Below the pieces are notes generated by a model. That model was not told where the DNA came from and made no database searches. It saw only the letters and a program-made list of their open reading frames with translations. This document shows, one piece after another, positions 1 through 64,000 of a stretch of DNA of 64,000 nt. This DNA is from Lacimicrobium alkaliphilum (lineage in GTDB: Bacteria; Pseudomonadota; Gammaproteobacteria; Enterobacterales; Alteromonadaceae): assembly GCF_001466725.1 (NCBI RefSeq), contig NZ_CP013650.1, positions 558,001 through 622,000 on the forward strand, given 5' to 3'. A program made the translations under genes and the position numbers. Position 1 is the stretch's first letter, and the number at the start of each line of letters is the position of its first letter.

Positions 1-80
1 TAGAGTACCTAAAAAAACCACCTTTCAAAAGCGTGCTGACAAGGATCGTCAGTTTTTCCTGAATCGGCTATCCAACAGAC

Positions 81-107
81 AAAAAAAAGCCCCGGAATAC
101 CGGGGCT
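81..107 (-). terminator. Rho-independent terminator of EF-G gene
   Basis: On the minus strand an 8-bp stem (AGCCCCGG/CCGGGGCT, arms 88-95 and 100-107, AATA loop) is followed by a run of eight T (complement of A81-88). It lies about 25 bases after the EF-G stop codon. Bases 1-80 contain no gene that I can recognise; a weak 5-bp inverted repeat (36-52) followed by T5 might end an upstream plus-strand unit. Confidence 0.85.
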
Positions 108-130
108 TCTTGTGCTTTAAAATAATAAGC

Positions 131-2218
131 TTATTTTTTGGCGTTTCTTGCTTTCACTTCTTCAATAACCTTTTCAGCAACATTCTGAGGACAAGGCATG
201 TAGTGAGAGAATTCCATTGAGAACTGTCCACGACCTGAAGTCATAGTACGCAGGTGGCCGATGTAACCGAACATTTCTGACAGTGGAACATCAGCTTTGA
301 TTCGCACACCAGTGGCACCGGCTTCCTGATCCTTGATCATGCCACGGCGACGGTTAAGGTCACCGATGACATCACCTACATTGTCTTCAGGAGAGAACAC
401 ATCGACTTTCATGATGGGTTCAATCAACTGGGGTCCAGCCTTAGGAATTGACTGACGGAAAGCGCCTTTTGCGGCGATTTCAAAGGCCACCGCCGAGGAG
501 TCAACAGCGTGGAAACCGCCGTCGTACAGCTCTACTTCAACATCCAGAACCGGAAAGCCAGCCAGAACACCTGTTTCCATCATGTTCCTGAAGCCTTTCT
601 CGATCGCCGGGAAGAACTCCTTAGGTACGTTACCGCCTACAACAGTAGAAGAGAACTTGAAACCAGAACCAGGTTCACCGGGACGAATACGATAATCAAT
701 CTTACCGAACTGACCAGAACCACCGGACTGCTTCTTGTGGGTGTAGCTATCTTCGATCTGCTGAGTGATAGTTTCACGGTAAGCAACCTGAGGCTGACCC
801 ACTTCCAGCTCAACACCATAGGTACGCTTGAGGATATCAACCTTGATGTCGAGATGCAGCTCACCCATACCCTTGAGGATGGTTTCACCGGAATCTTCAT
901 CGGTTTCTACCTGGAAGGACGGATCTTCTGCAACCATCTTGCCGATTGCGATACCCATCTTCTCTGTAGAGCCTTTGTCTTTCGGTGCAACGGCGATTGA
1001 AATCACCGGCTCAGGGAAGATCATTGGTTCCAGTGTACAAGGGTGCTTAGGATCACAAAGGGTGTGACCTGTTTGTACGTTCTTCATACCTACAATGGCA
1101 AGAATGTCGCCGGCATGAGCAGAGCTGAGCTCTGTTCTGTCATTGGCATGCATTTCCACCATACGACCGATACGCTCTGTTTTGCCGGTGGCAGAGTTGA
1201 GGATGGTGTCACCCTTGTTCAGCCTGCCTGAATAAATACGTATGAAGGTCAGGGCTCCGAAACGATCATCCATGATTTTAAATGCCAGAGCGCGCAATGG
1301 CTCATCCAGGGCTACTTTTGCCACTTCACCTGTAGGTTCACCGGTTTCAGCATCAGTCAAATCCTGCGGATCAACTTCTGTGGGGCTTGGCAGGTAGTCA
1401 ACTACCGCGTCCAGCACCAGCTGAATACCTTTGTTCTTAAACGCAGAGCCACAGAAAGTGGGGAAGAAGGCCAGATCACGGGTACCTTTACGGATACAAC
1501 GCTTGAGGTCTTCAATGGAAGGTTCTTCGCCATCCATGTAGGCCATCATCAGGTCGTCGTCCTGCTCTACCGCAGTTTCTACCAGTGCTTCGTGGTACTG
1601 ATTAACCTTGTCTACCATATCTGCCGGTACGTCTTTTATTTCGTAATTTTCCGGCTGGCCAGTTTCATCCCATACATAGGCTTTCTTGGTCAGAACATCG
1701 ACTACACCAACAAAATCATCTTCGATGCCGATAGGCAGCGTCATCACCAGCGGGTTGGCGGCCAGTACATTCTTAACCTGACCAACAACGCGGTAAAAAT
1801 CTGCACCCATACGGTCCAGTTTGTTAACAAAGATAATACGGGCAACTTCAGAATCGTTGGCATAGCGCCAGTTGGTCTCTGACTGGGGCTCAACACCACC
1901 AGAGCCACAGAACACGCCGATACCGCCGTCCAGTACTTTAAGTGAACGGTATACTTCGACAGTGAAGTCAACGTGCCCGGGAGTATCGATAACGTTCAGG
2001 CGGTGATCTTTCCAGAAGCAGGTAGTGGCTGCTGACTGAATGGTAATACCACGCTCAGCTTCCTGTTCCATAAAGTCTGTGGTTGACTCGCCATCATGAG
2101 TCTCACCGGATTTATGAATTTTACCGGTAAGTTTCAGGATACGTTCAGTAGTGGTAGTTTTACCCGCATCAACGTGGGCGAAAATACCGATATTTCTGTA
2201 TTGGGATAAATCTGCCAT
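131..2218 (-). CDS. fusA: Elongation factor G, second type (EF-G 2)
   Basis: Ribosomal translocase, a GTPase that moves tRNA and mRNA after peptide bond formation. The G-domain motifs are complete: [10 protein letters not shown] near residue 14, DTPGHVDF for G3 and [10 protein letters not shown] for G4. The EF-G-specific domains II to V follow, including the GMGELHLDI motif of domain III. The product is 695 residues. The N-terminus [15 protein letters not shown] matches the paralogue called EF-G 2 (fusB or fusA2) in Vibrio and Shewanella, not the str-operon form that begins MARTTPIERYRN; this is from memory of the family. The start was placed at ATG 2218 because AAGGA sits just upstream; a GTG four codons earlier overlaps that site. 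It stands alone, without rpsL, rpsG or tuf beside it, which fits the second-copy identity. Confidence 0.93.
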
Positions 2219-2443
2219 GGTTTCCTTCACAAGTTAGGGAGAAAAAATCGCGCGCAAGTATACAGGAAAACACAGTGAAAAACCTGCCTTCTTGGTAAAT
2301 ATTGCGCAATTTTTGTCTGATTCTTACATTACAGAGTGTTCTGACCTGATCTTGGATTGCCAATTGTTGGCAGCAGGCCAGAAGCAGGTGGTGCGGAATT
2401 TAGCATATCTGCCGTTGGCTGGCTAAAGAATATGCAATTTAGT

Positions 2444-3460
2444 TCAGGTTTGCATGGGCATTACCCGGTTGCGACCGAGTCGCTTGGCTTCATACAGCTG
2501 CTTGTCAGCCTGCTCAAGCAAATCACTTCTGCGCATGCCCTGTTTATATTCGGCAACTCCAAAAGAGGCGGTGATACCGTCCAGGGTCTTGCCTGTGCGC
2601 CTGTCTATAACGCTGACCTTCTCCATGGTTCTGCGCATACTCTCGGCCAGATGAATGGCCTGCGAGAGTTTACTGGCCGTCATCAATACGGAGAATTCCT
2701 CACCGCCGAAACGATATGGTATCGCGTTATCCCGGCAACTATCCTTAATACGTTTTGCAATGGCCTTGAGCACCCGATCACCCATTTGGTGGCCGTACTG
2801 ATCATTGATCGATTTAAAATGATCGATATCAATCATAATCAGGCAGACCCCCTGGTCAGCCTCCATGGCGGCAATTTCTTCATTCAGTACCCGACGATTA
2901 TAGAGGCCGGTCAGGGCGTCATATAAAGCATCTTTCTGGCTTTCTGCCAATTGTTGTCGCAGTTGGTCAATCTCTTTTTCTGCGCTGGCCAGAGAAGCGG
3001 TGAAATCCAGTGTTGCTCGCTTTATTTGCTGGGTTTCACGAACCATTTCCCGTACCAGGTTCATTACTTCTTCCACAGACCAGCCTTCATTTTCGACTTT
3101 TTCCAAATCGGCCAGACAATTGTCCATGGTATTTTTAAAGCCCTGCGTATCGGTACGGGTATCGGTCAGAGACTGAGATAACTCTATCAGCATGGCTTCT
3201 AAGGACTGACGCAGTTGCCAGGTGCCGACTTCCTGTTGATCTGACAGATAATTGCGATGCAGTTCCTGCGCCCGGCTGGATGTCAGCGGACGCCCGCTCT
3301 CGATCATTTTGTCCAGCTCGGCATTCAGTTGCTCGGACTGGCCGCTGACGTAGGTATACCAAAGGGCATAGTTGGTGGGAATGGCTGAGATTTTATGTTT
3401 TAGCAGCAATGGAATAGTCTGCTTCAGGGTCTGAAATGACGTTTCCAATTCATCTGACAT
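2444..3460 (-). CDS. Diguanylate cyclase (GGDEF domain)
   Basis: Makes cyclic di-GMP from two GTP. The C-terminal half (about 175-335 of 338 residues) is a GGDEF domain with DALTGLYNRR, MIDIDHFKSIND and the active-site motif GGEEF at 252-256. The N-terminal half carries no predicted membrane segment; it is a helical region ending in a coiled coil (about 150-175) that may pair the catalytic domains. The inhibitory I-site should read RxxD five residues before GGEEF; here the four residues are RDNA, so the aspartate is missing and product feedback is probably weak or absent. ATG 3460 was chosen because AGGTAA lies eight bases upstream; an ATG nine codons earlier (3487) has no such site. Confidence 0.9.
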   Translation of the reverse strand: MSDELETSFQTLKQTIPLLLKHKISAIPTNYALWYTYVSGQSEQLNAELDKMIESGRPLTSSRAQELHRNYLSDQQEVGTWQLRQSLEAMLIELSQSLTDTRTDTQGFKNTMDNCLADLEKVENEGWSVEEVMNLVREMVRETQQIKRATLDFTASLASAEKEIDQLRQQLAESQKDALYDALTGLYNRRVLNEEIAAMEADQGVCLIMIDIDHFKSINDQYGHQMGDRVLKAIAKRIKDSCRDNAIPYRFGGEEFSVLMTASKLSQAIHLAESMRRTMEKVSVIDRRTGKTLDGITASFGVAEYKQGMRRSDLLEQADKQLYEAKRLGRNRVMPMQT

Positions 3461-3638
3461 CTTGTTACCTGCATGAGTGGCGATCAACCTTTTGGCAATT
3501 ATGGCCTCTATTTTCTGGCTTGTCTTTAGCCGCTGATGGTTGATTCCGATCTTTATCCCTACTCCGTCACCTTTTGGTCACCTCTTTCATCAGCCGCTTG
3601 AATAGCTTGTCTGCACTTACTAACAAGAGGAAGTGCCA

Positions 3639-5846
3639 GTGAAAGCCAGTATATCTGTTGTGACCATGTTTTTAGTTTCCCCGGCCTTTGCCATACAAAT
3701 TGATGGCAAACTGGATGAGCCGGCCTGGCAGCAGGCCATTGTATATGATGAGTTTGTACAAACCTTGCCGAATACTGGCACGCCACCAGCGGTAAAAACC
3801 AGGGCAATGTTGATAACCAGCGAAGACGGAATCTACATCGGTATTGTTAATCAACAAGAGGAACGCTCGCGGCGATACAGTAGTCACGATCAGCACACCA
3901 GTGCAGACTTCAATATTGTTTACTTAGATTTCGCTGGCAGTGGCAGCACCGCCTATGAGTTTGTCGCAACCCTGGGCGGCGGGACCATGGATGGCACCTA
4001 TACCAGGGGCAATGAATCGAATCGGGACTGGGATGGGTTATGGAGTGTAGCCGTCAGTGAGGATAAAGATGCCTGGTACAGTGAGTTCTTTATTCCCTGG
4101 TCGGTGGCGACGTTTCGCTCATCTGCTGATGCTGCGACACGAAATATGGCTGTGTCTTTTATGCGTTATAACATTGCTGCTCAGGAAATATATTTTTTCC
4201 CGGATACCAGTCGGGTACTGAGTACCTTTACCTATGACTTTCAGCCATTTGATGCGCAGATTGCACAATCTGGTAGCTGGGCGGTTACTCCTTACTTTTC
4301 CGGAACGTGGCAGGTTGACGACGGTGAACAAGACAATAACCTTGGCCTGGATTTGGTTTACAAACCTAATTCAGCCCATCAATTCCTGTTGACACTAAAC
4401 CCCGATTTTGGCCAGGTGGAGTCCGATGAGCTGGTGGTGAACTACACAAACATTGAAACATTGCGCAGTGATAAGCGGCCATTTTTTGCAGAAAATCAAA
4501 GCTTGTTTGATGTCAGGGGGCCAGGTAATCTGAAGCTGTTTCATACCCGACGCATAGGCGGAGCCTCATCCGATGGGTTGGGGGTGCAGGAGATCTCGCT
4601 GGCAGCCAAAAGTATCCACTCTTTAGCGTCTGCTGATGTCGGTGTGTTTTACGCACGAGAAAAGGATATGCAGCACTCTGCTGGTTCGTCTTTCCTCGCA
4701 GGACGATGGTTGCGCAGTGACGACGATTGGTCACTGGGGCAGCTCGCCACCTTTGTGGATGTGCCGCAAATGTCGCGCAAAGCGGCTATGAGCAATCTGG
4801 ATTTCAACTATCGGGTTTCGGAGCAGACCACGATATTTGCCAATATTCTGGCTTCCCGGGTTGAAGACCAGCACAATGTAACGATGGGCCGCGCTGCCAC
4901 TCTAAGCGCATCGTTGCGGCCTTCGAGGATTTGGAACAATCAACTCGATTTCAGCTATTTTTCCGACCAGCTGGAGTTAAACGACCTGGGGTATTTACCG
5001 CGCAACGACCTGGTACGCGCCAGGTATACAGGGGAATATAGTCTGGTGGACTTTCCCTCTGACTCAACTTTCCGCCGCATCTATCTAAAGGGTATCGCGG
5101 AGTACTCACAAAATACCGGTGGTGATGTGCTTCCTTCGGTGCACAGCGCCGTGATGAGATTGGACCTTAAAAATCGCTATTCCTGGATAGGTGTTGCTGA
5201 ACGTCGCAGCTCAGGCATTGATGACTTAATTGCGGCAGACCATGGCAAGGTCGCGATGCCCGCGCAACACTGGTTCAAGATGCAGCTGGTGTCGCCCACA
5301 TCCGATCTGTATTCCTACGATGTTGCCGGTATTGTCTATCAGGAGGGCCTGGATGAGTGGGCGCGCAGAGCAGATATCAACACCAAGTGGTTTGTCACCG
5401 ACAATATAAGGGTGGAGCTTAATTTCCAGCATATTGACAGTGACGACTGGTTCATAGGTCGGGGGGCGGGAACTGTCAATCGATACAGTCGCACGCTACA
5501 GAAGTGGGGACTGAACCTGAATAGTCGTTTGTCCACCAACTCGGATATCAGCTGGAAGATTGAATGGTACGGATTAAAGGCTACTGGACAAGAAGGCTAT
5601 CAGGTGTCAGCGCTGGATCTGATTCCCCGGGCAGAGCGTCCTGAGGATATACTTCGCTCTGCGTTATCTATGCAGGTCAGATATCGATACAAGCTGGCGC
5701 CATTGTCGGATCTATACCTGGTATATGCCAGAAGTGGCAGTGAAGTTGGGGCGGGATTGAACGTCAGCCATACAGAATTGATGAGGCGGACCTGGCAAGC
5801 CCCTAAGGAGAACTATCTGTTGCTCAAGCTAAATTACAGGTTGTAG
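3639..5846 (+). CDS. DUF5916 outer-membrane beta-barrel protein with CBM9-like N-terminal domain
   Basis: Begins with a signal peptide (about 18 residues ending SPAFA). Next is a carbohydrate-binding family 9-like beta sandwich (about 20-200) that starts IQIDGKLDEPAW, a hallmark of these proteins. A long C-terminal part is rich in alternating aromatic and polar strands and ends in LLLKLNYRL, as an outer-membrane barrel would. This combination is the DUF5916 family; its ligand is unknown. The start is GTG 3639, eight bases after AGAGG; the GTG at 3633 is too close to that site. It converges on the CadC-like gene with only 14 bases between the stops. The two could form a sensor and target pair, but nothing in the sequence proves it. 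Confidence 0.75.
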   Translation: MKASISVVTMFLVSPAFAIQIDGKLDEPAWQQAIVYDEFVQTLPNTGTPPAVKTRAMLITSEDGIYIGIVNQQEERSRRYSSHDQHTSADFNIVYLDFAGSGSTAYEFVATLGGGTMDGTYTRGNESNRDWDGLWSVAVSEDKDAWYSEFFIPWSVATFRSSADAATRNMAVSFMRYNIAAQEIYFFPDTSRVLSTFTYDFQPFDAQIAQSGSWAVTPYFSGTWQVDDGEQDNNLGLDLVYKPNSAHQFLLTLNPDFGQVESDELVVNYTNIETLRSDKRPFFAENQSLFDVRGPGNLKLFHTRRIGGASSDGLGVQEISLAAKSIHSLASADVGVFYAREKDMQHSAGSSFLAGRWLRSDDDWSLGQLATFVDVPQMSRKAAMSNLDFNYRVSEQTTIFANILASRVEDQHNVTMGRAATLSASLRPSRIWNNQLDFSYFSDQLELNDLGYLPRNDLVRARYTGEYSLVDFPSDSTFRRIYLKGIAEYSQNTGGDVLPSVHSAVMRLDLKNRYSWIGVAERRSSGIDDLIAADHGKVAMPAQHWFKMQLVSPTSDLYSYDVAGIVYQEGLDEWARRADINTKWFVTDNIRVELNFQHIDSDDWFIGRGAGTVNRYSRTLQKWGLNLNSRLSTNSDISWKIEWYGLKATGQEGYQVSALDLIPRAERPEDILRSALSMQVRYRYKLAPLSDLYLVYARSGSEVGAGLNVSHTELMRRTWQAPKENYLLLKLNYRL

Positions 5847-5860
5847 TTATTATGTTAGCG

Positions 5861-7846
5861 CTACTGTACGGGGTATAGACCCACAATATTGGCTTCGTTT
5901 GTGGTGATGGTTGTCAGTATCAACTTGTTTTTTCCGGCCACTCTGAATTGCGCGTAGACACTGTCTGCGGCTTGCTGATAAAGACGTTTGGCAAGCCCCT
6001 CCTCTATTCTGTAAAAGACTAGCTGCCGGTCATTTTTATCCAGCTCCGCAGTGTAAAGTTGCTGCCCATCGACTTGCCAGCTTTTAAGCCTTCCAGGTGA
6101 GGACTGGTAGACGAGGTTGTCGGCGAGTTCAGGTGTGTTGCCTGCGTAAATCCCGTCTTGTCCTGAGGGCCGGACATACCATTGGTCCGTATCGGTTATA
6201 TAGGCAGCTTGAGCAATACGCTCAGCCAGCAAGGTTGGTTCACTGCCGTGAACAGGACGGGTAAATAGCCCGGAGTTTGCCTCATTGCCAGAGATATAAA
6301 ATATCTGATCTTTATCCAGCCAACCGAGGGAACTGATCTGCTTGTCGCTACTGAATAAGCGAACCGTTTCTCCGTTGTCTACGTCAATAACAAATAGCGA
6401 CTGGCTGGCATTGACAAGCAAGAATGCGTTATCCGGTGACCAGGCTAGATCGTAAATGTACAGTCCTGGCTCAAACTGGCTTATCTGGCGAACGCTGTTA
6501 TTAGTATCGCGCAGCCAGATTTGCGCAGAACCAGAACGTTTCGACGCAAATGCCAGTTGGTCGGTTTGTGATGAGAGGATGCCCAGATAATCCGGTGTCG
6601 ATGAGTTGACCGCCAAAGGAGTCATCTCGTTGTCCCAAACTGTAAGGTTGCGATTTACATAGTGACTGGTTACTGCCAGCGCCTGGCTGCTGCCGATAGG
6701 AACGACTTGGTCCAGGTAGCCGAACTCTGCCGAGCTGACAACACGTTGCCGGCCGTTCAGAAAATGTCGAATAACCTGTTGCGACGGATGCTCGCTGACA
6801 TGCATTAGTGAATCACCTTGTGCATGCCAGTGAACGGCAGAGATCGTGTAGGTGAGAGACATCTCCTTTATTAATTGTCCGCTGTCCAGGTGTTTTATCC
6901 TGATCAGGGAATGTCCCCTGGTATCGACATATAACAACGCAATGCGATCGCCCCGGGCACTGACATCAAACCAACGCAGGGATCCTTCGAGGGCTACCTG
7001 AGGCATAGGATCGGGGATAAGTGTCGCCAGGGATTGCCGGAACAATTGATTGTCGTGAACAAAGTAAAATCCGCTTCCATCCGTTTGCCATAAAACGGGT
7101 AACATCAGCGTTGTACACTGTGGCCAGCTTCTTTGGGCCATCTCCGGCAGTCCTGGGCGCTCCAACAACAGGATTTCGCAGCTCTTGGGCGCAGCAATCA
7201 ACAGACTGTCCGCAGTGGGTGACCATTGAGGAAAGGATGCATCAGCGTCAAGTTTCCGTATCGCAACGGGTCGATTGTCCCGATTAACCATCAGCTGATT
7301 GGTTTGCGCAGTTTTATGGATAAAAGCAAACTGATGGCCATCCAAGGAAAAGGAAGGATTAATTTCCAAGCCCTGCAGACTGGTTAGCAGCTGAGATTGG
7401 TAAAGTGTTGGCGGGGAAGGCCTTACTATTAACCAGGCCAATAGCAGTAGACCAATTGCGCAGATTAGAATGCTTGATAAACGCGCCGCCGACAAAGTGC
7501 GTTGCCTGCCGGTGACTACTTGATGGACAGGCTCCACACGCGCTATCAGCCGGTATCCGCGCTTAGGAATGGTTCTGATAAAGGTTGGTGCACGGGAATC
7601 ATCTCCCAGCACCTGGCGTAATCTGGTAACGGCCTTACTGATGGTATTGTCTTCGACAACCATACCTGACCATAGTGCCTCGGCGAGTTGATCGCGGGTG
7701 ACTATTTGATCTGGATGGGCAACCAGATAGCTCAGCAACGCCATCAACTGAGATTCCAGCTGTATCTTCTGCCCATCCGGTGCGACGGCTAGTTCAGACT
7801 GTTGCGGAAACACATACCAATCATTCAGTCTATAAGTCTGATTCAC
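5861..7846 (-). CDS. CadC/ToxR-type membrane regulator with beta-propeller sensor domain
   Basis: A 661-residue one-component regulator. Residues about 1-105 form a winged-helix OmpR/PhoB DNA-binding domain (LLSYLVAHPDQIVTRDQLAEALW, then VRTIPKRGYRL-like wing). A single membrane segment follows (about 124-142, ILICAIGLLLLAWLIV). The rest is periplasmic and built of repeated blades with DxxQLAFASKRSGSAQIW-like motifs, typical of TolB/WD40-like propellers. So DNA binding is cytoplasmic and sensing periplasmic. The signal and targets are unknown; the convergent DUF5916 gene is one candidate. It starts 14 bases from the GspE-like gene's stop, so it may be the second gene of that transcript. Confidence 0.82.
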   Translation of the reverse strand: MNQTYRLNDWYVFPQQSELAVAPDGQKIQLESQLMALLSYLVAHPDQIVTRDQLAEALWSGMVVEDNTISKAVTRLRQVLGDDSRAPTFIRTIPKRGYRLIARVEPVHQVVTGRQRTLSAARLSSILICAIGLLLLAWLIVRPSPPTLYQSQLLTSLQGLEINPSFSLDGHQFAFIHKTAQTNQLMVNRDNRPVAIRKLDADASFPQWSPTADSLLIAAPKSCEILLLERPGLPEMAQRSWPQCTTLMLPVLWQTDGSGFYFVHDNQLFRQSLATLIPDPMPQVALEGSLRWFDVSARGDRIALLYVDTRGHSLIRIKHLDSGQLIKEMSLTYTISAVHWHAQGDSLMHVSEHPSQQVIRHFLNGRQRVVSSAEFGYLDQVVPIGSSQALAVTSHYVNRNLTVWDNEMTPLAVNSSTPDYLGILSSQTDQLAFASKRSGSAQIWLRDTNNSVRQISQFEPGLYIYDLAWSPDNAFLLVNASQSLFVIDVDNGETVRLFSSDKQISSLGWLDKDQIFYISGNEANSGLFTRPVHGSEPTLLAERIAQAAYITDTDQWYVRPSGQDGIYAGNTPELADNLVYQSSPGRLKSWQVDGQQLYTAELDKNDRQLVFYRIEEGLAKRLYQQAADSVYAQFRVAGKNKLILTTITTNEANIVGLYPVQ

Positions 7847-7860
7847 TCGCTAGGTCCCGG

Positions 7861-10083
7861 TTACTCTGTGCCGCTGATTATCTGTACCTGGGCAATATCG
7901 GTGTCACCTTTTAATATCTTGCAGATGCCGTCCTGAGTCAGGGTACGCATGCCATCTTTCATGGCCTGCTCCTTCATCAAAGCGACAGAAGATTCTTTGT
8001 ATACCAGTGCGCGAAGATCCGGGGTCATGGCTAACAGCTCATGGACGCCGGTACGACCCTTATAACCCGTATTCCCGCAGGCATCACAACCTTTACCCCG
8101 GTGTAGCATCAGGGGTTCACTGAGGTCGATTTCATCCAGATACTGCTCACCATACTGGCGCTTAATAAAGCCTATATCGGTCTCAGAGGCCTGATAGGTC
8201 TCTTTACAGTTTGGACACAGAGTACGTATCAGACGCTGAGCGAGAATGCCCACGCAGGCATCAGAGAAGTTGACCGGGTCCAGCCCCAAATCCAACAAAC
8301 GGGTGATGGTTTCAGGTGCAGAGTTGGTGTGCAGAGTGGACAGCACCAGGTGGCCGGTGAGCGAGGCCTCGATACCTGCATGGGCGGTTTCTTTGTCGCG
8401 CATCTCACCAATCAGGATGATATCCGGGTCAGCCCGCAAAAAAGCACGCAGGGCATTGGCAAAGGTAAAGCCGATTTTCGGGCTGACCTGCACCTGCTGC
8501 AAGCCGGCCTGAGTAATCTCTACCGGATCTTCGGCGGTCCAGATTTTTTTCTCCGGCGTGTTGAGATCTCCCAGTACTGCATGCAAGGTGGTGGTTTTAC
8601 CTGAACCTGTAGGACCTACTACCAGAATAATCCCATGGGGTTTCTTAATCATTTCCTTGATGGCTTTGTTATTACGGGGCGACAGATTAAGCTTCTCCAT
8701 TGGCATGGCGCCGCCGGTGGCCAGGATCCGCATCACCACCCCTTCACCTGCCACAGTGGGAATGGTGGCAACCCGCACTTCTACAATCTGACCAGACATC
8801 TTGACCGCCAGTTTTCCATCCTGAGGGACGCGTTTTTCGGCGATATTCAGATTTGCCATAATCTTAATTCTGGCCACTACAGCGTTGTGATGGGATGCCG
8901 GCACCTGGGTAATATCCCGGCACACGCCGTCGATTCGCATACGGACCCGGGTCGGACCGCTTTTTTCCGCGTCTACGTGAATATCAGAGGCATTAAGTTT
9001 CTTGGCATCATGCAGGATGCGGCTGACCAGGCGCACCACAGCGGGGGCATCGTCAGACATTTCCTCTGTCTGTTCTTCAAGATCATCACCGCTGGTACCG
9101 ATTTCATCGAGAATCTCATCCATATCGCCGGGCCCGCTGCCGCCCCCGGCGCTTTCACCAAGGTATTGCAACACGGTATTGGGCAAGGCCACACAGATAT
9201 CGTAACTGTTAATGCCTATGGCACTCTCTATTTCCATCAAAAGTGCGGCATTGTTGGGCTCGGCCATCAGGATGATAGGATTGTCCGAAACGTCTGCAAT
9301 AACCGCCACATAGTTGCGCTTGAGATAAGAGAGGTTGAGTCTGCTGTCACTCTGATACAGATGATACTTATCCGGCAGGTATCCCATAAAGGGGACCTGG
9401 TAGTGCACCGATAGCGCGTTACCAAGCTCTTCTTCGGCGATACGGTATTCTGTGGTCAGGCGTTGCGCCAGTTGCCGGGGGTCCCGGCAACTTTCCAGCA
9501 GCTGATCCAAATCTCCTGAGGAGATTAACTTTTTATGCACTAAATACTGAAAAGGCTTATTGGTGCCGCCAAGCTCATAGCGGAACTTGGTTCCCAGCAT
9601 AGTCGCGAGCTGATTCGCCAGATCCAGATCCTCGCTGATAAAGTCACCCCGTTGCTTATTGATTATCTGCATGACGCCGAGTAAGACGCCGGCATTCATC
9701 ACCGGCACACAGATAATATTTCGGGTTTTAAAGGAACTGGATTTATCAAATTTATCAGCAAACCTGAGGCGGGGGTGGATGGTGGCCAGCTCTTCCTTAT
9801 TATAAGGATCGGATATCAGCAAGGGTAACTGACTCAATGCCACGTAACCGGCGATAGATTGAGGGGTTATCGGAACCTTAATTTCCCGCACTTCTTTACC
9901 GGTCTTAAAACGGGCTACCAGATCCTGGTGCTGACGCCGTCGCTGGAAAATACTCATACGCTCGGCGGCGAACATATCCAGAATGATGGGTTCGAGCTTT
10001 TCGTAGGCGTCCATCAGCTCCTGATGGGTTTCCAGCAGTTGGTTGATTTGTTCCAGTTGCTGATCGGCTTTAGTGGTCATCAT
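7861..10083 (-). CDS. GspE/PulE/PilB-family secretion ATPase with N-terminal GAF domain
   Basis: Hexameric ATPase of the type II secretion or type IV pilus class. Residues about 25-170 resemble a GAF domain (VPITPQSIAGYVALSQLPLLI, NIICVPVMNAGVLLGVMQIIN). A middle GspE N-terminal-like domain follows, then the ATPase with Walker A GPTGSGKTT near 490, ILIGEMRDKETA as Walker B, THSAPETITRLLD-type histidine box and the zinc-binding CPNC and CDACG pairs. No other pilus or secretion genes lie nearby, so the machine it powers is not shown here. The start is uncertain: the double ATG at 10083/10080 is preferred, but neither it nor the ATG at 10143 has a clear ribosome site. Confidence 0.85.
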   Translation of the reverse strand: MMTTKADQQLEQINQLLETHQELMDAYEKLEPIILDMFAAERMSIFQRRRQHQDLVARFKTGKEVREIKVPITPQSIAGYVALSQLPLLISDPYNKEELATIHPRLRFADKFDKSSSFKTRNIICVPVMNAGVLLGVMQIINKQRGDFISEDLDLANQLATMLGTKFRYELGGTNKPFQYLVHKKLISSGDLDQLLESCRDPRQLAQRLTTEYRIAEEELGNALSVHYQVPFMGYLPDKYHLYQSDSRLNLSYLKRNYVAVIADVSDNPIILMAEPNNAALLMEIESAIGINSYDICVALPNTVLQYLGESAGGGSGPGDMDEILDEIGTSGDDLEEQTEEMSDDAPAVVRLVSRILHDAKKLNASDIHVDAEKSGPTRVRMRIDGVCRDITQVPASHHNAVVARIKIMANLNIAEKRVPQDGKLAVKMSGQIVEVRVATIPTVAGEGVVMRILATGGAMPMEKLNLSPRNNKAIKEMIKKPHGIILVVGPTGSGKTTTLHAVLGDLNTPEKKIWTAEDPVEITQAGLQQVQVSPKIGFTFANALRAFLRADPDIILIGEMRDKETAHAGIEASLTGHLVLSTLHTNSAPETITRLLDLGLDPVNFSDACVGILAQRLIRTLCPNCKETYQASETDIGFIKRQYGEQYLDEIDLSEPLMLHRGKGCDACGNTGYKGRTGVHELLAMTPDLRALVYKESSVALMKEQAMKDGMRTLTQDGICKILKGDTDIAQVQIISGTE

Positions 10084-10220
10084 ATAATTTGTGGTCTGTT
10101 CAACTTCTGTTCGCAAGAAACCATGGCACACGTAACTTTGCATGTTAGGTGGTTTCGGCGCCCAAGGCCAACATCATTCACCTATGTTGCCACAATCCAT
10201 GAGTTTTTTGCCATTGTGGC

Positions 10221-10248
10221 TTGCATAAAAAGCCGACATAGGTATAAT
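10221..10248 (+). promoter_or_regulatory. Sigma-70 promoter of the S10 operon
   Basis: TTGCAT (10221-10226), a 16-base spacer, then a perfect TATAAT (10243-10248). It lies about 160 bases before rpsJ on the same strand, leaving a long untranslated leader as known for S10 operons. Confidence 0.8.
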
Positions 10249-10310
10249 TCGCGTCCACTTGTCCTGACGGACATGCGTTTTTACTCTGGTAACAGGTAGA
10301 AATGAACTAC

Positions 10311-10721
<411 letters not shown>

Positions 10722-10739
10722 CAAGAGAGGGTTTAAACA

Positions 10740-11378
10740 ATGGCGATTGGTATAGTCGGTCGTAAAGTCGGTATGACCCGTATCTTCACTGAAGATGGCG
10801 TGTCTATTCCTGTGACTGTTATCGAAGCAACGCCTAACCGCGTGACTCAGCTCCGTACTGAGGAAATCGACGGTTATAAGGCGTTGCAGGTCACTGCAGG
10901 TACCAAGAAAGCTAACCGCGTCAACAAGGCCGAAGCTGGTCAGTTCGCAAAAGCCGGTGTCGAAGCCGGACGTGGTAAGTGGGAATTCCGCCTCAATGGT
11001 ACTGAAGGTGAAGGCATTGAAGTGGGCAGTGAAATCACTGTCGAAATCTTCGCTGAGAATGCCATGGTAGATGTAACGGGTACCTCTAAAGGTAAAGGTT
11101 TTGCCGGTGCGATCAAACGTTGGAACTTCAGTTCACAGCGTATGACACACGGTAACTCATTGTCTCACCGTGCGCCGGGTTCGATTGGTCAGAACCAATC
11201 TCCTGGTAAAGTTTTCAAAGGCAAGAAAATGGCCGGTCATATGGGCGCTGAGCGCGTGACGGTACAGTCTTTGGAAGTAGTACGTGTGGATGCTGAGAAC
11301 AACCTGCTGCTGGTCAGAGGTGCTGTTCCTGGTGCAACAGGTGGCGATGTAATCGTTAAGCCTGCGGTTAAAGCGTAA
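10740..11378 (+). CDS. rplC: 50S ribosomal protein L3
   Basis: One of the early-assembling large-subunit proteins, reaching to the peptidyl transferase centre. The 212-residue product has the typical opening [18 protein letters not shown] and the conserved [15 protein letters not shown] and [23 protein letters not shown] segments. The latter contains the glutamine (of GQNQSPG) that PrmB methylates in E. coli. The gene starts 18 bases after rpsJ, after AGAGAGG. Confidence 0.98.
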
Positions 11379-11395
11379 CGTCTGGGAGATTAGTG

Positions 11396-12001
11396 ATGGA
11401 ATTAGTATTGAAAGACGCGAACAGCGCTCTTGAAGTATCCGAAGCTACCTTTGGACGTGAGTTTAACGAAGCTCTGGTACACCAGGTAGTTGTCGCATAC
11501 GGTGCAGGTGCCCGTCAGGGAACCAAAGCACAGAAGACCCGTTCTGAAGTTCGCGGTGGTGGTAAGAAGCCATGGCGTCAGAAAGGTACAGGCCGCGCTC
11601 GTGCCGGTACCATTCGCAGCCCAATCTGGGTTGGCGGTGGCCGCGCATTTGCTGCCAAACCTCAGGATCATGGTCAGAAAGTTAATAAGAAAATGTATCG
11701 CGGTGCGATCAAAAGCATCCTGTCCGAACTGGTTCGTCAGGAGCGTTTGATTGTGGTCGAGAAATTCGGTGTTGAAGGGCCTAAGACCAAAGAGTTGGTT
11801 GCTAAGCTTAACGACCTGAACCTCAACGACGTGTTGATCGTGACCAAGGAACTGGACGAGAACCTGTTCTTGTCAGCCCGCAACCTGTACAAGGTTGATG
11901 TACGTGATGTACAGGGTGTAGATCCGGTAAGCCTGATTGCATTTGAAAAAGTGTTAATCACTGCCGACGCAGTGAAGCAGTTAGAGGAGGCGTTGGCATG
12001 A
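11396..12001 (+). CDS. rplD: 50S ribosomal protein L4
   Basis: Large-subunit protein lining the exit tunnel; in enterobacteria it also represses its own operon through the S10 leader. 201 residues, with the extended loop [21 protein letters not shown] that reaches the tunnel. ATG 11396 was preferred over the GTG one codon before because GGGAG is better spaced. Its stop overlaps the rplW start (ATGA-type overlap), implying translational coupling. Confidence 0.97.
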
Positions 12002-12300
12002 TTAACGAAGAACGTCTACTGAAAGTGGTGCTGGCACCACATGTTTCTGAAAAGTCTACTTTGGCTGCCGAGAACAGCAACACTGTTGTGTTCAAGGTAC
12101 TTAAAGATGCCACGAAAGCTGAAATCAAGCAGGCGGTTGAAAAACTGTTCGAAGTTGAAGTTGACGGCGTCCGCACTGTGAACGTGAAGGGTAAAACCAA
12201 GCGTCATGGTATGACTTTCGGCAAGCGCAAAGACTGGAAAAAGGCTTACGTTGAGCTCAAAGAAGGTCAGGACATCGACTTTGTCGGTGGCGCTGAGTAA
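11998..12300 (+). CDS. rplW: 50S ribosomal protein L23
   Basis: Sits at the exit tunnel and is the docking site for trigger factor and SRP. 100 residues; begins [20 protein letters not shown] and has the typical [25 protein letters not shown] loop region. Overlaps the end of rplD by four bases. Confidence 0.97.
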
Positions 12301-12315
12301 CAGGGGGATTAAGAT

Positions 12316-13140
12316 ATGCCATTAATGAAAGCTAATCCAACTTCTCCGGGTCGTCGCCACGTCGTCAAAGTGGTTAACCCAGATTTGCACAAAGGCGCGC
12401 CTTACGCTCCTTTGTTGGAGAAGAAAAGCAAGTCTGGTGGTCGTAACAACGGCGGTAGCATTACTGTTCGTCACATCGGTGGCGGTCACAAACAGCATTA
12501 TCGTAACGTTGACTTCAAACGTAACAAAGATGGCGTAGCCGCCAAAATTGAGCGTCTGGAATATGATCCAAACCGAAGCGCAAACATTGCTCTGGTGCTT
12601 TATGCAGACGGCGAACGTCGCTACATACTCGCGCCTAAAGGCCTGAAGGCCGGTGATCAGATCCAATCCGGTTCTAATGCACCGATCAAAGCCGGTAACA
12701 GCATGCCGATGCGCAATATCCCGGTAGGTACTACGGTACACGCTGTGGAAATGAAGCCTGGAAAGGGTGCCCAGATGGCACGTTCTGCAGGCGCCTACGT
12801 TCAGATTCTTGCCCGTGATGGTTCGTATGTGACCCTGCGTTTACGCAGTGGTGAAGTACGCAAGGTATTGGCTGATTGCCGTGCCACTATCGGGGAAGTC
12901 GGTAATGCCGAACACATGCTGCGCCAGTTAGGTAAAGCAGGTGCCACTCGTTGGCGCGGTGTTCGTCCTACCGTTCGTGGTGTAGCCATGAACCCGGTAG
13001 ATCACCCGCACGGTGGTGGTGAAGGTCGTACCTCTGGTGGCCGTCACCCAGTATCACCCTGGGGTAAACCTACTAAGGGCAAGAAAACCCGTAGTAACAA
13101 GCGTACCGATAAGCTTATCGTACGTCGTCGTAATAAGTAA
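12316..13140 (+). CDS. rplB: 50S ribosomal protein L2
   Basis: Core large-subunit protein needed for subunit joining and the peptidyl transferase centre. 274 residues, with [12 protein letters not shown] near the N-terminus and the conserved C-terminal segment [14 protein letters not shown] that carries the essential histidine. It follows rplW by 15 bases after an AGGGGGA-like ribosome site. Confidence 0.98.
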
Positions 13141-13155
13141 TAGCGAGGATTCACC

Positions 13156-13431
13156 ATGCCACGTTCTCTCAAGAAAGGTCCATTCATCGACCTGCACTTG
13201 TTGAAGAAGGTAGAGACTGCGGTGGAAAAGAACGACAGAAAACCGATCAAGACCTGGTCGCGTCGTTCTATGATCATCCCCAATATGATTGGGTTGACCA
13301 TTGCAGTCCATAACGGTCGTCAGCACGTTCCTGTTTTAATCAGTGACGAAATGGTAGGCCATAAGTTGGGCGAATTTGCGCCAACGCGTACTTATCGCGG
13401 CCATGTCGCTGATAAGAAAGCCAGAAGATAA
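13156..13431 (+). CDS. rpsS: 30S ribosomal protein S19
   Basis: Small-subunit head protein that forms a pair with S13. 91 residues, opening [19 protein letters not shown] and ending with the [17 protein letters not shown] tail, both highly conserved. AGCGAGGA precedes the start. Confidence 0.98.
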
Positions 13432-13441
13432 GGGGGAAATA

Positions 13442-13774
13442 ATGGAAGCATTAGCTAAACACCGTTTTGCCCGCACTTCGGCTCAGAAAGCGCGCCTGGT
13501 TGCAGATCAAATTCGCGGAATGCACGTTGAGAAAGCACTGGAACTGCTCAGCTACAGCCCCAAGAAAGCGGCTGATCTGGTCAAGAAAGTGCTGGAATCT
13601 GCCATCGCCAATGCTGAGCATAACGAAGGTGCAGATATCGACGAGCTGAAAATTGCGAAAATTTTCGTCGACGAAGGCCCGACCATGAAACGGATTAAGC
13701 CAAGAGCTAAAGGCCGTGCGGATCGGATATTTAAGCGTAGCAGTCACATCACTGTGGTTGTGGCTGATAACTAG
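13442..13774 (+). CDS. rplV: 50S ribosomal protein L22
   Basis: Large-subunit protein with a long beta hairpin reaching the exit tunnel constriction. The 110-residue length is the family standard and starts [23 protein letters not shown] 13442 is preceded by AAGGGGGA; a longer in-frame reading would overlap rpsS and lacks a ribosome site. The loop [18 protein letters not shown] near the C-terminus is the tunnel hairpin. Confidence 0.97.
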
Positions 13775-13783
13775 GAGTAGATT

Positions 13784-14485
13784 ATGGGACAGAAGGTACA
13801 TCCTACAGGTATTCGCCTGGGTATCAGTAAACCATGGACTTCTACCTGGTACGCTAATACTAAAGAATATGCAGATAACCTGTTCAATGATCATCAGGTA
13901 CGTCAGTTCCTGACCAAAGAGCTGAAGAATGCTTCAGTTTCCAAGATCATCATTGAACGCCCTGCGAAAAGCATCCGTGTCACCATTCACACTGCCCGTC
14001 CGGGTGTGGTGATTGGTAAGAAAGGTGAGGACGTAGAAAAACTGCGTAAGCACGTTTCTAATCTGGCCGGCGTACCTGCGCAAATTAACATTGCCGAAGT
14101 ACGTAAGCCCGAGCTGGATGCGCAACTGGTTGGTGACAGTATCGCCAGTCAGCTTGAACGTCGTGTAATGTTCCGTCGCGCCATGAAGCGTGCGGTACAA
14201 AACGCCATGCGTCTGGGTGCCAAGGGTATCAAAGTAGAAGTAAGTGGTCGTCTTGGCGGCGCTGAAATTGCTCGTTCAGAATGGTATCGTGAAGGCCGTG
14301 TGCCGCTGCACACTTTCCGTGCAGACATCGATTACGCAACATCTGAAGCCAACACTACTTACGGTATCATCGGCGTAAAAGTGTGGATCTTCAAAGGTGA
14401 AGTATTGGGTGGCTTACCCGCTGCTACAGAGCAACCAGCTCCGACACCTAAGAAGAAAGGCCGCAGCGCTAAGCAAGGGGGCTAA
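13784..14485 (+). CDS. rpsC: 30S ribosomal protein S3
   Basis: Forms part of the mRNA entry site. 233 residues. N-terminal KH domain with [17 protein letters not shown], then the C-terminal domain with [22 protein letters not shown]. It begins [14 protein letters not shown] as in other gammaproteobacteria and ends in a basic tail ([14 protein letters not shown]). Confidence 0.98.
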
Positions 14486-14487
14486 AG

Positions 14488-14901
14488 ATGTTACAACCAA
14501 AACGTACGAAATTCCGTAAGCAGCACAAAGGTCGTAACCGCGGCATGGCAATTGCCGGTGGCAAGGTGAGCTTCGGTACTTACGGCCTCAAAGCCGTTGG
14601 TCGTGGACGTATGACTGCCCGTCAGATCGAAGCAGCTCGTCGTGCGCTGACCCGTCACGTTAAGCGTCAGGGGAAAATCTGGATTCGGGTATTCCCTGAC
14701 AAGCCTATCACTGAAAAACCTCTTGAGGTTCGTCAGGGTAAAGGTAAAGGTAACGTTGAATACTGGGTTTGCCAAATCCAACCAGGCCGCGTGCTGTATG
14801 AAATGGAAGGTGTTCCTGAAGAACTGGCCCGCGAAGCTTTCGCACTGGCCGCTTCCAAGTTGCCTTTCAAGACAACCTTTGTAACTCGGACGGTGATGTA
14901 A
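14488..14901 (+). CDS. rplP: 50S ribosomal protein L16
   Basis: Helps position tRNAs near the peptidyl transferase centre. 137 residues, [19 protein letters not shown] at the start and [13 protein letters not shown] in the middle. Starts two bases after the rpsC stop; its own stop overlaps the rpmC start (TAATG). Confidence 0.98.
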
Positions 14902-15092
14902 TGAAAGCGACTGAACTGAAAGAAAAAAGCGTGGAAGAACTGAACGCAGAGCTGCTGAATCTGCTGCGCGAACAGTTCAACCTGCGCATGCAACACAGCA
15001 CAGGTCAGCTGGAAAAAAGTCATCAGCTGAAGACCGTGCGTCGCAGCATTGCGCGTGTTAAAACCATTCTGACTGAGAAGGCAGGTGCGTAA
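14901..15092 (+). CDS. rpmC: 50S ribosomal protein L29
   Basis: Small two-helix protein near the tunnel exit. 63 residues with the family pattern [19 protein letters not shown]. Start and stop both overlap neighbours by one base, so translation is probably coupled to rplP and rpsQ. Confidence 0.97.
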
Positions 15093-15352
15093 TGACTGAA
15101 CAAACTGTACGTACACTGCAGGGCCGTGTGATCAGCAACAAGATGGAAAAGTCCATCACTGTTGCTATCGAGCGCAGAGTGAAGCACCCGATCTACGGGA
15201 AATTCATCAAGCGTACCACCAAACTGCATGCTCATGACGAAACCAACCAGTGCAGCGTCGGTGACGTGGTAACGATACGTGAGTGTCGCCCACTGTCTAA
15301 GACCAAAAACTGGATGTTGGTGGATGTTGTTGAGAAATCCACACAGATCTAA
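15092..15352 (+). CDS. rpsQ: 30S ribosomal protein S17
   Basis: Primary 16S rRNA-binding protein. 86 residues with [23 protein letters not shown] and [16 protein letters not shown]. Last gene of this operon; a strong terminator follows within 20 bases. In most relatives rplN and the spc operon follow; they do not here. Confidence 0.98.
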
Positions 15353-15370
15353 TCTGTTTTGTGGATTGAA

Positions 15371-15396
15371 AAAAAAGCGCCTTAGGGCGCTTTTTT
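15371..15396 (+). terminator. Rho-independent terminator of the S10 operon
   Basis: AAAAAAGCGCC, a TTA loop region and GGCGCTTTTTT form a near-perfect hairpin with a T6 tail (about 15371-15396). The A-rich left side makes it work in both directions. Confidence 0.92.
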
Positions 15397-15425
15397 ATTG
15401 TCTGTAGGGCCGTCAGGAGATAGGA

Positions 15426-15478
<53 letters not shown>

Positions 15479-15536
15479 GAATGTCGTGATCCGCCCCTAA
15501 GAAAGTAGACACCTTAATCAAAGAGGTAAGGTGTTT

Positions 15537-15854
15537 ATGAAAGTCTTGACTAAACGGCATTACTCAGTGGACTTCAAATTATCTGTAGTACAGAAGTCCA
15601 TTAGCTCACCAGATACGGTAAAATCCTTGGCGAAACAGTTGGGAATTCATCCCAGTATGCTATCCAGATGGAGAACCGAGTTGACCCGTCCACATGCGTC
15701 TACTGAGACAAGCGTTAAGAACGAAGGGCCGGAAAAAAGCTACCAGTCACTTGAGAAAGAGAACCGGCGCCTGAAAAAGGAATTAGAGCGCGCCAAGCTG
15801 GAGGCCGAAATCTTAAAAAAGGCGCAATCGTACTTCGCCACAAAGCTCAAATAA
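15537..15854 (+). CDS. IS3-family transposase OrfA
   Basis: DNA-binding half of the transposase. 105 residues: a helix-turn-helix (FKLSVVQKSISSPDTVKSLAKQLGIHPSMLSRWRTEL is spread over about 10-50), then a leucine-zipper-like coiled coil (YQSLEKENRRLKKELERA onwards). ATG 15537 follows TAAGG; a GTG two codons earlier is possible. Near its 3' end a slippery heptamer lets ribosomes shift -1 into the OrfB frame. Confidence 0.92.
   Translation: MKVLTKRHYSVDFKLSVVQKSISSPDTVKSLAKQLGIHPSMLSRWRTELTRPHASTETSVKNEGPEKSYQSLEKENRRLKKELERAKLEAEILKKAQSYFATKLK
15815..15821 (+). other. Programmed -1 frameshift site A_AAA_AAG
   Basis: In the OrfA frame the bases read TT(A AAA AAG), the canonical -1 slippery heptamer of IS3-family elements. 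After a -1 slip the OrfB frame is open from here without a stop, through ECYRSRRWPVTLM, into OrfB. The fused product would be the active OrfAB transposase. Confidence 0.8.
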
Positions 15855-15904
15855 GATATGAGTTCATTGAGTGTTACCGCAGCCGACGTTGGCCGGTCAC
15901 GCTC

Positions 15905-16705
15905 ATGTGCGAAGTACTACAGGTCTCTACAGCCGGTTTCTATAAATGGTGCAGAAGAGTCCCCGGTAAGCGAGAAGAAGCCAACCAGACGTTACTGGCG
16001 TTTCTGTTACTGACAGCCGAACAGGAAGAGGGCATACCGGGCTACCGCAAGCTCTGGAAGGCAGCGGTTGACGAGGGTTTTATCTGTAGTCAGAATCGCG
16101 TACAGCGGTTGCTACAAGCGTCAGGCTATCGTTCCCGTGCGAGCATGAAGCCAGGCTATCAGAAACCCCAGCCCGGTATGCCCGTGTTACCCAACCTGCT
16201 TAATCGGGAGTTTAAGGTAGGGAAACCGAATCATGTCTGGACCTCAGACATTACACAAATTCGCTGTGCAGAGGGCTGGCTCTATATTGCCGTGGTATTG
16301 GATTTATACTCGCGAAATGTTGTGGGATGGGCGGCCAGTTGTCTGAACAGTGCAGAGCTGGTTAAAAACGCTCTGCAAGGAGCCTGGAAAAAACGCCAGC
16401 CAACGGGAAGCTCACTGCTGTTTCATTCTGACCAGGGCTGTCAGTATCGCAGTGAAAAGGTCATCGCCTGGCTTCATAAGCGGCAGGTGACGATTAGCAT
16501 GTCTCGTAAAGGCAATTGCTGGGATAATGCCTGTACAGAGAGCTTCTTCGCTCAGATGAAAAAGGAGTGGCTGAGCCCTCTGACGATCCAAAGCCGTGAG
16601 GAAACGCATTTACAGGCCAAGTGGTATATTGAAGAGTATTACAATACAGTAAGGCGCCATGGGACACTCAACGGAGTCAGCCCCATGGCTTTTGAACAAC
16701 AGTAA
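15905..16705 (+). CDS. IS3-family transposase OrfB (DDE integrase domain)
   Basis: Catalytic half. From ATG 15905 the product is 266 residues; the frame is open back to the frameshift site at 15821, so the natural product is probably the OrfAB fusion. It has an HTH_21-like region (STAGFYKWCRR), then the rve integrase core with catalytic D in WTSDITQIRC, D in FHSDQGCQYRS and E in DNACTESFFAQMK, the D-D-35-E pattern. No internal stop or frameshift beyond the programmed one. Confidence 0.93.
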   Translation: MCEVLQVSTAGFYKWCRRVPGKREEANQTLLAFLLLTAEQEEGIPGYRKLWKAAVDEGFICSQNRVQRLLQASGYRSRASMKPGYQKPQPGMPVLPNLLNREFKVGKPNHVWTSDITQIRCAEGWLYIAVVLDLYSRNVVGWAASCLNSAELVKNALQGAWKKRQPTGSSLLFHSDQGCQYRSEKVIAWLHKRQVTISMSRKGNCWDNACTESFFAQMKKEWLSPLTIQSREETHLQAKWYIEEYYNTVRRHGTLNGVSPMAFEQQ

Positions 16706-16773
16706 ACTACAAACAGTGTCTACTTTTCTGGGGGCATACCATCGATATATTAGTGTGTTATGTCAAGCTTTTT

Positions 16774-16829
16774 CAGCACTCAGCACTCAGCACTCAGCAC
16801 TCAGCACTCAGCACTCAGCACTCAGCACT
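16774..16829. repeat. Heptamer tandem array (CAGCACT), eight units
   Basis: Eight exact 7-base copies of CAGCACT. Immediately after it, ACGCCTC occurs twice (16836-16849), a third heptamer. With the IS removed, this array and the GAATGAT array would lie only about 45 bases apart. Confidence 0.92.
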
Positions 16830-16953
16830 AATCAGACGCCTCACGCCTCAGTTTTGAATCCAAACGCTCCATAACAATACTAAGGTATCAACCCCCTTAC
16901 CTAAGCTGATTAAAAAGTGCGCTATGCTGAGTTTCTGATCCGGAGGGTGTACG

Positions 16954-17511
16954 ATGTTCAGATTCGCAATTGGTGTTATATTTTTCAGTCCGCTGCTGGC
17001 AATGGCAAATGATATGTCTGTGGTCAGCTCGCCGATCTGGAAGCAAACATGGCAGACCGCGCCGGTGCAGGTTCAGAAGTATTCTCTTGGGGTGTCAGAT
17101 TATCAGCACGAGATAAAGCGCTTCAGTTTTGCCCGGCCCCTGACCCGGTATCTGTCACTGTCGGCACAGGTTATAACAAGCCGCAGGGGGCTGCAGGACT
17201 GCGCCAACAGCTTTGACCAGGCAACCTTAGGTTATGAAATTATTCCCCGTCTGCAACTGGCCGAAGAGTTTGAGCTGGGTCTGGGGTATGCACGGCTTGA
17301 TGGTGGTCATATGGCTTTTATCACCGGCGACAGACTGGATATGGCAGACAGCCACAGTTTTATCCTCTCCACCGAGCTGATGCAGGGACAGCCTGCTTCC
17401 AGCCTCGAAGTGAGGCTGACCCGCACCCATTATGACGCCCATGCGGTATATGATCAGCAAACCGCCTTTACGGATAATAATGTCTCCCTTTCATACCAAA
17501 TACGTTTCTGA
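16954..17511 (+). CDS. Exported small beta-barrel-like hypothetical protein
   Basis: 185 residues, family not recognised. It starts with a signal peptide (MFRFAIGVIFFSPLLAMA, cut near residue 18). The remainder is made of alternating strands with turns and ends with VSLSYQIRF, an outer-membrane-type C-terminus with terminal phenylalanine. A small outer-membrane barrel is the best reading. A clear GGAGG site precedes ATG 16954. Confidence 0.6.
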   Translation: MFRFAIGVIFFSPLLAMANDMSVVSSPIWKQTWQTAPVQVQKYSLGVSDYQHEIKRFSFARPLTRYLSLSAQVITSRRGLQDCANSFDQATLGYEIIPRLQLAEEFELGLGYARLDGGHMAFITGDRLDMADSHSFILSTELMQGQPASSLEVRLTRTHYDAHAVYDQQTAFTDNNVSLSYQIRF

Positions 17512-17569
17512 ACCAATGCCATTGTATGTTTCATTGATGTATGTTTTTTTTATGCCACAATTAAGTCAA

Positions 17570-17616
17570 TTCACACAGATAGTTACCCGCAATAAGTGAG
17601 CAGCTATCGGTGTGAA
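17570..17616. repeat. Intergenic inverted repeat
   Basis: TTCACAC..ATAG (17570-17582) is mirrored by CTAT..GTGTGAA (17604-17616), giving 7 + 4 paired bases around a two-base mismatch and a 21-base loop. No T run follows, so it is not a standard terminator. Could be an operator or RNA hairpin upstream of the next gene. Confidence 0.45.
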
Positions 17617-17703
17617 CTGGTTTGACTTCTCTTAGACTCACATAGCTGTTCCGTAGACAAAGAGAGTTGCTATCAGCAGCATTAGGCATAAGGACAGTGT
17701 ATC

Positions 17704-18396
17704 GTGGACAGTTTCGATCTGATCCTGATCGTCACCGGCGCCCTTCTGATTCTGGTTGGTCTGGGACTATTTATCTTCGGTAAGAAAGACGGTAACAAGA
17801 ACTATCTTGAAGGCTTTGGTATCAAACTGGATGTCAGTAATCCGTCCATTATCCTTATTGTGGCGGGCGTTGGGTTGCTGTTAGCGCCCAGGCTTCTGCC
17901 GGCAAACAAACCCGCCATGGGCGATACATCCAGCCCATTACAGCACATCGTTACTGAGCCACAGCAACAGCAATCAGAGTTTGTGACAGAAAAATCAACT
18001 GGCCAGGACAACACGGGAAAGGAACCACCCAAACAACAACCCCGGCACTTTATGCCTCAGGGCTATTGGCAGCTCAACGATTATCAGGAGTCTGGTGTCG
18101 CCTTACCCAATGTGCAGGGGAGTATCAGTTTCGCTAATGACTCAGAACAAAAAAGGAGCTGGCAGGCTAACCTCATTTTTATGGATATGTGGGGTAATAT
18201 GGCCAGCTACAGCTATCAGGGCCAGATATGGGTCGACCCGGAGGGCAGGTATTTTATCAGCCTGCTTGCCAGCAATGATCCGGGTTTTATTGCTCAACCC
18301 CGGGCGCCGCTTGAACTAATGATGGAACAGGGCAATATGCTTCATCTGGCCTATTCCTACCGGGGCACAGATATACTGATGCACTTTATGCAGTAG
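17704..18396 (+). CDS. Membrane-anchored hypothetical protein
   Basis: 230 residues, not recognised. Two hydrophobic segments near the N-terminus (about 6-25, LILIVTGALLILVGLGLFIF, and 47-64) enclose a short charged loop. A Gln/Pro-rich linker (about 80-120) leads to a soluble C-terminal domain (about 125-230) with FMPQGYWQLNDYQESGVALP. Start is GTG 17704 after AAGGACAG. No operon partner. Confidence 0.55.
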   Translation: MDSFDLILIVTGALLILVGLGLFIFGKKDGNKNYLEGFGIKLDVSNPSIILIVAGVGLLLAPRLLPANKPAMGDTSSPLQHIVTEPQQQQSEFVTEKSTGQDNTGKEPPKQQPRHFMPQGYWQLNDYQESGVALPNVQGSISFANDSEQKRSWQANLIFMDMWGNMASYSYQGQIWVDPEGRYFISLLASNDPGFIAQPRAPLELMMEQGNMLHLAYSYRGTDILMHFMQ

Positions 18397-18425
18397 TATC
18401 CCCAAGTATTCAATGCATATTTTTC

Positions 18426-19280
18426 TCAGGCGAACACCACAGTCTTATGGTGGTGGATGATCACCCTGTCTTCAAGGTGATAACGCACGCCATTGGCCAG
18501 TGCCTGCTTCTCACAGTTCTTGCCCTTGCGCACCATGTCGGCGGCGGTATCGCTATGGCTGATACGCATGACTTCCTGTTCAATAATCGGTCCCTCATCC
18601 AGATCTGAAGTCACATAATGACAGGTTGCCCCAATCAGTTTCACACCTCTGTCATAGGCCTGCTGATAAGGCCGGGCGCCGGCGAATGAAGGCAGGAAAC
18701 TATGGTGAATATTAATCGCCTTACCGGCCAGCTCCTGACACAGGCTATCCGGCAGAATCTGCATAAAACGGGCAAGTACGGTCAGATCGATTTGATAGTG
18801 AAGCAGCAATTTCTGAATATCAGCAAAAGCCTGCTGTTTGCCCAGTGCTTCAAAATCCACCCAATGAAAAGGAATATCGTACCAGTCGGCAAACTGCTGA
18901 AGGTGGGGATGATTAGCAATGATACAGGGAATGTCACAATGCAGCTCATGGGTATGCCAGCGGTGCAGTAAGTCATTCAGGCAGTGGGATTCCTTGCTGG
19001 CCAGCAGCGCCACCTTCTGTTTGTGGTGAGAGTCTGTCAGCCGCCAGTGCATATCGTATTGTTTTGCGATGGGTTCAAACAGCCCTCTGAAGGCCTCGAT
19101 ACTCAGAGGCAGGGAGTCGGCGCGGATTTCATGGCGCATAAAAAAGCGCCCGGTCTGCTGATCAGTGTGGTGACTGGCTTCAATAATGGTGGCATTGTGA
19201 TTGGCCAGAAACTGACTCACTGCGGCCACCAGCCCGACCTGATCGGGGCAGTCAATGACCAGACGAAAGGTTTGTTGCAT
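18426..19280 (-). CDS. purU: Formyltetrahydrofolate deformylase
   Basis: Hydrolyses 10-formyl-THF to THF and formate, balancing one-carbon pools and supplying formate for PurT. 284 residues. N-terminal ACT domain (about 1-80, VIDCPDQVGLVAAVSQFLANHNATI), then the formyltransferase fold with the catalytic region INIHHSFLPSFAGARPYQQA and the aspartate in TSDLDEGPIIEQ. The length and motifs match E. coli PurU. Confidence 0.95.
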   Translation of the reverse strand: MQQTFRLVIDCPDQVGLVAAVSQFLANHNATIIEASHHTDQQTGRFFMRHEIRADSLPLSIEAFRGLFEPIAKQYDMHWRLTDSHHKQKVALLASKESHCLNDLLHRWHTHELHCDIPCIIANHPHLQQFADWYDIPFHWVDFEALGKQQAFADIQKLLLHYQIDLTVLARFMQILPDSLCQELAGKAINIHHSFLPSFAGARPYQQAYDRGVKLIGATCHYVTSDLDEGPIIEQEVMRISHSDTAADMVRKGKNCEKQALANGVRYHLEDRVIIHHHKTVVFA

Positions 19281-19417
19281 GGGTTACCCGTCTGTTAGTA
19301 ATGAAATTGTAGTTTGGTGAATTTCAGTAGCATTGCGACACAGAATATATGACAGGTTCTGCGATCGCCAGCGACTTTGCCGCCGGTTCTGCTATCTGGG
19401 AACTTGTTGAACGTCCT

Positions 19418-19975
19418 CTAATCCAGTTTTCCCCGTGCCAGCTTTTCACGAATACTCAGTCCGCTATCCAGTGGCCAGCGCGCCAGTACATGATATTGAA
19501 CGCCCTGACGACCCGGGCGTGACTCAAACAAACAGAACTGTTCGAAGCTTGCACTGATGTCCGGCTGCATCAGACAGACAGGAGGATTACTGGCCTGTTT
19601 ACGGTATAAGCTGATGTGGGGAACATAATCCCGGTTCTCTCCAGGCAGTCCCAGTCTGCCTGCTATGGCTGAGAGATTACCGGCCAGGTTGTTTAACGCA
19701 ACAGGCACCACCGAGGGGCCAATCCAGAGGGTTCTGGGTCTGGGCCAGTAGCCCATTTGATCAATGGTGAGGTTGAAAGCCTGGTTTGTCAGCCGATCCG
19801 CCTGCGCTAAAAGTGCTTCCTGTTGATGCACGGGAACTGTGCCCAGAAAGGCCAATGTAATATGAAAATTTGCCGCAGGCACCGGCCCTGCCAGTGGCGG
19901 CAGGTTAATCTCACGCCACTTCTCTATACTGAGCTTTACCGACGGAGTCAGTTCAAGACCAAAGAATAATCTCAT
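19418..19975 (-). CDS. thpR: RNA 2',3'-cyclic phosphodiesterase
   Basis: 2H phosphoesterase, formerly called 2'-5' RNA ligase, which opens 2',3'-cyclic phosphates on RNA. 185 residues with the two signature histidine motifs HITLAF (near 41) and HISLYR (near 125). The start MRLFFGLEL at 19975 is typical for the family; a much longer in-frame reading upstream runs back into the divergent kinase gene and is not believable. Confidence 0.9.
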   Translation of the reverse strand: MRLFFGLELTPSVKLSIEKWREINLPPLAGPVPAANFHITLAFLGTVPVHQQEALLAQADRLTNQAFNLTIDQMGYWPRPRTLWIGPSVVPVALNNLAGNLSAIAGRLGLPGENRDYVPHISLYRKQASNPPVCLMQPDISASFEQFCLFESRPGRQGVQYHVLARWPLDSGLSIREKLARGKLD

Positions 19976-20202
19976 AATACTGTATGCAGATGCTGAAAAA
20001 TCGATTTTTGTGTAGGGCTTTGAATGTTTAAGGTACTTTATATAAGTGTGAACAAACATACATTTTATTATTTTTCTTTGACGTGTGCATCTCACCAGTG
20101 GCAGTTTGCAATTCTGGATTGTTTGCGCAACCTGAAGTACTAATAGCATGCTTATTCTGGCCAGTGTAGCTTGTTGTCGGCCATGGAAAAAGGAAAGCGT
20201 TA

Positions 20203-22947
20203 ATGGAACAACATGACTGGCAACGGGTGGAAACTCTGTTTCACCAGGCGCTGGAACTTGATAAAAGGGAGATCGAGCCGTTTCTGGAGCAGGCCTGTGC
20301 CGATGCACCCGAATTAAAGCAGGCGGTGTTGTCTTTGCTGCAACACGCTGATCACACTGTTGAACTGGTGCGGCCCATCGAAGGGGCGGCACAGGAGTTT
20401 TTTGCGACCGCTGATACACTCTGTGGTCAGCGTCTTGGTCCCTACAGGATTGTCAGGCTGATCGCCAGTGGCGGCATGGGCGCCGTGTATCTGGCCGAAC
20501 GGGCGGATGATCAGTATCAGAAACAGGTGGCAATCAAGCTGATTCGGGCCAGCGCCATTGCCAGCGAAATGTTACTACAGCGGTTTAAGACAGAGCGCCA
20601 GATTCTGGCCGAGCTGGAACACCCTAATATTGCCCATTTGCTCGATGGTGGTGCCACCGACGAGGGCATTCCCTATCTGGTAATGGAATATGTAGACGGG
20701 GTCGAAATCAATCAGTATTGCTCGGATAAAAAACTGTCCATCCCCCAGCGTTTGAGGCTGTTTGTAAAGGTGTGCGCGGCGATTCAATATGCGCACCAGA
20801 AGCTGATCGTACATCGCGATTTTAAACCCTCCAATTTACTGGTGACTGCTGACGGAGAGCCCAAACTACTGGACTTTGGGATTGCCAAATTACTTGCAGA
20901 ATCCGGCAGTGATGAATGGGCAGTGCAGACCAGTACTGAAGAGCGGGCCATGACACCCCGCTACTCGGCCCCGGAGCAGATACGCGGGGAAACCATAACC
21001 GTTGCCACCGATGTGCATGCGCTGGGACTATTGTTATATGAACTGCTCACCGGCAGACCTGTATATGGCAAAGAGCTAAACAACAGGTATCAACTGCAAC
21101 AGGCGATATTGCAGGATACCGTCATCGCGCCCAGCATTGCCGTGACAATGCCGCGCTCTGACAGCGATCTTCCCATACCTGCGGCGACGCCTCAGGGCCT
21201 GCAGCGACAGCTTAGAGGCGATTTGGACAATATCGTGATGAAGGCGCTGAGCAAAGAGCCCCAGCGGCGCTATCAATCTGCATCGGAGCTGGCCGAAGAT
21301 GTCACCAATTTTCTTGAGCACCGGCCGGTACAGGCAAGGGCTACCTCTTTTGCCTATCGTTGCGGTAAATTCCTGCGTCGCAACCGCTTGAGCAGTGCGC
21401 TGGCGGCCAGTGTGCTGATCCTGGTTACGGTGTTCAGCACCGCAATCTGGGTGCAGTCACGGCAACTGGAGGTGGAGCGGGATCTGGCCCAGCAACAGCG
21501 CGATGTGGCAGAGGTGGAGCAGGGCAAGGCCGAGGCCATGAGCCGTTTTTTACTCGGCATGTTTACGGATTTGCGCCCCAATGAATCACAGGGCCGGGAA
21601 GTCAGCCTGCGTGAAGTGCTGGACAAAGCCAGTGAACAGCTGGATCAGCAAACCGATCATCAACTCAGTGCGCAACCCTTGATCGAAGCCAGAGTGCGGC
21701 GTGAAATTGGCGATATCTATTATCGTATTGGCCGGCTGCAGCCAGCTATCGCTCATCTGGAAAAGAGTCTGTCGATATTACGCCAACACCCCCAAAGGGA
21801 GCCCAGGGATCTGTTCAGAGTATTGTTATCCCTGAGTAACACCTACAGCAGGGCAGACCGCCATGATGAAAGGCTGCCGTTGCTGGAAGAGTCTGTAGAA
21901 ATCTCTAAACAGATCAATGGCCCGGAAAGTGAGCAGACGCTGGGAATGATGACCAATCTGGGCGGATTTTATAATGATATTGGTCGTGCACAGGAGGCCA
22001 TCGACCTGCACACCGAAATTCTAGCCACCAGTAGTAAAGTGCTGGGGGAAGACAGCTTTATTACGCTGCTGGCGATCACCAGCCTGGGTGCTGACTACAT
22101 CTCTTTGTGGCGTTATCAGGATGCAGAAGAATATTTCAGTCTGGGGTTAAGGCGCAGCACAGAGGTGTTTCACGAAAACCATAACCTGGCCCTTTACAAT
22201 CTGGGTAGTCTGGCCACTTTGCTGGAAGAAACCGGCCGCTACAGTGAAGCAGAAGAAGCGGCCAGGGAGTATCTGCGTCGCAATACCCAGGTTCTGGGAG
22301 ACGCGCATCAGGACACTTACGAGTCTAAATACCGGCTGGCACGGGTGCTGCTCAGGCAAAGTCATTTCGAAGAAGCGGAAGCCCTGCTCAGTGAAAGCCT
22401 GCAAGGTTTACCTGCACTGGTGGGAGAACAACATGGCGTGGTGTTGCAGATAAAAAGCACACTGGCTGATTTGCTGATGCAGACCGGGCGTACTGACCAG
22501 GCCGGTCAGATGAGTGAGGCGGCACTAAACGGCGCGCTGGCACTTTGGGGCATTGCCCATCCGAAAACCTTGCCAATGGCACTGGTCATGGCGCGGATCC
22601 ATCAGCAGCAACAGGCCTCAGATCAGGCTTTTGCATTGTATGAAAAGGCGCTGGCCGGATGGCAGAGTCTGGATGCTTCGCACCCCGGGCAGTATGCAAC
22701 ATTAGTCGCCATGGCCAGGGCATACCTGGATAAGGGGCGGGCAGCAGACGGCGTCAGTTATCTGCGCCGGGCGGTCACTCTGGCTGACAGTAATCCTGAT
22801 ATCTACCATGATGATCTGCCCTGGGTACTGAAAACGCTGGTGGAGCTGTTATACAGGGAAGGTGATTCACAGCAGGCTCAAAACTATGAACAGTGGCTGG
22901 CAAAACTTAATCAGCAACAAAGCGCAGGTTATTCGGGGTCGCATTGA
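20203..22947 (+). CDS. Membrane-anchored Ser/Thr protein kinase with TPR repeats
   Basis: 914 residues. Kinase domain about 78-350: glycine loop IASGGMGAVYLAE, VAIK lysine, catalytic loop VHRDFKPSNLLV, DFG in LLDFGIAKLL, and APE in YSAPEQIRG. A single membrane segment (about 395-412) follows, so the C-terminal part is outside the cytoplasm or periplasmic. That part carries a short coiled coil and then many tetratricopeptide repeats (about 480-900). The architecture is the Pkn/Hanks-type kinase-TPR protein common in Alteromonadales and Xanthomonadales. In such genomes an ECF-type sigma factor often precedes it; none is adjacent here. Substrate unknown. Confidence 0.88.
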   Translation: MEQHDWQRVETLFHQALELDKREIEPFLEQACADAPELKQAVLSLLQHADHTVELVRPIEGAAQEFFATADTLCGQRLGPYRIVRLIASGGMGAVYLAERADDQYQKQVAIKLIRASAIASEMLLQRFKTERQILAELEHPNIAHLLDGGATDEGIPYLVMEYVDGVEINQYCSDKKLSIPQRLRLFVKVCAAIQYAHQKLIVHRDFKPSNLLVTADGEPKLLDFGIAKLLAESGSDEWAVQTSTEERAMTPRYSAPEQIRGETITVATDVHALGLLLYELLTGRPVYGKELNNRYQLQQAILQDTVIAPSIAVTMPRSDSDLPIPAATPQGLQRQLRGDLDNIVMKALSKEPQRRYQSASELAEDVTNFLEHRPVQARATSFAYRCGKFLRRNRLSSALAASVLILVTVFSTAIWVQSRQLEVERDLAQQQRDVAEVEQGKAEAMSRFLLGMFTDLRPNESQGREVSLREVLDKASEQLDQQTDHQLSAQPLIEARVRREIGDIYYRIGRLQPAIAHLEKSLSILRQHPQREPRDLFRVLLSLSNTYSRADRHDERLPLLEESVEISKQINGPESEQTLGMMTNLGGFYNDIGRAQEAIDLHTEILATSSKVLGEDSFITLLAITSLGADYISLWRYQDAEEYFSLGLRRSTEVFHENHNLALYNLGSLATLLEETGRYSEAEEAAREYLRRNTQVLGDAHQDTYESKYRLARVLLRQSHFEEAEALLSESLQGLPALVGEQHGVVLQIKSTLADLLMQTGRTDQAGQMSEAALNGALALWGIAHPKTLPMALVMARIHQQQQASDQAFALYEKALAGWQSLDASHPGQYATLVAMARAYLDKGRAADGVSYLRRAVTLADSNPDIYHDDLPWVLKTLVELLYREGDSQQAQNYEQWLAKLNQQQSAGYSGSH

Positions 22948-23002
22948 AACCCTTGATGGACGTCACGGAATTGAATCCGCATAACTCAAAAGGAATGATC
23001 TG

Positions 23003-24256
23003 ATGATCAATACAATAAACACTGGGGTTTTACCTGCGTCCTCAGCAGAGCGGATAGTGCTGCTGGATGCCGTTCGTGGCTTTGCGCTGCTGGGTATACT
23101 GCTGATGAATATCGAATATTTTCAGCGACCGTTGCAGGCTATCATGCTGGGGTTTGACACTCAGCAACAGGGCATGGACTATGCGGTGGCCTGGTTTTCC
23201 TTCACTTTTGTGCAGGGCAAATTCTATACCCTGTTCTCTTTTCTGTTTGGTCTTGGTTTTGTGGTGTTTATGGATCGGGCCATGCAAAAAGGCCGCGGGG
23301 CGCGGATGCTCTTTTTGCGCAGGCTGGTCATCCTGTTGATGGTGGGTGTGGCGCACCTGCTGCTAATCTGGGGCGGTGATATTCTGCATTTATACGGTCT
23401 TCTGGGCCTGTTACTGCTGTTTTTTGTCAACAGCCCGGTGAAAAGGTTGTGGAAGTGGGGGCTGGCATTCAATTTTGTGATCCCTGTGCTGATACTGTGG
23501 TTAGGGGTTCTGGCGTTACAGGGAGCCATGAGTGTTCCTGAGACAGCGGCACAGATGCAGGCAGATTTTGAGCAGGACAGAGTAACGCTGCTGGGCGATA
23601 TTGTCAGGGCTGACAGCATTTACGCCTCGGGCAGTTACTGGCAGGCGGTGCAATGGCGGATGGATGAGTGGTATAGCATGTACCTCGATGGCGGGTTATT
23701 GTTCTTCGGGTTGGTTATATTCGGCGCCTTTCTGATCGGTGCCGCTTTTGGTCGTGCCGGGGTGTTTGCCGATTTATCAGCTCACCGGGCCTTATTTAAA
23801 CGTCTGATGCTGTGGGGATACGGGCTGGGGGTTCCTGCTACACTGATTTGGGGCGTTAAGGGGCAGAGCCTGGATCCCCTTTATCCTACCGTTGAATATG
23901 CGGCGATGATCACCGTCAGCCAGATTGCCAATCTGGCCTTATGTCTGGCTTATATTGGTAGCCTGTCATTACTGTTTCTGCGCGGTGCTAAATGGGTAGC
24001 CTATCTTGCCCCGGCAGGGCGAATGGCGCTGACTAACTATTTGCTCCAGTCGGTGGTGTTTACCTTGCTGTTTTACGGTTATGGTCTGGGGCTCTATGGC
24101 GAGTATGGCCGTGCCGAAACCACCCTGATGGCGTTGGCGTTTTACGCCCTGCAGCTATGGCTGAGTCACTTATGGTTACAGCGATTCCGGATGGGACCGA
24201 TGGAGTGGTGCTGGCGTGTGCTGACCTACGGCAAGATTCAACCGGCCAGAGGCTGA
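23003..24256 (+). CDS. DUF418 family membrane protein (YeiB-like)
   Basis: 417 residues with about ten hydrophobic segments. It begins with ERIVLLDAVRGFALLGILLMNI, the family signature seen in YeiB-type proteins, and the C-terminal DUF418 region includes LAPAGRMALTNYLLQSV and FRMGPMEWCWRVLTY. Possibly a transporter or an acyltransferase-like enzyme; the substrate is unknown. It follows the kinase gene by 55 bases and may share its transcript. Confidence 0.85.
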   Translation: MINTINTGVLPASSAERIVLLDAVRGFALLGILLMNIEYFQRPLQAIMLGFDTQQQGMDYAVAWFSFTFVQGKFYTLFSFLFGLGFVVFMDRAMQKGRGARMLFLRRLVILLMVGVAHLLLIWGGDILHLYGLLGLLLLFFVNSPVKRLWKWGLAFNFVIPVLILWLGVLALQGAMSVPETAAQMQADFEQDRVTLLGDIVRADSIYASGSYWQAVQWRMDEWYSMYLDGGLLFFGLVIFGAFLIGAAFGRAGVFADLSAHRALFKRLMLWGYGLGVPATLIWGVKGQSLDPLYPTVEYAAMITVSQIANLALCLAYIGSLSLLFLRGAKWVAYLAPAGRMALTNYLLQSVVFTLLFYGYGLGLYGEYGRAETTLMALAFYALQLWLSHLWLQRFRMGPMEWCWRVLTYGKIQPARG

Positions 24257-24352
24257 CACAGTGGGTTATAAAATCCTGCTGATTTAAGGCACTTCCGGAC
24301 AGGGAAATGATAAACTTTGCCTCCGATATTTACCCGGATTATTGCTGTATTA

Positions 24353-26821
24353 ATGAGTAGACCCTCTGCGTTACCTGTTAGCGAGACCTATCCCAGGCTG
24401 GCCAGCGCTCTGGAGCAGGAAAACGTTATTCTGTCTGCCCCGCCGGGGGCGGGTAAATCAACCTGGTTGCCCCTGCAGTTATTAAAATTGCCCTGGTTAT
24501 CCGGCAAAAAGATTCTGATGCTGCAGCCACGCAGAGTGGCGGTCAGGGCCATTGCCGGCTATCTGGCACAGCAGTTGGGTGAGTCTGTAGGCCAGACAGT
24601 GGGTTATCGTATTCGTGGTGAGGCCAGAGTGAGTCAGGCCACCCGGCTTGAGATCCTTACGGAGGGGCTGCTGACCCGTATGTTGCAACAGGATCCTGAG
24701 CTAAGCGGCACAGGGCTGGTGATCTTCGATGAATTCCATGAGCGCAGCCTGCATGCGGATTTTTCACTGGCGCTGTGTCTGGAAGTGCAGGCAGCATTGC
24801 GTGAAGATTTAAGGCTTCTGGTGATGTCGGCCACGCTGGAGCAATCAGCGTTGCAGACACTGCTTCCCCGGGCGCAGAATGTTCAGAGTATGGGGCGAAG
24901 CTACCCATTGCAAATCCACTATCAGCCAGCGCCATCCCGCGCGGATTGGCTGCAGCATATGGCGGGCGTGATATTACAGGCGCTGGATGAAAACGACGGC
25001 AGCGCACTGGCCTTTTTGCCCGGCGCCGGCGAGATTCGCCGCCTGGCAGACATGCTGTCCGGCAGGTTGCCTTCGGACTGTCACCTCTACTGCCTGTTTG
25101 GCGAGCTGGGTAAAGAGGCGCAGATGGCGGCGGTGGCCCCGCTGCAACAAGGTCAGCGTAAGCTGGTACTGGCCACTAATATTGCTGAAACCAGCCTGAC
25201 CATAGACGGGATAAATATGGTCATCGACAGTGGGCTGGAGAAAGTGGCCCGCTTCGATCTGAATCAGGGTATCAGTCACCTGCGCTCTGTGCGTATCTCC
25301 CAGGCGTCTGCCACACAACGAGCAGGGCGTGCCGGCCGTTTAGGGCCCGGTGTCTGTTATCGTCTGTGGCCGCAGGCTGAGCAGTCAAGGCTGGCGGAAC
25401 AAAGCACACCACAGATATTGCTTAGCGATATGGCGCCGATGATCTTAGAGGCCGCCGCCTGGGGCACAGAAATTCCGGCGTTGGCACTGCTGGATCAACC
25501 CACAGATGCGCAAATTGAACAGGGCCGGGCCCTGCTTCAGTCCTTGCAGGCGTTGGACAATCAGGGGCATATCACCGCCCATGGCCGCCAGCTTTGTAAT
25601 CTGGGCTGTCATCCCAGGCTGGCCCATATGCTGATCCGGGCGCAGGAAATGGGCAGTGATAAACTCAGGCTGGCCTGTATGCTTGCTGCATTAACAGAGA
25701 GTAAAGACCCACTTCGCTCATCTTCTACGGCAGCCATTGAAGAGCGATTGGGTTATCTGAGCCGTAATCCTGATGACGCGGTTCTGAGGCTGGCATTGGT
25801 GTGGTTTAAACGGCTAAATGGCACTGGTAAGCTCGATCCGGCGCGGGCAGATCTCAGCCATACGGGCGCGTTGCTGGCGCTGGCCTTTCCTGACAGGGTG
25901 GCTAAATCCCGGGGCCAGGGCCGTTATCTGATGGCCAGAGGCAGCGGCGCCAGTCTCAGTGAAAACGATAGCCTCGCTAAAGAACCCTATCTGGTGATAG
26001 CCAATCTGCTCAATACCGGTGCAGGAGGAGATGCACGAATCACGTTGGCTGCGGCGATTAAAGAAGCGCAGCTGATATCACAGTTCAGCGAACAAATGGT
26101 CACAGAAACTGTCTGTCAGTGGCAGCCTGCACAAAAAGCGATGCAGGCAAGGGCGCAGCGGCGCCTGGGGAAGCTGATATTTTCCAGTGAGCCAGTACCG
26201 GTCGAGTCAGGAGAGGCTTTACAGCAACGCTGGCTGGAGCTGATTCGCCAGCAGCGGCTGAACTGGCTGCCGATGAGCGATAATGCCTGGCAGTTTATTC
26301 ATCGGGCCCGGCTGGCGGCCACATGCTTAAGTGACCTTGGATGCTGGAGTGAGTCTGCCTTGTTGGAGGATATTCAAAACTGGCTGCTGCCTTATCTGGA
26401 TAATTGTACGAGTTTCAGGGCACTGCAACAGCTGGATTTTGTGGCTTTGCTGAAAAACCGGCTCGACTGGGCACAGCAACAGACTCTGAATGAGCTGTTT
26501 CCTGGTCAGATTCAGGTGCCCAGTGGCAGTCGCTGCAAACTGGATTATCGCGATGATGGTTCGGTGGTGCTGGCGGTGAGAATGCAGGAACTCTATGGCT
26601 GGACAGAGACCCCCACGCTGGGTCGCGGGCAGATAGAAATACAACTGGAGTTGCTGTCACCGGCGCAGCGGCCTTTGCAAAAAACCGCCGACCTGAAAGG
26701 CTTCTGGGCCGGCAGCTATAAAGCCATCCAAAAAGAGATGAAAGGCCGCTACCCTAAGCATTTCTGGCCCGATGATCCGGCCAATGCTCAGGCCACCACT
26801 AAAACCAAGAAGAAGATGTAA
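24353..26821 (+). CDS. hrpB: ATP-dependent RNA helicase HrpB
   Basis: DExH-box helicase of unknown physiological role. 822 residues from ATG 24353; the TTG 12 codons upstream is possible but has no support. Walker A APPGAGKSTWLPL, motif II FDEFHERSLHAD, SAT in VMSATLE, and motif VI QRAGRAGRLGPGVCYRLW are all in place; the C-terminal HrpB-specific domain (ending FWPDDPANAQ) is full length. The stop overlaps the mrcB start by one base; the hrpB-mrcB order is common in gammaproteobacteria. Confidence 0.93.
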   Translation: MSRPSALPVSETYPRLASALEQENVILSAPPGAGKSTWLPLQLLKLPWLSGKKILMLQPRRVAVRAIAGYLAQQLGESVGQTVGYRIRGEARVSQATRLEILTEGLLTRMLQQDPELSGTGLVIFDEFHERSLHADFSLALCLEVQAALREDLRLLVMSATLEQSALQTLLPRAQNVQSMGRSYPLQIHYQPAPSRADWLQHMAGVILQALDENDGSALAFLPGAGEIRRLADMLSGRLPSDCHLYCLFGELGKEAQMAAVAPLQQGQRKLVLATNIAETSLTIDGINMVIDSGLEKVARFDLNQGISHLRSVRISQASATQRAGRAGRLGPGVCYRLWPQAEQSRLAEQSTPQILLSDMAPMILEAAAWGTEIPALALLDQPTDAQIEQGRALLQSLQALDNQGHITAHGRQLCNLGCHPRLAHMLIRAQEMGSDKLRLACMLAALTESKDPLRSSSTAAIEERLGYLSRNPDDAVLRLALVWFKRLNGTGKLDPARADLSHTGALLALAFPDRVAKSRGQGRYLMARGSGASLSENDSLAKEPYLVIANLLNTGAGGDARITLAAAIKEAQLISQFSEQMVTETVCQWQPAQKAMQARAQRRLGKLIFSSEPVPVESGEALQQRWLELIRQQRLNWLPMSDNAWQFIHRARLAATCLSDLGCWSESALLEDIQNWLLPYLDNCTSFRALQQLDFVALLKNRLDWAQQQTLNELFPGQIQVPSGSRCKLDYRDDGSVVLAVRMQELYGWTETPTLGRGQIEIQLELLSPAQRPLQKTADLKGFWAGSYKAIQKEMKGRYPKHFWPDDPANAQATTKTKKKM

Positions 26822-29223
26822 TGGTACAGAAAAAAACTTCAAACACTTCCCGCAAGGCGCCAAGCCGTCGCGCTAATGTCACCAAGAGCAACGCAGGTAA
26901 AAGTCGTGCCACCAACAGCAAAGCGAGGCCTTCCCTGCGCGCCAGAATCTGGATCTGGAGCTGGCGAAACAGCTGGAAGTTCCTGCTGGTGGGCTTGCTG
27001 TGTCTGAGTGCTTATGGTCTGTATCTGGATGCCAGAATTAAAGCCCGTTTTGAAGGTAATACCTGGCAGGTGCCTGCGCAGATCTATGCCCGCCCCTATA
27101 CCCTGAGCCGGGGGCAGCAACTGAGCATTTCAGAAGTGGTGGAAGAGCTCAAATGGTTGTCATACCGGCCGGTGGCTCAGGTGAAAAGCAGTGGTCAGTA
27201 CGCCGTAGATGGCAATAAGCTGCACTTTTATCGCCGGGAGGCCTTGTTCGCAGAGGGAGAGGAATCCGCCGCCATGACCCGGCTGACTTTTGCCAATGGC
27301 GAGCTCAGTGATATCCGATTTAATGGCCGGGCGGTGGAGCAGGTCAGTCTGGAGCCCTATCTGGTTACCCGTTTTACCAATAGCAGCGGCGAAGACCGTA
27401 TGCTGGTGCAACTGGAAGATGTGCCCCAGGAATTGATCTCCATGTTACTGCTGGTGGAAGACCGCGACTTCTATCAGCATCAGGGTATTGCCCCGCTGGC
27501 AATACTCAGAGCCCTGATGGCCAATATCAGCGCCGGCCGGGCGGTGCAGGGTGGCAGTACCCTGACCCAGCAGCTGATCAAAAACCTGTTTCTGACCAAT
27601 GAAAAAACGCTGCTCAGAAAAGCCAACGAAGCCCTGATGTCACTTGTGATAGAGCTGCGTTACAGCAAGGATGAGATCCTGGAGGCCTATCTTAACGAAG
27701 TCTTTCTCGGTCAGAATGGCCTCAACGGGGTGCACGGTTTTGGGCTGGCCAGCTACTTTTACTTTGATCGCCCGCTGAATGAGCTCAGTGTGCCTGAGAT
27801 GGCCCTGTTGGTGGGAATGATCAAGGGGCCCTCCTATTATAATCCCAGACGCAATCAGGAGCGTGCACTGGAACGGCGGAACCTGGTATTGCGACTGATG
27901 TTTGAAGAGCAGGATGTCGCCCCGCAACACTATCAGGCCTGGTTGAAAACGCCGATAACGCTGCGTCAGCAGGGCAAGTATAACCGCAGCACTCATCCGG
28001 CATTTATGGATAAGGTGCGCGAAGAGCTGCAGCGCATTTTGCCCGATGCGTCGTTGCAGGAGGCGGGCATAAAGATTTTTACCACCCTGGATCCATTGGC
28101 GCAGCGCAAGGCTGAGGCTGTACTGAGTAAGGGCATCGCCCGTATCAGTGAGCAGCGCCAACTGCCTGACCTCCAGGGTGCCATGGTGGTGACAGATATT
28201 GCCAGTGGCGGCATTCGCGCCATGGTGGGGGACAAGAATACGCATTATCAGGGCTTTAACCGTGCTGTGGATGCCAGGCGGCCCATAGGCTCGCTGATCA
28301 AACCGGCGGTATATCTGACCGCCCTGGAGCAGCCCTTTTACTATCATTTGGGTACACCCATTGCCGATATGCCGATAGAGCTGAAAAGCAGTGAGGGCAA
28401 ATTGTGGGCACCGCAGAATGCCGACCAGACCTTCCGGGGGCAGGTCTCCCTGTTGCAGGGGCTGAGTGAATCCTTAAATGTTCCGACTGTGACCTTAGGT
28501 ATGGAACTGGGCCTGGATGCCGTTGCCGATACCATCAAACGGCTGGGTGTGCACCAGGATGTGCCCTTATATCCGGCGATGACACTGGGCGCCCTGTCAT
28601 TGTCACCACTGCAGGTCAACCAGCTATACCAGACCATTGCCAATGAGGGCGGTTACATTCCCCTGCACAGTATCAGCGCAGTAGTGGATAATGACGGAAA
28701 ATTGCTATGGCAGCACCGACAGAGTGCCAGACAACGGGCCGATCGCAAGGCAGTCTATCTGCTCAATTACGCTCTGAACAGAGTGACCCGCGAGGGCACG
28801 GCAAAGGCCCTGAAACAACGTTTTCCACAATTGCATCTGGCGGGCAAAACCGGTACCACCAACGATTACCGTGATTCCTGGTACAGCGGCTTCGACCGCC
28901 ACCACCTGTCTACCATCTGGTTAGGTACCGATGATAATCAGAATACCGGGCTTGCCGGTGCCAGCGGTGCGCTGCCATTGTATATGGATTATTTGCAGCA
29001 AAGTCATCCTAAGTCCCTGTCCCGCCCCTTCCCGCAGGGGCTTGGCATAGCGCATTTTGATCTTGATAGCGGCACGCCCGTGCAACCGGGCTGCGCTGGC
29101 AGTATCAGTGTGCCGGCGGTAACAGACGCTCTGCCAGCGCCTGCTGATTGTCTCAGTGCCGAGCGGGAAAAGCCCGGGAAGAAAGAAAAAAGCTGGTGGC
29201 AGAAGCTGTTTGGAGGGGAGTAA
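26821..29223 (+). CDS. mrcB: Penicillin-binding protein 1B
   Basis: Bifunctional peptidoglycan glycosyltransferase and transpeptidase. 800 residues: basic cytoplasmic tail, one membrane segment (about 55-75), UB2H-like region, GT51 domain with LLLVEDRDFYQHQG (catalytic Glu) and RAVQGGSTLTQQLIKNLF, and the transpeptidase with SLIK (active serine), SESLN and KTGTT motifs. It is translationally coupled to hrpB through a TAATG overlap. Confidence 0.95.
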   Translation: MVQKKTSNTSRKAPSRRANVTKSNAGKSRATNSKARPSLRARIWIWSWRNSWKFLLVGLLCLSAYGLYLDARIKARFEGNTWQVPAQIYARPYTLSRGQQLSISEVVEELKWLSYRPVAQVKSSGQYAVDGNKLHFYRREALFAEGEESAAMTRLTFANGELSDIRFNGRAVEQVSLEPYLVTRFTNSSGEDRMLVQLEDVPQELISMLLLVEDRDFYQHQGIAPLAILRALMANISAGRAVQGGSTLTQQLIKNLFLTNEKTLLRKANEALMSLVIELRYSKDEILEAYLNEVFLGQNGLNGVHGFGLASYFYFDRPLNELSVPEMALLVGMIKGPSYYNPRRNQERALERRNLVLRLMFEEQDVAPQHYQAWLKTPITLRQQGKYNRSTHPAFMDKVREELQRILPDASLQEAGIKIFTTLDPLAQRKAEAVLSKGIARISEQRQLPDLQGAMVVTDIASGGIRAMVGDKNTHYQGFNRAVDARRPIGSLIKPAVYLTALEQPFYYHLGTPIADMPIELKSSEGKLWAPQNADQTFRGQVSLLQGLSESLNVPTVTLGMELGLDAVADTIKRLGVHQDVPLYPAMTLGALSLSPLQVNQLYQTIANEGGYIPLHSISAVVDNDGKLLWQHRQSARQRADRKAVYLLNYALNRVTREGTAKALKQRFPQLHLAGKTGTTNDYRDSWYSGFDRHHLSTIWLGTDDNQNTGLAGASGALPLYMDYLQQSHPKSLSRPFPQGLGIAHFDLDSGTPVQPGCAGSISVPAVTDALPAPADCLSAEREKPGKKEKSWWQKLFGGE

Positions 29224-29389
29224 AACCAACAGTAACCGAAAGGGGGCGCTTAAAGGTTTCATATATAAACACTTTTTGTAAAGTTCACCGATCCGTGTTT
29301 GTTTGTCGGGCCTCTGTATTGCCTTTGCGGTTGTCGCGGAACATGATGCTCAGGTATTGGCATCGTGGCTGAACAAAAAGGACAACAAG

Positions 29390-30538
29390 ATGAGCAAAAT
29401 GCAAATAACTCTGGCTGGCACTAAAGTGTTTTATCTGCTGCTTTTGGCATCTTTTTATTCGCAGGCGGCTGTCTGGCCTGACTGGCTTTCTGAGCCTGAT
29501 GTGATTGTCAGCCATCAGCCCCTCGACACTCATGTGCCGCAGGTGAAATCGTTGAATAATGCGCTGCAGCGCGTGAAAGCCTTGCCCACAGGCGCGGTTA
29601 TTTATATCGCGGCGGGTGATTATTATGAGCGCCTGCAAGTGACCACCGATAATCTGAAAATAGTCGGGGCGGGTCAGCAACAAACCCGGATCTATTATGA
29701 TCGTTATGCCGGTCAGCCAGTGCCGGGTGAGAGCCAGCAAACCTGGGGAACCTTTCGTACCGCAACAGTTAACATTGAAGCTAAGGATGTGATCATTGCC
29801 AATCTCACTATCGAGAACAGCTTTGATTATCCGGCCAATGAGGCGTTACCGGAAGACCATCCGGATAAGGTGCGCGGTGAACAGGCAGTTGCCCTGTATA
29901 TTGGGGACAATGCTGATCGCACACAGTTAGAACAGGTGTCTCTCAAAGGGTACCAGGACACCCTGTACGTAAAGGGCAAGCGTAGTTATATCGTTAACAG
30001 CCGCATCAGTGGCCATATTGATTTTATCTTCGGCCATGGCAGTGCACTGATAACCCACTCCGATATTATTTCCAGAGCGCGCCACAAGCCGGGCAACTTT
30101 AGCGGCTATATTACTGCTCCCAGTACTCTGATTGATCAACCTTACGGACTAACCTTTCGTGATTGCCGCCTGCTGGCTGAAGAGGGGGTTGGTCAGGGCT
30201 CGGTGGCATTAGGGCGCCCCTGGCACCCCACCACAACCTTTGCAGACGGACGTTACGCCAACCCCGATGCCATCGGCAAAACGGTCTTTATCCAGACTTA
30301 TATGGGCGAGCACATTGCCGCTGAGGGCTGGACTTCCATGGGCGGCACAGCAAAAGACGGTTCCCGTAAGTTATTTACACCGGCAGATGCGCGTTTTTTT
30401 GAATCACAAAGCCATGGCCCCGGCGCCGCCGTCAATGGCTCTCGGGCGCAACTGACATCTGCGCAGGCAAGTGAATATGCGCCAGATAAGGTGTTGGGAA
30501 ACTGGCGGCCCCGGTTGCTGATGGCCACCAGTGATTAA
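29390..30538 (+). CDS. Pectin methylesterase (CE8), exported
   Basis: Removes methyl groups from homogalacturonan so that GH28 enzymes can act. 382 residues, with a signal peptide (cut near SQAA, about 27). The right-handed beta helix has the CE8 catalytic set: QAVALYIGDNADR, aspartate in GYQDTLYV (about 190), aspartate in GHIDFIFGHG (about 211) and arginine in LGRPWHPT (about 276). ATG 29390 follows AAAAGGA; an in-frame start 29 codons earlier has no ribosome site and would bury the signal peptide. It converges with the DUF4861 gene and opens the pectin locus. Confidence 0.92.
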   Translation: MSKMQITLAGTKVFYLLLLASFYSQAAVWPDWLSEPDVIVSHQPLDTHVPQVKSLNNALQRVKALPTGAVIYIAAGDYYERLQVTTDNLKIVGAGQQQTRIYYDRYAGQPVPGESQQTWGTFRTATVNIEAKDVIIANLTIENSFDYPANEALPEDHPDKVRGEQAVALYIGDNADRTQLEQVSLKGYQDTLYVKGKRSYIVNSRISGHIDFIFGHGSALITHSDIISRARHKPGNFSGYITAPSTLIDQPYGLTFRDCRLLAEEGVGQGSVALGRPWHPTTTFADGRYANPDAIGKTVFIQTYMGEHIAAEGWTSMGGTAKDGSRKLFTPADARFFESQSHGPGAAVNGSRAQLTSAQASEYAPDKVLGNWRPRLLMATSD

Positions 30539-30541
30539 ACC

Positions 30542-31762
30542 TTATGGGGTTGCGTGGGTTAAGGGATAATCCAGCGCCGCCAGTTTATTTTGCAGTAATT
30601 GTTCAAAACCCTGCTGATCCTGAACTCCCTCAGGATGCTGAGGCCACTCGGCAAGGATTTGATATTCAATGGTTTGCGTGGCGGGTTTAAACAGCAGTAA
30701 ATGGTCAAATTCGCTATCCATCTGCTTTTCTACCTGATCCAGCCGGTAGAATATCGCCATACCCAGGTTGTCGGTGTCACCGGCGAGGCTCTGGTTGCCG
30801 AAAGTGGCGATATAACCCCATTTATCGCCTTGTTGCTGTAACAGCGGCAATCCGTGCCGGACCAGACCAGTGACCAGACTAGCCACCGGCTCGCTGGTTT
30901 TTACCTGGATGCGGGTGGCGCCATCTTTGCCGTGAATATGGTAGTCAGTGCTTACATCAACCATCTGGTTATCCACCTGCCAGCCGTTGTAACTGACATT
31001 AAAAACGGCATTCAGTGAGGTGTTCTCCAGCAACTGATAACGGGTTTGCTCCACCTGCTGCATGTGCGCGACCCCGCTATCTGTCAGTCGGCCCAGCGCA
31101 CCTAAGCCCAGTGCCTTACCGACTTTAAGCAGATCCATGCCCCAGTCGGCCATCTGGTGATAGCTGTCATAGCCATCCTGACCCACCTCTGGCAACACCA
31201 TTTTATGGGTGGTCTTGCCAAACACATCGATGGCATTGCGCCAGTCCAGATACAGGCGATAGCCCATTCTGTCGTTTTCCCAGCCCGGGCCTTCATAACG
31301 CAGATAGTAGGAGTGATCCGTCAATTGCGGCGGCGAGGTAAAGCTGTCCACTGTTTCGAAATCGAAGCCATCGGCCTGATAGACCCTATCTTGCCAGCCA
31401 CCATTCTGGCGCACCGAGAGTTCGACGTGGGCCAGGTCGGGTAACGCTGAGACCGCTTCAAGACTGAAGCTTTGCTGTTCCCCCGGTGCGACTGTCGCCA
31501 GTATACGCAGACGGTCCGCTTGTTTATCGCCATTGCTGTCTATCGCTGCAGCCATCAGATTTTCTGCACTTCTGAAGTATTGGCCATTAGCTGTGCCAGC
31601 GGGCAGCGGTATATCCAGCAGTTGTGCTATATCACTGCCCCCGGCCGGATTGCTCAGGGTAACAGTGATCTCGTTGCGGCCATTTTCATTGCTCTGAGGC
31701 GGAGGGTTACATCCGGACAACAGGCCAAGTGGCAGCAGGGTTAGTAAGGTTTTATTGATCAT
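30542..31762 (-). CDS. DUF4861 lipoprotein of the pectin locus
   Basis: 406 residues with a lipoprotein signal (lipobox LLSGC, cysteine near 18). The rest matches the DUF4861 family: YYLRYEGPGWENDRMGYRLYLDWRNA and the HKMVLPEVGQDGYDSYHQMADWGMDLLKVG segment. DUF4861 genes are repeatedly seen beside GH105 and GH28 genes in pectin loci, so a role in processing rhamnogalacturonan or galacturonan fragments is likely; no activity can be read from the sequence. It lies 31 bases after the GH28 gene on the same strand, likely co-transcribed. The start codon at 31762 was chosen over one four codons upstream. Confidence 0.8.
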   Translation of the reverse strand: MINKTLLTLLPLGLLSGCNPPPQSNENGRNEITVTLSNPAGGSDIAQLLDIPLPAGTANGQYFRSAENLMAAAIDSNGDKQADRLRILATVAPGEQQSFSLEAVSALPDLAHVELSVRQNGGWQDRVYQADGFDFETVDSFTSPPQLTDHSYYLRYEGPGWENDRMGYRLYLDWRNAIDVFGKTTHKMVLPEVGQDGYDSYHQMADWGMDLLKVGKALGLGALGRLTDSGVAHMQQVEQTRYQLLENTSLNAVFNVSYNGWQVDNQMVDVSTDYHIHGKDGATRIQVKTSEPVASLVTGLVRHGLPLLQQQGDKWGYIATFGNQSLAGDTDNLGMAIFYRLDQVEKQMDSEFDHLLLFKPATQTIEYQILAEWPQHPEGVQDQQGFEQLLQNKLAALDYPLTHATP

Positions 31763-31793
31763 AAGTCTGTCCATCAGTCAGTGAGAGTCTGGT

Positions 31794-33194
31794 TTATTGG
31801 CGGTCTGTGGCGTTCAATAGCCCATCAAACCGCTGCCCCTGAATGCTCAGGTTTTCCAATTTGAGCCCTTGCACGTTTTCCAGCACAAAGGGAGTTTGCG
31901 CTTCTTTGATATGTACATTTTCGACCCGCACATCGGTCAGTGGCGCATCTTTATAGGCGTGAATTTCAAACACCGTATTGGTTTTTTCCACTTCTATATT
32001 GCGAAACAGGATGTCGCGGTACTGTGAAGGATGGCCGCCCTCGATGACACCCGGATAGTTCAGCTGAAACCAGAACAAATCATCGAATTCACCGATGCGC
32101 ATATTGGTTACCCGGACATGTTCCACCAGGCCGCCCCGATCCAGCGAGCCTTTAAAGCGGATCGCCGCTTTGCCTTTACGCAAGACATTGCGATCAAAAT
32201 ACACATGGCTGATGCCCCCTGACATTTCACTTCCCAGGCCAATGCCGTCTTCGCCACCCATATCGTTGTTGCGTACTACGATATGACGGCTGGGCCTGGC
32301 AATATTGCGGCCATCCCGATCCCGACCCGACTTGATGACTACGGCATCATCGCCGGTTCTGAACCAACTGTCTTCCACCAGGGCATAGGTGACGGAGTCC
32401 AGATCAACGCCGTCATTGTTGGAAAAATGGCTGTCGACACGAATGCCCCTGACGGTGGCGTGATCGGTATAAATAAGGTGGTTGACCCAAAAAGGTGAAT
32501 TCAGACTGGTGTAATTCTCCAGTAACACACGCTTTGCGCCGATAAACTGCACCAGACTCGGGCGTAAATAGGTTCCATCGCCGAACTGGCGCTGTGCCAG
32601 CGGAGTTTGGTCAATGCCCATACGACGAAGTTGTTGCATATTCTGCTGTTGTTTCTGATACCAGTCGTGGAATTCGCTCTGAGGGTTACCATCAATACTG
32701 CCAGTGCCTGTAATCGCCACATCTGTCACGTCCCGGGCATAAACCAGCGGTGAGTAGCCATACATTTCGGTGCCTTCCCAGCGGGTTTTAACCACCGGCA
32801 GATAGTCGCTGGCATCGGCAGAGAACAGCAATCTGGCACCCTTTCGCAAATGCAGTTCGATTTTGCTTTGCAGTACTACCGGCCCGGCACTAAGCCATAC
32901 GCCTTCCGGCAACACCAGTTTACCGCCGCCTCTGGCAACGAGATCCTCAATAGCTGCCATGATTGCCGGCCGGTCATTCTGCCTGCCATCTCCTTTGGCG
33001 CCATAATCAAGGACATTGACTTCTCTATCCGGGATCACTGGTAACTGAATCTGTGTGACGATATCTTCAATCTCCTTATCAATATTATCCGCCAGCGCCG
33101 ATCCGCAGTTCAGACACATGGCTAGCAGTACCAGCAGTCCGGCGTACAGAACACGGGGTGGCTGCTGCGTGGAAAGTATTCTGAAATCTTGCAT
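31794..33194 (-). CDS. GH28 polygalacturonase-family protein with altered motif III
   Basis: 466 residues with a signal peptide (cut near SALA, about 35) and a pectin-lyase-like beta helix beginning VNVLDYGAKGDGRQNDRPAI. Motif I NND (about 260) and motif II GDD (about 282) are present. Motif III, normally GHG, reads GED in the aligned place (GGEDGIGLGSE), and motif IV is RFK instead of RIK. The fold is certain; the bond it cleaves may be other than plain polygalacturonate, for example rhamnogalacturonan. AAGGA precedes ATG 33194 and itself lies inside a longer in-frame reading, which decides the start. Followed by the DUF4861 gene. Confidence 0.88.
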   Translation of the reverse strand: MQDFRILSTQQPPRVLYAGLLVLLAMCLNCGSALADNIDKEIEDIVTQIQLPVIPDREVNVLDYGAKGDGRQNDRPAIMAAIEDLVARGGGKLVLPEGVWLSAGPVVLQSKIELHLRKGARLLFSADASDYLPVVKTRWEGTEMYGYSPLVYARDVTDVAITGTGSIDGNPQSEFHDWYQKQQQNMQQLRRMGIDQTPLAQRQFGDGTYLRPSLVQFIGAKRVLLENYTSLNSPFWVNHLIYTDHATVRGIRVDSHFSNNDGVDLDSVTYALVEDSWFRTGDDAVVIKSGRDRDGRNIARPSRHIVVRNNDMGGEDGIGLGSEMSGGISHVYFDRNVLRKGKAAIRFKGSLDRGGLVEHVRVTNMRIGEFDDLFWFQLNYPGVIEGGHPSQYRDILFRNIEVEKTNTVFEIHAYKDAPLTDVRVENVHIKEAQTPFVLENVQGLKLENLSIQGQRFDGLLNATDRQ

Positions 33195-33217
33195 GACAAT
33201 ATCCTTCAACACTCAAC

Positions 33218-33270
33218 AAAAAAAGCCCGGCAGCCTGCTCGTACTTAACAGCACGGCGAGACTGCTGGGC
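33218..33270 (-). terminator. Terminator after the TonB-dependent receptor gene
   Basis: On the minus strand GCCC-GCAG-CTCG pairs with CGAG-GCTGC-GGGC (arms about 33257-33270 and 33225-33241), followed by seven T. It lies between the receptor stop and the GH28 start, so GH28 expression depends on read-through or on its own promoter. Confidence 0.85.
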
Positions 33271-33289
33271 GTTAACAGGATATAGCCTG

Positions 33290-35995
33290 TTACATGGTAT
33301 AACGGGCACCGAAGAAGAACTGTCTGCCGGTATGGTTATACTCACGCATCAGGTCCAGGCTGCCGTCACCGGTAGTGAACAGACGTTCGTACTCATCGGT
33401 CAGGTTGATGACCTCCAGAGTCAGGGTCAACTGTTCGTTGAGATTATAAAAGGCGGTAAAGTCCACGTGCGTGGGGCCGGTGGTGCCGTGTTCGGCGTTG
33501 CCGTTACTGCCACTGTAATCGGTAATATAGTCATCCCTGGTGTTGGCCGAGATCCTGGCACCATACTGGTCCTGTTCGTAATACAGGGTGAAGTTATAGG
33601 AGTTCTCAGACAGCCCGGTAATTTCACCGGATGACACCTGGGTATAGTTAGCCACGACCCCGAAACCGTCCAGACCCTCTGGCAGGAAGGTAAAGGGTTG
33701 CTGATAAATCAGTTCATAGCCACGCAAGTCCGTGCCTTCCCCGTTTACCGGTACATTGTGGGTATAGGGCACTACACGTGGGTCCAGTGCGATCTGAGGA
33801 TCGTACTGAGGGTCGTTATCGATAAAGGGCAGATAGGCGGGATCAACCAGCCGCTCTTCGGTTGAACTGGTGATAAAGGTTTCTATATCCTTGTAAAACA
33901 CGGTGGCAGCAAACAGTGCTTCGTCGTCGAAGTACCATTCAAAGCTGACATCCACATTGTTTGATACGAAGGGGTCCAGAAACGGGTTACCGGCACTGAC
34001 GGTACCATTAATATAAGAGAAAGACGGGTTACCCGGGTTCAGTGAACTGAGGCTGGGGCGGGTCATAGAGCGGGAGACACCCAGGCGCACCACCATCTCG
34101 TCGGTGGCATCCAGTGCCAGGTTCATGGCCGGCAGGAAGTTGCTGTACCCGTTGGTGATGCTGACTTTGTCCTGCTGAATAAACCCTGAAGAAGTGGTGT
34201 CTGTTTTTACATAGCGGATACCAAAATTGGCGCGCAGAATCATATCGGCAATGTCATATTCAGAATTAAATTCCAGATAACCCGCCAGGGTTTCTTCTTC
34301 CACTTCCCAGCTCTGTGCACTGCGTGGCGACCAGGTTTTGTCCAGCAGTTGCGACTCAATCTGGCCAAAGTCGGCAACAATAAAGCGATCCAGCGGGCCG
34401 TCAAAGCCGTTGCCAAAATCGGAATAGGGTAGCGGTTGCGTGAAACCTACAGCGGAGGCCTGATCAGGGAAACCATTGATTTGTTCTTCACTGTAACTGA
34501 CCACACGATTGTTAAATGCCAGCCCGGTTTTGATCACCACATCATCACTGTAATAGGTTAAATCCAGTTTGGCGGTATCGTTGTCGCGCACCACATCGGT
34601 GGCGCGCAGACGGCCATCGGAGAGGTCATACAGGCTTTCATCATTGGTGTCGTAGCCATATTCCAGCGTCGGTACATTGGCGTTGTTACTGAAATCAAAA
34701 CCGTAAACATGGGGCGTATTGTTGGTCATGTTGTAGCGGTATTGTTCTGAACGGGCATCAGATTCAGCAGTACCCAGCAGCGCCTTGAGTGTGAGGTTGT
34801 CGCTGACAAAGAAGTCACCGGATAATACGTACTGGCTGAAATCTGTCGATGATATCTGCTGACGACTTTCAATCCTGGATTTAATTCCGTCGTAACGTCC
34901 TGCCAGCACCTGTTTGCCATTCGGATGGATAGTGATATCTAAAGGGGTGATTTCACTGAAGGTGCTTCTGAACATCTCGAAGAAGTTGTACATGGTACGT
35001 TCGTTGTCCAGTGTCGACTGCAGGGCATCGAAGGTGATCAGTACCGCATCAGAGGGCGCATACTGAAACGATGCTGTCATGCCCAGGCGTTCCTGTTCAT
35101 TACCGAAAAAATCGGGGCGCGGTAAACGCGGTGTCCACAGACAATTTATCGGATCCACGGCAACGCCGTCGTTCTGACAATCCCCCACATTGGCAGTGCC
35201 GGATACATTGGTGTTGCTGGTATCGGCAAAAACTCCGCCACCGTCTCTGACCGGAGTGGTCCAGCGCACGGTGCCAAATCCTTCCTGACGCACGGTTCGC
35301 TCTGACATCGCCACAGAAAACAGGGCGCCGAAGGTGTCATCGGCAAAGGTATTGCTGACCATCAGAGCCAGACGTGGGTCAGTTTTCTCTGTCACATCGT
35401 TGTAGCCACCCTGAGCAGAAGCGGCAACGTGAAAGCCGGTGTCATCCAGCGGCTTGGCAGTATATAAGTCTACGGTACCGGCAATCCCGCCTTCCTCCAT
35501 CGAGGCGGTGGGAGACTTCTGAATATCAACCCGGTTAAAAAGCTCCGAGGCAAACACGTTGTAATCGAATGCACGACCGTTATTGACACCACCACCTGAG
35601 TCGGTGCCATCGGTACTGGCAGGGACTTCCATGCCGTTTAAGGTGGAACGGGTAAAAGAGGGGCCAAGACCACGCAGGGTAATCTGGCGGCCCTCACCCC
35701 CTTCACGGGAAATTGCCACACCCGGCACCCGTTGCAGAGACTCTGCAATGTTCAGATCCGGAAATTTACCAATATCTTCTGCGGCAATGGACTCTCTGGC
35801 ATTGACTGATGAGCGTTTGGTCATCAGGGCTTTGGAGAGCGACCCCCGAAAGCCCGATACTTCAATCACTTCCATGGCTTCTTCTTCGGCTTCCTGCTGT
35901 GGCGCTTGTTGGGCCAAAGCAAAAGGTACAGTGTGCGTGCCCAGTACCAGGCAGATACAGCTAAGTAGTTTGTTACGCTGAAATTTAGGATACAT
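33290..35995 (-). CDS. TonB-dependent receptor of the pectin locus
   Basis: Outer-membrane transporter driven by TonB. 901 residues: signal peptide (cut near FALA, about 29), TonB-box-like region (EAMEVIEVSGFRGSLSKAL), plug domain (ESIAAEDIGKFPDLNIAESLQRVPGVAISRE, RGLGPSFTRSTLNGMEVPA), then a 22-strand-type barrel ending in FFFGARYTM. The subfamily with FRGSLSKAL after the TonB box is widely used for polysaccharide fragments in Alteromonadales. The position beside kduD and GH28 genes points to oligogalacturonides as substrate (inference). It is divergent from kduD across a region with two operator palindromes. Confidence 0.92.
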   Translation of the reverse strand: MYPKFQRNKLLSCICLVLGTHTVPFALAQQAPQQEAEEEAMEVIEVSGFRGSLSKALMTKRSSVNARESIAAEDIGKFPDLNIAESLQRVPGVAISREGGEGRQITLRGLGPSFTRSTLNGMEVPASTDGTDSGGGVNNGRAFDYNVFASELFNRVDIQKSPTASMEEGGIAGTVDLYTAKPLDDTGFHVAASAQGGYNDVTEKTDPRLALMVSNTFADDTFGALFSVAMSERTVRQEGFGTVRWTTPVRDGGGVFADTSNTNVSGTANVGDCQNDGVAVDPINCLWTPRLPRPDFFGNEQERLGMTASFQYAPSDAVLITFDALQSTLDNERTMYNFFEMFRSTFSEITPLDITIHPNGKQVLAGRYDGIKSRIESRQQISSTDFSQYVLSGDFFVSDNLTLKALLGTAESDARSEQYRYNMTNNTPHVYGFDFSNNANVPTLEYGYDTNDESLYDLSDGRLRATDVVRDNDTAKLDLTYYSDDVVIKTGLAFNNRVVSYSEEQINGFPDQASAVGFTQPLPYSDFGNGFDGPLDRFIVADFGQIESQLLDKTWSPRSAQSWEVEEETLAGYLEFNSEYDIADMILRANFGIRYVKTDTTSSGFIQQDKVSITNGYSNFLPAMNLALDATDEMVVRLGVSRSMTRPSLSSLNPGNPSFSYINGTVSAGNPFLDPFVSNNVDVSFEWYFDDEALFAATVFYKDIETFITSSTEERLVDPAYLPFIDNDPQYDPQIALDPRVVPYTHNVPVNGEGTDLRGYELIYQQPFTFLPEGLDGFGVVANYTQVSSGEITGLSENSYNFTLYYEQDQYGARISANTRDDYITDYSGSNGNAEHGTTGPTHVDFTAFYNLNEQLTLTLEVINLTDEYERLFTTGDGSLDLMREYNHTGRQFFFGARYTM

Positions 35996-36067
35996 ATGTC
36001 ACCTCTTGAGTGCTTTTATTGTGTCAGAGTCCGTCGCAAAAAATAGTACGGCGCCTCGTGCTATTTT

Positions 36068-36119
36068 TTGCCACCGGTAGCAAAAAGTTGTTGACAAATT
36101 GCTACCGGTGGCAAAGAAT
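36068..36119. promoter_or_regulatory. Divergent control region: two operator palindromes and kduD promoter
   Basis: Site 1 TTGCCACCGGTAGCAA (36068-36083) and site 2 TTGCTACCGGTGGCAA (36099-36114) are exact reverse complements of each other, with centres 31 bases apart (about three helical turns). Toward kduD, TTGACA (36091-36096), a 17-base spacer and AAGAAT (36114-36119) form a promoter whose spacer is filled by site 2. The central ACCGGT with a CG core is typical of LacI-family operators. The rest of the 329-base gap (35996-36324) is A+T-rich, with no further gene seen. Confidence 0.8.
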
Positions 36120-36324
36120 TTTAAAACCTTGTGGGGTTTATGTAAACAAAATGTAATGAGCAGAGTAGGTGATGAAATAAAAAGCTCAAATGCTTTGAGA
36201 GAAAATCTCCAAATATGAATAAAAAATTTTATATCTGAATTCTTTTCTCTGGTTTTCTTGAACACGGCCCGGCCGTTGTTAATCTCAAAAGCCCAATCAG
36301 ATGAATGCAAAAAGGGAGCAACCA

Positions 36325-37086
36325 ATGCAAGCGAGTTTTTCTTTGCAAGGTAAAAAAGCACTGGTAACCGGTGCCAGCCGCGGGCTGGGGCAGGCTATGG
36401 CGGTGGCATTGTCAAAGGCGGGTGCTCAGGTAGTGTGTGCCAGTTCCCGGGCTAAGGGTTGTGAACAGACGCTTTCCATCATCAGGGCGGCAGGCGGTGA
36501 GGGCAAAGAGGCCGTCGCCGATCTGTCTGACAGTGCCGCAGTTGAAAAGCTGGCGCAGCAGGCACAGGGGGCCTGGGGAGGCATCGATATTCTGATCAAT
36601 AACGGTGGCACCATTTTCCGCAGCCCGGCCATCGACTATCCGATGCAGGAGTGGAGGCGGGTGTTACAGGTCAATCTGGATGCGGCCTTTGCCCTTTGCC
36701 AGACAGTAGGTCGTGGCATGCTGCAGCGGCAACAGGGCAAGATAATTAATATTGCTTCGATGTTGTCTTTCAGTGGTGGCATGACAGTGCCCGCCTATAC
36801 CGCCAGCAAGCACGCTATTGCCGGACTGACCAAAGCGCTGGCCAATGAATGGGGACAACATAATGTCCAGGTTAATGCCATCGCGCCGGGATACTTCAAA
36901 ACTGACAATACTGCCGCTCTGCAGCAGGACAAAGTACGTAACGAAGAAATCCGCTCACGTATTCCGGCCGGACGCTGGGGTGAGCCTGAGGATTTAGCCG
37001 GTGCCGCGGTGTTTCTTGCCAGCCCCGCCAGCGATTATGTGAACGGTCATATTCTGGCCGTCGACGGCGGCTGGCTGGCGCGCTAA
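36325..37086 (+). CDS. kduD: 2-dehydro-3-deoxy-D-gluconate 5-dehydrogenase
   Basis: NAD(P)-dependent short-chain dehydrogenase that reduces 2,5-diketo-3-deoxygluconate to KDG, after KduI. 253 residues, the same length as E. coli KduD. Motifs: TGASRGLGQAM for cofactor binding (about 15), NNGG, and the catalytic Ser-Tyr-Lys set in SMLSFSGGMTVPAYTASKHAI. ATG 36325 follows GGGAG. First gene of the run kduD-kduI-dctP-dctQ-dctM-IclR. Confidence 0.94.
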   Translation: MQASFSLQGKKALVTGASRGLGQAMAVALSKAGAQVVCASSRAKGCEQTLSIIRAAGGEGKEAVADLSDSAAVEKLAQQAQGAWGGIDILINNGGTIFRSPAIDYPMQEWRRVLQVNLDAAFALCQTVGRGMLQRQQGKIINIASMLSFSGGMTVPAYTASKHAIAGLTKALANEWGQHNVQVNAIAPGYFKTDNTAALQQDKVRNEEIRSRIPAGRWGEPEDLAGAAVFLASPASDYVNGHILAVDGGWLAR

Positions 37087-37144
37087 CAGGCGCCCGTAAA
37101 AAAGAATTCAATGCAACGGATTGCCAAATTACAGGAAATTAACA

Positions 37145-37984
37145 ATGACTGAATACGATGTACGATATGCCATAGGCCAGCAAGAAGTGAAAGGCTATGA
37201 CACCGGGCAATTGCGGGAGGCCTTCCTGGCTGAAAAGCTGATGCAGGCGGGAAAAGTGTACTGGGTGTACAGCCACTATGAGCGGTTTATGCTGGGCAGT
37301 GCCGTTCCGCTGGCAACGCCTTTGTCTCTGGAAAGCATCGATCCCCTTAAGGCGGATTTTTTTCTCGCCAGACGGGAACTGGGCGTGATCAATGTTGGCG
37401 GTGATGGCTATGTGATAGCAGACGGCGAGCATTTCGAACTGGCCCGCGAGGAGGCGCTGTATCTGGGGCAGGGTAACAAAGAGGTGAGCTTTCACTCAAT
37501 GGATAAAGACAAGCCGGCCCGGTTCTACCTCAACTCCGCGCCGGCACATCATGCTTATCCGAACTGCAAAATAGGTAAGCAGGACGCCAATGTTTTGCAT
37601 CTTGGCAGTCAGGCGACCTCCAATGAACGGGATATTAATCAACTGATTATCAATAAGGTGGTACAAACCTGTCAGCTACAGATGGGGCTGACCCGGCTCA
37701 AATCAGGCAGTGTCTGGAATACCATGCCGGCGCATCAGCATGACCGTCGCAATGAGGTGTATTTCTATTTTGACTTGGAGGCTGAACAGGGCATTTGTCA
37801 CTTTATGGGAGAACCCAGACAGACCCGGCATATCTGGGTTGCCAATGAACAGGCGGTGCTGTCACCGCCCTGGTCGATTCATTGCGGAGTTGGCACCGGC
37901 AGTTATGCCTTTATCTGGGGCATGGCGGGCGAAAACCTCGACTATGACGACATGGATAAATATCCGCCAGACCAGCTGCGCTGA
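37145..37984 (+). CDS. kduI: 5-dehydro-4-deoxy-D-glucuronate isomerase
   Basis: Converts 5-keto-4-deoxyuronate, the spontaneous product of unsaturated uronates released by GH105, into 2,5-diketo-3-deoxygluconate. 279 residues, bicupin. Zinc ligands are visible: two His and Glu in PAHQHDRRNEVYFYF and a later His in SPPWSIHCGVGT. ATG 37145 has AGGAAA upstream. Only 58 bases separate it from kduD. Confidence 0.95.
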   Translation: MTEYDVRYAIGQQEVKGYDTGQLREAFLAEKLMQAGKVYWVYSHYERFMLGSAVPLATPLSLESIDPLKADFFLARRELGVINVGGDGYVIADGEHFELAREEALYLGQGNKEVSFHSMDKDKPARFYLNSAPAHHAYPNCKIGKQDANVLHLGSQATSNERDINQLIINKVVQTCQLQMGLTRLKSGSVWNTMPAHQHDRRNEVYFYFDLEAEQGICHFMGEPRQTRHIWVANEQAVLSPPWSIHCGVGTGSYAFIWGMAGENLDYDDMDKYPPDQLR

Positions 37985-38000
37985 TAATCGGGTGAACAGA

Positions 38001-38972
38001 ATGATAGTGCGCAAACTGATACCGAGCCTGCTGATTTTAACTCTGCTGAGTGCCTGCAAAGTCCAGGATGACCGGGTGATACTGCGCCTGGGCCATGCAC
38101 TGGATACTCAGCACACGGTACACAAAGCCATGCAGCATTTTGGTGAGCGTCTGCAGCAGTATTCCGATGGTCAGATGCAGGTGATGATTTATCCCAGCAG
38201 CCAGCTGGGCTCGGAACGGGAAATGGTGGAACTGCTGCAAATTGGCAGTCTGGCGATGACCAAAGTGTCGGCCAGTCCCCTAGAGGGCTTTGTGCCGCAA
38301 ATGAAATTGTTCAGTATTCCCTACGTGTTTCGTGACCGCGAGCATTTCTGGAAGGTTCTTGACAGCGATATTGGTCAGCAGATCCTATCCGGGGTTGAAA
38401 AAATGCGTCTCAAGGGCCTGGCGTATTACGATGCCGGCAGCCGCAGCTTTTATACCAATGATGTGCCGGTGCATAGCCCGGAAGACCTCAAAGGCCTGAA
38501 GATTCGGGTGTTAAACAGCCCCACTGCAGTAAAGACGGTTCAGGCTCTGGGTGGTTCAGCCACACCGGTGTCCTGGGGTGAACTCTATACTGCATTGCAA
38601 CAAGGGGTGGTGGATGGCGCCGAAAATAACCCGCCGAGTTACTATCTTTCCCGGCACTACGAAATTTCCCGTTACTACAGCCTCGATGAACACACCTCTG
38701 TGCCGGACGTGATCCTGGCCAGTAAAGCAGTGTGGGACGGACTCACGCCCGAGCAGCAAGGCTGGGTGGAGCAGGCCATGGCCGATTCAGTGGAGTATCA
38801 GAAGTCGCTCTGGCAGCAGGCATCCGATGAAGCCCTTGAGGCGGTGAAAGCCGCCGGTGTGGAAGTGATTTATCCTGACAAGCAGGCATTTCGGGAAGCT
38901 GTGGCGCCTTTTCATGCCTCGCTGGCTGATACCGAAGTGGGCCGGTTAATCCAACGTATCAAGCAGATGTAG
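38001..38972 (+). CDS. TRAP transporter substrate-binding protein (DctP family), lipoprotein
   Basis: Periplasmic binding component of a sodium-driven TRAP uptake system. 323 residues; DctP/TAXI-type motifs include VILRLGHALDTQHTVHKAMQHF, YPSSQLGSEREMVE, IPYVFRD and LKGLKIRVLNSP, with the arginine that pairs with a carboxylate ligand. The signal ends in a lipobox (LLSAC), so it is probably membrane-anchored, unlike most soluble DctP proteins. Likely substrate: galacturonate or unsaturated uronate (from context). It begins 16 bases after kduI. Confidence 0.9.
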   Translation: MIVRKLIPSLLILTLLSACKVQDDRVILRLGHALDTQHTVHKAMQHFGERLQQYSDGQMQVMIYPSSQLGSEREMVELLQIGSLAMTKVSASPLEGFVPQMKLFSIPYVFRDREHFWKVLDSDIGQQILSGVEKMRLKGLAYYDAGSRSFYTNDVPVHSPEDLKGLKIRVLNSPTAVKTVQALGGSATPVSWGELYTALQQGVVDGAENNPPSYYLSRHYEISRYYSLDEHTSVPDVILASKAVWDGLTPEQQGWVEQAMADSVEYQKSLWQQASDEALEAVKAAGVEVIYPDKQAFREAVAPFHASLADTEVGRLIQRIKQM

Positions 38973-38980
38973 GAGTCAGC

Positions 38981-39478
38981 ATGAAGGAATTGATCAAATG
39001 GGTGGACAAATGCCTGCAATGGACGCTGATAGCGGCCATGAGTGGTATTTTGCTGGCGGTCAGCTGGCAGGTCCTCTCTCGTTATTTGTTGCGGGATCCG
39101 AGTTCGGGGATGGAAGAGTTATCCCGTTATCTGCTGATTTGGATCGGTTTGCTGGGAGCGGCTTATGCCTACCGGACCCGCGCCCATATTGGTCTGAATC
39201 TGCTGGTTTCCGGGTTGCCACCGGCGAAAAAGAAAGTTGCCAGAATTGCAGTGGAACTGCTGGTTATCTGTTTTTGTGCCGTGGCCCTGCTCTATGGCGG
39301 CAGCCACCTGGTGATGTTAACTCTGGAGCTGGAACAGATCTCTGCGTCCCTGGGTGTCAAAGTGGGCTATGTCTATGCCGTACTGCCACTGTCCGGCGCG
39401 TTAATCATATTTTACGGGATTTATCACCTCGGGCTGTTGCTCAGTGATCACCCCTGGGAGGATGATCCATGGAAATGA
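38981..39478 (+). CDS. TRAP transporter small permease (DctQ family)
   Basis: 165 residues with four membrane helices. Conserved signature SWQVLSRYLLRDPSSGMEELSRYLLIWIGLLGAAYAYR. Overlaps the start of the large permease gene by ten bases, as usual in these operons. Confidence 0.92.
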   Translation: MKELIKWVDKCLQWTLIAAMSGILLAVSWQVLSRYLLRDPSSGMEELSRYLLIWIGLLGAAYAYRTRAHIGLNLLVSGLPPAKKKVARIAVELLVICFCAVALLYGGSHLVMLTLELEQISASLGVKVGYVYAVLPLSGALIIFYGIYHLGLLLSDHPWEDDPWK

Positions 39479-40764
39479 CCGCATTGGTTCTGCTGGGGCT
39501 GTTCTTCTTGCTGTTGATTGCCAATGTACCTATCTCGGTGAGCATAGGGCTGGCAACGTTGGTGACACTGCTGATGAGCATGGACTTGCAACCGGCCGCA
39601 ACCACTATCGCACAGCGGGTCGCCGGAGGCATCGACAGTTTCGCGCTACTGGCCATTCCGTTTTTTATCCTGTCCGGGCTGTTAATGGGCCGTGGAGGCA
39701 TCGCCAAACGACTGATTGAATGTGCCATGGCCCTGATCGGCGCGCTGCCCGGCGGACTGGCGCTGGTGAATGTGTTGTCCTGTATGTTATTCGGTGCCAT
39801 CTCTGGTTCCTCGGTGGCTGCCTGCTCTGCCATCGGCAGCTTTATGTTGCCGGAAATGCAGAAAAAGGGTTACAACCCGGGGTTCAGTGCCGCGGTAACC
39901 GCTGCCGCTGCCACTACCGGCATGCTGATCCCACCCAGTAATATTCTGATCATCTATGCCATTGCCAGCGGCGGAGTGTCTATTGCGGCACTGTTTATGG
40001 CCGGATATCTGCCCGGAATACTGGTGGGCTTGTCGCTGATGCTGGTGTCAGTGGTATACGCAAAACGGCACAATTATCCCCTTGGTGACCGCCTGCCTTT
40101 GTCTCTGGTTGTACCCAGGGTGCTGGCGGCGCTGCCCAGTTTATTTCTTATCTTTCTTGTCATTGGCGGCATTATAGGCGGTGTATTCACTGCCACTGAG
40201 GCCGGCGCCATTGCGGTGCTGTATTCCTTGTTGTTATCGGTGGGGATTTACCGTGAAGTCAGGGTTCAGGATCTGCCCGGGATTTTACTCAAATCTGCCG
40301 AGACCACGGCCATTGTGATGTTGCTGATCGGCACGTCCTCGGCCATGTCCTGGTTACTGGCCTATGAGAATATTCCCCAGACCCTGAGTGATGCATTGCT
40401 GACCCTGAGCGATAATCCTCTGATAATTCTGCTGCTGATTAATCTGGTACTGATTGTGGTGGGTGCCTTTCTGGACATGACTCCGGCAGTGCTGATCTTC
40501 ACCCCCATCTTTATGCCGGTGGCCATGGAACTGGGCATGTCGCAGCTGCAGTTCGGTATTATGCTGGTGCTGAACCTTTCTATCGGGCTCTGTTCGCCGC
40601 CGGTGGGCAGTGTGCTGTTTGTGACCTGCGCAGTGGCCAAGATCCGTCTTGAGCAAATCATCAAACCCCTGTTGCCAATGTACCTGGCCATGTTTGCGGT
40701 GCTGATGCTGGTGACTTATGTGCCCTGGCTGAGTGAATTTTTACCGGCTCTGTTCGGGTTGTAG
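39469..40764 (+). CDS. TRAP transporter large permease (DctM family)
   Basis: 431 residues, about twelve membrane helices. Signatures: LLIANVPISVSIGLATLV, FALLAIPFFILSGLLMGRGGIAKRLI, SGSSVAACSAIGSFMLPEM and GLCSPPVGSVLFVTCAVAK. Forms the ion-coupled pore with DctQ. Last of the transport genes; the IclR regulator follows after nine bases. Confidence 0.94.
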   Translation: MEMTALVLLGLFFLLLIANVPISVSIGLATLVTLLMSMDLQPAATTIAQRVAGGIDSFALLAIPFFILSGLLMGRGGIAKRLIECAMALIGALPGGLALVNVLSCMLFGAISGSSVAACSAIGSFMLPEMQKKGYNPGFSAAVTAAAATTGMLIPPSNILIIYAIASGGVSIAALFMAGYLPGILVGLSLMLVSVVYAKRHNYPLGDRLPLSLVVPRVLAALPSLFLIFLVIGGIIGGVFTATEAGAIAVLYSLLLSVGIYREVRVQDLPGILLKSAETTAIVMLLIGTSSAMSWLLAYENIPQTLSDALLTLSDNPLIILLLINLVLIVVGAFLDMTPAVLIFTPIFMPVAMELGMSQLQFGIMLVLNLSIGLCSPPVGSVLFVTCAVAKIRLEQIIKPLLPMYLAMFAVLMLVTYVPWLSEFLPALFGL

Positions 40765-40773
40765 GAGTGAACT

Positions 40774-41556
40774 ATGGAACGTTATCTTATCCCAAGTGTT
40801 GTGCATGCCTGTGAGGCCTTCCGGCTGTTGACTGAGCATCCCAATGGCATGACGGCGGTGCAACTGGAAGTGGCGCTGGATCTGCCGCGAACCACTGTAT
40901 TTCGCCTGCTGCGTACCCTGTGTGCAGAGCAGATGGTGGAAAAAAAGGGTAAGAAATATATCTGCGGCATGGGCCTGATGAATCTGGGGCTGCAAATGAT
41001 TAATTCAGACCGCCTGCATCAGGTGGCGATCCCGCATGTGCAGCGGCTGGCACTGAAATCGGGGCATACGGCACACCTGGCAGTACCCAACCATGGCAGC
41101 TCGCTGATTATTGAGGTTTTTGACAGCCCCCATCCCTTAAGGGTGGCCTGCCGTCCCGGCGTCAGGGCGCTGATGCACTGCTCCTCTACCGGCAAAGTGT
41201 TCCTGGCCTTTCTTTACTATGAAGATCTGGAGTTGCTGTTTGCCGACAAAGCACTGGAACAGCGAACCGCAAACAGCATTACTGATATCGGTGCGCTGCG
41301 CAGGGAATTGCAGCGGGTGGTGGCACTGGGGTACGCCATCGATGATCGTGAATATCATGAGGATGTGCGTTGTCTGGCCGTTCCGGTGCGCGACAGCCGG
41401 GGTGTGGTGGTGGCATCCATTGGTATTACCGCGCCGGCTACCGCCTTTCCTAAATCGCAGATACCTGTGGTGGCCGCCATGGTTAAAGAAGCGGCCTGTG
41501 GCATCTATAAAGATGCCTTTCAGATGGCGCGTCAACTGGAACAGAGTCTGGCATGA
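40774..41556 (+). CDS. IclR-family regulator, KdgR-like
   Basis: 260 residues: N-terminal winged helix (ACEAFRLLTEHPNGMTAVQLEVALDLPRTTVFRLLRTL) and C-terminal effector-binding domain (about 75-255, with GVRALMHCSSTGKVFLAF and DDREYHEDVRCLAVPVRD). IclR-type KdgR represses pectin genes in enterobacteria and responds to KDG, so the same role is likely here by context. It sits at the 3' end of the kduD-TRAP run, nine bases after dctM. Confidence 0.85.
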   Translation: MERYLIPSVVHACEAFRLLTEHPNGMTAVQLEVALDLPRTTVFRLLRTLCAEQMVEKKGKKYICGMGLMNLGLQMINSDRLHQVAIPHVQRLALKSGHTAHLAVPNHGSSLIIEVFDSPHPLRVACRPGVRALMHCSSTGKVFLAFLYYEDLELLFADKALEQRTANSITDIGALRRELQRVVALGYAIDDREYHEDVRCLAVPVRDSRGVVVASIGITAPATAFPKSQIPVVAAMVKEAACGIYKDAFQMARQLEQSLA

Positions 41557-41559
41557 GTA

Positions 41560-41588
41560 TTGTCATGACAGCAGGCTTACATTAACGT
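41560..41588 (+). promoter_or_regulatory. Candidate promoter of the LacI-family gene
   Basis: TTGTCA (41560-41565), 17 bases, then TAACGT (41583-41588). The -10 box is a poor match; listed because the spacing is right and the regulator gene begins 30 bases on. Confidence 0.35.
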
Positions 41589-41618
41589 CGCCCTATCAGA
41601 ACAGTAAAGAGTAAGCGA

Positions 41619-42650
41619 ATGAGCGACAAAAAGCCCACAATCAATGATGTAGCCCGACAGGCCGGTGTGTCCAAGCGCACGGTGTCAAGGGTGCTGAACG
41701 GCTCAGCCAGTGTCGGTGAAAGAACCCGCATACTGATCCAGCAGGTGATCGAAAAGCTGGATTACTCGCCGGACAAGCAGGCCAGAGGGCTGGCATCCAG
41801 TCGCTCTTACCTGTTGGGACTGATTTATGACAACCCCGATGCCTTGTATATCGATCAGGTGCAGCGGGGTGTACTGGATATCTGTACGCGCCGGGGTTAC
41901 GAACTGGTGGTGCATCCCTGCCAGTATCAGAGCAAGAATCTGGTGCAGGAAAGTCTGAGCTTTATCCGCCGCTCACGTATCGACGGAGTGATTGTATTGC
42001 CGCCGGTATCGGAGTCCAGAGAACTGGCTGCGGCGCTGCGTGAAGAGGGGTGTCAGTACGTGCGCATGGCCTCGGTGGATCTGGATGATCATGCCAATAT
42101 CGTAGTGTCTGACGATCGCGCCGCAGTCAGTGAGATGGCGCGCTATTTTGTGTCCCTTGGCCATCAGCACATAGGTTTTATCAGCGGGCCGCTGAATTAT
42201 CGCTCTTCGACAGAGCGTCTTGAGGGGTTTCGCGACAGTTTGCGGGCCCAGGGCCTGGATCTGACGCAGGACAGTATTGCAGAGGGGCGCAACAGCTACG
42301 ACAGTGGCCTTGAATGTGCTAACAGATTGCTCTCTCAGAACCCGCGTCCTACCGCTATTTTTGCCAATAATGATGAAATGGCAGCGGCGGTGCTGCGGGT
42401 GGCGGTGAGCATGAACATTCGTGTGCCGGAGCAATTATCGGTGGCGGGTTTTGATGACAACATACTGGCATCCAGGATCATCCCTTCGTTGACCACTATT
42501 CAGCGTCCGGTCGCCGCCATGGCAACCCTGGCGGCACAGAAAATTATTCAGGCCATAGAAAGTCATGGCAATCAGGTTCAACGGGATGACTTTCTGGTCA
42601 AGCCCCATTTGATCATTCGCGAATCCGCAGGCCCATACTCGGATAATTAA
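41619..42650 (+). CDS. LacI-family regulator of the pectin locus
   Basis: 343 residues. N-terminal helix-turn-helix and hinge (TINDVARQAGVSKRTVSRVLNGSASVGERTR), hinge helix near YSPDKQARGLASSRS, then the periplasmic-binding-like effector domain (SYLLGLIYDNPD onward; NDEMAAAVLR; FDDNILASRIIPSLTTI). It is the only LacI-type regulator in the window and is the natural candidate to bind the four ACCGGT-centred palindromes. The effector is probably a uronate or KDG-type acid (inference). Confidence 0.9.
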   Translation: MSDKKPTINDVARQAGVSKRTVSRVLNGSASVGERTRILIQQVIEKLDYSPDKQARGLASSRSYLLGLIYDNPDALYIDQVQRGVLDICTRRGYELVVHPCQYQSKNLVQESLSFIRRSRIDGVIVLPPVSESRELAAALREEGCQYVRMASVDLDDHANIVVSDDRAAVSEMARYFVSLGHQHIGFISGPLNYRSSTERLEGFRDSLRAQGLDLTQDSIAEGRNSYDSGLECANRLLSQNPRPTAIFANNDEMAAAVLRVAVSMNIRVPEQLSVAGFDDNILASRIIPSLTTIQRPVAAMATLAAQKIIQAIESHGNQVQRDDFLVKPHLIIRESAGPYSDN

Positions 42651-42693
42651 TATTACCGGGGCCGTGCAATTGTTTTATTTACAGGAGTCAAAT

Positions 42694-43881
42694 ATGAAAA
42701 TGCTCGCCCCGCTAACAGGATCTTTGCTGTGCGTTATCTTATTGCTGTTCAGTTCAGTGTCTCTGGCTCAGAGCCAGCCCACAGACTGGGCGCAGAAGAT
42801 GACCGCTTCGGAAATCAAACGTAATCCACAGGCCTGGGCAATAGAGGGCTATACCAAACCCAAATGGAACTACACCCAGGGGCTGGTGCTGTACGCAATG
42901 AGCCGGGTATACCAGCAGCAGCCGGATGAGAAGCTGCTGGCATATATCAAAGAGTATGCCGATACGCTGATTGATGAGCGTGGAGAGATCCGCGGCTACG
43001 AGATGGAAAAATACAATATCGATATGATTAATGCCGGTAAAATACTGTTCTTTTTGCATGAACAGACCGGTGATCCCCGTTATGTCAGGGCCATGCATAT
43101 TTTGCGTCAGCAGCTCTCTGAACAGCCCCGAACCAGCGAAGGCGGATTCTGGCATAAAAAAATCTACCCGTTCCAGATGTGGCTGGATGGCCTGTATATG
43201 GGCGCACCCTTTTATGCCGAATATGCAAACTGGTTCAGTGAAGGTAAGGCAAGCTTTGATGATATCGCCCTGCAGTTTCGCCTGATTGAACGCCACGCCA
43301 AAGATCCACAGACCGGCTTGCTGTATCACGGCTGGGATGAGAGCCGTCAGCAGCGCTGGGCCGATCCGCAGTCAGGCACCTCCGCAAACTTCTGGTCCCG
43401 TTCGCTGGGCTGGTATGCCATGGCGCTGGTGGATGTATTGGATCAGTTCCCCAAAGGTCACCCGGATCGGGCCTTTCTGAAACATAGTCTGGCCAGTCTG
43501 GCACAAGCCGTCAGTCAGTATCAGCATGACTCCGGCTTGTGGTATCAGGTTACCGATCAGGGCGACAGAGAGGGTAACTATCTGGAAGCTTCCGGTACCA
43601 GTATGTTTGTTTACGCCTTTGCCCGTGGGGTGAATCAGGGCTATCTGGATCCGCGCTTTATGGCAGTGGCAAAGAAAGGTTTTGAGGGCCTGACCGGGGA
43701 ACTGATCAAAAACCATGATGATGGCGAGATCACCCTGACACAGGTCTGTGCCGTGGCCGGTCTGGGAGGGGATCCCTACCGTGATGGCAGCTTTGAGTAT
43801 TATGTGAATGAGAAAAAACGTGATAACGATCCCAAAGCCACCGGGCCTTTTATTCTGGCTGCATTGGAATTGAGTCGCTGA
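42694..43881 (+). CDS. GH105 unsaturated galacturonyl/rhamnogalacturonyl hydrolase
   Basis: Removes the 4,5-unsaturated uronic acid from oligosaccharides made by lyases, feeding KduI. 395 residues with a signal peptide (cut near SLAQ, about 26) and an alpha6/alpha6 barrel. Family motifs: YEMEKYNIDMINAGKILFFLHEQTGDPRY with the catalytic Asp region, FWSRSLGWYAMALVDVLDQFP and YLEASGTSMFVYAFARGV. The signal peptide suggests a periplasmic site, whereas E. coli-type relatives are cytoplasmic. ATG 42694 follows AGGAG; an earlier GTG has none. Confidence 0.88.
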   Translation: MKMLAPLTGSLLCVILLLFSSVSLAQSQPTDWAQKMTASEIKRNPQAWAIEGYTKPKWNYTQGLVLYAMSRVYQQQPDEKLLAYIKEYADTLIDERGEIRGYEMEKYNIDMINAGKILFFLHEQTGDPRYVRAMHILRQQLSEQPRTSEGGFWHKKIYPFQMWLDGLYMGAPFYAEYANWFSEGKASFDDIALQFRLIERHAKDPQTGLLYHGWDESRQQRWADPQSGTSANFWSRSLGWYAMALVDVLDQFPKGHPDRAFLKHSLASLAQAVSQYQHDSGLWYQVTDQGDREGNYLEASGTSMFVYAFARGVNQGYLDPRFMAVAKKGFEGLTGELIKNHDDGEITLTQVCAVAGLGGDPYRDGSFEYYVNEKKRDNDPKATGPFILAALELSR

Positions 43882-43954
43882 GGTGTCACTGCTGGCAGTG
43901 AATCCATGACAATATTTCTAATGTTAATATTTTGTAATAGTTACGCTGAATTAA

Positions 43955-43998
43955 TTGACGGTTGAAGCTTATTTTAGCTACAATGCCACCGGTGGCAT
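43955..43998 (+). promoter_or_regulatory. Promoter and perfect operator palindrome before GH28 and uxaA-uxaC
   Basis: TTGACG (43955-43960), 18 bases, TACAAT (43979-43984). ATGCCACCGGTGGCAT, a perfect 16-base palindrome, covers 43983-43998 and so overlaps the -10 box and the likely transcription start. Binding here would block RNA polymerase. Same core as the kduD sites. Confidence 0.82.
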
Positions 43999-44089
43999 AA
44001 AGTGACAATTACTCCCCGGAAGCCGTCAATATTGAAATTATTGTGACCTGTAGCGACAGGCCACTGACAGGAAACAGGAGCTGGACATC

Positions 44090-45547
44090 ATGCAAAGACG
44101 TACCCTACTAAAAACCATGCTAGCCCTGGGAGTCAGTGCCGCCCTGCCTGGATGTGCCAGGCAGGTGCAGCATGCTTCGCCTTTCAGTGCCTCTGACTGG
44201 CAACAGGCAGACAGTATCCGTCAATCGATCCGTCCAACAGAATTCCCGGACAAGGATTTTCTGCTCACAGACTTCGGTGGCCTGGGTGATAACAAATCCG
44301 ATAATACATCCGCCTTTGCAGCCGCCATCAATACCTGTCATGAAGCCGGTGGTGGTCGTGTGGTTGTGCCGCCGGGGAAGTATCTGACCGGGCCTATCCA
44401 TCTGCGCTCCAATGTGAACCTGCACCTGTCGCAGGATGCCACTATTGGTTTTATTCCCGAGCCTGAGCGTTATCTGCCAGCGGTATTTACTCGTTGGGAA
44501 GGGGTGGAACTGATGAGCTATTCGCCGCTGATCTACGCCCATGAGCAACAGAATATCGCCATCACAGGTAAAGGTGTGCTGGATGGCATGGCTGATGACA
44601 ATACCTGGTGGCCCTGGAAAGGCGAAACCAGCCATGCCCATTGGCGTATTGACCCGGTAGAGAAAACCCAGGGGCCGGCGCGCACAAAATTGTTTGCCGA
44701 TGCCGAACGCGGTATCCCGCCACAGCAGCGTCATTATGCCGAGGGGGCCTATCTGCGGCCGCCTTTGTTGCAGCCTTATTCCTGCCAGCGGGTGCTGATT
44801 GAAGGGGTCACCATTACCAATTCACCCTTCTGGCTGATTAACCCGGTACTCTGTGAAGATGTGGTGGTAACAGGCGTAACCTGTCGCAGTCACGGGCCGA
44901 ACTCAGACGGTTGCGATCCCGAATCCTGCAACAGGGTACTGATTGAAGACTGTTACTTTGATACCGGCGATGATTGCATTGCCCTTAAATCCGGCCGTAA
45001 CAACGACGGCAGGCGCATTGATGTGCCCTGCCAGAATGTGGTGGTATCAGGTTGCAAGATGCGTGACGGCCATGGCGGTATCGTAATTGGCAGTGAAATT
45101 TCCGGTGGCGCGCGAAATATCTTTCTGGAGAACTGTGAGATGAGCAGCCCGAATCTGGACAGGGCCATTCGTATCAAAACCAACTCACTGCGCGGCGGAC
45201 TGATCGAAAATATCCGAATCCGCAATGTCGAGGTCGGCCAGGTTACCGATGCCATCGTAATCAACTTTCATTATGAAGAAGGCGATGCCGGTGACTTTGA
45301 CCCTGTGGTACGTAATATCGAAATTGCTGGTCTGAAGGTCAGACAGGCCCGCCACGCCTTTATGATCCGCGGTTTTGAACGGGCACCTATACGTCAGTTA
45401 CGGCTGTCGGACTGTAATTTTGAAAACGTTGATAAACCGCACGTGATTGAGCATGTGGAGAATCTCACATTGGATCAGGTCAGCGTGGACGGAGACCTGC
45501 TCAGTGTCAGTGATGTGCTCAGTAATCAGGAGGCACAGGGCTCATGA
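44090..45547 (+). CDS. GH28 polygalacturonase, twin-arginine lipoprotein
   Basis: 485 residues. The start QRRTLLK is a twin-arginine motif and is followed by a hydrophobic stretch and a lipobox-like LPGC (cysteine 22), suggesting Tat export and lipid anchoring. The beta helix carries all four GH28 motifs: NSD (271-273), DD in TGDDCIAL (294-295), GHG (327-329) and RIK (361-363). Likely an exo-acting polygalacturonase that yields galacturonate for the genes behind it (inference). Its stop overlaps the uxaA start. Confidence 0.9.
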   Translation: MQRRTLLKTMLALGVSAALPGCARQVQHASPFSASDWQQADSIRQSIRPTEFPDKDFLLTDFGGLGDNKSDNTSAFAAAINTCHEAGGGRVVVPPGKYLTGPIHLRSNVNLHLSQDATIGFIPEPERYLPAVFTRWEGVELMSYSPLIYAHEQQNIAITGKGVLDGMADDNTWWPWKGETSHAHWRIDPVEKTQGPARTKLFADAERGIPPQQRHYAEGAYLRPPLLQPYSCQRVLIEGVTITNSPFWLINPVLCEDVVVTGVTCRSHGPNSDGCDPESCNRVLIEDCYFDTGDDCIALKSGRNNDGRRIDVPCQNVVVSGCKMRDGHGGIVIGSEISGGARNIFLENCEMSSPNLDRAIRIKTNSLRGGLIENIRIRNVEVGQVTDAIVINFHYEEGDAGDFDPVVRNIEIAGLKVRQARHAFMIRGFERAPIRQLRLSDCNFENVDKPHVIEHVENLTLDQVSVDGDLLSVSDVLSNQEAQGS

Positions 45548-47031
45548 GTACACAACAGGCGCTTTTGCATATTCATCCGAATGACAATGTGCTGGTGGCC
45601 AGCCGCGATCTGCAGGCCGGACAGACTTTCTCAGAATTTTCACTGACTCTGGCTGAAGATATCCCCGCAGGACACAAAGTGGCCCTCAGGAACATCGGCG
45701 GCGGTGAGCCGGTGCGTAAATATGGTTTTGAGATCGGTGCCGCGACCACAGATATCCGCGCCGGAGAACATATACACAGCCACAACCTGAAAACCTGCCT
45801 GTCGCATCAGCAATCCTACCAGTATCAGCCTCAGAACAGTGAGCCGGACGAGATACAGGACCCGCCCACTTTTATGGGCTACCGGCGTAAAAACGGCAAG
45901 GTCGGCATCCGCAACGAAGTCTGGATTATCAACACCGTAGGCTGTGTTAACCGCACGGCACAGAGAGTGGCGGAGATCTGCAATCAAAGGTTTGCCGGCC
46001 AGGCCGATGCTTTTGTGGCCTTTACCCATCCCTATGGTTGCTCGCAGTTAGGCGATGACCTGAAAGACACCCGCGCTATTCTGGCGGCCCTGGCGGGGCA
46101 TCCGAATGCTGGCGCAGTGCTGATTGTGGGCCTGGGTTGTGAGAACAATCAGCTTGGAGCCTTACTCGAACAGGCTGGCGAGCTGGATAAAGAGCGGGTG
46201 CGTTTTTTCAATTCACAACAGGTCATGGACGAAGTTGAGGAGGGGGTGCAGGCCATCGAACAGATGCTGCCCCTGCTGGCAAAGGACAAGCGCACCCCGT
46301 GCCCGGCGTCAGAACTGGTGCTGGGCATGAAATGTGGCGGTTCAGATGCCTTCAGTGGTATCACTGCCAATCCGCTGGTGGGGCGGATGTCTGATCGGAT
46401 CACCGCCAACGGCGGCACCGCGTTGTTGACGGAAACGCCGGAGATGTTCGGTGCCGAGCAGATCCTGATGAACCGGGCCAGAGACCAGCAGGTATATGAA
46501 CAGATTGTTTCGCTGGTACAGAGCTTCAAACAATACTTTATCGACCATGACCAGCCTGTGTATGAAAACCCCTCACCGGGCAATAAGGCCGGCGGTCTGA
46601 CCACCCTGGAAGAAAAGTCTCTCGGTGCTATCCAGAAGGGCGGCCAGGCCAGGGTCAACCAGGTACTGGATTATGCTCAGCCGGTGTCACAAAAAGGGCT
46701 GGTGCTGTTACAGGCGCCGGGCAACGACGCCGTCTCCTCAACGGCACTGGCCGCCAGTGGTGCGCATATGGTGCTGTTTACTACTGGCCGTGGCACACCT
46801 TTAGGCTTTCCGGTGCCCACAGTAAAAATTGCCTCTAACTCAGATCTGGCCGCACGCAAACCACACTGGATCGACTTCAATGCCGGTCAGATATTAGATG
46901 GCGTATCCAGGGACGATGCGGAGCACCAATTGTTCAGTCAACTGCTGGAAATTGCTTCAGGAAAGCCGACCCGTAACGAAGAAAATGAATGCCGGGAGAT
47001 CGCCATCTGGAAACGGGGCGTCACCCTTTAA
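45544..47031 (+). CDS. uxaA: Altronate dehydratase
   Basis: Dehydrates D-altronate to KDG, the last step of the galacturonate branch. 495 residues with the N-terminal SAF-like domain (NDNVLVASRDLQAG) and the long UxaA/GarD catalytic part (GYRRKNGKVGIRNEVWIINTVGCVNRTA, LGMKCGGSDAFSGITANP, GRGTPLGFPVPTVKIASNSDL). The overlap with the GH28 stop (ATGA) implies coupled translation. Confidence 0.95.
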   Translation: MSTQQALLHIHPNDNVLVASRDLQAGQTFSEFSLTLAEDIPAGHKVALRNIGGGEPVRKYGFEIGAATTDIRAGEHIHSHNLKTCLSHQQSYQYQPQNSEPDEIQDPPTFMGYRRKNGKVGIRNEVWIINTVGCVNRTAQRVAEICNQRFAGQADAFVAFTHPYGCSQLGDDLKDTRAILAALAGHPNAGAVLIVGLGCENNQLGALLEQAGELDKERVRFFNSQQVMDEVEEGVQAIEQMLPLLAKDKRTPCPASELVLGMKCGGSDAFSGITANPLVGRMSDRITANGGTALLTETPEMFGAEQILMNRARDQQVYEQIVSLVQSFKQYFIDHDQPVYENPSPGNKAGGLTTLEEKSLGAIQKGGQARVNQVLDYAQPVSQKGLVLLQAPGNDAVSSTALAASGAHMVLFTTGRGTPLGFPVPTVKIASNSDLAARKPHWIDFNAGQILDGVSRDDAEHQLFSQLLEIASGKPTRNEENECREIAIWKRGVTL

Positions 47032-47048
47032 CGAAAACTGGAGTCATC

Positions 47049-48476
47049 ATGTCTGATAAGACCCTGCAATTGCATCCCGATCGTCTGTTCCCTACTGACG
47101 CCAGGGTGCGGGATATTGCCCGCAGTCTGTATAACGAGGTTAAAGACCTGCCCATTGTCAGTCCTCATGGCCATACAGACCCACGCTGGTTTGCCTATGA
47201 TGAGAATTTTGGCAATGCCACTGAGCTGTTTATCCGTCCAGACCACTATGTATTCAGGATGTTGTATAGCCAGGGTGTGCCGCTGGAGTCATTGGGGATC
47301 GGTCGCCAGGACGATGCGCCGGTGGAACAGGATCCACTGAAGATCTGGCAGTTGTTTGCCCGCCATTATCGTCTGTTTCGCGGCACTCCATCGCGGATGT
47401 GGCTGGATACTGTCTTCAGTGAGGTGTTTGGCCTGACACAGGTGCTGGATGAGAACAGCGCCGGGCATTATTATGAAACCATTACCCGCCAGCTGGCTAC
47501 CGATGCCTTTAAGCCCCGGGCGCTGATGGACAGATTTAATATCGAGCTGATCGCCACCACTGAAGGCGCGCTGGATCCCCTTGCCCATCATCAGCATATC
47601 AGTGGCACACCCTGGGCCAAACGAGTGATCACCACCTTCAGGCCCGATGACGTGGTGGATGCGTCCAGAGAAGATTTTGCCGACAATATTCGTGCACTGG
47701 GGGAGATGACCGGTGAGGATACCCAGAGCTGGCAGGGCTATCTGCAGGCGCTGCGTATTCGTCGCGAGGTATTTCGCCGCCACGGTGCTACTGCTACCGA
47801 TCATGGTCACCCCACTGCGGCAACGTCGGATCTGTCGCAGGGCGAATGTGAGAGTCTGTTTGCCCGTTGTTTATCCGGCAAGGCCAATGCCGGTGAGCAG
47901 GAGCTGTTCCGGGCTCAGATGCTGACAGAGCTTGCCGGCATGAGTCTGGAGGATGGCATGGTGATGCAGATCCACCCCGGGGCCTACCGTAACCATAACC
48001 CTCTGGTGTTTAACCATTTTGGTCGGGATAAAGGCGCAGATATGCCCTCTCAGACCGAATATGTGCAGGCACTAAAGCCATTGCTGGATAAATACGGTAA
48101 TGAGGCGAAGCTGAATATTATTCTGTTTACTCTGGATGAAACCACCTATGCCCGCGAACTGGCGCCCCTGGCCGGCCACTATCCCTGTCTTAAGCTGGGA
48201 CCGGCCTGGTGGTTCCATGACAGCCCGGAAGGCATGCTGAGATTCCGGCACCAGGTCACAGAAACAGCAGGTTTTTATAATACCGTCGGTTTTAATGACG
48301 ACACCCGGGCCTTTCTGTCCATACCGGCGCGCCATGATGTGGCCCGGCGTATCGATTGTCGCTTTCTGGCACAGTGGATTGCCGAGCACCGGATCACCGA
48401 GCAGGAAGGCCATGAACTGGCCTATGATTTAACCTACAGACTGGCGAAGCAGGCATATAAGCTGGGGGATGCATGA
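47049..48476 (+). CDS. uxaC: Uronate (glucuronate/galacturonate) isomerase
   Basis: Isomerises D-galacturonate to D-tagaturonate and D-glucuronate to D-fructuronate. 475 residues, amidohydrolase fold. The metal-binding His-x-His near the N-terminus is in SPHGHTDPRWF, and the C-terminal PARHDVARRIDCRFLAQWI segment is typical. ATG 47049 follows TGGAG; a reading 20 codons longer overlaps uxaA. Confidence 0.95.
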   Translation: MSDKTLQLHPDRLFPTDARVRDIARSLYNEVKDLPIVSPHGHTDPRWFAYDENFGNATELFIRPDHYVFRMLYSQGVPLESLGIGRQDDAPVEQDPLKIWQLFARHYRLFRGTPSRMWLDTVFSEVFGLTQVLDENSAGHYYETITRQLATDAFKPRALMDRFNIELIATTEGALDPLAHHQHISGTPWAKRVITTFRPDDVVDASREDFADNIRALGEMTGEDTQSWQGYLQALRIRREVFRRHGATATDHGHPTAATSDLSQGECESLFARCLSGKANAGEQELFRAQMLTELAGMSLEDGMVMQIHPGAYRNHNPLVFNHFGRDKGADMPSQTEYVQALKPLLDKYGNEAKLNIILFTLDETTYARELAPLAGHYPCLKLGPAWWFHDSPEGMLRFRHQVTETAGFYNTVGFNDDTRAFLSIPARHDVARRIDCRFLAQWIAEHRITEQEGHELAYDLTYRLAKQAYKLGDA

Positions 48477-48502
48477 GTTACCCAGCGCAATCGTCAGTGA
48501 GT

Positions 48503-48518
48503 TTGCCACCGGTGGCTA
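48503..48518 (+). promoter_or_regulatory. Operator palindrome before the uronate reductase gene
   Basis: TTGCCACCGGTGGCTA, 14 of 16 bases symmetric, in the 66-base gap between uxaC and the reductase gene. I see no convincing -35/-10 pair next to it, so it may act as an internal control or roadblock site. Confidence 0.7.
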
Positions 48519-48542
48519 AGTTATGCCAGAAGGAGAGCGGTA

Positions 48543-50009
48543 ATGTCGTTGCTTAACCAACAATCTCTGACGAATTTACCTGACGCCATTAAAGTGCCCG
48601 GCTATAACCGGGCAAAGGCTGGCATAGGGATTGTGCATCTGGGCCCCGGCGCCTTTCATCGCGCCCATCAGGCGGTGTTTACCGACGACGCCCTGGCTCT
48701 GGGAGGAGACTGGGCCATCAGCGCCGTTTCCATGCGCAGCAAGGGCCTGCGTGACAGCCTTAAACAGCAGCAAAATTTATACACCCTCGCCGTTCTGGAT
48801 CATCAAAGCCGTTATCAGGTCATCGGCGCGATTAAGGAAGTTCTGGTACTGGATGAGGATCGTACAAAGGTAATGGAGCGGCTTACCGCCGCCACTACCC
48901 ATATCGTCACCCTGACGGTGACCGAAAAAGGCTATTGTCTGAATGGCCAGGGATTGCTGGCCCTGGAGCATAAAGATATTCGTCATGATCTGGCCAATCC
49001 GGGTACTCCCATCAGCGCCATAGGATTACTGGTGCTGGCCCTTAAACAACGCTTTGAAAAAGGGCACGAGCCACTGACCATCATCAGTTGTGACAATCTG
49101 GCCGACAATGGCCATAAACTGGCCCAGGCGGTACTCGCCTTTGCCGCACAATCTGATACCCGTCTGGCCGCCAGAATCGCCGATGAGGTAAGTTTTCCCT
49201 GCACTATGGTGGACAGCATTACGCCGGCCACAGACGAGGCTCTGATTGAGCAGGTTGCGGATGCGCTGGGCGTTGAAGATCAGTGGCCGGTGCAGCGTGA
49301 GGCCTTCAGCCAGTGGGTTATTGAAGACAAATTCAGCGGACCCAGACCGCCCTGGGATCAAGTCGGGGTGACCTTTACCGCTGATGTCAGCGGTTATGAA
49401 AATGCCAAGCTGAGGCTGCTCAATGGCAGCCATTCTACCCTGGCTTATCTGGGGCTGGGCTGTGGTTATGAAACCGTGTATCAGGCGATGCAGAATCCGC
49501 ATTTACAGCGTTTTGTACAACGCCTGTTCGAACAGGAAATCATTCCCTCATTGAAGCCTCCGGCTGAGCTGGACTTGCATCAATACAGCCGGGCGATTCT
49601 TGAACGTTACGCCAACCCCCATATCCGCCATATGTTGTCGCAAATCGCCTGGGACGGCTCACAGAAACTGCCCTTCAGATTACTCAGAACCATTAATGAC
49701 AATCTGGCCGCGGATCGCAGTATTAGCAGGCTTTGTGTCGGGGTGGCCGCCTGGTTGCAGTTTCTGGTCAGTAAGGCCCGCACCGGTGCCAAGCTCACTG
49801 ATCCGCTGGCAGCCAAATTGCTGGAGGTTGCCCGGGGCTGTGATGGCAATGCCGCTGCAGACGTACAGGCGTTTCTGGCTTTGTCTGAGGTATTTGTGCC
49901 TGAGTTGTCGGCCAACCAGGTATTTGTGGAACAGTTAACTCAGGGCTATCAGCGTCTGTCGACGCTTTCTGCTGACAGTCTGGGGCAGATACTGGGAGAT
50001 CTGCTATGA
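48543..50009 (+). CDS. uxuB: Mannitol-dehydrogenase-family uronate reductase (UxuB-type)
   Basis: NADH-dependent long-chain polyol dehydrogenase. 488 residues, aligning in memory with E. coli UxuB (fructuronate reductase): IVHLGPGAFHRAHQAVFTDDAL for the nucleotide site, TLTVTEKGYCLNGQG, the catalytic lysine region ENAKLRLLNGSHSTLAYLG, and WQFL-type C-terminus. It is unlike E. coli UxaB (tagaturonate reductase). Yet the neighbours are uxaC and uxaA and no uxuA is present, so it may reduce tagaturonate here, or both keto-uronates. AGAAGGAGAG precedes the start. Confidence 0.85.
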   Translation: MSLLNQQSLTNLPDAIKVPGYNRAKAGIGIVHLGPGAFHRAHQAVFTDDALALGGDWAISAVSMRSKGLRDSLKQQQNLYTLAVLDHQSRYQVIGAIKEVLVLDEDRTKVMERLTAATTHIVTLTVTEKGYCLNGQGLLALEHKDIRHDLANPGTPISAIGLLVLALKQRFEKGHEPLTIISCDNLADNGHKLAQAVLAFAAQSDTRLAARIADEVSFPCTMVDSITPATDEALIEQVADALGVEDQWPVQREAFSQWVIEDKFSGPRPPWDQVGVTFTADVSGYENAKLRLLNGSHSTLAYLGLGCGYETVYQAMQNPHLQRFVQRLFEQEIIPSLKPPAELDLHQYSRAILERYANPHIRHMLSQIAWDGSQKLPFRLLRTINDNLAADRSISRLCVGVAAWLQFLVSKARTGAKLTDPLAAKLLEVARGCDGNAAADVQAFLALSEVFVPELSANQVFVEQLTQGYQRLSTLSADSLGQILGDLL

Positions 50010-50075
50010 ACTGGCGGGGCAGGACATCTTCTGCTGCTGAAAAGATAGTACCGCCTCGTCTGGGCCGGAGGTAAC

Positions 50076-50975
50076 ATGAGTCGGATCATCTTTGGTGAAG
50101 TCATGGTGGAATTGTCGCAAACCTCAGAGGGGCTTTATCGCCAGGGATTTGCCGGTGATACCTATAACACCGCTATTTATCTTAAACGCCTGAGTCCTGA
50201 GCAGCAGGTGAGTTATCTGACGGCCGTGGGAGAAGATAACCTCAGCGACCAGTTGGTGAGCAGGATGCAGCAGGAAGGGCTGGATACCCGGATGGTGTAC
50301 AGGATGCAGGACAAGACCCTGGGGCTGTATATGATCAGTACCGACTCTCAGGGTGAGCGCAGTTTCAGCTACTGGCGCAGTGATTCTGCGGCGCGCAGCA
50401 CTCTGGCATTGCTGGCACAGGACAGTGGCCAGGAGCAACTCGAAGACTGCCAGAGTTTTTATTTTTCCGGCATTTCACTGGGCATATTGTCCGATGCAGA
50501 CAAAGAAGGCCTGCTGATGCTGGTGGCAAAGCTCAGACAGCGGGGCTGTCAGATTATTTTTGACCCCAATTACCGGCCCCGGCTCTGGCGGAATGTGGAG
50601 CAGGCCCGGGCCTGGACCGACAGAGCCTATGAACTGGCAGATTTGGCCTTTCCCGGTACCGACGATCATCTGGCCTTATATGGCCATGGTAACGGTCTGG
50701 ATATTATTCGCCACGTGCAGGGGCTGGGCGTCAGCGAAATCGTGCTGAAAAGTGGTGAGAAGGGTATTCAGGTGGTAAGCCCACAGCAGCATTGCATTGT
50801 GCCCGTGTTCAGGGTGGAAAACGTGGTGGATACCACCGCTGCCGGTGATGCCTTTAACGGCGGCTATATGGCGGCCAGGTTCTGCGGATACTCGCCGCGG
50901 GAAGCGGCGCAGCAGGGCGCGCGGATTGCTGCAAAAGTGATTGGGTTTGCCGGTGCCATAATCGATATCGCATAA
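50076..50975 (+). CDS. kdgK: 2-dehydro-3-deoxygluconokinase
   Basis: Phosphorylates KDG to KDPG, the common exit of both branches. 299 residues of the PfkB ribokinase family. N-terminal MSRIIFGEVMVELSQ and GFAGDTYNTAIYL, and the C-terminal signature DTTAAGDAFNGGYMAARF with the catalytic aspartate. The aldolase (eda) needed next is not in the window. Confidence 0.93.
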   Translation: MSRIIFGEVMVELSQTSEGLYRQGFAGDTYNTAIYLKRLSPEQQVSYLTAVGEDNLSDQLVSRMQQEGLDTRMVYRMQDKTLGLYMISTDSQGERSFSYWRSDSAARSTLALLAQDSGQEQLEDCQSFYFSGISLGILSDADKEGLLMLVAKLRQRGCQIIFDPNYRPRLWRNVEQARAWTDRAYELADLAFPGTDDHLALYGHGNGLDIIRHVQGLGVSEIVLKSGEKGIQVVSPQQHCIVPVFRVENVVDTTAAGDAFNGGYMAARFCGYSPREAAQQGARIAAKVIGFAGAIIDIA

Positions 50976-51008
50976 GAGCCTGAATTTAAAGTGACGGATA
51001 AGGAAAAA

Positions 51009-51761
51009 ATGATGTTAGTCAGATCAGTATTGGTGGCGGTACTCACAGTGGGATTATCCTTTTCAGTGGCCGCTGCACAGAGGCTTCATCTGGTGGGTGA
51101 TTCCACCATGTCCGATAAGGTTAATCCGGCCTACCCTGAGCGGGGGTGGGGGCAATTGTTGCCGGGTTTTCTTAGCCCAGAGGTGGAAGTGATCAACCGG
51201 GCTGCCAACGGTCGCAGTACCCGGCGTTTTGTTAACGAAGGGCGCTGGCAGGCACTGCTGGATGACCTGCAGGCCGGGGACTATGTGCTGATCCAGTTTG
51301 GCCATAACGATCAGAAAAAATCCGACCCAGAGCGTTATGCCTCGGTGGATAAAGATTATCCGGCCTTTCTGCGCCAGTTTATCCGCCAGGTGCAGGAAAA
51401 AGATGCCACGCCTATGCTGGCCAGCTCCATCTGCAGGCGGCATTTCGATGAAAATGGCGAGCTGAAACTGAATCTGGCTGACTATGCACAGGCAGCCAGA
51501 ATGGTGGCGAAAGAGGAGCAGGTGACGTTTTTTGACTTACAAAAACTCAGTTGTGACTTTATTCAGCAGCAGGGGCCGGTAAACAGCCAGCCTTATTTTA
51601 TTCAGGTACCGGCGGATTTGTATCAGAAATTTCCTGAGGGTAAGACTGACAATACCCACCTGACCCTGCAGGGCGCCAGCAGAATTGCACAGCTATTCGT
51701 GCGAGAGCTTAAACGTCAACAACATCCATTGGCAGCACAGGTGGTCAGGGAAAGGCTCTGA
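51009..51761 (+). CDS. Rhamnogalacturonan acetylesterase-type SGNH hydrolase (CE12)
   Basis: Removes acetyl groups from rhamnogalacturonan or other pectin. About 250 residues with signal peptide (cut near VAAA, about 22). SGNH blocks: HLVGDSTMSD (nucleophile Ser), NRAANGRSTRRF (Gly, block II), QFGHNDQKKSD (Asn, block III) and DNTHLTLQGA (Asp-His, block V); the CE12 pattern. AAGGA lies before the double ATG at 51009; a longer reading begins six codons upstream. Last gene of the pectin locus. Confidence 0.87.
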   Translation: MMLVRSVLVAVLTVGLSFSVAAAQRLHLVGDSTMSDKVNPAYPERGWGQLLPGFLSPEVEVINRAANGRSTRRFVNEGRWQALLDDLQAGDYVLIQFGHNDQKKSDPERYASVDKDYPAFLRQFIRQVQEKDATPMLASSICRRHFDENGELKLNLADYAQAARMVAKEEQVTFFDLQKLSCDFIQQQGPVNSQPYFIQVPADLYQKFPEGKTDNTHLTLQGASRIAQLFVRELKRQQHPLAAQVVRERL

Positions 51762-51784
51762 GCCGGACGGTTACAGAACATATT

Positions 51785-52876
51785 TTACAGGCTGAGCGCG
51801 CCGTCCCAGTCTTTGGGCAGCACCTGGCGGCGTAGCAGCTGGCACTGCTCAATATGGTGGTTCAGCAGAGTATCGCCGGGGCACAGATGGCTGGCTTCCA
51901 CAAAGCAGGCAATGGCCTCATCCCACTGGCGGGCACGGCGGTGGGCGATGCCTTTTTCTAACAGTGGGGCACAGGCCAGCTTCTGCTGTTTAATGTCATC
52001 GTTCTGATGGGCGATGATCTCGTAAATCTCCACCGGGTTTTTCTTGCCCTTGACCCGCACCCAGTCCATCAGACGATATTCGTATAACGCTCTGGCCTCT
52101 GCGGTATCCAGCAGTTGTGCGCTGACCAGAATATCCGCTTCATATTGCGGGGCCAGAGACTCCAGCCGGTAGGCGATATTAACGCTGTCACCAATAACGG
52201 TGGTGTCCATTCTGTCTTCAGAGCCGACAGTGCCGAGGATCACCGGGCCAAAGTGAATACCAATGCCAATATTGATCGGCGGGTAGCCTGAGTTGCTGCG
52301 ATGCTGATTGTACTGCATCACCGCTTTACGCAGCGCCAGTGCCGCTTTGATGCTGTCCCGCGCCTTGTCTTTATTGGTGCCACCAGGATGATCAAACAGC
52401 GCCATAATGGCATCGCCGATAAACTTGTCGATAAATCCGCCATTGGTATGAATCGGCTCATTCATGCGCATAAAGTAAGAGTTGAGAAAGTTCATCAGCT
52501 CCTGTGGTGACATGCGCTCCGAGAGGCCGGTAAAACCGCGGATATCACAAAACAGGATCGCCACTTCATCTTCGTCTGCCCGGCCCAGCTCCAGCGTATC
52601 CAGACCATGTTTGGCAAAATGCTCGGCAAACTGGCGCGGCACGAATTTTTCGAAGGTTTTGCTGATGCGTGCCGCCTGTTCATTATGCGGGGACTGGCCC
52701 ACAGAATAATCGGTCGGGGCCTGAAAAATGTGGGACTCCAGTTTTACCACCGGACGGCGATAGGCCACTCTGGCCTGGCGCAGCAGGCTGGCGAGGATCA
52801 CCACCAGTACCGCAAGAAAGACGCAGGTGGCAATCAGCAGCAGTGTCACAGGGTGGGAAAACAGCTCCGTCATCAT
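51785..52876 (-). CDS. Membrane-anchored class III adenylate/guanylate cyclase
   Basis: 363 residues: one N-terminal membrane helix (about 10-32), linker, catalytic domain (about 100-280), then a C-terminal TPR-like tail. Metal-binding aspartates are in ILFCDIRGFTGLSERM and IDKFIGDAIMALF. GDSVNIAYRLESLA holds the Asn and Arg of the transition-state set. The lysine in IDKFIGD fits an adenylate cyclase. Single gene, convergent with the pectin locus end. Confidence 0.9.
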   Translation of the reverse strand: MMTELFSHPVTLLLIATCVFLAVLVVILASLLRQARVAYRRPVVKLESHIFQAPTDYSVGQSPHNEQAARISKTFEKFVPRQFAEHFAKHGLDTLELGRADEDEVAILFCDIRGFTGLSERMSPQELMNFLNSYFMRMNEPIHTNGGFIDKFIGDAIMALFDHPGGTNKDKARDSIKAALALRKAVMQYNQHRSNSGYPPINIGIGIHFGPVILGTVGSEDRMDTTVIGDSVNIAYRLESLAPQYEADILVSAQLLDTAEARALYEYRLMDWVRVKGKKNPVEIYEIIAHQNDDIKQQKLACAPLLEKGIAHRRARQWDEAIACFVEASHLCPGDTLLNHHIEQCQLLRRQVLPKDWDGALSL

Positions 52877-52926
52877 GATTCAGGTCATACTCATACTGAG
52901 GCCCGACAATCCCTGTCGCTTAATCA

Positions 52927-54207
52927 TCACAGGCTCGCCAGCACTTTATCGGCGGCGCGCAGCGTTTGCTCAATGATCTCATCATCATGAGCGGCGGAGA
53001 CAAATCCGGCCTCATAAGAAGCGGGTGCCAGGTACACGCCCTCATTCAGCATGCCATGATAGAACGCATTAAACTGCTGTTGATTACAGTTAATCGCCTG
53101 CTGGTAATTGGTGACCCGCTCAACATCGGTAAAGAACAATCCGAACATACTGCCGGCATAGTTAATGCTCATCTCAATGCCGTGCTTGTCTGCCAGGGCT
53201 TTAAAGCCTTTGGCGAGCTTTTCGGTGCGTTCACTCAGCAACTCATACAGGCCGGGTTTTTGAATAGCAGTCAGGGAGGCGAGTCCCGCTGCCATAGCGA
53301 CCGGATTACCCGACAGAGTACCGGCCTGATACACCGGCCCGGATGGGGCAATATGGGACATTATTTCACGTTTGCCGCCAAAGGCACCAACGGGCATACC
53401 GCCGCCTATGACTTTACCCAGGCAGGTCAGATCGGGCTTGATGCCGTAATGGGCCTGGGCGCCGCCAAGGGCAACGCGAAAACCTGTCATCACCTCATCC
53501 AGGATCAGAACGGTGCCATATTCGTCACAGATATCCCGCAGCCCTTGTAAAAAGCCTTCTACGGGTGGAATACAGTTCATATTGCCGGCCACCGGCTCAA
53601 CGATAATACAGGCTATTTGTTCGCCCACCTCAGAAAACGCCTGGCGCACGGAGTCGAGATTATTGTATTCAACGGTCAGCGTGTGCTGCGCCACATCAGC
53701 AGGAATACCGGGGGAGCTGGGTACGCCCAATGTCAGTGCACCAGAGCCGGCTTTGACCAGCAGGGAGTCGGCATGGCCGTGATAGCAGCCTTCAAACTTA
53801 AGAATTTTATCCCGTCCGGTATAACCACGGGCCAGACGAATGGCACTCATGGTAGCTTCGGTGCCTGAGTTAACCATGCGCACCATATCCATCGAGGGCA
53901 CCAGCTTGCTGACCAGTTCGGCAATATGAATTTCGGCCTCGGTGGGGGCGCCAAAACTCAGACCTTTTTCTACCGCCGCCAGCACCGCCTTTTTGATATC
54001 CGGATGATTGTGGCCCAGCACCATGGGGCCCCAGGACTGTACATAGTCGATATAGCGCTTGCCATCGGCATCAAACAGATAAGGGCCGTCGGCCTTGTCG
54101 ATAAACACCGGCGTACCGCCGACAGCTTTAAACGCCCGTACCGGCGAATTCACACCGCCGGGAATATGTTGTTGTGCCCGTTCAAACAATTCTATGGATT
54201 TTTGCAT
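52927..54207 (-). CDS. hemL: Glutamate-1-semialdehyde 2,1-aminomutase
   Basis: PLP enzyme of the C5 haem pathway that makes 5-aminolevulinate. 426 residues, family length. Motifs: [47 protein letters not shown] and the PLP lysine in [19 protein letters not shown]. Full length and ordinary in every respect. Confidence 0.96.
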
Positions 54208-54243
54208 AATACCTTCGTCATTGCGGTGAACCTGCTTACAGGC

Positions 54244-55260
54244 TCACAGATTTTGTTTACTGCTGTACCACTGCACATCGCAGTCGTACTTTTCGACGAT
54301 CTCTTCCACCCCAAGGGTTAGCGCAAACAGGGCCATTCGGATCAGCACACCGTTATCAACCTGACGAAAAATCGCCAGATTCGGATTCAGGTTGAGATCG
54401 TTATCCAGTTCATTGGCATCGGCCCGCGAGTCTCTGGGCAGAGGGTGCATGATCACGGTTTTAGACTGAAAATGCCGGGTGTAGATATCCTGATTCAGGC
54501 GAAAACGGCCCCGGTACTTGTTGGCTTCCAGTTGTGACTCAAAGCGTTCTTCCTGGATGCGGGTCTGATAGCAGATATCCGCATCCATACTGCCTTCCAG
54601 TTGTTCCGTGACTTTAAAGGAATGGCCCGCTGCCGCGATGAGCTCCAGTATCGAATCAGGCATGGCAAGTTCTTTGGGAGAGATCAGCGTAAAGCGGATA
54701 TTTTTATACAGGCTCAACAGCTTCGACAGTGAATGCACAGTACGGCCATGTTTAAGGTCGCCAATCATGGCAATGTGCATGCCGTCGATACTGTGACCAT
54801 GAAACTGTAGTTCTTTACTGATGGTGTACAGATCCAGCAGTGCCTGAGTGGGATGCTCATTGGCACCGTCACCGCCGTTGATGACTGGTACCCGGCTGCC
54901 TTCGGCAAACTCGGCTACCGAGCCGGCATCGGGGTGACGCATGGCGACGATATCAGAATAGCTCGACAGTACCCTGGCCGTGTCGTAAAGGGATTCGCCT
55001 TTGGATAAGGCTGAGGTGGCCATACCGGCAGTTTCCCGTACCTCACCACCGAGCAGGTTAAAGGCGGTGCCAAAGCTTACCCTGGTACGGGTACTGGCTT
55101 CGAAAAACAGATTACCCAGTATCGCGCCATCCAGCACTTTGGTTCGTTTCAGGCGATGGGCATAGGGGCGCATTCTGTCTGCCACCGCAAAAATCTCGGC
55201 AATGCTGTCGGGATCGAACTGGCTGACGGAGAGAATATGCTGACCTCTGAACTGATTCAT
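54244..55260 (-). CDS. pyrB: Aspartate carbamoyltransferase
   Basis: Second step of pyrimidine synthesis, joining carbamoyl phosphate to aspartate. 338 residues. The carbamoyl-phosphate signature reads FFEASTRTRVSFGTAF, followed by GESLYDTARVLSSYSDIVAMRHP and NGGDGANEHPTQALLDLYTI; HPLPR is HPLPRDSRADAN. This is the longer single-chain type; no pyrI follows it. ATG 55260 gives the standard N-terminus. Confidence 0.93.
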   Translation of the reverse strand: MNQFRGQHILSVSQFDPDSIAEIFAVADRMRPYAHRLKRTKVLDGAILGNLFFEASTRTRVSFGTAFNLLGGEVRETAGMATSALSKGESLYDTARVLSSYSDIVAMRHPDAGSVAEFAEGSRVPVINGGDGANEHPTQALLDLYTISKELQFHGHSIDGMHIAMIGDLKHGRTVHSLSKLLSLYKNIRFTLISPKELAMPDSILELIAAAGHSFKVTEQLEGSMDADICYQTRIQEERFESQLEANKYRGRFRLNQDIYTRHFQSKTVIMHPLPRDSRADANELDNDLNLNPNLAIFRQVDNGVLIRMALFALTLGVEEIVEKYDCDVQWYSSKQNL

Positions 55261-55490
55261 TAACTGGCAACCTGTTGGACGGCAAAAGTGCGGCAATTTT
55301 AGCAAGGCTTAGGGGTTATACCAATCACTGATTGTGCGGATAAATTGTTATGATAGGTATTAACTTACATTCCTTATAATGGTTTGCCATGCCAGCAGAT
55401 ACTGGCCTGCAGTCCGGGGCTGGTTTAACTTTAATCAGACACCGGCAGGAACTTCCACCGGTGCATGTCAGAATCAAGAGGATTAAGGTT

Positions 55491-56195
55491 ATGATTATTC
55501 TGGTTGGTGGTGAAAAAGGCGGCAGTGGAAAAAGTTGTCTGGCACAGAATATCGCTGTTTACCTGCGTACCGAGCGCAACGCGTCGGTATTGATGGTGGA
55601 TTGCGATCCGCAACGTACCACGTCTGACTGGATTCAGGAGCGGAATAATAACAACAAAGAACTGCCCAATATCAATTGTGTTCAGTTATACGGCAAAATA
55701 CGCAATGAGCTGTTGAGCCTCAGAAATCATTATGATTATGTGGTGATTGACTGCGGGGGGCAGGACAATCTGGCCCTGCGCTCTTCCATGGCGGTGGCCG
55801 ACCATATACTGATCCCGCTGCGCCCCAAACGTCGTGATCTGAAAACCGTGCCGCATATGGAAGACATTGTCTCCACCTGCAAGATGGTCAACCCGAAAAT
55901 GAATGTGGCATTTCTGATTACCCAGTGCCCGTCGTTACCCTCGCTGGCGCCGCGCATTATTGAAGCCAAAGAAGTTTGTCGTTCCTTTGAGATCCCGGTG
56001 CTGAACTCGGTTACCTTCAGCCGCAATATGTATGATGACAGTGAAGAGCTGGGGCTATCGGTGATGGAAAATGAACCTCAGGGCAAAGCTGCCAATGAGA
56101 TCCGCGCCATAGTTGATGAGTTGTTCGCCCGAGCCAAAGGAGAGAAGCATGACCTTCGCCAGTTTGAAGAAAAGCTCGCCGTCGGCCAGTCCTGA
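55491..56195 (+). CDS. ParA-family ATPase (deviant Walker A)
   Basis: 234 residues. The deviant Walker A KGGSGKS at about 9-15 with both lysines places it in the ParA/MinD group; VLMVDCDPQRTTSDW is motif A' and YVVIDCGGQDNLALR the Walker B part. It lacks a separate N-terminal DNA-binding domain, so it is a short (type Ib-like) ParA. ATG 55491 follows AGGATTAAGG. It overlaps by 47 bases with a small ribbon-helix-helix gene, its probable partner. Such orphan pairs position plasmids, chromosomes or protein clusters; the cargo here is unknown. Confidence 0.85.
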   Translation: MIILVGGEKGGSGKSCLAQNIAVYLRTERNASVLMVDCDPQRTTSDWIQERNNNNKELPNINCVQLYGKIRNELLSLRNHYDYVVIDCGGQDNLALRSSMAVADHILIPLRPKRRDLKTVPHMEDIVSTCKMVNPKMNVAFLITQCPSLPSLAPRIIEAKEVCRSFEIPVLNSVTFSRNMYDDSEELGLSVMENEPQGKAANEIRAIVDELFARAKGEKHDLRQFEEKLAVGQS

Positions 56196-56472
56196 GGCAA
56201 TCAGTGTCGATGAATTTATCGAAGACGCGGAAAACTATGCCCGCGGGCTGAACAAGATCGTTCGCCTGCATCCTTCAGTGGCGGCAACTGAAGAAGGGCA
56301 TTGTGAACCTTTAAGAACCACCAGCGTGACACTCACCAAAGAGGCCAGGGAGAAACTCGACCTGTTGGCCTCAGCAACAGGCGTTTCCCGCTCCAGGCTG
56401 GTGCGCATCTGGTTAGCCGGTGTCGAAGTCGAGCTGGAAAAAGCGCTCTACCTGGCCAGCCAGGTTCGTTAA
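56149..56472 (+). CDS. Small ribbon-helix-helix-type partner of ParA
   Basis: 107 residues, not a named family that I recognise. The C-terminal half (about 55-90) has the pattern of a ribbon-helix-helix: a strand TTSVTLTKEAREKLDLL, then helix SATGVSRSRLVRIWLAG. The N-terminal half is polar and probably flexible. A strong AAGGAGAG site precedes ATG 56149 inside the ParA gene, so the two are co-translated. By analogy with ParG/Omega-type proteins it may be the centromere-binding or ParA-stimulating partner. Confidence 0.6.
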   Translation: MTFASLKKSSPSASPEAISVDEFIEDAENYARGLNKIVRLHPSVAATEEGHCEPLRTTSVTLTKEAREKLDLLASATGVSRSRLVRIWLAGVEVELEKALYLASQVR

Positions 56473-56480
56473 AAGTGTAG

Positions 56481-56498
56481 GGTCGACTTCAGTCGACC
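56481..56498. repeat. REP-like palindrome, copy A
   Basis: GGTCGACT-TC-AGTCGACC, a perfect 8-base inverted repeat preceded by GTAG. Two related copies occur at about 58855 and 63244. Confidence 0.65.
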
Positions 56499-56677
56499 GT
56501 TCTTTCAGACGCTCGCAAAATACTATTTAAATCCCTTATCGAGTAATGTCCGTTGTCTTCGCAGCTATTTAAAGCTCTTCCTGGTATCGCGTATCATCAG
56601 CCCACATCACTCAGAGCTTAGAGATTTCTGATAATAAACTGCTAAGCTCAATTACCCATTCAAAAAAGAGCAAAGCA

Positions 56678-57295
56678 ATGCGTATCATCGGCGCAGGCGT
56701 AGGACGTACAGGAACTTATTCACTTAAACTGGCAATCAATGAGCTTGGCCTCGGCCCCTGCCATCATATGGAAGAAGTGCTACATAATATGGATTTGCAG
56801 GTACCCCTTTGGAAGGATGCATTGCGTGGAGAGGCAGACTGGTCTGCCATCTACGCCAATTACAACAGTGCGGTTGACTGGCCAACGGCAGGGTATTTCC
56901 GCGAACTCTATGATGCATTCCCCGATGCCAGATTTATCTTAACTCACCGCGATCCAGAGAGCTGGGCAAGTAGTTTTGGCTCCACCATTTATACGCTGTT
57001 GAGCACCAGAGGTGATGCGCCTCAGGAAATGCGTGACTGGCTGGATATGTGCGCTGGCGTGATTGAAAAAACCGGCTTTCCCTCCGGCCTTGAACATCAA
57101 CAACTAAAGGACGCCTTTATCGCTCACAATGAAGCGGTTAAAGCGACCATTCCGGCCAGGCAATTATTGGTCTTTGAGGTAAAAGAAGGCTGGCAACCGC
57201 TCTGCGATTTTCTTGAACTGCCCGTGCCTGATAAACCTTTTCCAAGAACCAATCACCGACAGGAATTCTGGGACAGGGTATCGGGTAAGATTTAA
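56678..57295 (+). CDS. Sulfotransferase-family protein
   Basis: 205 residues. The N-terminal RIIGAGVGRTGTYSLKLAINELG is the PAPS 5'-phosphosulfate-binding loop of the Sulfotransfer_4-like family, and the middle RFILTHRDPESWASSF holds the 3'-phosphate-binding Arg and Ser. Family members may transfer sulfate, or have lost that role; the acceptor is unknown. Stands alone. Confidence 0.82.
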   Translation: MRIIGAGVGRTGTYSLKLAINELGLGPCHHMEEVLHNMDLQVPLWKDALRGEADWSAIYANYNSAVDWPTAGYFRELYDAFPDARFILTHRDPESWASSFGSTIYTLLSTRGDAPQEMRDWLDMCAGVIEKTGFPSGLEHQQLKDAFIAHNEAVKATIPARQLLVFEVKEGWQPLCDFLELPVPDKPFPRTNHRQEFWDRVSGKI

Positions 57296-57469
57296 AAGTT
57301 GGTTAATCCGGTTGGTATCAGTCACCGTCGGGTATCTGAAGGGTTGATCGGTTCTGGCAACAGAAGATCACAATAGCGTTTGCACTGCGCAAACTCACCC
57401 GTTGCAGTGTTTTGATTCGAGGCTTTTAATACGCGATTTACCCTGTTATCGCGCTTATCAGGTGGGAAG

Positions 57470-58690
57470 TCACATAAAGGATATGACTATTCCGCCCAGT
57501 AACCATGCAAACGCGAGCAGAGTGAACACAGAAAGAACCTTATCGGTAAGGGATGTACTGTCTTGGTGATCATGATCACACTGAGCTTGCTTCGCCCGGT
57601 ACCACAACCAAACCAGAACACAATTAATGGTAAACAGAATGGCATTCAGAACTGACTGATAGTTGAGTTTGAAAAATTCGCGATCACCGGGTGCCGTCAC
57701 GGCGGTAAAGTCAGGCAGCAAACCCAAAAAAGCAAGACTGTAATGCATCACAAGGGCGGCGATGACGATCGCTACTAACATCAGGGCCAACAGGTACAGA
57801 GCCATTTTCCAGCCATAATATTTCGCGTTAATACGCAGTACCGGCAGCACCACAAGATCCGAAAAGATAAACGCCATGACGCCGGCAAAGGTTACTCCCT
57901 GCCCAAACAAAACAGCCGCCAGTGGAATATTTCCCATTGAGCCAATAAAGGTGAAAAATGCCGCTATTGGCCCAATCAGTGTCTGGGCCAGAACTTCGGG
58001 AAAACCTGGGTTGGCAGCATTCTCACCCGCAGAACCAACAAACAAGGTCTGGAAAAAGCTCTGTGGAACCATAGCGGAAATAATACCGGCCACAGTGAAA
58101 CCAATCAGCACATCTCTCCATACCATCTGCCATTCCATGACGTAGGTTTGCCCGATCTTTTCCCAGGATTGCATGCTGGCAAGCCGGGTTTTCCAGTGCA
58201 TCTGACTATTTTCGTCCTCGTCTTGTTCGTCATTCTGTTGCTGGCGGGCCTGAGCTATCAAGCGTTTTGGTCGTGTGATCCGAATAAGAGCCCAGGTAAT
58301 CAGAATCAAAATAATACCGCCGACATATTCTCCGACTACAAATTGCCAACCCAGAAAAATTGCGATCACCATCCCAAGCTCAATAACGAGATTAGTTGAT
58401 GCCAGCATAAAGGCCATTGAGGGGGCCAGACCTGCCCCTTTGTTGAATATAGCGCGAGTAGTGGATAACGCGGAGAAACTACAGGAGCTTGAAATGAAGC
58501 CGAAAAAGGTACCGAGGAGCATGCTTCGAGGGCCATCTTTGCCCATTGCCTGTTGCATACGGGAGCGTGTGATAAACACCTGAATCAGGCTGCTGACGAG
58601 ATAACCCAGTATAAAGGCCCACAGGGCCATCCAGAAAAATCCTATACTGGTTATTGCCGCTTCACTCCATAGTTGAAGAAAGTTTTCCAC
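57470..58690 (-). CDS. YraQ-type permease (DUF318)
   Basis: 406 residues with eight or more membrane segments in two halves. Family motifs: LGTFFGFISSSCSFSALSTTRAIFNKGAG with the SCSFS core, and GSMGNIPLAAVLFGQGVTFAGVMAFIFSDLVVLP in the second half. Some relatives export organoarsenicals (ArsP); most are uncharacterised. A large charged loop (about 145-175) separates the halves. Confidence 0.85.
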   Translation of the reverse strand: MENFLQLWSEAAITSIGFFWMALWAFILGYLVSSLIQVFITRSRMQQAMGKDGPRSMLLGTFFGFISSSCSFSALSTTRAIFNKGAGLAPSMAFMLASTNLVIELGMVIAIFLGWQFVVGEYVGGIILILITWALIRITRPKRLIAQARQQQNDEQDEDENSQMHWKTRLASMQSWEKIGQTYVMEWQMVWRDVLIGFTVAGIISAMVPQSFFQTLFVGSAGENAANPGFPEVLAQTLIGPIAAFFTFIGSMGNIPLAAVLFGQGVTFAGVMAFIFSDLVVLPVLRINAKYYGWKMALYLLALMLVAIVIAALVMHYSLAFLGLLPDFTAVTAPGDREFFKLNYQSVLNAILFTINCVLVWLWYRAKQAQCDHDHQDSTSLTDKVLSVFTLLAFAWLLGGIVISFM

Positions 58691-58784
58691 GAGGCACTCC
58701 CCTGTTACGAGCGAAGTTCATAACCTAACACATGGGCTGGCAAACCCAAAAAAACAGCCAGGTTGGGTAGTAAGTGCTCCGTTC

Positions 58785-58805
58785 TCAGCGCACAGCATTC
58801 AGCTT
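58785..58805. repeat. Degenerate TCAGCNN heptamer triplet
   Basis: TCAGCGC, ACAGCAT, TCAGCTT in tandem with 7-base period, resembling a decayed form of the CAGCACT array near 16.8 kb. It lies in the 278-base gap 58691-58968, which otherwise shows only a REP-like copy and the left edge of the cassette cluster. Confidence 0.45.
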
Positions 58806-58854
58806 CTGACTTTCCGGGCGCAGGGAAGACAACACAAAGGATAGCTGCAATCTG

Positions 58855-58877
58855 TAGGTCCGATTTCAGCCGGATAC
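58855..58877. repeat. REP-like palindrome, copy B
   Basis: TAGGTCCGATTTCAGCCGGA, partly symmetric (TCCG/CGGA), sharing GTAGG and TTCAG with copy A. Confidence 0.45.
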
Positions 58878-58940
58878 TTTTGTTTTTGGCTCTATTGATT
58901 GCATATCGAGAAAAAAGGGCGGCTATGTGCCAGAAGCGGA

Positions 58941-59000
58941 CGTTAACGCTTGCAGCAAGGACGCGAAGTCAGGAGCGTCCCTTGCTTGCAATTGTTAGGG
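58941..59000 (-). other. Integron attC site 1 (left edge of cassette cluster)
   Basis: Two arms pair over 15 bases: TTGCA-GCAAGG-ACGC (58950-58964) with GCGT-CC(C)TTGC(T)TGCAA (58975-58991). C58981 and T58986 stay unpaired, i.e. two extrahelical bases on one side, as in attC hairpins. After two-base spacers, TAAC (58944-58947) pairs with GTTA (58994-58997) as the R boxes. On the minus strand the site opens CCTAACAATT and closes CAAGCGTTA, like classical attC sites. The R boxes deviate at their outer bases (CCCTAAC, GTTAACG). The ptuB stop codon lies in the loop. Confidence 0.75.
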
Positions 59001-59601
59001 TTTGTAACGCATGAAGTAGTCGCTCTTTATCTGAGTCATCTGCATTTCTAATATCTTCAACTAGTTTTTGTATCGGGTTTTGATTAGCATTCAACGCTTT
59101 TTTCTTTTTTACCACTTCTTTCAATCGATATATCTTGCATTGCTTGATAGTTTCGCAACCCTTGTCATTCAACCCTTCATATATTACATCGTCATGTATA
59201 GCTATGCAGGAAAAGTAATCGTCAAAGTGTGGGTGAATGATGATCAGATTAGTTCCACTTCGTGGGTATCGTTTGATAGGCTTAGCTAAAACATTTTTTT
59301 TGCCTTTAGATGTGTTGCAACCGGGGCAGGAAAGAGCCAGATTCTTAGCGTGGAAAGTGAATTGAGAATATTGACACTTAGGTATAACATGCTCTATATC
59401 AACCGCCTTAATATCAAACCCTAGCTCTGTCCTACAATAACAACATCTATTGTCTTGCTTAGGTCTTAGGTAATCAATAATTTTGGTCTTGATATTATCA
59501 AAAGCGGACTTTTCCCAATCACTATGCGATTGAAAATGCCTATCTACTATCTTTGTCTCATCACTTGAAAGCTCATAAGGCTCACTAATTCGTGAATACA
59601 T
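58969..59601 (-). CDS. ptuB: HNH endonuclease, PtuB-like (Septu)
   Basis: 210 residues. The HNH core (about 45-110) has CCYCRTELGFDIKAVDIEHVIPK with zinc cysteines and the catalytic His, then NLALSCPGCNTSKGKKN with the second cysteine pair and Asn. The pairing of such a nuclease with an AAA ATPase upstream, three bases away, is the layout of the Septu anti-phage system (ptuA-ptuB) and of the effector module of some retrons. No reverse transcriptase is near. Its last residues (LTIASKGRS) are encoded inside the attC site, as often in cassette genes. Confidence 0.75.
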   Translation of the reverse strand: MYSRISEPYELSSDETKIVDRHFQSHSDWEKSAFDNIKTKIIDYLRPKQDNRCCYCRTELGFDIKAVDIEHVIPKCQYSQFTFHAKNLALSCPGCNTSKGKKNVLAKPIKRYPRSGTNLIIIHPHFDDYFSCIAIHDDVIYEGLNDKGCETIKQCKIYRLKEVVKKKKALNANQNPIQKLVEDIRNADDSDKERLLHALQTLTIASKGRS

Positions 59602-59604
59602 TTC

Positions 59605-61128
59605 CTATATACCCAATTTCAACAATGCTTTGATGACATCTTTTAGAGGATCTACGTTTTTTAGATTAGGTAGGTATTTTTCAAAGGCACCTATTAACTC
59701 TTGATATCTGTCACTGTTTATTTTCCCTTCTGCTACGAGCTCCAAAGCTTCAGAGATATTCTTGGACAAGTAATAATTTCTGGTTGAAGGCATGTCAAAA
59801 ACATTTAACAATACATCTTCTGCAGATAAACCATTGGTTTCCTCTTCTATATATTCAACATCAATTTCTGATTTCTTTCCCTCTCTGAAATGAACAATAT
59901 GTGATCGCCCCAATGGCAAATCTGAAATCAAGAAATGAGAGTGAGTTGCTATAACCACATGACAGCCAGTTTTTTGGCTAATTAATCTATCAATTAGTTC
60001 TACATATTTATACTGCCAAGAAGGATGTAAGCTAATTTCTGGCTCATCAATAACAATCAGCGAATCGTTATCTAGATTAGGAATCAACGCAATAAGAGTT
60101 GACAAAATGCTTGCTTCACCGGAGCTGGCATCTGAAAAGTCAAATTCGCCACCGTCTTTTTTAAACAAATTTATCGATGGACCTCGAACTAAATCAAACT
60201 TTCGCAAATCTTCCAAAAAGGAGTAAAGCTCTTCATGAAACAAAACTATCTCGGTGTTTTCTCGTTTTTCATTTTGGGCCGAGAAATTAACTACAAACGA
60301 AAACTGTAATCTCTTTTCAGGACGGCTAGCTTTACCAAGAATATAGTTATAAGCATTGGCTATATCTTCCCAGTACTGGTCAGGACGACTCTCTAATTCT
60401 CTTCGGAACATATCTGCTCTCATTCCACCCCTTCGATCAGACAACTCCTCAAGATGCCTTTTGAAAACAGCTCCTGACACTATCCCATCCTGCTCTTGAA
60501 AGTATCTTGGCCTGCTAATTTCGTATGATAACTTAACGATTGGCTCATATTTCAAATAGTCAAAAATGTGCCTATAACTTCTGTTGTGAATCTGTTCTCC
60601 AACACTAGCAATTAGTGTCGTCATTGCCCTATCCATTAGAGCTCTACTTGACGCCCGTCCAGGCGTACTTCTTGGCCCTAGATATGTATAGCATTCCCGT
60701 TTGTAGTCAATGGATTCTCTTTTTTTTAGGTAGTCGCGCCTATTGAAATTGTCGCTTGAGAACTTGTCAGATAAACTTGTTGTAACAGCAATAATCTTCG
60801 AAGGGATGTCTAAGCCATTTCCCGCGAAAAGTTCTTTTTTTGTATTTCTGTCAAGAGCTTTTTTGCCATGCTTTTTCTCTATCCGAAAGTGTTCATTATT
60901 TATGACGTAACTCAGGCAGTAATCAACTTTCATCCTTCTTCTATTTTCACCAGCATCTCGGAAAGCCTCCACTAGGCTGGATATATATCGACTCTTGCCG
61001 GTACCGTTGTTTCCTATGATGACAGTAAAATAATTATCGTCACGATTCACACATTTCTTAGATAAATAGACGTTCGGTGTTGTAAGGTTTTCACCTTCGA
61101 CTGAAAAGTTGGAAATTCGAAAAGTCAT
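59605..61128 (-). CDS. ptuA: AAA/ABC-type ATPase, PtuA-like (Septu)
   Basis: 507 residues, SMC/ABC-like ATPase with the nucleotide-binding halves at both ends: Walker A VIIGNNGTGKSRY near 40, signature SSGEASILSTLIALIP near 340, Walker B LIVIDEPEISLHPSWQ near 365 and H-loop VIATHSHF near 397. The middle is helical. PtuA proteins regulate the HNH partner; when phage infection disturbs ATP binding the nuclease acts. The start ATG 61128 has no clear ribosome site, which is common just after a cassette junction. Base use is visibly more A+T-rich than the surrounding genes. Confidence 0.78.
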   Translation of the reverse strand: MTFRISNFSVEGENLTTPNVYLSKKCVNRDDNYFTVIIGNNGTGKSRYISSLVEAFRDAGENRRRMKVDYCLSYVINNEHFRIEKKHGKKALDRNTKKELFAGNGLDIPSKIIAVTTSLSDKFSSDNFNRRDYLKKRESIDYKRECYTYLGPRSTPGRASSRALMDRAMTTLIASVGEQIHNRSYRHIFDYLKYEPIVKLSYEISRPRYFQEQDGIVSGAVFKRHLEELSDRRGGMRADMFRRELESRPDQYWEDIANAYNYILGKASRPEKRLQFSFVVNFSAQNEKRENTEIVLFHEELYSFLEDLRKFDLVRGPSINLFKKDGGEFDFSDASSGEASILSTLIALIPNLDNDSLIVIDEPEISLHPSWQYKYVELIDRLISQKTGCHVVIATHSHFLISDLPLGRSHIVHFREGKKSEIDVEYIEEETNGLSAEDVLLNVFDMPSTRNYYLSKNISEALELVAEGKINSDRYQELIGAFEKYLPNLKNVDPLKDVIKALLKLGI

Positions 61129-61162
61129 TGTATAGCCTAATTTACTCGAATCTATCTGCGGA

Positions 61163-61210
61163 TTCTAACGCCGCCATCAAGCGGTTGTCGCGTGCATGGT
61201 TTTGTTAAAT
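61163..61210 (-). other. Integron attC site 2
   Basis: Minus-strand R'' box ATTTAAC (61210-61204) and R' box GTTAGAA (61169-61163) enclose a hairpin: CCAT-CA-A-GCG (61174-61183) pairs with CGC-G-TG-(C)-ATGG (61189-61199), loop GTTGT. C61195 is extrahelical. R'' fits RYYYAAC exactly; R' fits GTTRRRY except the last base. At 48 bases it is shorter than most attC sites. It covers the end of the nuclease gene (residues about KTMHATTA). Confidence 0.65.
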
Positions 61211-61662
61211 GATTGCTGGATAACTTCTCGGCCGTCCTCGTCAACCTCCCATATTTCTACATCTTCTGGGATTAGGTGGCCATACGTTCGGACATAGTAT
61301 TCCGCCAAAGTTTCTCGCCGTCTTTCACTTACATTTCTAAGAACAAACAGAATCTTCCTGTATCCTCTGGGCGCGACCAAGAAGTAGTACATTGCCTCAT
61401 TCCACACAGTGAGCTTTGCACTCGGAACATTATCATTAGGTGCGGTCCACTTGTGGCACTTACATTCGACGATGATTTTCTGCTCTTTACAGCCAAGATC
61501 GAAAGCATGCAACTTCTTGTTTTCCGCCACACCAACGGGAAGCTTAAGGTCGCTCTCAAGATGAATGCCTTTCGATGCAAACACACCTAGAGCGATAGCC
61601 TCAAAGTCTTTTCCCACGTGGGCGTTTGATATAGACCCAATGCGCTGGTGTGGCTTATTCAT
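61177..61662 (-). CDS. PD-(D/E)XK-type nuclease domain protein
   Basis: 161 residues; family not named with certainty. The active-site pattern is visible: Asp in KLHAFDLGC (about 75), then KIIVECKCHKW (Glu-x-Lys, about 86-90), preceded by a helix with Glu (HVGKDFEAIALGVF). That is the restriction-endonuclease-like fold used by Mrr, NERD-like and VSR-type proteins. Its start lies 13 bases after an R' box (GTTAAAT, 61681-61675) and its end is inside attC site 2, so it is one complete gene cassette. Likely defence-related by context. Confidence 0.6.
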   Translation of the reverse strand: MNKPHQRIGSISNAHVGKDFEAIALGVFASKGIHLESDLKLPVGVAENKKLHAFDLGCKEQKIIVECKCHKWTAPNDNVPSAKLTVWNEAMYYFLVAPRGYRKILFVLRNVSERRRETLAEYYVRTYGHLIPEDVEIWEVDEDGREVIQQSFNKTMHATTA

Positions 61663-61674
61663 GTGCTTGTGTCC

Positions 61675-61779
61675 ATTTAACAGTTTATTATGCCAATCTT
61701 ACAAGGTCGCGTTCCTTGCTAGCTAGATTACCTTGTATGGTTGGAAAGTCCAATGTCCGCTTCTCGCTTTGAGTTAAAC
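61675..61779 (-). other. Candidate attC site 3 (degenerate)
   Basis: R''-like GTTTAAC (61779-61773) starts three bases from the DUF4238 stop and R' GTTAAAT (61681-61675) ends 12 bases before the nuclease start; both fit the R-box consensus exactly. Between them CCAAC-A-TACAAGGT pairs with ACCTTGTA-A-GATTGG. The hairpin is off-centre (28 against 11 bases to the boxes), so this may be a decayed or composite site. Confidence 0.4.
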
Positions 61780-61781
61780 TC

Positions 61782-62789
61782 TTACATTCTGGGCTTTTTC
61801 GATCTTTCCCTACAGAGTCTCTTTACCTCTTTCAACTGAGATTCTGTTTGCGCAAATAAATGCTCTTCCGCCCTCGCGGCCATCTCAACATTAAATACCA
61901 AGGCTTCGTCCCTGGTAATAGATACTTTACCGGAAGGATAGCGATCAGAGTTATTAATCATATATGCATATTTTGGAGATAACGGATAGAAGGCGTCCAT
62001 ATATTGGGGAGCTTGTCCCTCGGGTATCTTTTTCATTGACTCGTGAACATTTATTATTGGATTATCAGATGTTATGAACGGTTGAGATGTCTCATTTATA
62101 AGCAACACTTGTTTATCATCATGCTGGGTTGCTGTCAGATTAGCCCCTATGTTCATTCCGAACATGTAGCTAAGAAACCACCAGTTTTTTTCCATTAGTT
62201 GACTGTACGTCTCGAATGAAAATGGAGGGTTGGGATGTCGCTCAAACGATTCTCTATCAACAGCAAAACTCATGGCCTTCTTCTTGAATGACTTTGTCCG
62301 TGTCATCTGCATTGCAAAGAACTGTTTAAACTTGACTCTGCTTTCTGATGTCTCAAATACCGAAATGTCGCCTCTGTTAAGACACGCTAGGATTTCAATT
62401 ACATCGGTTTCATGAGAACCATGAAGATTTTCCAAAACATTATATTGGAAGGCTTCTAGTCTCTGTTTGATGTGCTCTGGGGGTTGCATAGTCTCTGCAA
62501 GTTTTGCTGCTCGAGATGCAATGCAGAAGTCGTTCAAATAGCCATTATGAATCTGACGAAGTTCATCTGGGCTTTTAGATGAGAAATTTCTTATGAAACG
62601 AACATCCTCATCATTCAAAAAATTTATTTTATAGAAGTCTCTTTCAGCAGCGAGTCCATAAACGCTATCACAACGATAATTTCCTTTTTTCGTCGTGTAC
62701 CAAACATTCAGATCATCTAATGACCAATGCTTTAGGTAATGCGCCCAAATATGATGATGTTTGCGCTTTAGTTGGAATTTCTTATCCAA
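61782..62789 (-). CDS. DUF4238 protein
   Basis: 335 residues, cytoplasmic, function unknown. It shows the DUF4238 features: N-terminal HHHIWAHYLKHWSLDD, and PFITSDNPIINVHES plus DAFYPLSPKYAYMI in the C-terminal half. Such genes are frequent in defence islands but no mechanism is established. Start is TTG 62789 with AAGGG seven bases upstream, at ten bases from an R'-like box (GTTAAAG); a TTG six codons earlier has worse spacing. A+T-rich like its neighbours. Confidence 0.7.
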   Translation of the reverse strand: MDKKFQLKRKHHHIWAHYLKHWSLDDLNVWYTTKKGNYRCDSVYGLAAERDFYKINFLNDEDVRFIRNFSSKSPDELRQIHNGYLNDFCIASRAAKLAETMQPPEHIKQRLEAFQYNVLENLHGSHETDVIEILACLNRGDISVFETSESRVKFKQFFAMQMTRTKSFKKKAMSFAVDRESFERHPNPPFSFETYSQLMEKNWWFLSYMFGMNIGANLTATQHDDKQVLLINETSQPFITSDNPIINVHESMKKIPEGQAPQYMDAFYPLSPKYAYMINNSDRYPSGKVSITRDEALVFNVEMAARAEEHLFAQTESQLKEVKRLCRERSKKPRM

Positions 62790-62798
62790 ATGATATCC

Positions 62799-62862
62799 CT
62801 TTAACAATCACCTTAACCATAGTTACCAGGCTGCCTCAACTCTATAAATGGCAGTATTAAAG
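62799..62862 (-). other. Candidate attC site 4 (degenerate), right edge of cassette cluster
   Basis: R'-like GTTAAAG (62805-62799) and a mirror CTTTAAT (62862-62856) lie 64 bases apart, a normal attC size; inside, CTGCC and GGCAG pair. The rest of the stem is poor. Listed because R' stands just before the DUF4238 start, as expected of a cassette junction. Confidence 0.3.
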
Positions 62863-62924
62863 CTAATAATCATCTCTTTCTAAGAATTGTTGATTATATG
62901 GCTATGCCACAAAAGCAACCGGCC

Positions 62925-62951
62925 AATGTCCGCTCATCGCTCATTTCTGCC
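62925..62951. repeat. Dispersed repeat AATGTCCGCTCATCGC, copy 1
   Basis: 27 bases that recur with about three changes and a 2-base gap at 63311-63335. Shorter relatives with AATGTCCGCT lie at 61752-61767 and, reversed, at 58932-58944. Copies 1 and 2 bracket the decayed HemJ-like gene. Confidence 0.6.
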
Positions 62952-62997
62952 CTTCAGGATTTTGATGTGAAAATAGAAATTTCAGTTTACTGCGCTC

Positions 62998-63239
62998 TCA
63001 GCAACCAGCATCAAAACCCGGCTTAAGTACCGCCAGCAACACCACGGCTAGTAATACCAGCACCGGGGCTTCGTCAAGAATACGGTAGAATTTTGGGAGT
63101 GGCGGTTACTGTCGGCGGCAAAGTCCTTTATCAGCCGGTAAAGATAGAAATGATAGCCGTAGAGCAGGGCAAAAGGGGTCACAAACCACCGAAGGCACCG
63201 CCCCATTATCTTAAAGGTATCGCGGGTGCCCCGGAACAA
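62998..63239 (-). pseudogene. HemJ/CopD-family remnant, truncated and frameshifted
   Basis: The first frame reads MGRCLRWFVTPFALLYGYHFYLYRLIKDFAADSNRHS in short pieces; then a one-base loss in an A run moves to a second frame reading FYRILDEAPVLVLLAVV and LKPGF before a stop at 62998. FYR..(N/D)E.PVL..LA(I/V)V and the final KP-F are the C-terminal hallmark of HemJ/CopD-type membrane proteins (protoporphyrinogen oxidase-like). The N-terminal half is missing. The rest of the gap 62790-63479 holds only repeats and the next promoter. Confidence 0.55.
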
Positions 63240-63243
63240 AAAG

Positions 63244-63262
63244 GGTCGTATCTTAATCGACC
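63244..63262. repeat. REP-like palindrome, copy C
   Basis: GGTCG-TATCTTAAT-CGACC, five paired bases with a nine-base loop; flanking GGGTCG..CGACCGT matches copy A. Confidence 0.5.
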
Positions 63263-63310
63263 GTCTTAATTAACACTCCTCTTCTGGAGAAAGCGACCAG
63301 GCTCCTAATA

Positions 63311-63335
63311 AGTGTCCGCATCGCTCATGTCTACC
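63311..63335. repeat. Dispersed repeat, copy 2
   Basis: AGTGTCCGCATCGCTCATG and six further bases, aligning with the copy at 62925-62951 in the same orientation. Confidence 0.55.
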
Positions 63336-63377
63336 TACCGTCCCATTTATCTTGCCCGCTATCGGTACCGCGAAGTC

Positions 63378-63430
63378 TTGACAATACTTTAAGCGACACT
63401 TATAGTGCGTCGTGCATTGTGTGGCACACA
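63378..63430 (+). promoter_or_regulatory. Promoter with downstream palindrome before the alpha/beta hydrolase gene
   Basis: A near-consensus sigma-70 promoter: TTGACA (63378-63383), 17 bases, TATAGT (63401-63406). A 13-base palindrome TGTGTG-G-CACACA (63418-63430) covers the likely start of transcription, followed by GTGTGTGATATACAC. This looks like a repressor site. Confidence 0.7.
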
Positions 63431-63479
63431 GTGTGTGATATACACTATGTTGACCTTACAAATACCATGGAGTGAATGA

Positions 63480-64000
63480 ATGAAGAATCTCTTAATCACA
63501 TGTCTGATGGCTCTAATGCCAGGCGGCATCTTAATGGCGTCGGAAGAGGTCAGTCTCCCCAGGATGTGCAACACTCCGGAAATTCAGTTCACTGAGAAGA
63601 ATGGCATCCGTTTGGCCTATATGGTTTCGGGAGCCTCAGTTGGCCGCCCTCTGATAATGGTAGGAGGGATAGATCAGCAAATGGCTGACTGGCCCGTGCA
63701 ACTTATTGAAGGCCTGACGAAGCTCGGCTATCAAGTGATTCGCTATGACGCAAGGGACGTGGGTTGTTCGACAATCCTCAGCAAAGCCGCTCCAATTGCA
63801 TGGCCCGCTGTCTTTGAGGCATTGGCCAAAGGAACGGCTCCATTACTGCCCTATACCGCGCAGGATCTCTCGCAAGATCTCCTGGCTGTAATGGATGCAC
63901 TGAACCTGTCGTCAGCAACTTTGATGGGAGCATCCGGTGGCAGCACCATAGCGTCTATAACTGCAGCAAGAAATCCTCAGCGAGTGGATGGTTTGGTTTT
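63480..64000 (+). CDS. Exported alpha/beta hydrolase (5' part; runs off the window)
   Basis: 173 codons are visible without a stop. ATG 63480 follows GGAG at good spacing. A signal peptide (MKNLLITCLMALMPGGILMA) leads into a typical alpha/beta-hydrolase start: IRLAYMVSG, PLIMVGGIDQQMADW, VIRYDARDVGCST and the nucleophile elbow GASGGS (about 146-151). The acid and histidine of the triad would lie beyond the window. Substrate unknown. Confidence 0.8.
   Translation, partial: MKNLLITCLMALMPGGILMASEEVSLPRMCNTPEIQFTEKNGIRLAYMVSGASVGRPLIMVGGIDQQMADWPVQLIEGLTKLGYQVIRYDARDVGCSTILSKAAPIAWPAVFEALAKGTAPLLPYTAQDLSQDLLAVMDALNLSSATLMGASGGSTIASITAARNPQRVDGLV

Follow-up and report, generated by a model that had tools for sequence, protein, structure and literature searches.

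Four genes lie on the minus strand of a block within the window (the whole 64,000-nt stretch of DNA analysed), encoding a DUF4238 protein, a 161-aa nuclease-like protein and the two proteins of a predicted Septu defence system (Table 1). The earlier note had described an A+T-richer block of four genes on one strand, and the gene coordinates and GC contents agree (39.2% for the DUF4238 gene and 51.3% for the window; cassette values in Table 1). We observed that the last three genes fall into two units bordered by predicted crossover points at 61681/61680, 61169/61168 and 58947/58946. The first genes of these units start 12 and 34 nt past R' boxes, as noted before ("shortly after"), and about 10 codons at the 3' end of each unit's last gene are encoded by attC.

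Table 1. Positions in the window of the cassettes, their genes and recombination sites, and neighbouring features.
Feature	Positions	Strand	Basis
R'-like half-site GTTAAAT, cassette 1 upstream border	61675..61681	-	Sequence; crossover between G and TT at 61681/61680
Cassette 1, 512 nt, 47.1% GC	61169..61680	-	Crossover points
Gene for 161-aa predicted PD-(D/E)XK nuclease-like protein	61177..61662	-	FDLG...ECK motif; C-terminal tail attC-encoded
Cassette 1 attC, 48 nt, very short loop	61163..61210	-	41.3 bits R1, 38.8 bits R2
Cassette 2, 2222 nt, 37.9% GC, two genes	58947..61168	-	Crossover points
ptuA, predicted Septu ABC-type ATPase, 507 aa	59605..61128	-	PADLOC PDLC00265, 572.5 bits
ptuB, predicted Septu HNH nuclease, 210 aa, tail attC-encoded	58969..59601	-	PADLOC PDLC00345, 219.3 bits; alignment
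Cassette 2 attC, 60 nt	58941..59000	-	19.6 bits R1, 24.8 bits R2; fold z -3.72, + strand
Imperfect palindrome, stem-loop, non-attC by both models	61690..61754	.	Fold z; model scans
DUF4238 gene, neighbour	61782..62807	-	PF14022, 78.1 bits
ArsP-like permease gene, downstream of CALIN	57470..58690	-	PF03773, 207.1 bits

We searched for attC sites using two covariance models built without any site from the window: R1, from 12 attC sites of the resident integron of the same genome (75-84 kb), and R2, from 56 attC sites. The resident sites covary in the structure used (0.404 vs 0.168 in shuffled alignments; 0/500 shuffles), and R1 recovers 9/12 of its own training sites, missing those with the longest loops. 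Both models matched 61163-61210 and 58941-59000 (Table 1). With E = 0.093 in 184 kb, the latter is only just detectable by R1, and it is absent from the whole-genome results, for which 150 of 1167 candidates were scored and in which 4/12 resident-array sites appear. It also shares 81% identity over 59 nt (58940-58997) with an attC of a cluster at 2.40 Mb. Background was low: in 1.998 Mb from elsewhere in the 4.38-Mb genome, R1 gave a single match at E ≤ 10, at locus L141 (18.8 bits), which lies 9 kb away from a different cassette cluster. R2 gave seven such matches in 1.975 Mb including the window, namely the two window sites, four in one other cassette cluster (L068) and the one at L141, 9 kb from that cluster.

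In the model alignments, both sites have R''/R' boxes, spacers, L''/L' arms, an extrahelical base and a CGTT crossover, and each overlaps the 3' end of the preceding gene. These data indicate that 61163-61210 and 58941-59000 are attC sites, that is, predicted recombination sites, and they bear out the R boxes, spacers, extrahelical bases and gene overlap that the earlier note had assigned to these palindromes. The covariance-model search that it had proposed, run here with our own models, gave matches at 58.94 and 61.16 kb but not at 61.68 kb.

The third palindrome contains a stem-loop (z = -2.37; z = -1.06 for the whole stretch 61676-61778). We reject it as a third attC: neither model matches it, the base preceding GTT is T rather than C, and its R-like boxes have no L''/L' complementarity alongside by eye. 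No attC was found at the 3' end of the DUF4238 gene with either model, and no attC surrounds the half-site at 61675-61681 by R1 or R2. The earlier reading of three cassettes, with an imperfect palindrome after each transcription unit, therefore gives way to two cassettes; the DUF4238 gene is a neighbour and at most a candidate cassette.

The second cassette is predicted to be a complete stand-alone Septu system. ptuA and ptuB are adjacent, with open reading frames 3 nt apart, both were identified by PADLOC, and Walker and HNH motifs are present by eye. The NCBIfam cut-offs for retron Ec78 were not reached (PtuA 70 bits of 500, PtuB 38.4 of 150), and no Rfam match occurs in the window at gathering scores. 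The earlier suggestion of a Septu-like system with attC sites in a chromosomal setting is thus upheld by PADLOC and the attC models together. The system resembles known ones such as EcB88, which cuts tRNA-Tyr (PMC13096335), in its adjacent ABC ATPase and HNH nuclease. By analogy with studied Septu systems, a PtuA-PtuB complex would sense infection and PtuB would then cut; in the system of E. coli B88 its substrate is tRNA. From relatives of solved structure the proteins are distant in sequence, with partial matches only, and PtuB has none at E ≤ 0.01. For PtuA, 8/40 relatives match at E ≤ 0.001, its own counted among them, and the strongest of the rest reaches 32% over residues 307-504; in 369 genomes of the class, only its own genome has one at E ≤ 1e-20. 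Three plasmid records match PtuA at E ≤ 1e-30, all below 60% identity.

The protein of the first cassette is predicted to be PD-(D/E)XK nuclease-like, having that fold and a D-E-K signature; it has no family match in PADLOC, Pfam or NCBIfam. The DUF4238 protein has no match in PADLOC. Of the earlier proposal that all the genes are plausibly anti-phage, the Septu part stands, whereas the other two genes have no such family assignment. A relative of the 161-aa protein (66%) in genome G161 has an attC just upstream (25.4 bits, R1) and an attC-like hairpin, recognised by eye, just downstream; no attC was found by the relative in G293. Two plasmid records match, both below 60% identity. A filters-off search, which also lost 2/3 of the sites matched before at L077, gave no attC beside the relative on a Methylobacter plasmid (L078) and one 18.1-bit match far from the gene. 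One scan of genome contigs gave a single relative, at 37%.

A promoter scan yielded no convincing candidate: the two strands together gave 5 matches vs 11.5 in shuffles, with one weak match inside the attC preceding ptuA. The genes are therefore probably expressed through transcription that reads in from upstream.

We then place the locus in its genome. The only one of 6 matches to TIGR02249 above the cut-off in the whole genome is a full-length IntI (454.9 bits, cut-off 265; C1:84271-85218), which with its resident array lies 534 kb from the window's cassettes. The search for intI elsewhere that the earlier note had advised thus succeeded, and its description as integrase-less holds for the locus but not for the genome. 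There are two attC sites in the same orientation (minus) and no integron integrase at the locus. On this sequence evidence, 58947-61680 (minus strand) is very likely a CALIN, as had been proposed, here of two same-orientation cassettes, each ending in attC.

AttC sites occur at five further places in the genome, three of them with at least two sites. Two of the five hold known defence genes: PADLOC identified AbiU in one case and, at 2.40 Mb, Argonaute/Aga, the latter probably carried as a cassette. Yet another of the five, at 2.306 Mb (L067, 8692-9327), has a copy of a resident-array cassette (L007, 9359-9994) with 96.2% identity over 636 bp, ending at the R' crossover points of both. Very short attC sites (46-50 nt, by R1) make up 8/32 sites off intI arrays and 0/30 on them. 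Counting a scanned subset of open reading frames, and with the window chosen for its defence genes, PADLOC matched 5/19 proteins at or beside dispersed sites (2/4 in the window including DUF4238, 3/10 and 0/5). For proteins in or next to the resident array the figure was 1/15, the one match (HTH, 20.5 bits) being weak. With this subset and choice of window, we make no claim that defence genes are commoner away from the array.

Both congeners compared keep the block to the left (window 51795-57297) and hemJ-clcA to the right. Nothing between these blocks matches either congener, apart from a hemJ remnant; the gap measures ~1.05 kb in one congener, while in the other it holds other genes and spans ~5.2 kb. 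That further insertions or duplications have taken place here is shown by the remnant, a degraded partial copy of hemJ (63004-63233), and the CALIN is, by these comparisons, in a variable chromosomal spot. Neither congener has a match to the ArsP gene, so that no empty site of the same target was found through it, a point against the proposed founding insertion. The R'-like half-site at 61.68 kb is consistent with founding by insertion outside any attC. As a possible target motif we considered and rejected GTCCGCT-type repeats close to the borders of the cassettes; AATGTCCGCT has 10 occurrences genome-wide vs 8 for the reversed control.

We see about an even chance that an IntI, most likely the resident enzyme working in trans, inserted the cassettes at a GTT site other than attC, and that they are still excisable. 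IntI would insert at an attG-like site, the first cassette entering through the half-site GTTAAAT and the second entering at the attC of the first or together with it; excision would remain open to the cassettes wherever IntI cuts their bottom strand in its folded form. The copy at 2.306 Mb, bordered by R' points, argues for movement within the genome. Against insertion in trans stands the absence of the whole 57.3-67.1 kb stretch from both congeners: a larger genomic island, integrating between the sulfotransferase gene and hemJ, could have brought the cassettes along as passengers, with the resident IntI uninvolved here. The unmatched sequence from 57297 to intact hemJ and the hemJ partial copy are consistent with such an island, but by eye no integrase or transposase was noticed among its open reading frames, and the CALIN has crossover borders of its own. 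We consider arrival by an island possible, if rather doubtful.

It is unlikely that the locus is a decayed integron that once had, and lost, its own intI. CALINs have been proposed as degraded integrons (PMC9024848), but in the whole-genome search IntI had no match close to this locus, a lone R'-like half-site forms its upstream border, and attC sites stand at the five further places described, as well as off intI arrays in both congeners. Far less probable still is a block that is an ordinary defence island, with palindromes that are terminators or other stem-loops resembling attC. The palindrome at 61.68 kb is an example of such a stem-loop, and 61163-61210 folds no better than shuffles (z = -1.37 on the plus strand, 20/200 as good; z = -0.44 on the minus strand). 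That reading runs against the matches of two window-free models to both sites and almost nothing else in ~2 Mb; moreover, no T run follows the palindromes, and a terminator scan reports neither.

Insertion by IntI in trans admits a tentative extension, in which IntI in this genus may act as a genome-wide distributor that parks cassettes as small defence CALINs at dispersed sites other than attC; two-gene defence systems would be among them. The cassettes could, just as speculatively, be exported from the resident array or taken from incoming circles, with Septu here and Argonaute-Aga at 2.40 Mb. If so, cassettes would be stored in the chromosome at large as well as in the array. Cassettes of large integron arrays are subject to position-dependent silence; defence cassettes outside the integrase-bearing array may escape it. 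With its full-length IntI, resident array and several attC places, this genome offers a test bed for asking whether, in nature, IntI carries cassettes to non-attC sites.

PMC12444791 and PMC9024848 describe CALINs with at least two attC sites and no adjacent intI in genomes that keep intI elsewhere. The locus shares this layout with known CALINs, including the Xanthomonas attC clusters away from ilvD/intI, and differs from those described there in its two-gene Septu cassette and in the AbiU and, probably, Argonaute/Aga at other attC places. Insertion of cassettes into genomes by attC x attG recombination (Loot 2024, cited in PMC12444791) would explain the founding event proposed here at a non-attC GTT site. 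Anti-phage cassettes are reported from mobile integrons and from sedentary ones on chromosomes (Darracq 2025, Kieffer 2025, Getz 2025; PMC12409362), and the last source describes such systems in both as streamlined, none exceeding two genes. The defence genes here are likewise cassettes, and they lie away from intI. Titles and abstract openings of the integron papers listed, in a search mostly outside subscription papers, named no Septu or Argonaute cassettes. CALINs and defence cassettes are already known; the Septu CALIN described here joins them and extends the observed cargo of integron cassettes by a complete two-gene defence system.

The earlier note had read palindromes at 61163-61210 and 58941-59000 as attC sites, and covariance models bore this out. 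The first model (R1) was built from 12 attC sites of the resident integron array, trimmed to their arms; under the modelled structure these sites showed a covariation score of 0.404 (0.168 shuffled, 0/500). R1 scored the two palindromes at 41.3 and 19.6 bits, respectively; against this, 100 other stretches of the genome, 1.998 Mb in total, yielded a single R1 match with E ≤ 10, of 18.8 bits. Among the 12 R1 matches listed genome-wide (150/1167 candidates scored), 61163-61210 ranked second and 58941-59000 was absent. R1 found 9 of its own 12 training sites and missed the three longest (105-112 nt), so attC sites with long loops could escape it. The second model (R2; 56 attC sites, none from the window or from L068, an attC cluster elsewhere in the genome) gave seven matches at E ≤ 10 over 1.975 Mb: two in the window (38.8 and 24.8 bits), four in L068 and one in L141, another stretch of this genome.

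Crossover points (G|TT) at 61681/61680, 61169/61168 and 58947/58946 bound two cassettes of 512 nt (the 161-aa gene, PD-(D/E)XK nuclease-like) and 2222 nt (ptuA-ptuB), not the three previously claimed. The supposed third attC, a palindrome at 61.68 kb, was matched by neither R1 nor R2; complementary L arms were absent by eye, and we rejected it. The cassette genes do start shortly after R' boxes, as had been noted (12 and 34 nt). The ptuA-ptuB cassette has 37.9% GC vs 51.3% for the window. The upstream border of the block is a lone R'-like half-site, GTTAAAT, which may be the remnant of a first cassette entering a non-attC site. Separately, short GTCCGCT-type repeats flank the block and the DUF4238 gene (58931-58946, 61749-61766, 62923-62941, 63313); the 10-mer was not over-represented across the genome.

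Genes in and around the cassettes, in minus-strand order from right to left (window positions), and further attC places in the genome
Feature	Position	Strand	attC sites
DUF4238 gene	61782-62807	minus	
161-aa gene	61177-61662	minus	
ptuA	59605-61128	minus	
ptuB	58969-59601	minus	
ArsP-like permease gene	57470-58690	minus	
L067	2.306 Mb		3
L070	1.913 Mb		3
L068	2.40 Mb		3 by R1, 4 by R2
L069, L071			single clear site apiece

PtuA and PtuB matched PADLOC models PDLC00265 (572.5 bits) and PDLC00345 (219.3 bits). Both fell far under the NCBIfam retron Ec78 cut-offs, and an Rfam search of the window with gathering thresholds detected no RNA family. The E. coli system Septu EcB88 requires Walker and HNH motifs and cuts tRNA-Tyr during infection (PMC13096335); by analogy, the Septu described here may also cut tRNA. 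Among the matches listed, the closest other PtuA relatives were 75-77% identical (three on contigs <5 kb, one on a 435-kb contig), and one from Marinobacter persicus was 62% identical. The PtuB C-terminus (LTIASKGRS) was similar in 4 of 6 aligned relatives of 74-93% identity (LTSVGKGRS, LTLAGKGRS, LTMAGKGRS, LTMAGMGRP) and dissimilar in two (LTR, LTNQ). These shared tails hint that attC travels together with ptuB; alternatively, they could reflect a conserved protein end.

The genome is one 4.38-Mb contig (C1; window, C1:558001-622000). The description of the cluster as integrase-less holds at the locus but not for the genome: a single integron integrase exceeded the TIGR02249 threshold (454.9 vs 265 bits), a full-length gene at C1:84271-85218, free of internal stops and adjoining its own cassette array. 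Within that array (L007), a 414-aa ORF on the opposite strand (6939-8183), an IS110-like transposase by eye, lies beside an attC.

Our attC search covered about half of the genome by stretches and the remainder through the genome-wide R1 listing. Five further places carried attC sites, all far from intI, and L072 gave a weak match (18.5 bits). A cassette at L067:8692-9327 was the same as one in the resident integron (L007:9359-9994; 96.2% identity over 636 bp, borders at R' points): an entire cassette has been transferred or duplicated between the two locations. A gene for an AbiU/AIPR protein (557 aa, 678 bits) formed a cassette between two of the three L070 sites (4500-7131; ~1.9125-1.9151 Mb). 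The L068 cluster (3933-12554; ~2.399-2.4076 Mb) held an Argonaute (pAgo_II, 958 bits) and its Aga helical nuclease partner (452 bits), with a GTTAGAC half-site before the pair and an attC with an altered R' box after it. The 420-aa and 349-aa genes that follow share one pair of bounding attC sites and had no Pfam or PADLOC match. The lone L141 match (15946-16024, genome ~2.39 Mb; R1 18.8 bits, R2 31.8 bits) lies 9 kb from the Argonaute cluster.

Both congeners also carried attC sites off intI arrays, several at contig ends. At L180 in one congener (7422-9182, 9255-11084), two attC sites flank an OLD-like ATPase/TOPRIM gene (90 bits); this gene adjoins a Schlafen AlbA_2 protein. R1 attC sites totalled 65: 30 in the genus's three intI arrays, 32 elsewhere in the genus and 3 in G161, another genome with a relative of the 161-aa gene. 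Sites of 46-50 nt (R1) occurred only off intI arrays (window 61163-61210, L070:7082-7131, L179, L180, L181, L182). Sites ≤50 nt made up 0/30 in intI arrays vs 8/32 off-array (one-sided Fisher P = 0.003), or 4/19 off-array without loci on short contigs or contig ends (P = 0.018), in a comparison of non-independent sites with a length-biased model and a cut picked after viewing the list. We regard this association as a lead, and the wider off-array pattern across the genus's three genomes merits follow-up.

The cassettes occupy a variable spot. Both congeners retain the left block (window 51795-57297) and the right-hand hemJ-clcA, and neither matched 57.3-67.1 kb except for a hemJ remnant. The kept flanks are ~1.05 kb apart in one congener; in the second they are separated by ~5.2 kb that carries different genes. 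The remnant (63004-63233) is a degraded, rearranged partial copy of hemJ, intact at genome 625154-625579, and therefore marks a further insertion or duplication here. The cassettes may have arrived with or after the rest of the variable stretch.

CALINs apart from the intI locus have been described, for example in about half of Xanthomonas genomes (PMC12444791). Defence cassettes are likewise documented for both chromosomal and mobile integrons, where systems exceeding two genes are reported to be absent (PMC12409362). We found no two-gene Septu cassette in a CALIN among the titles and abstract openings listed from the open-licence literature, which omits most subscription papers. The two-gene Septu cassette falls within these described kinds, and the Septu CALIN is a real and well-supported further case of known CALINs and defence cassettes.
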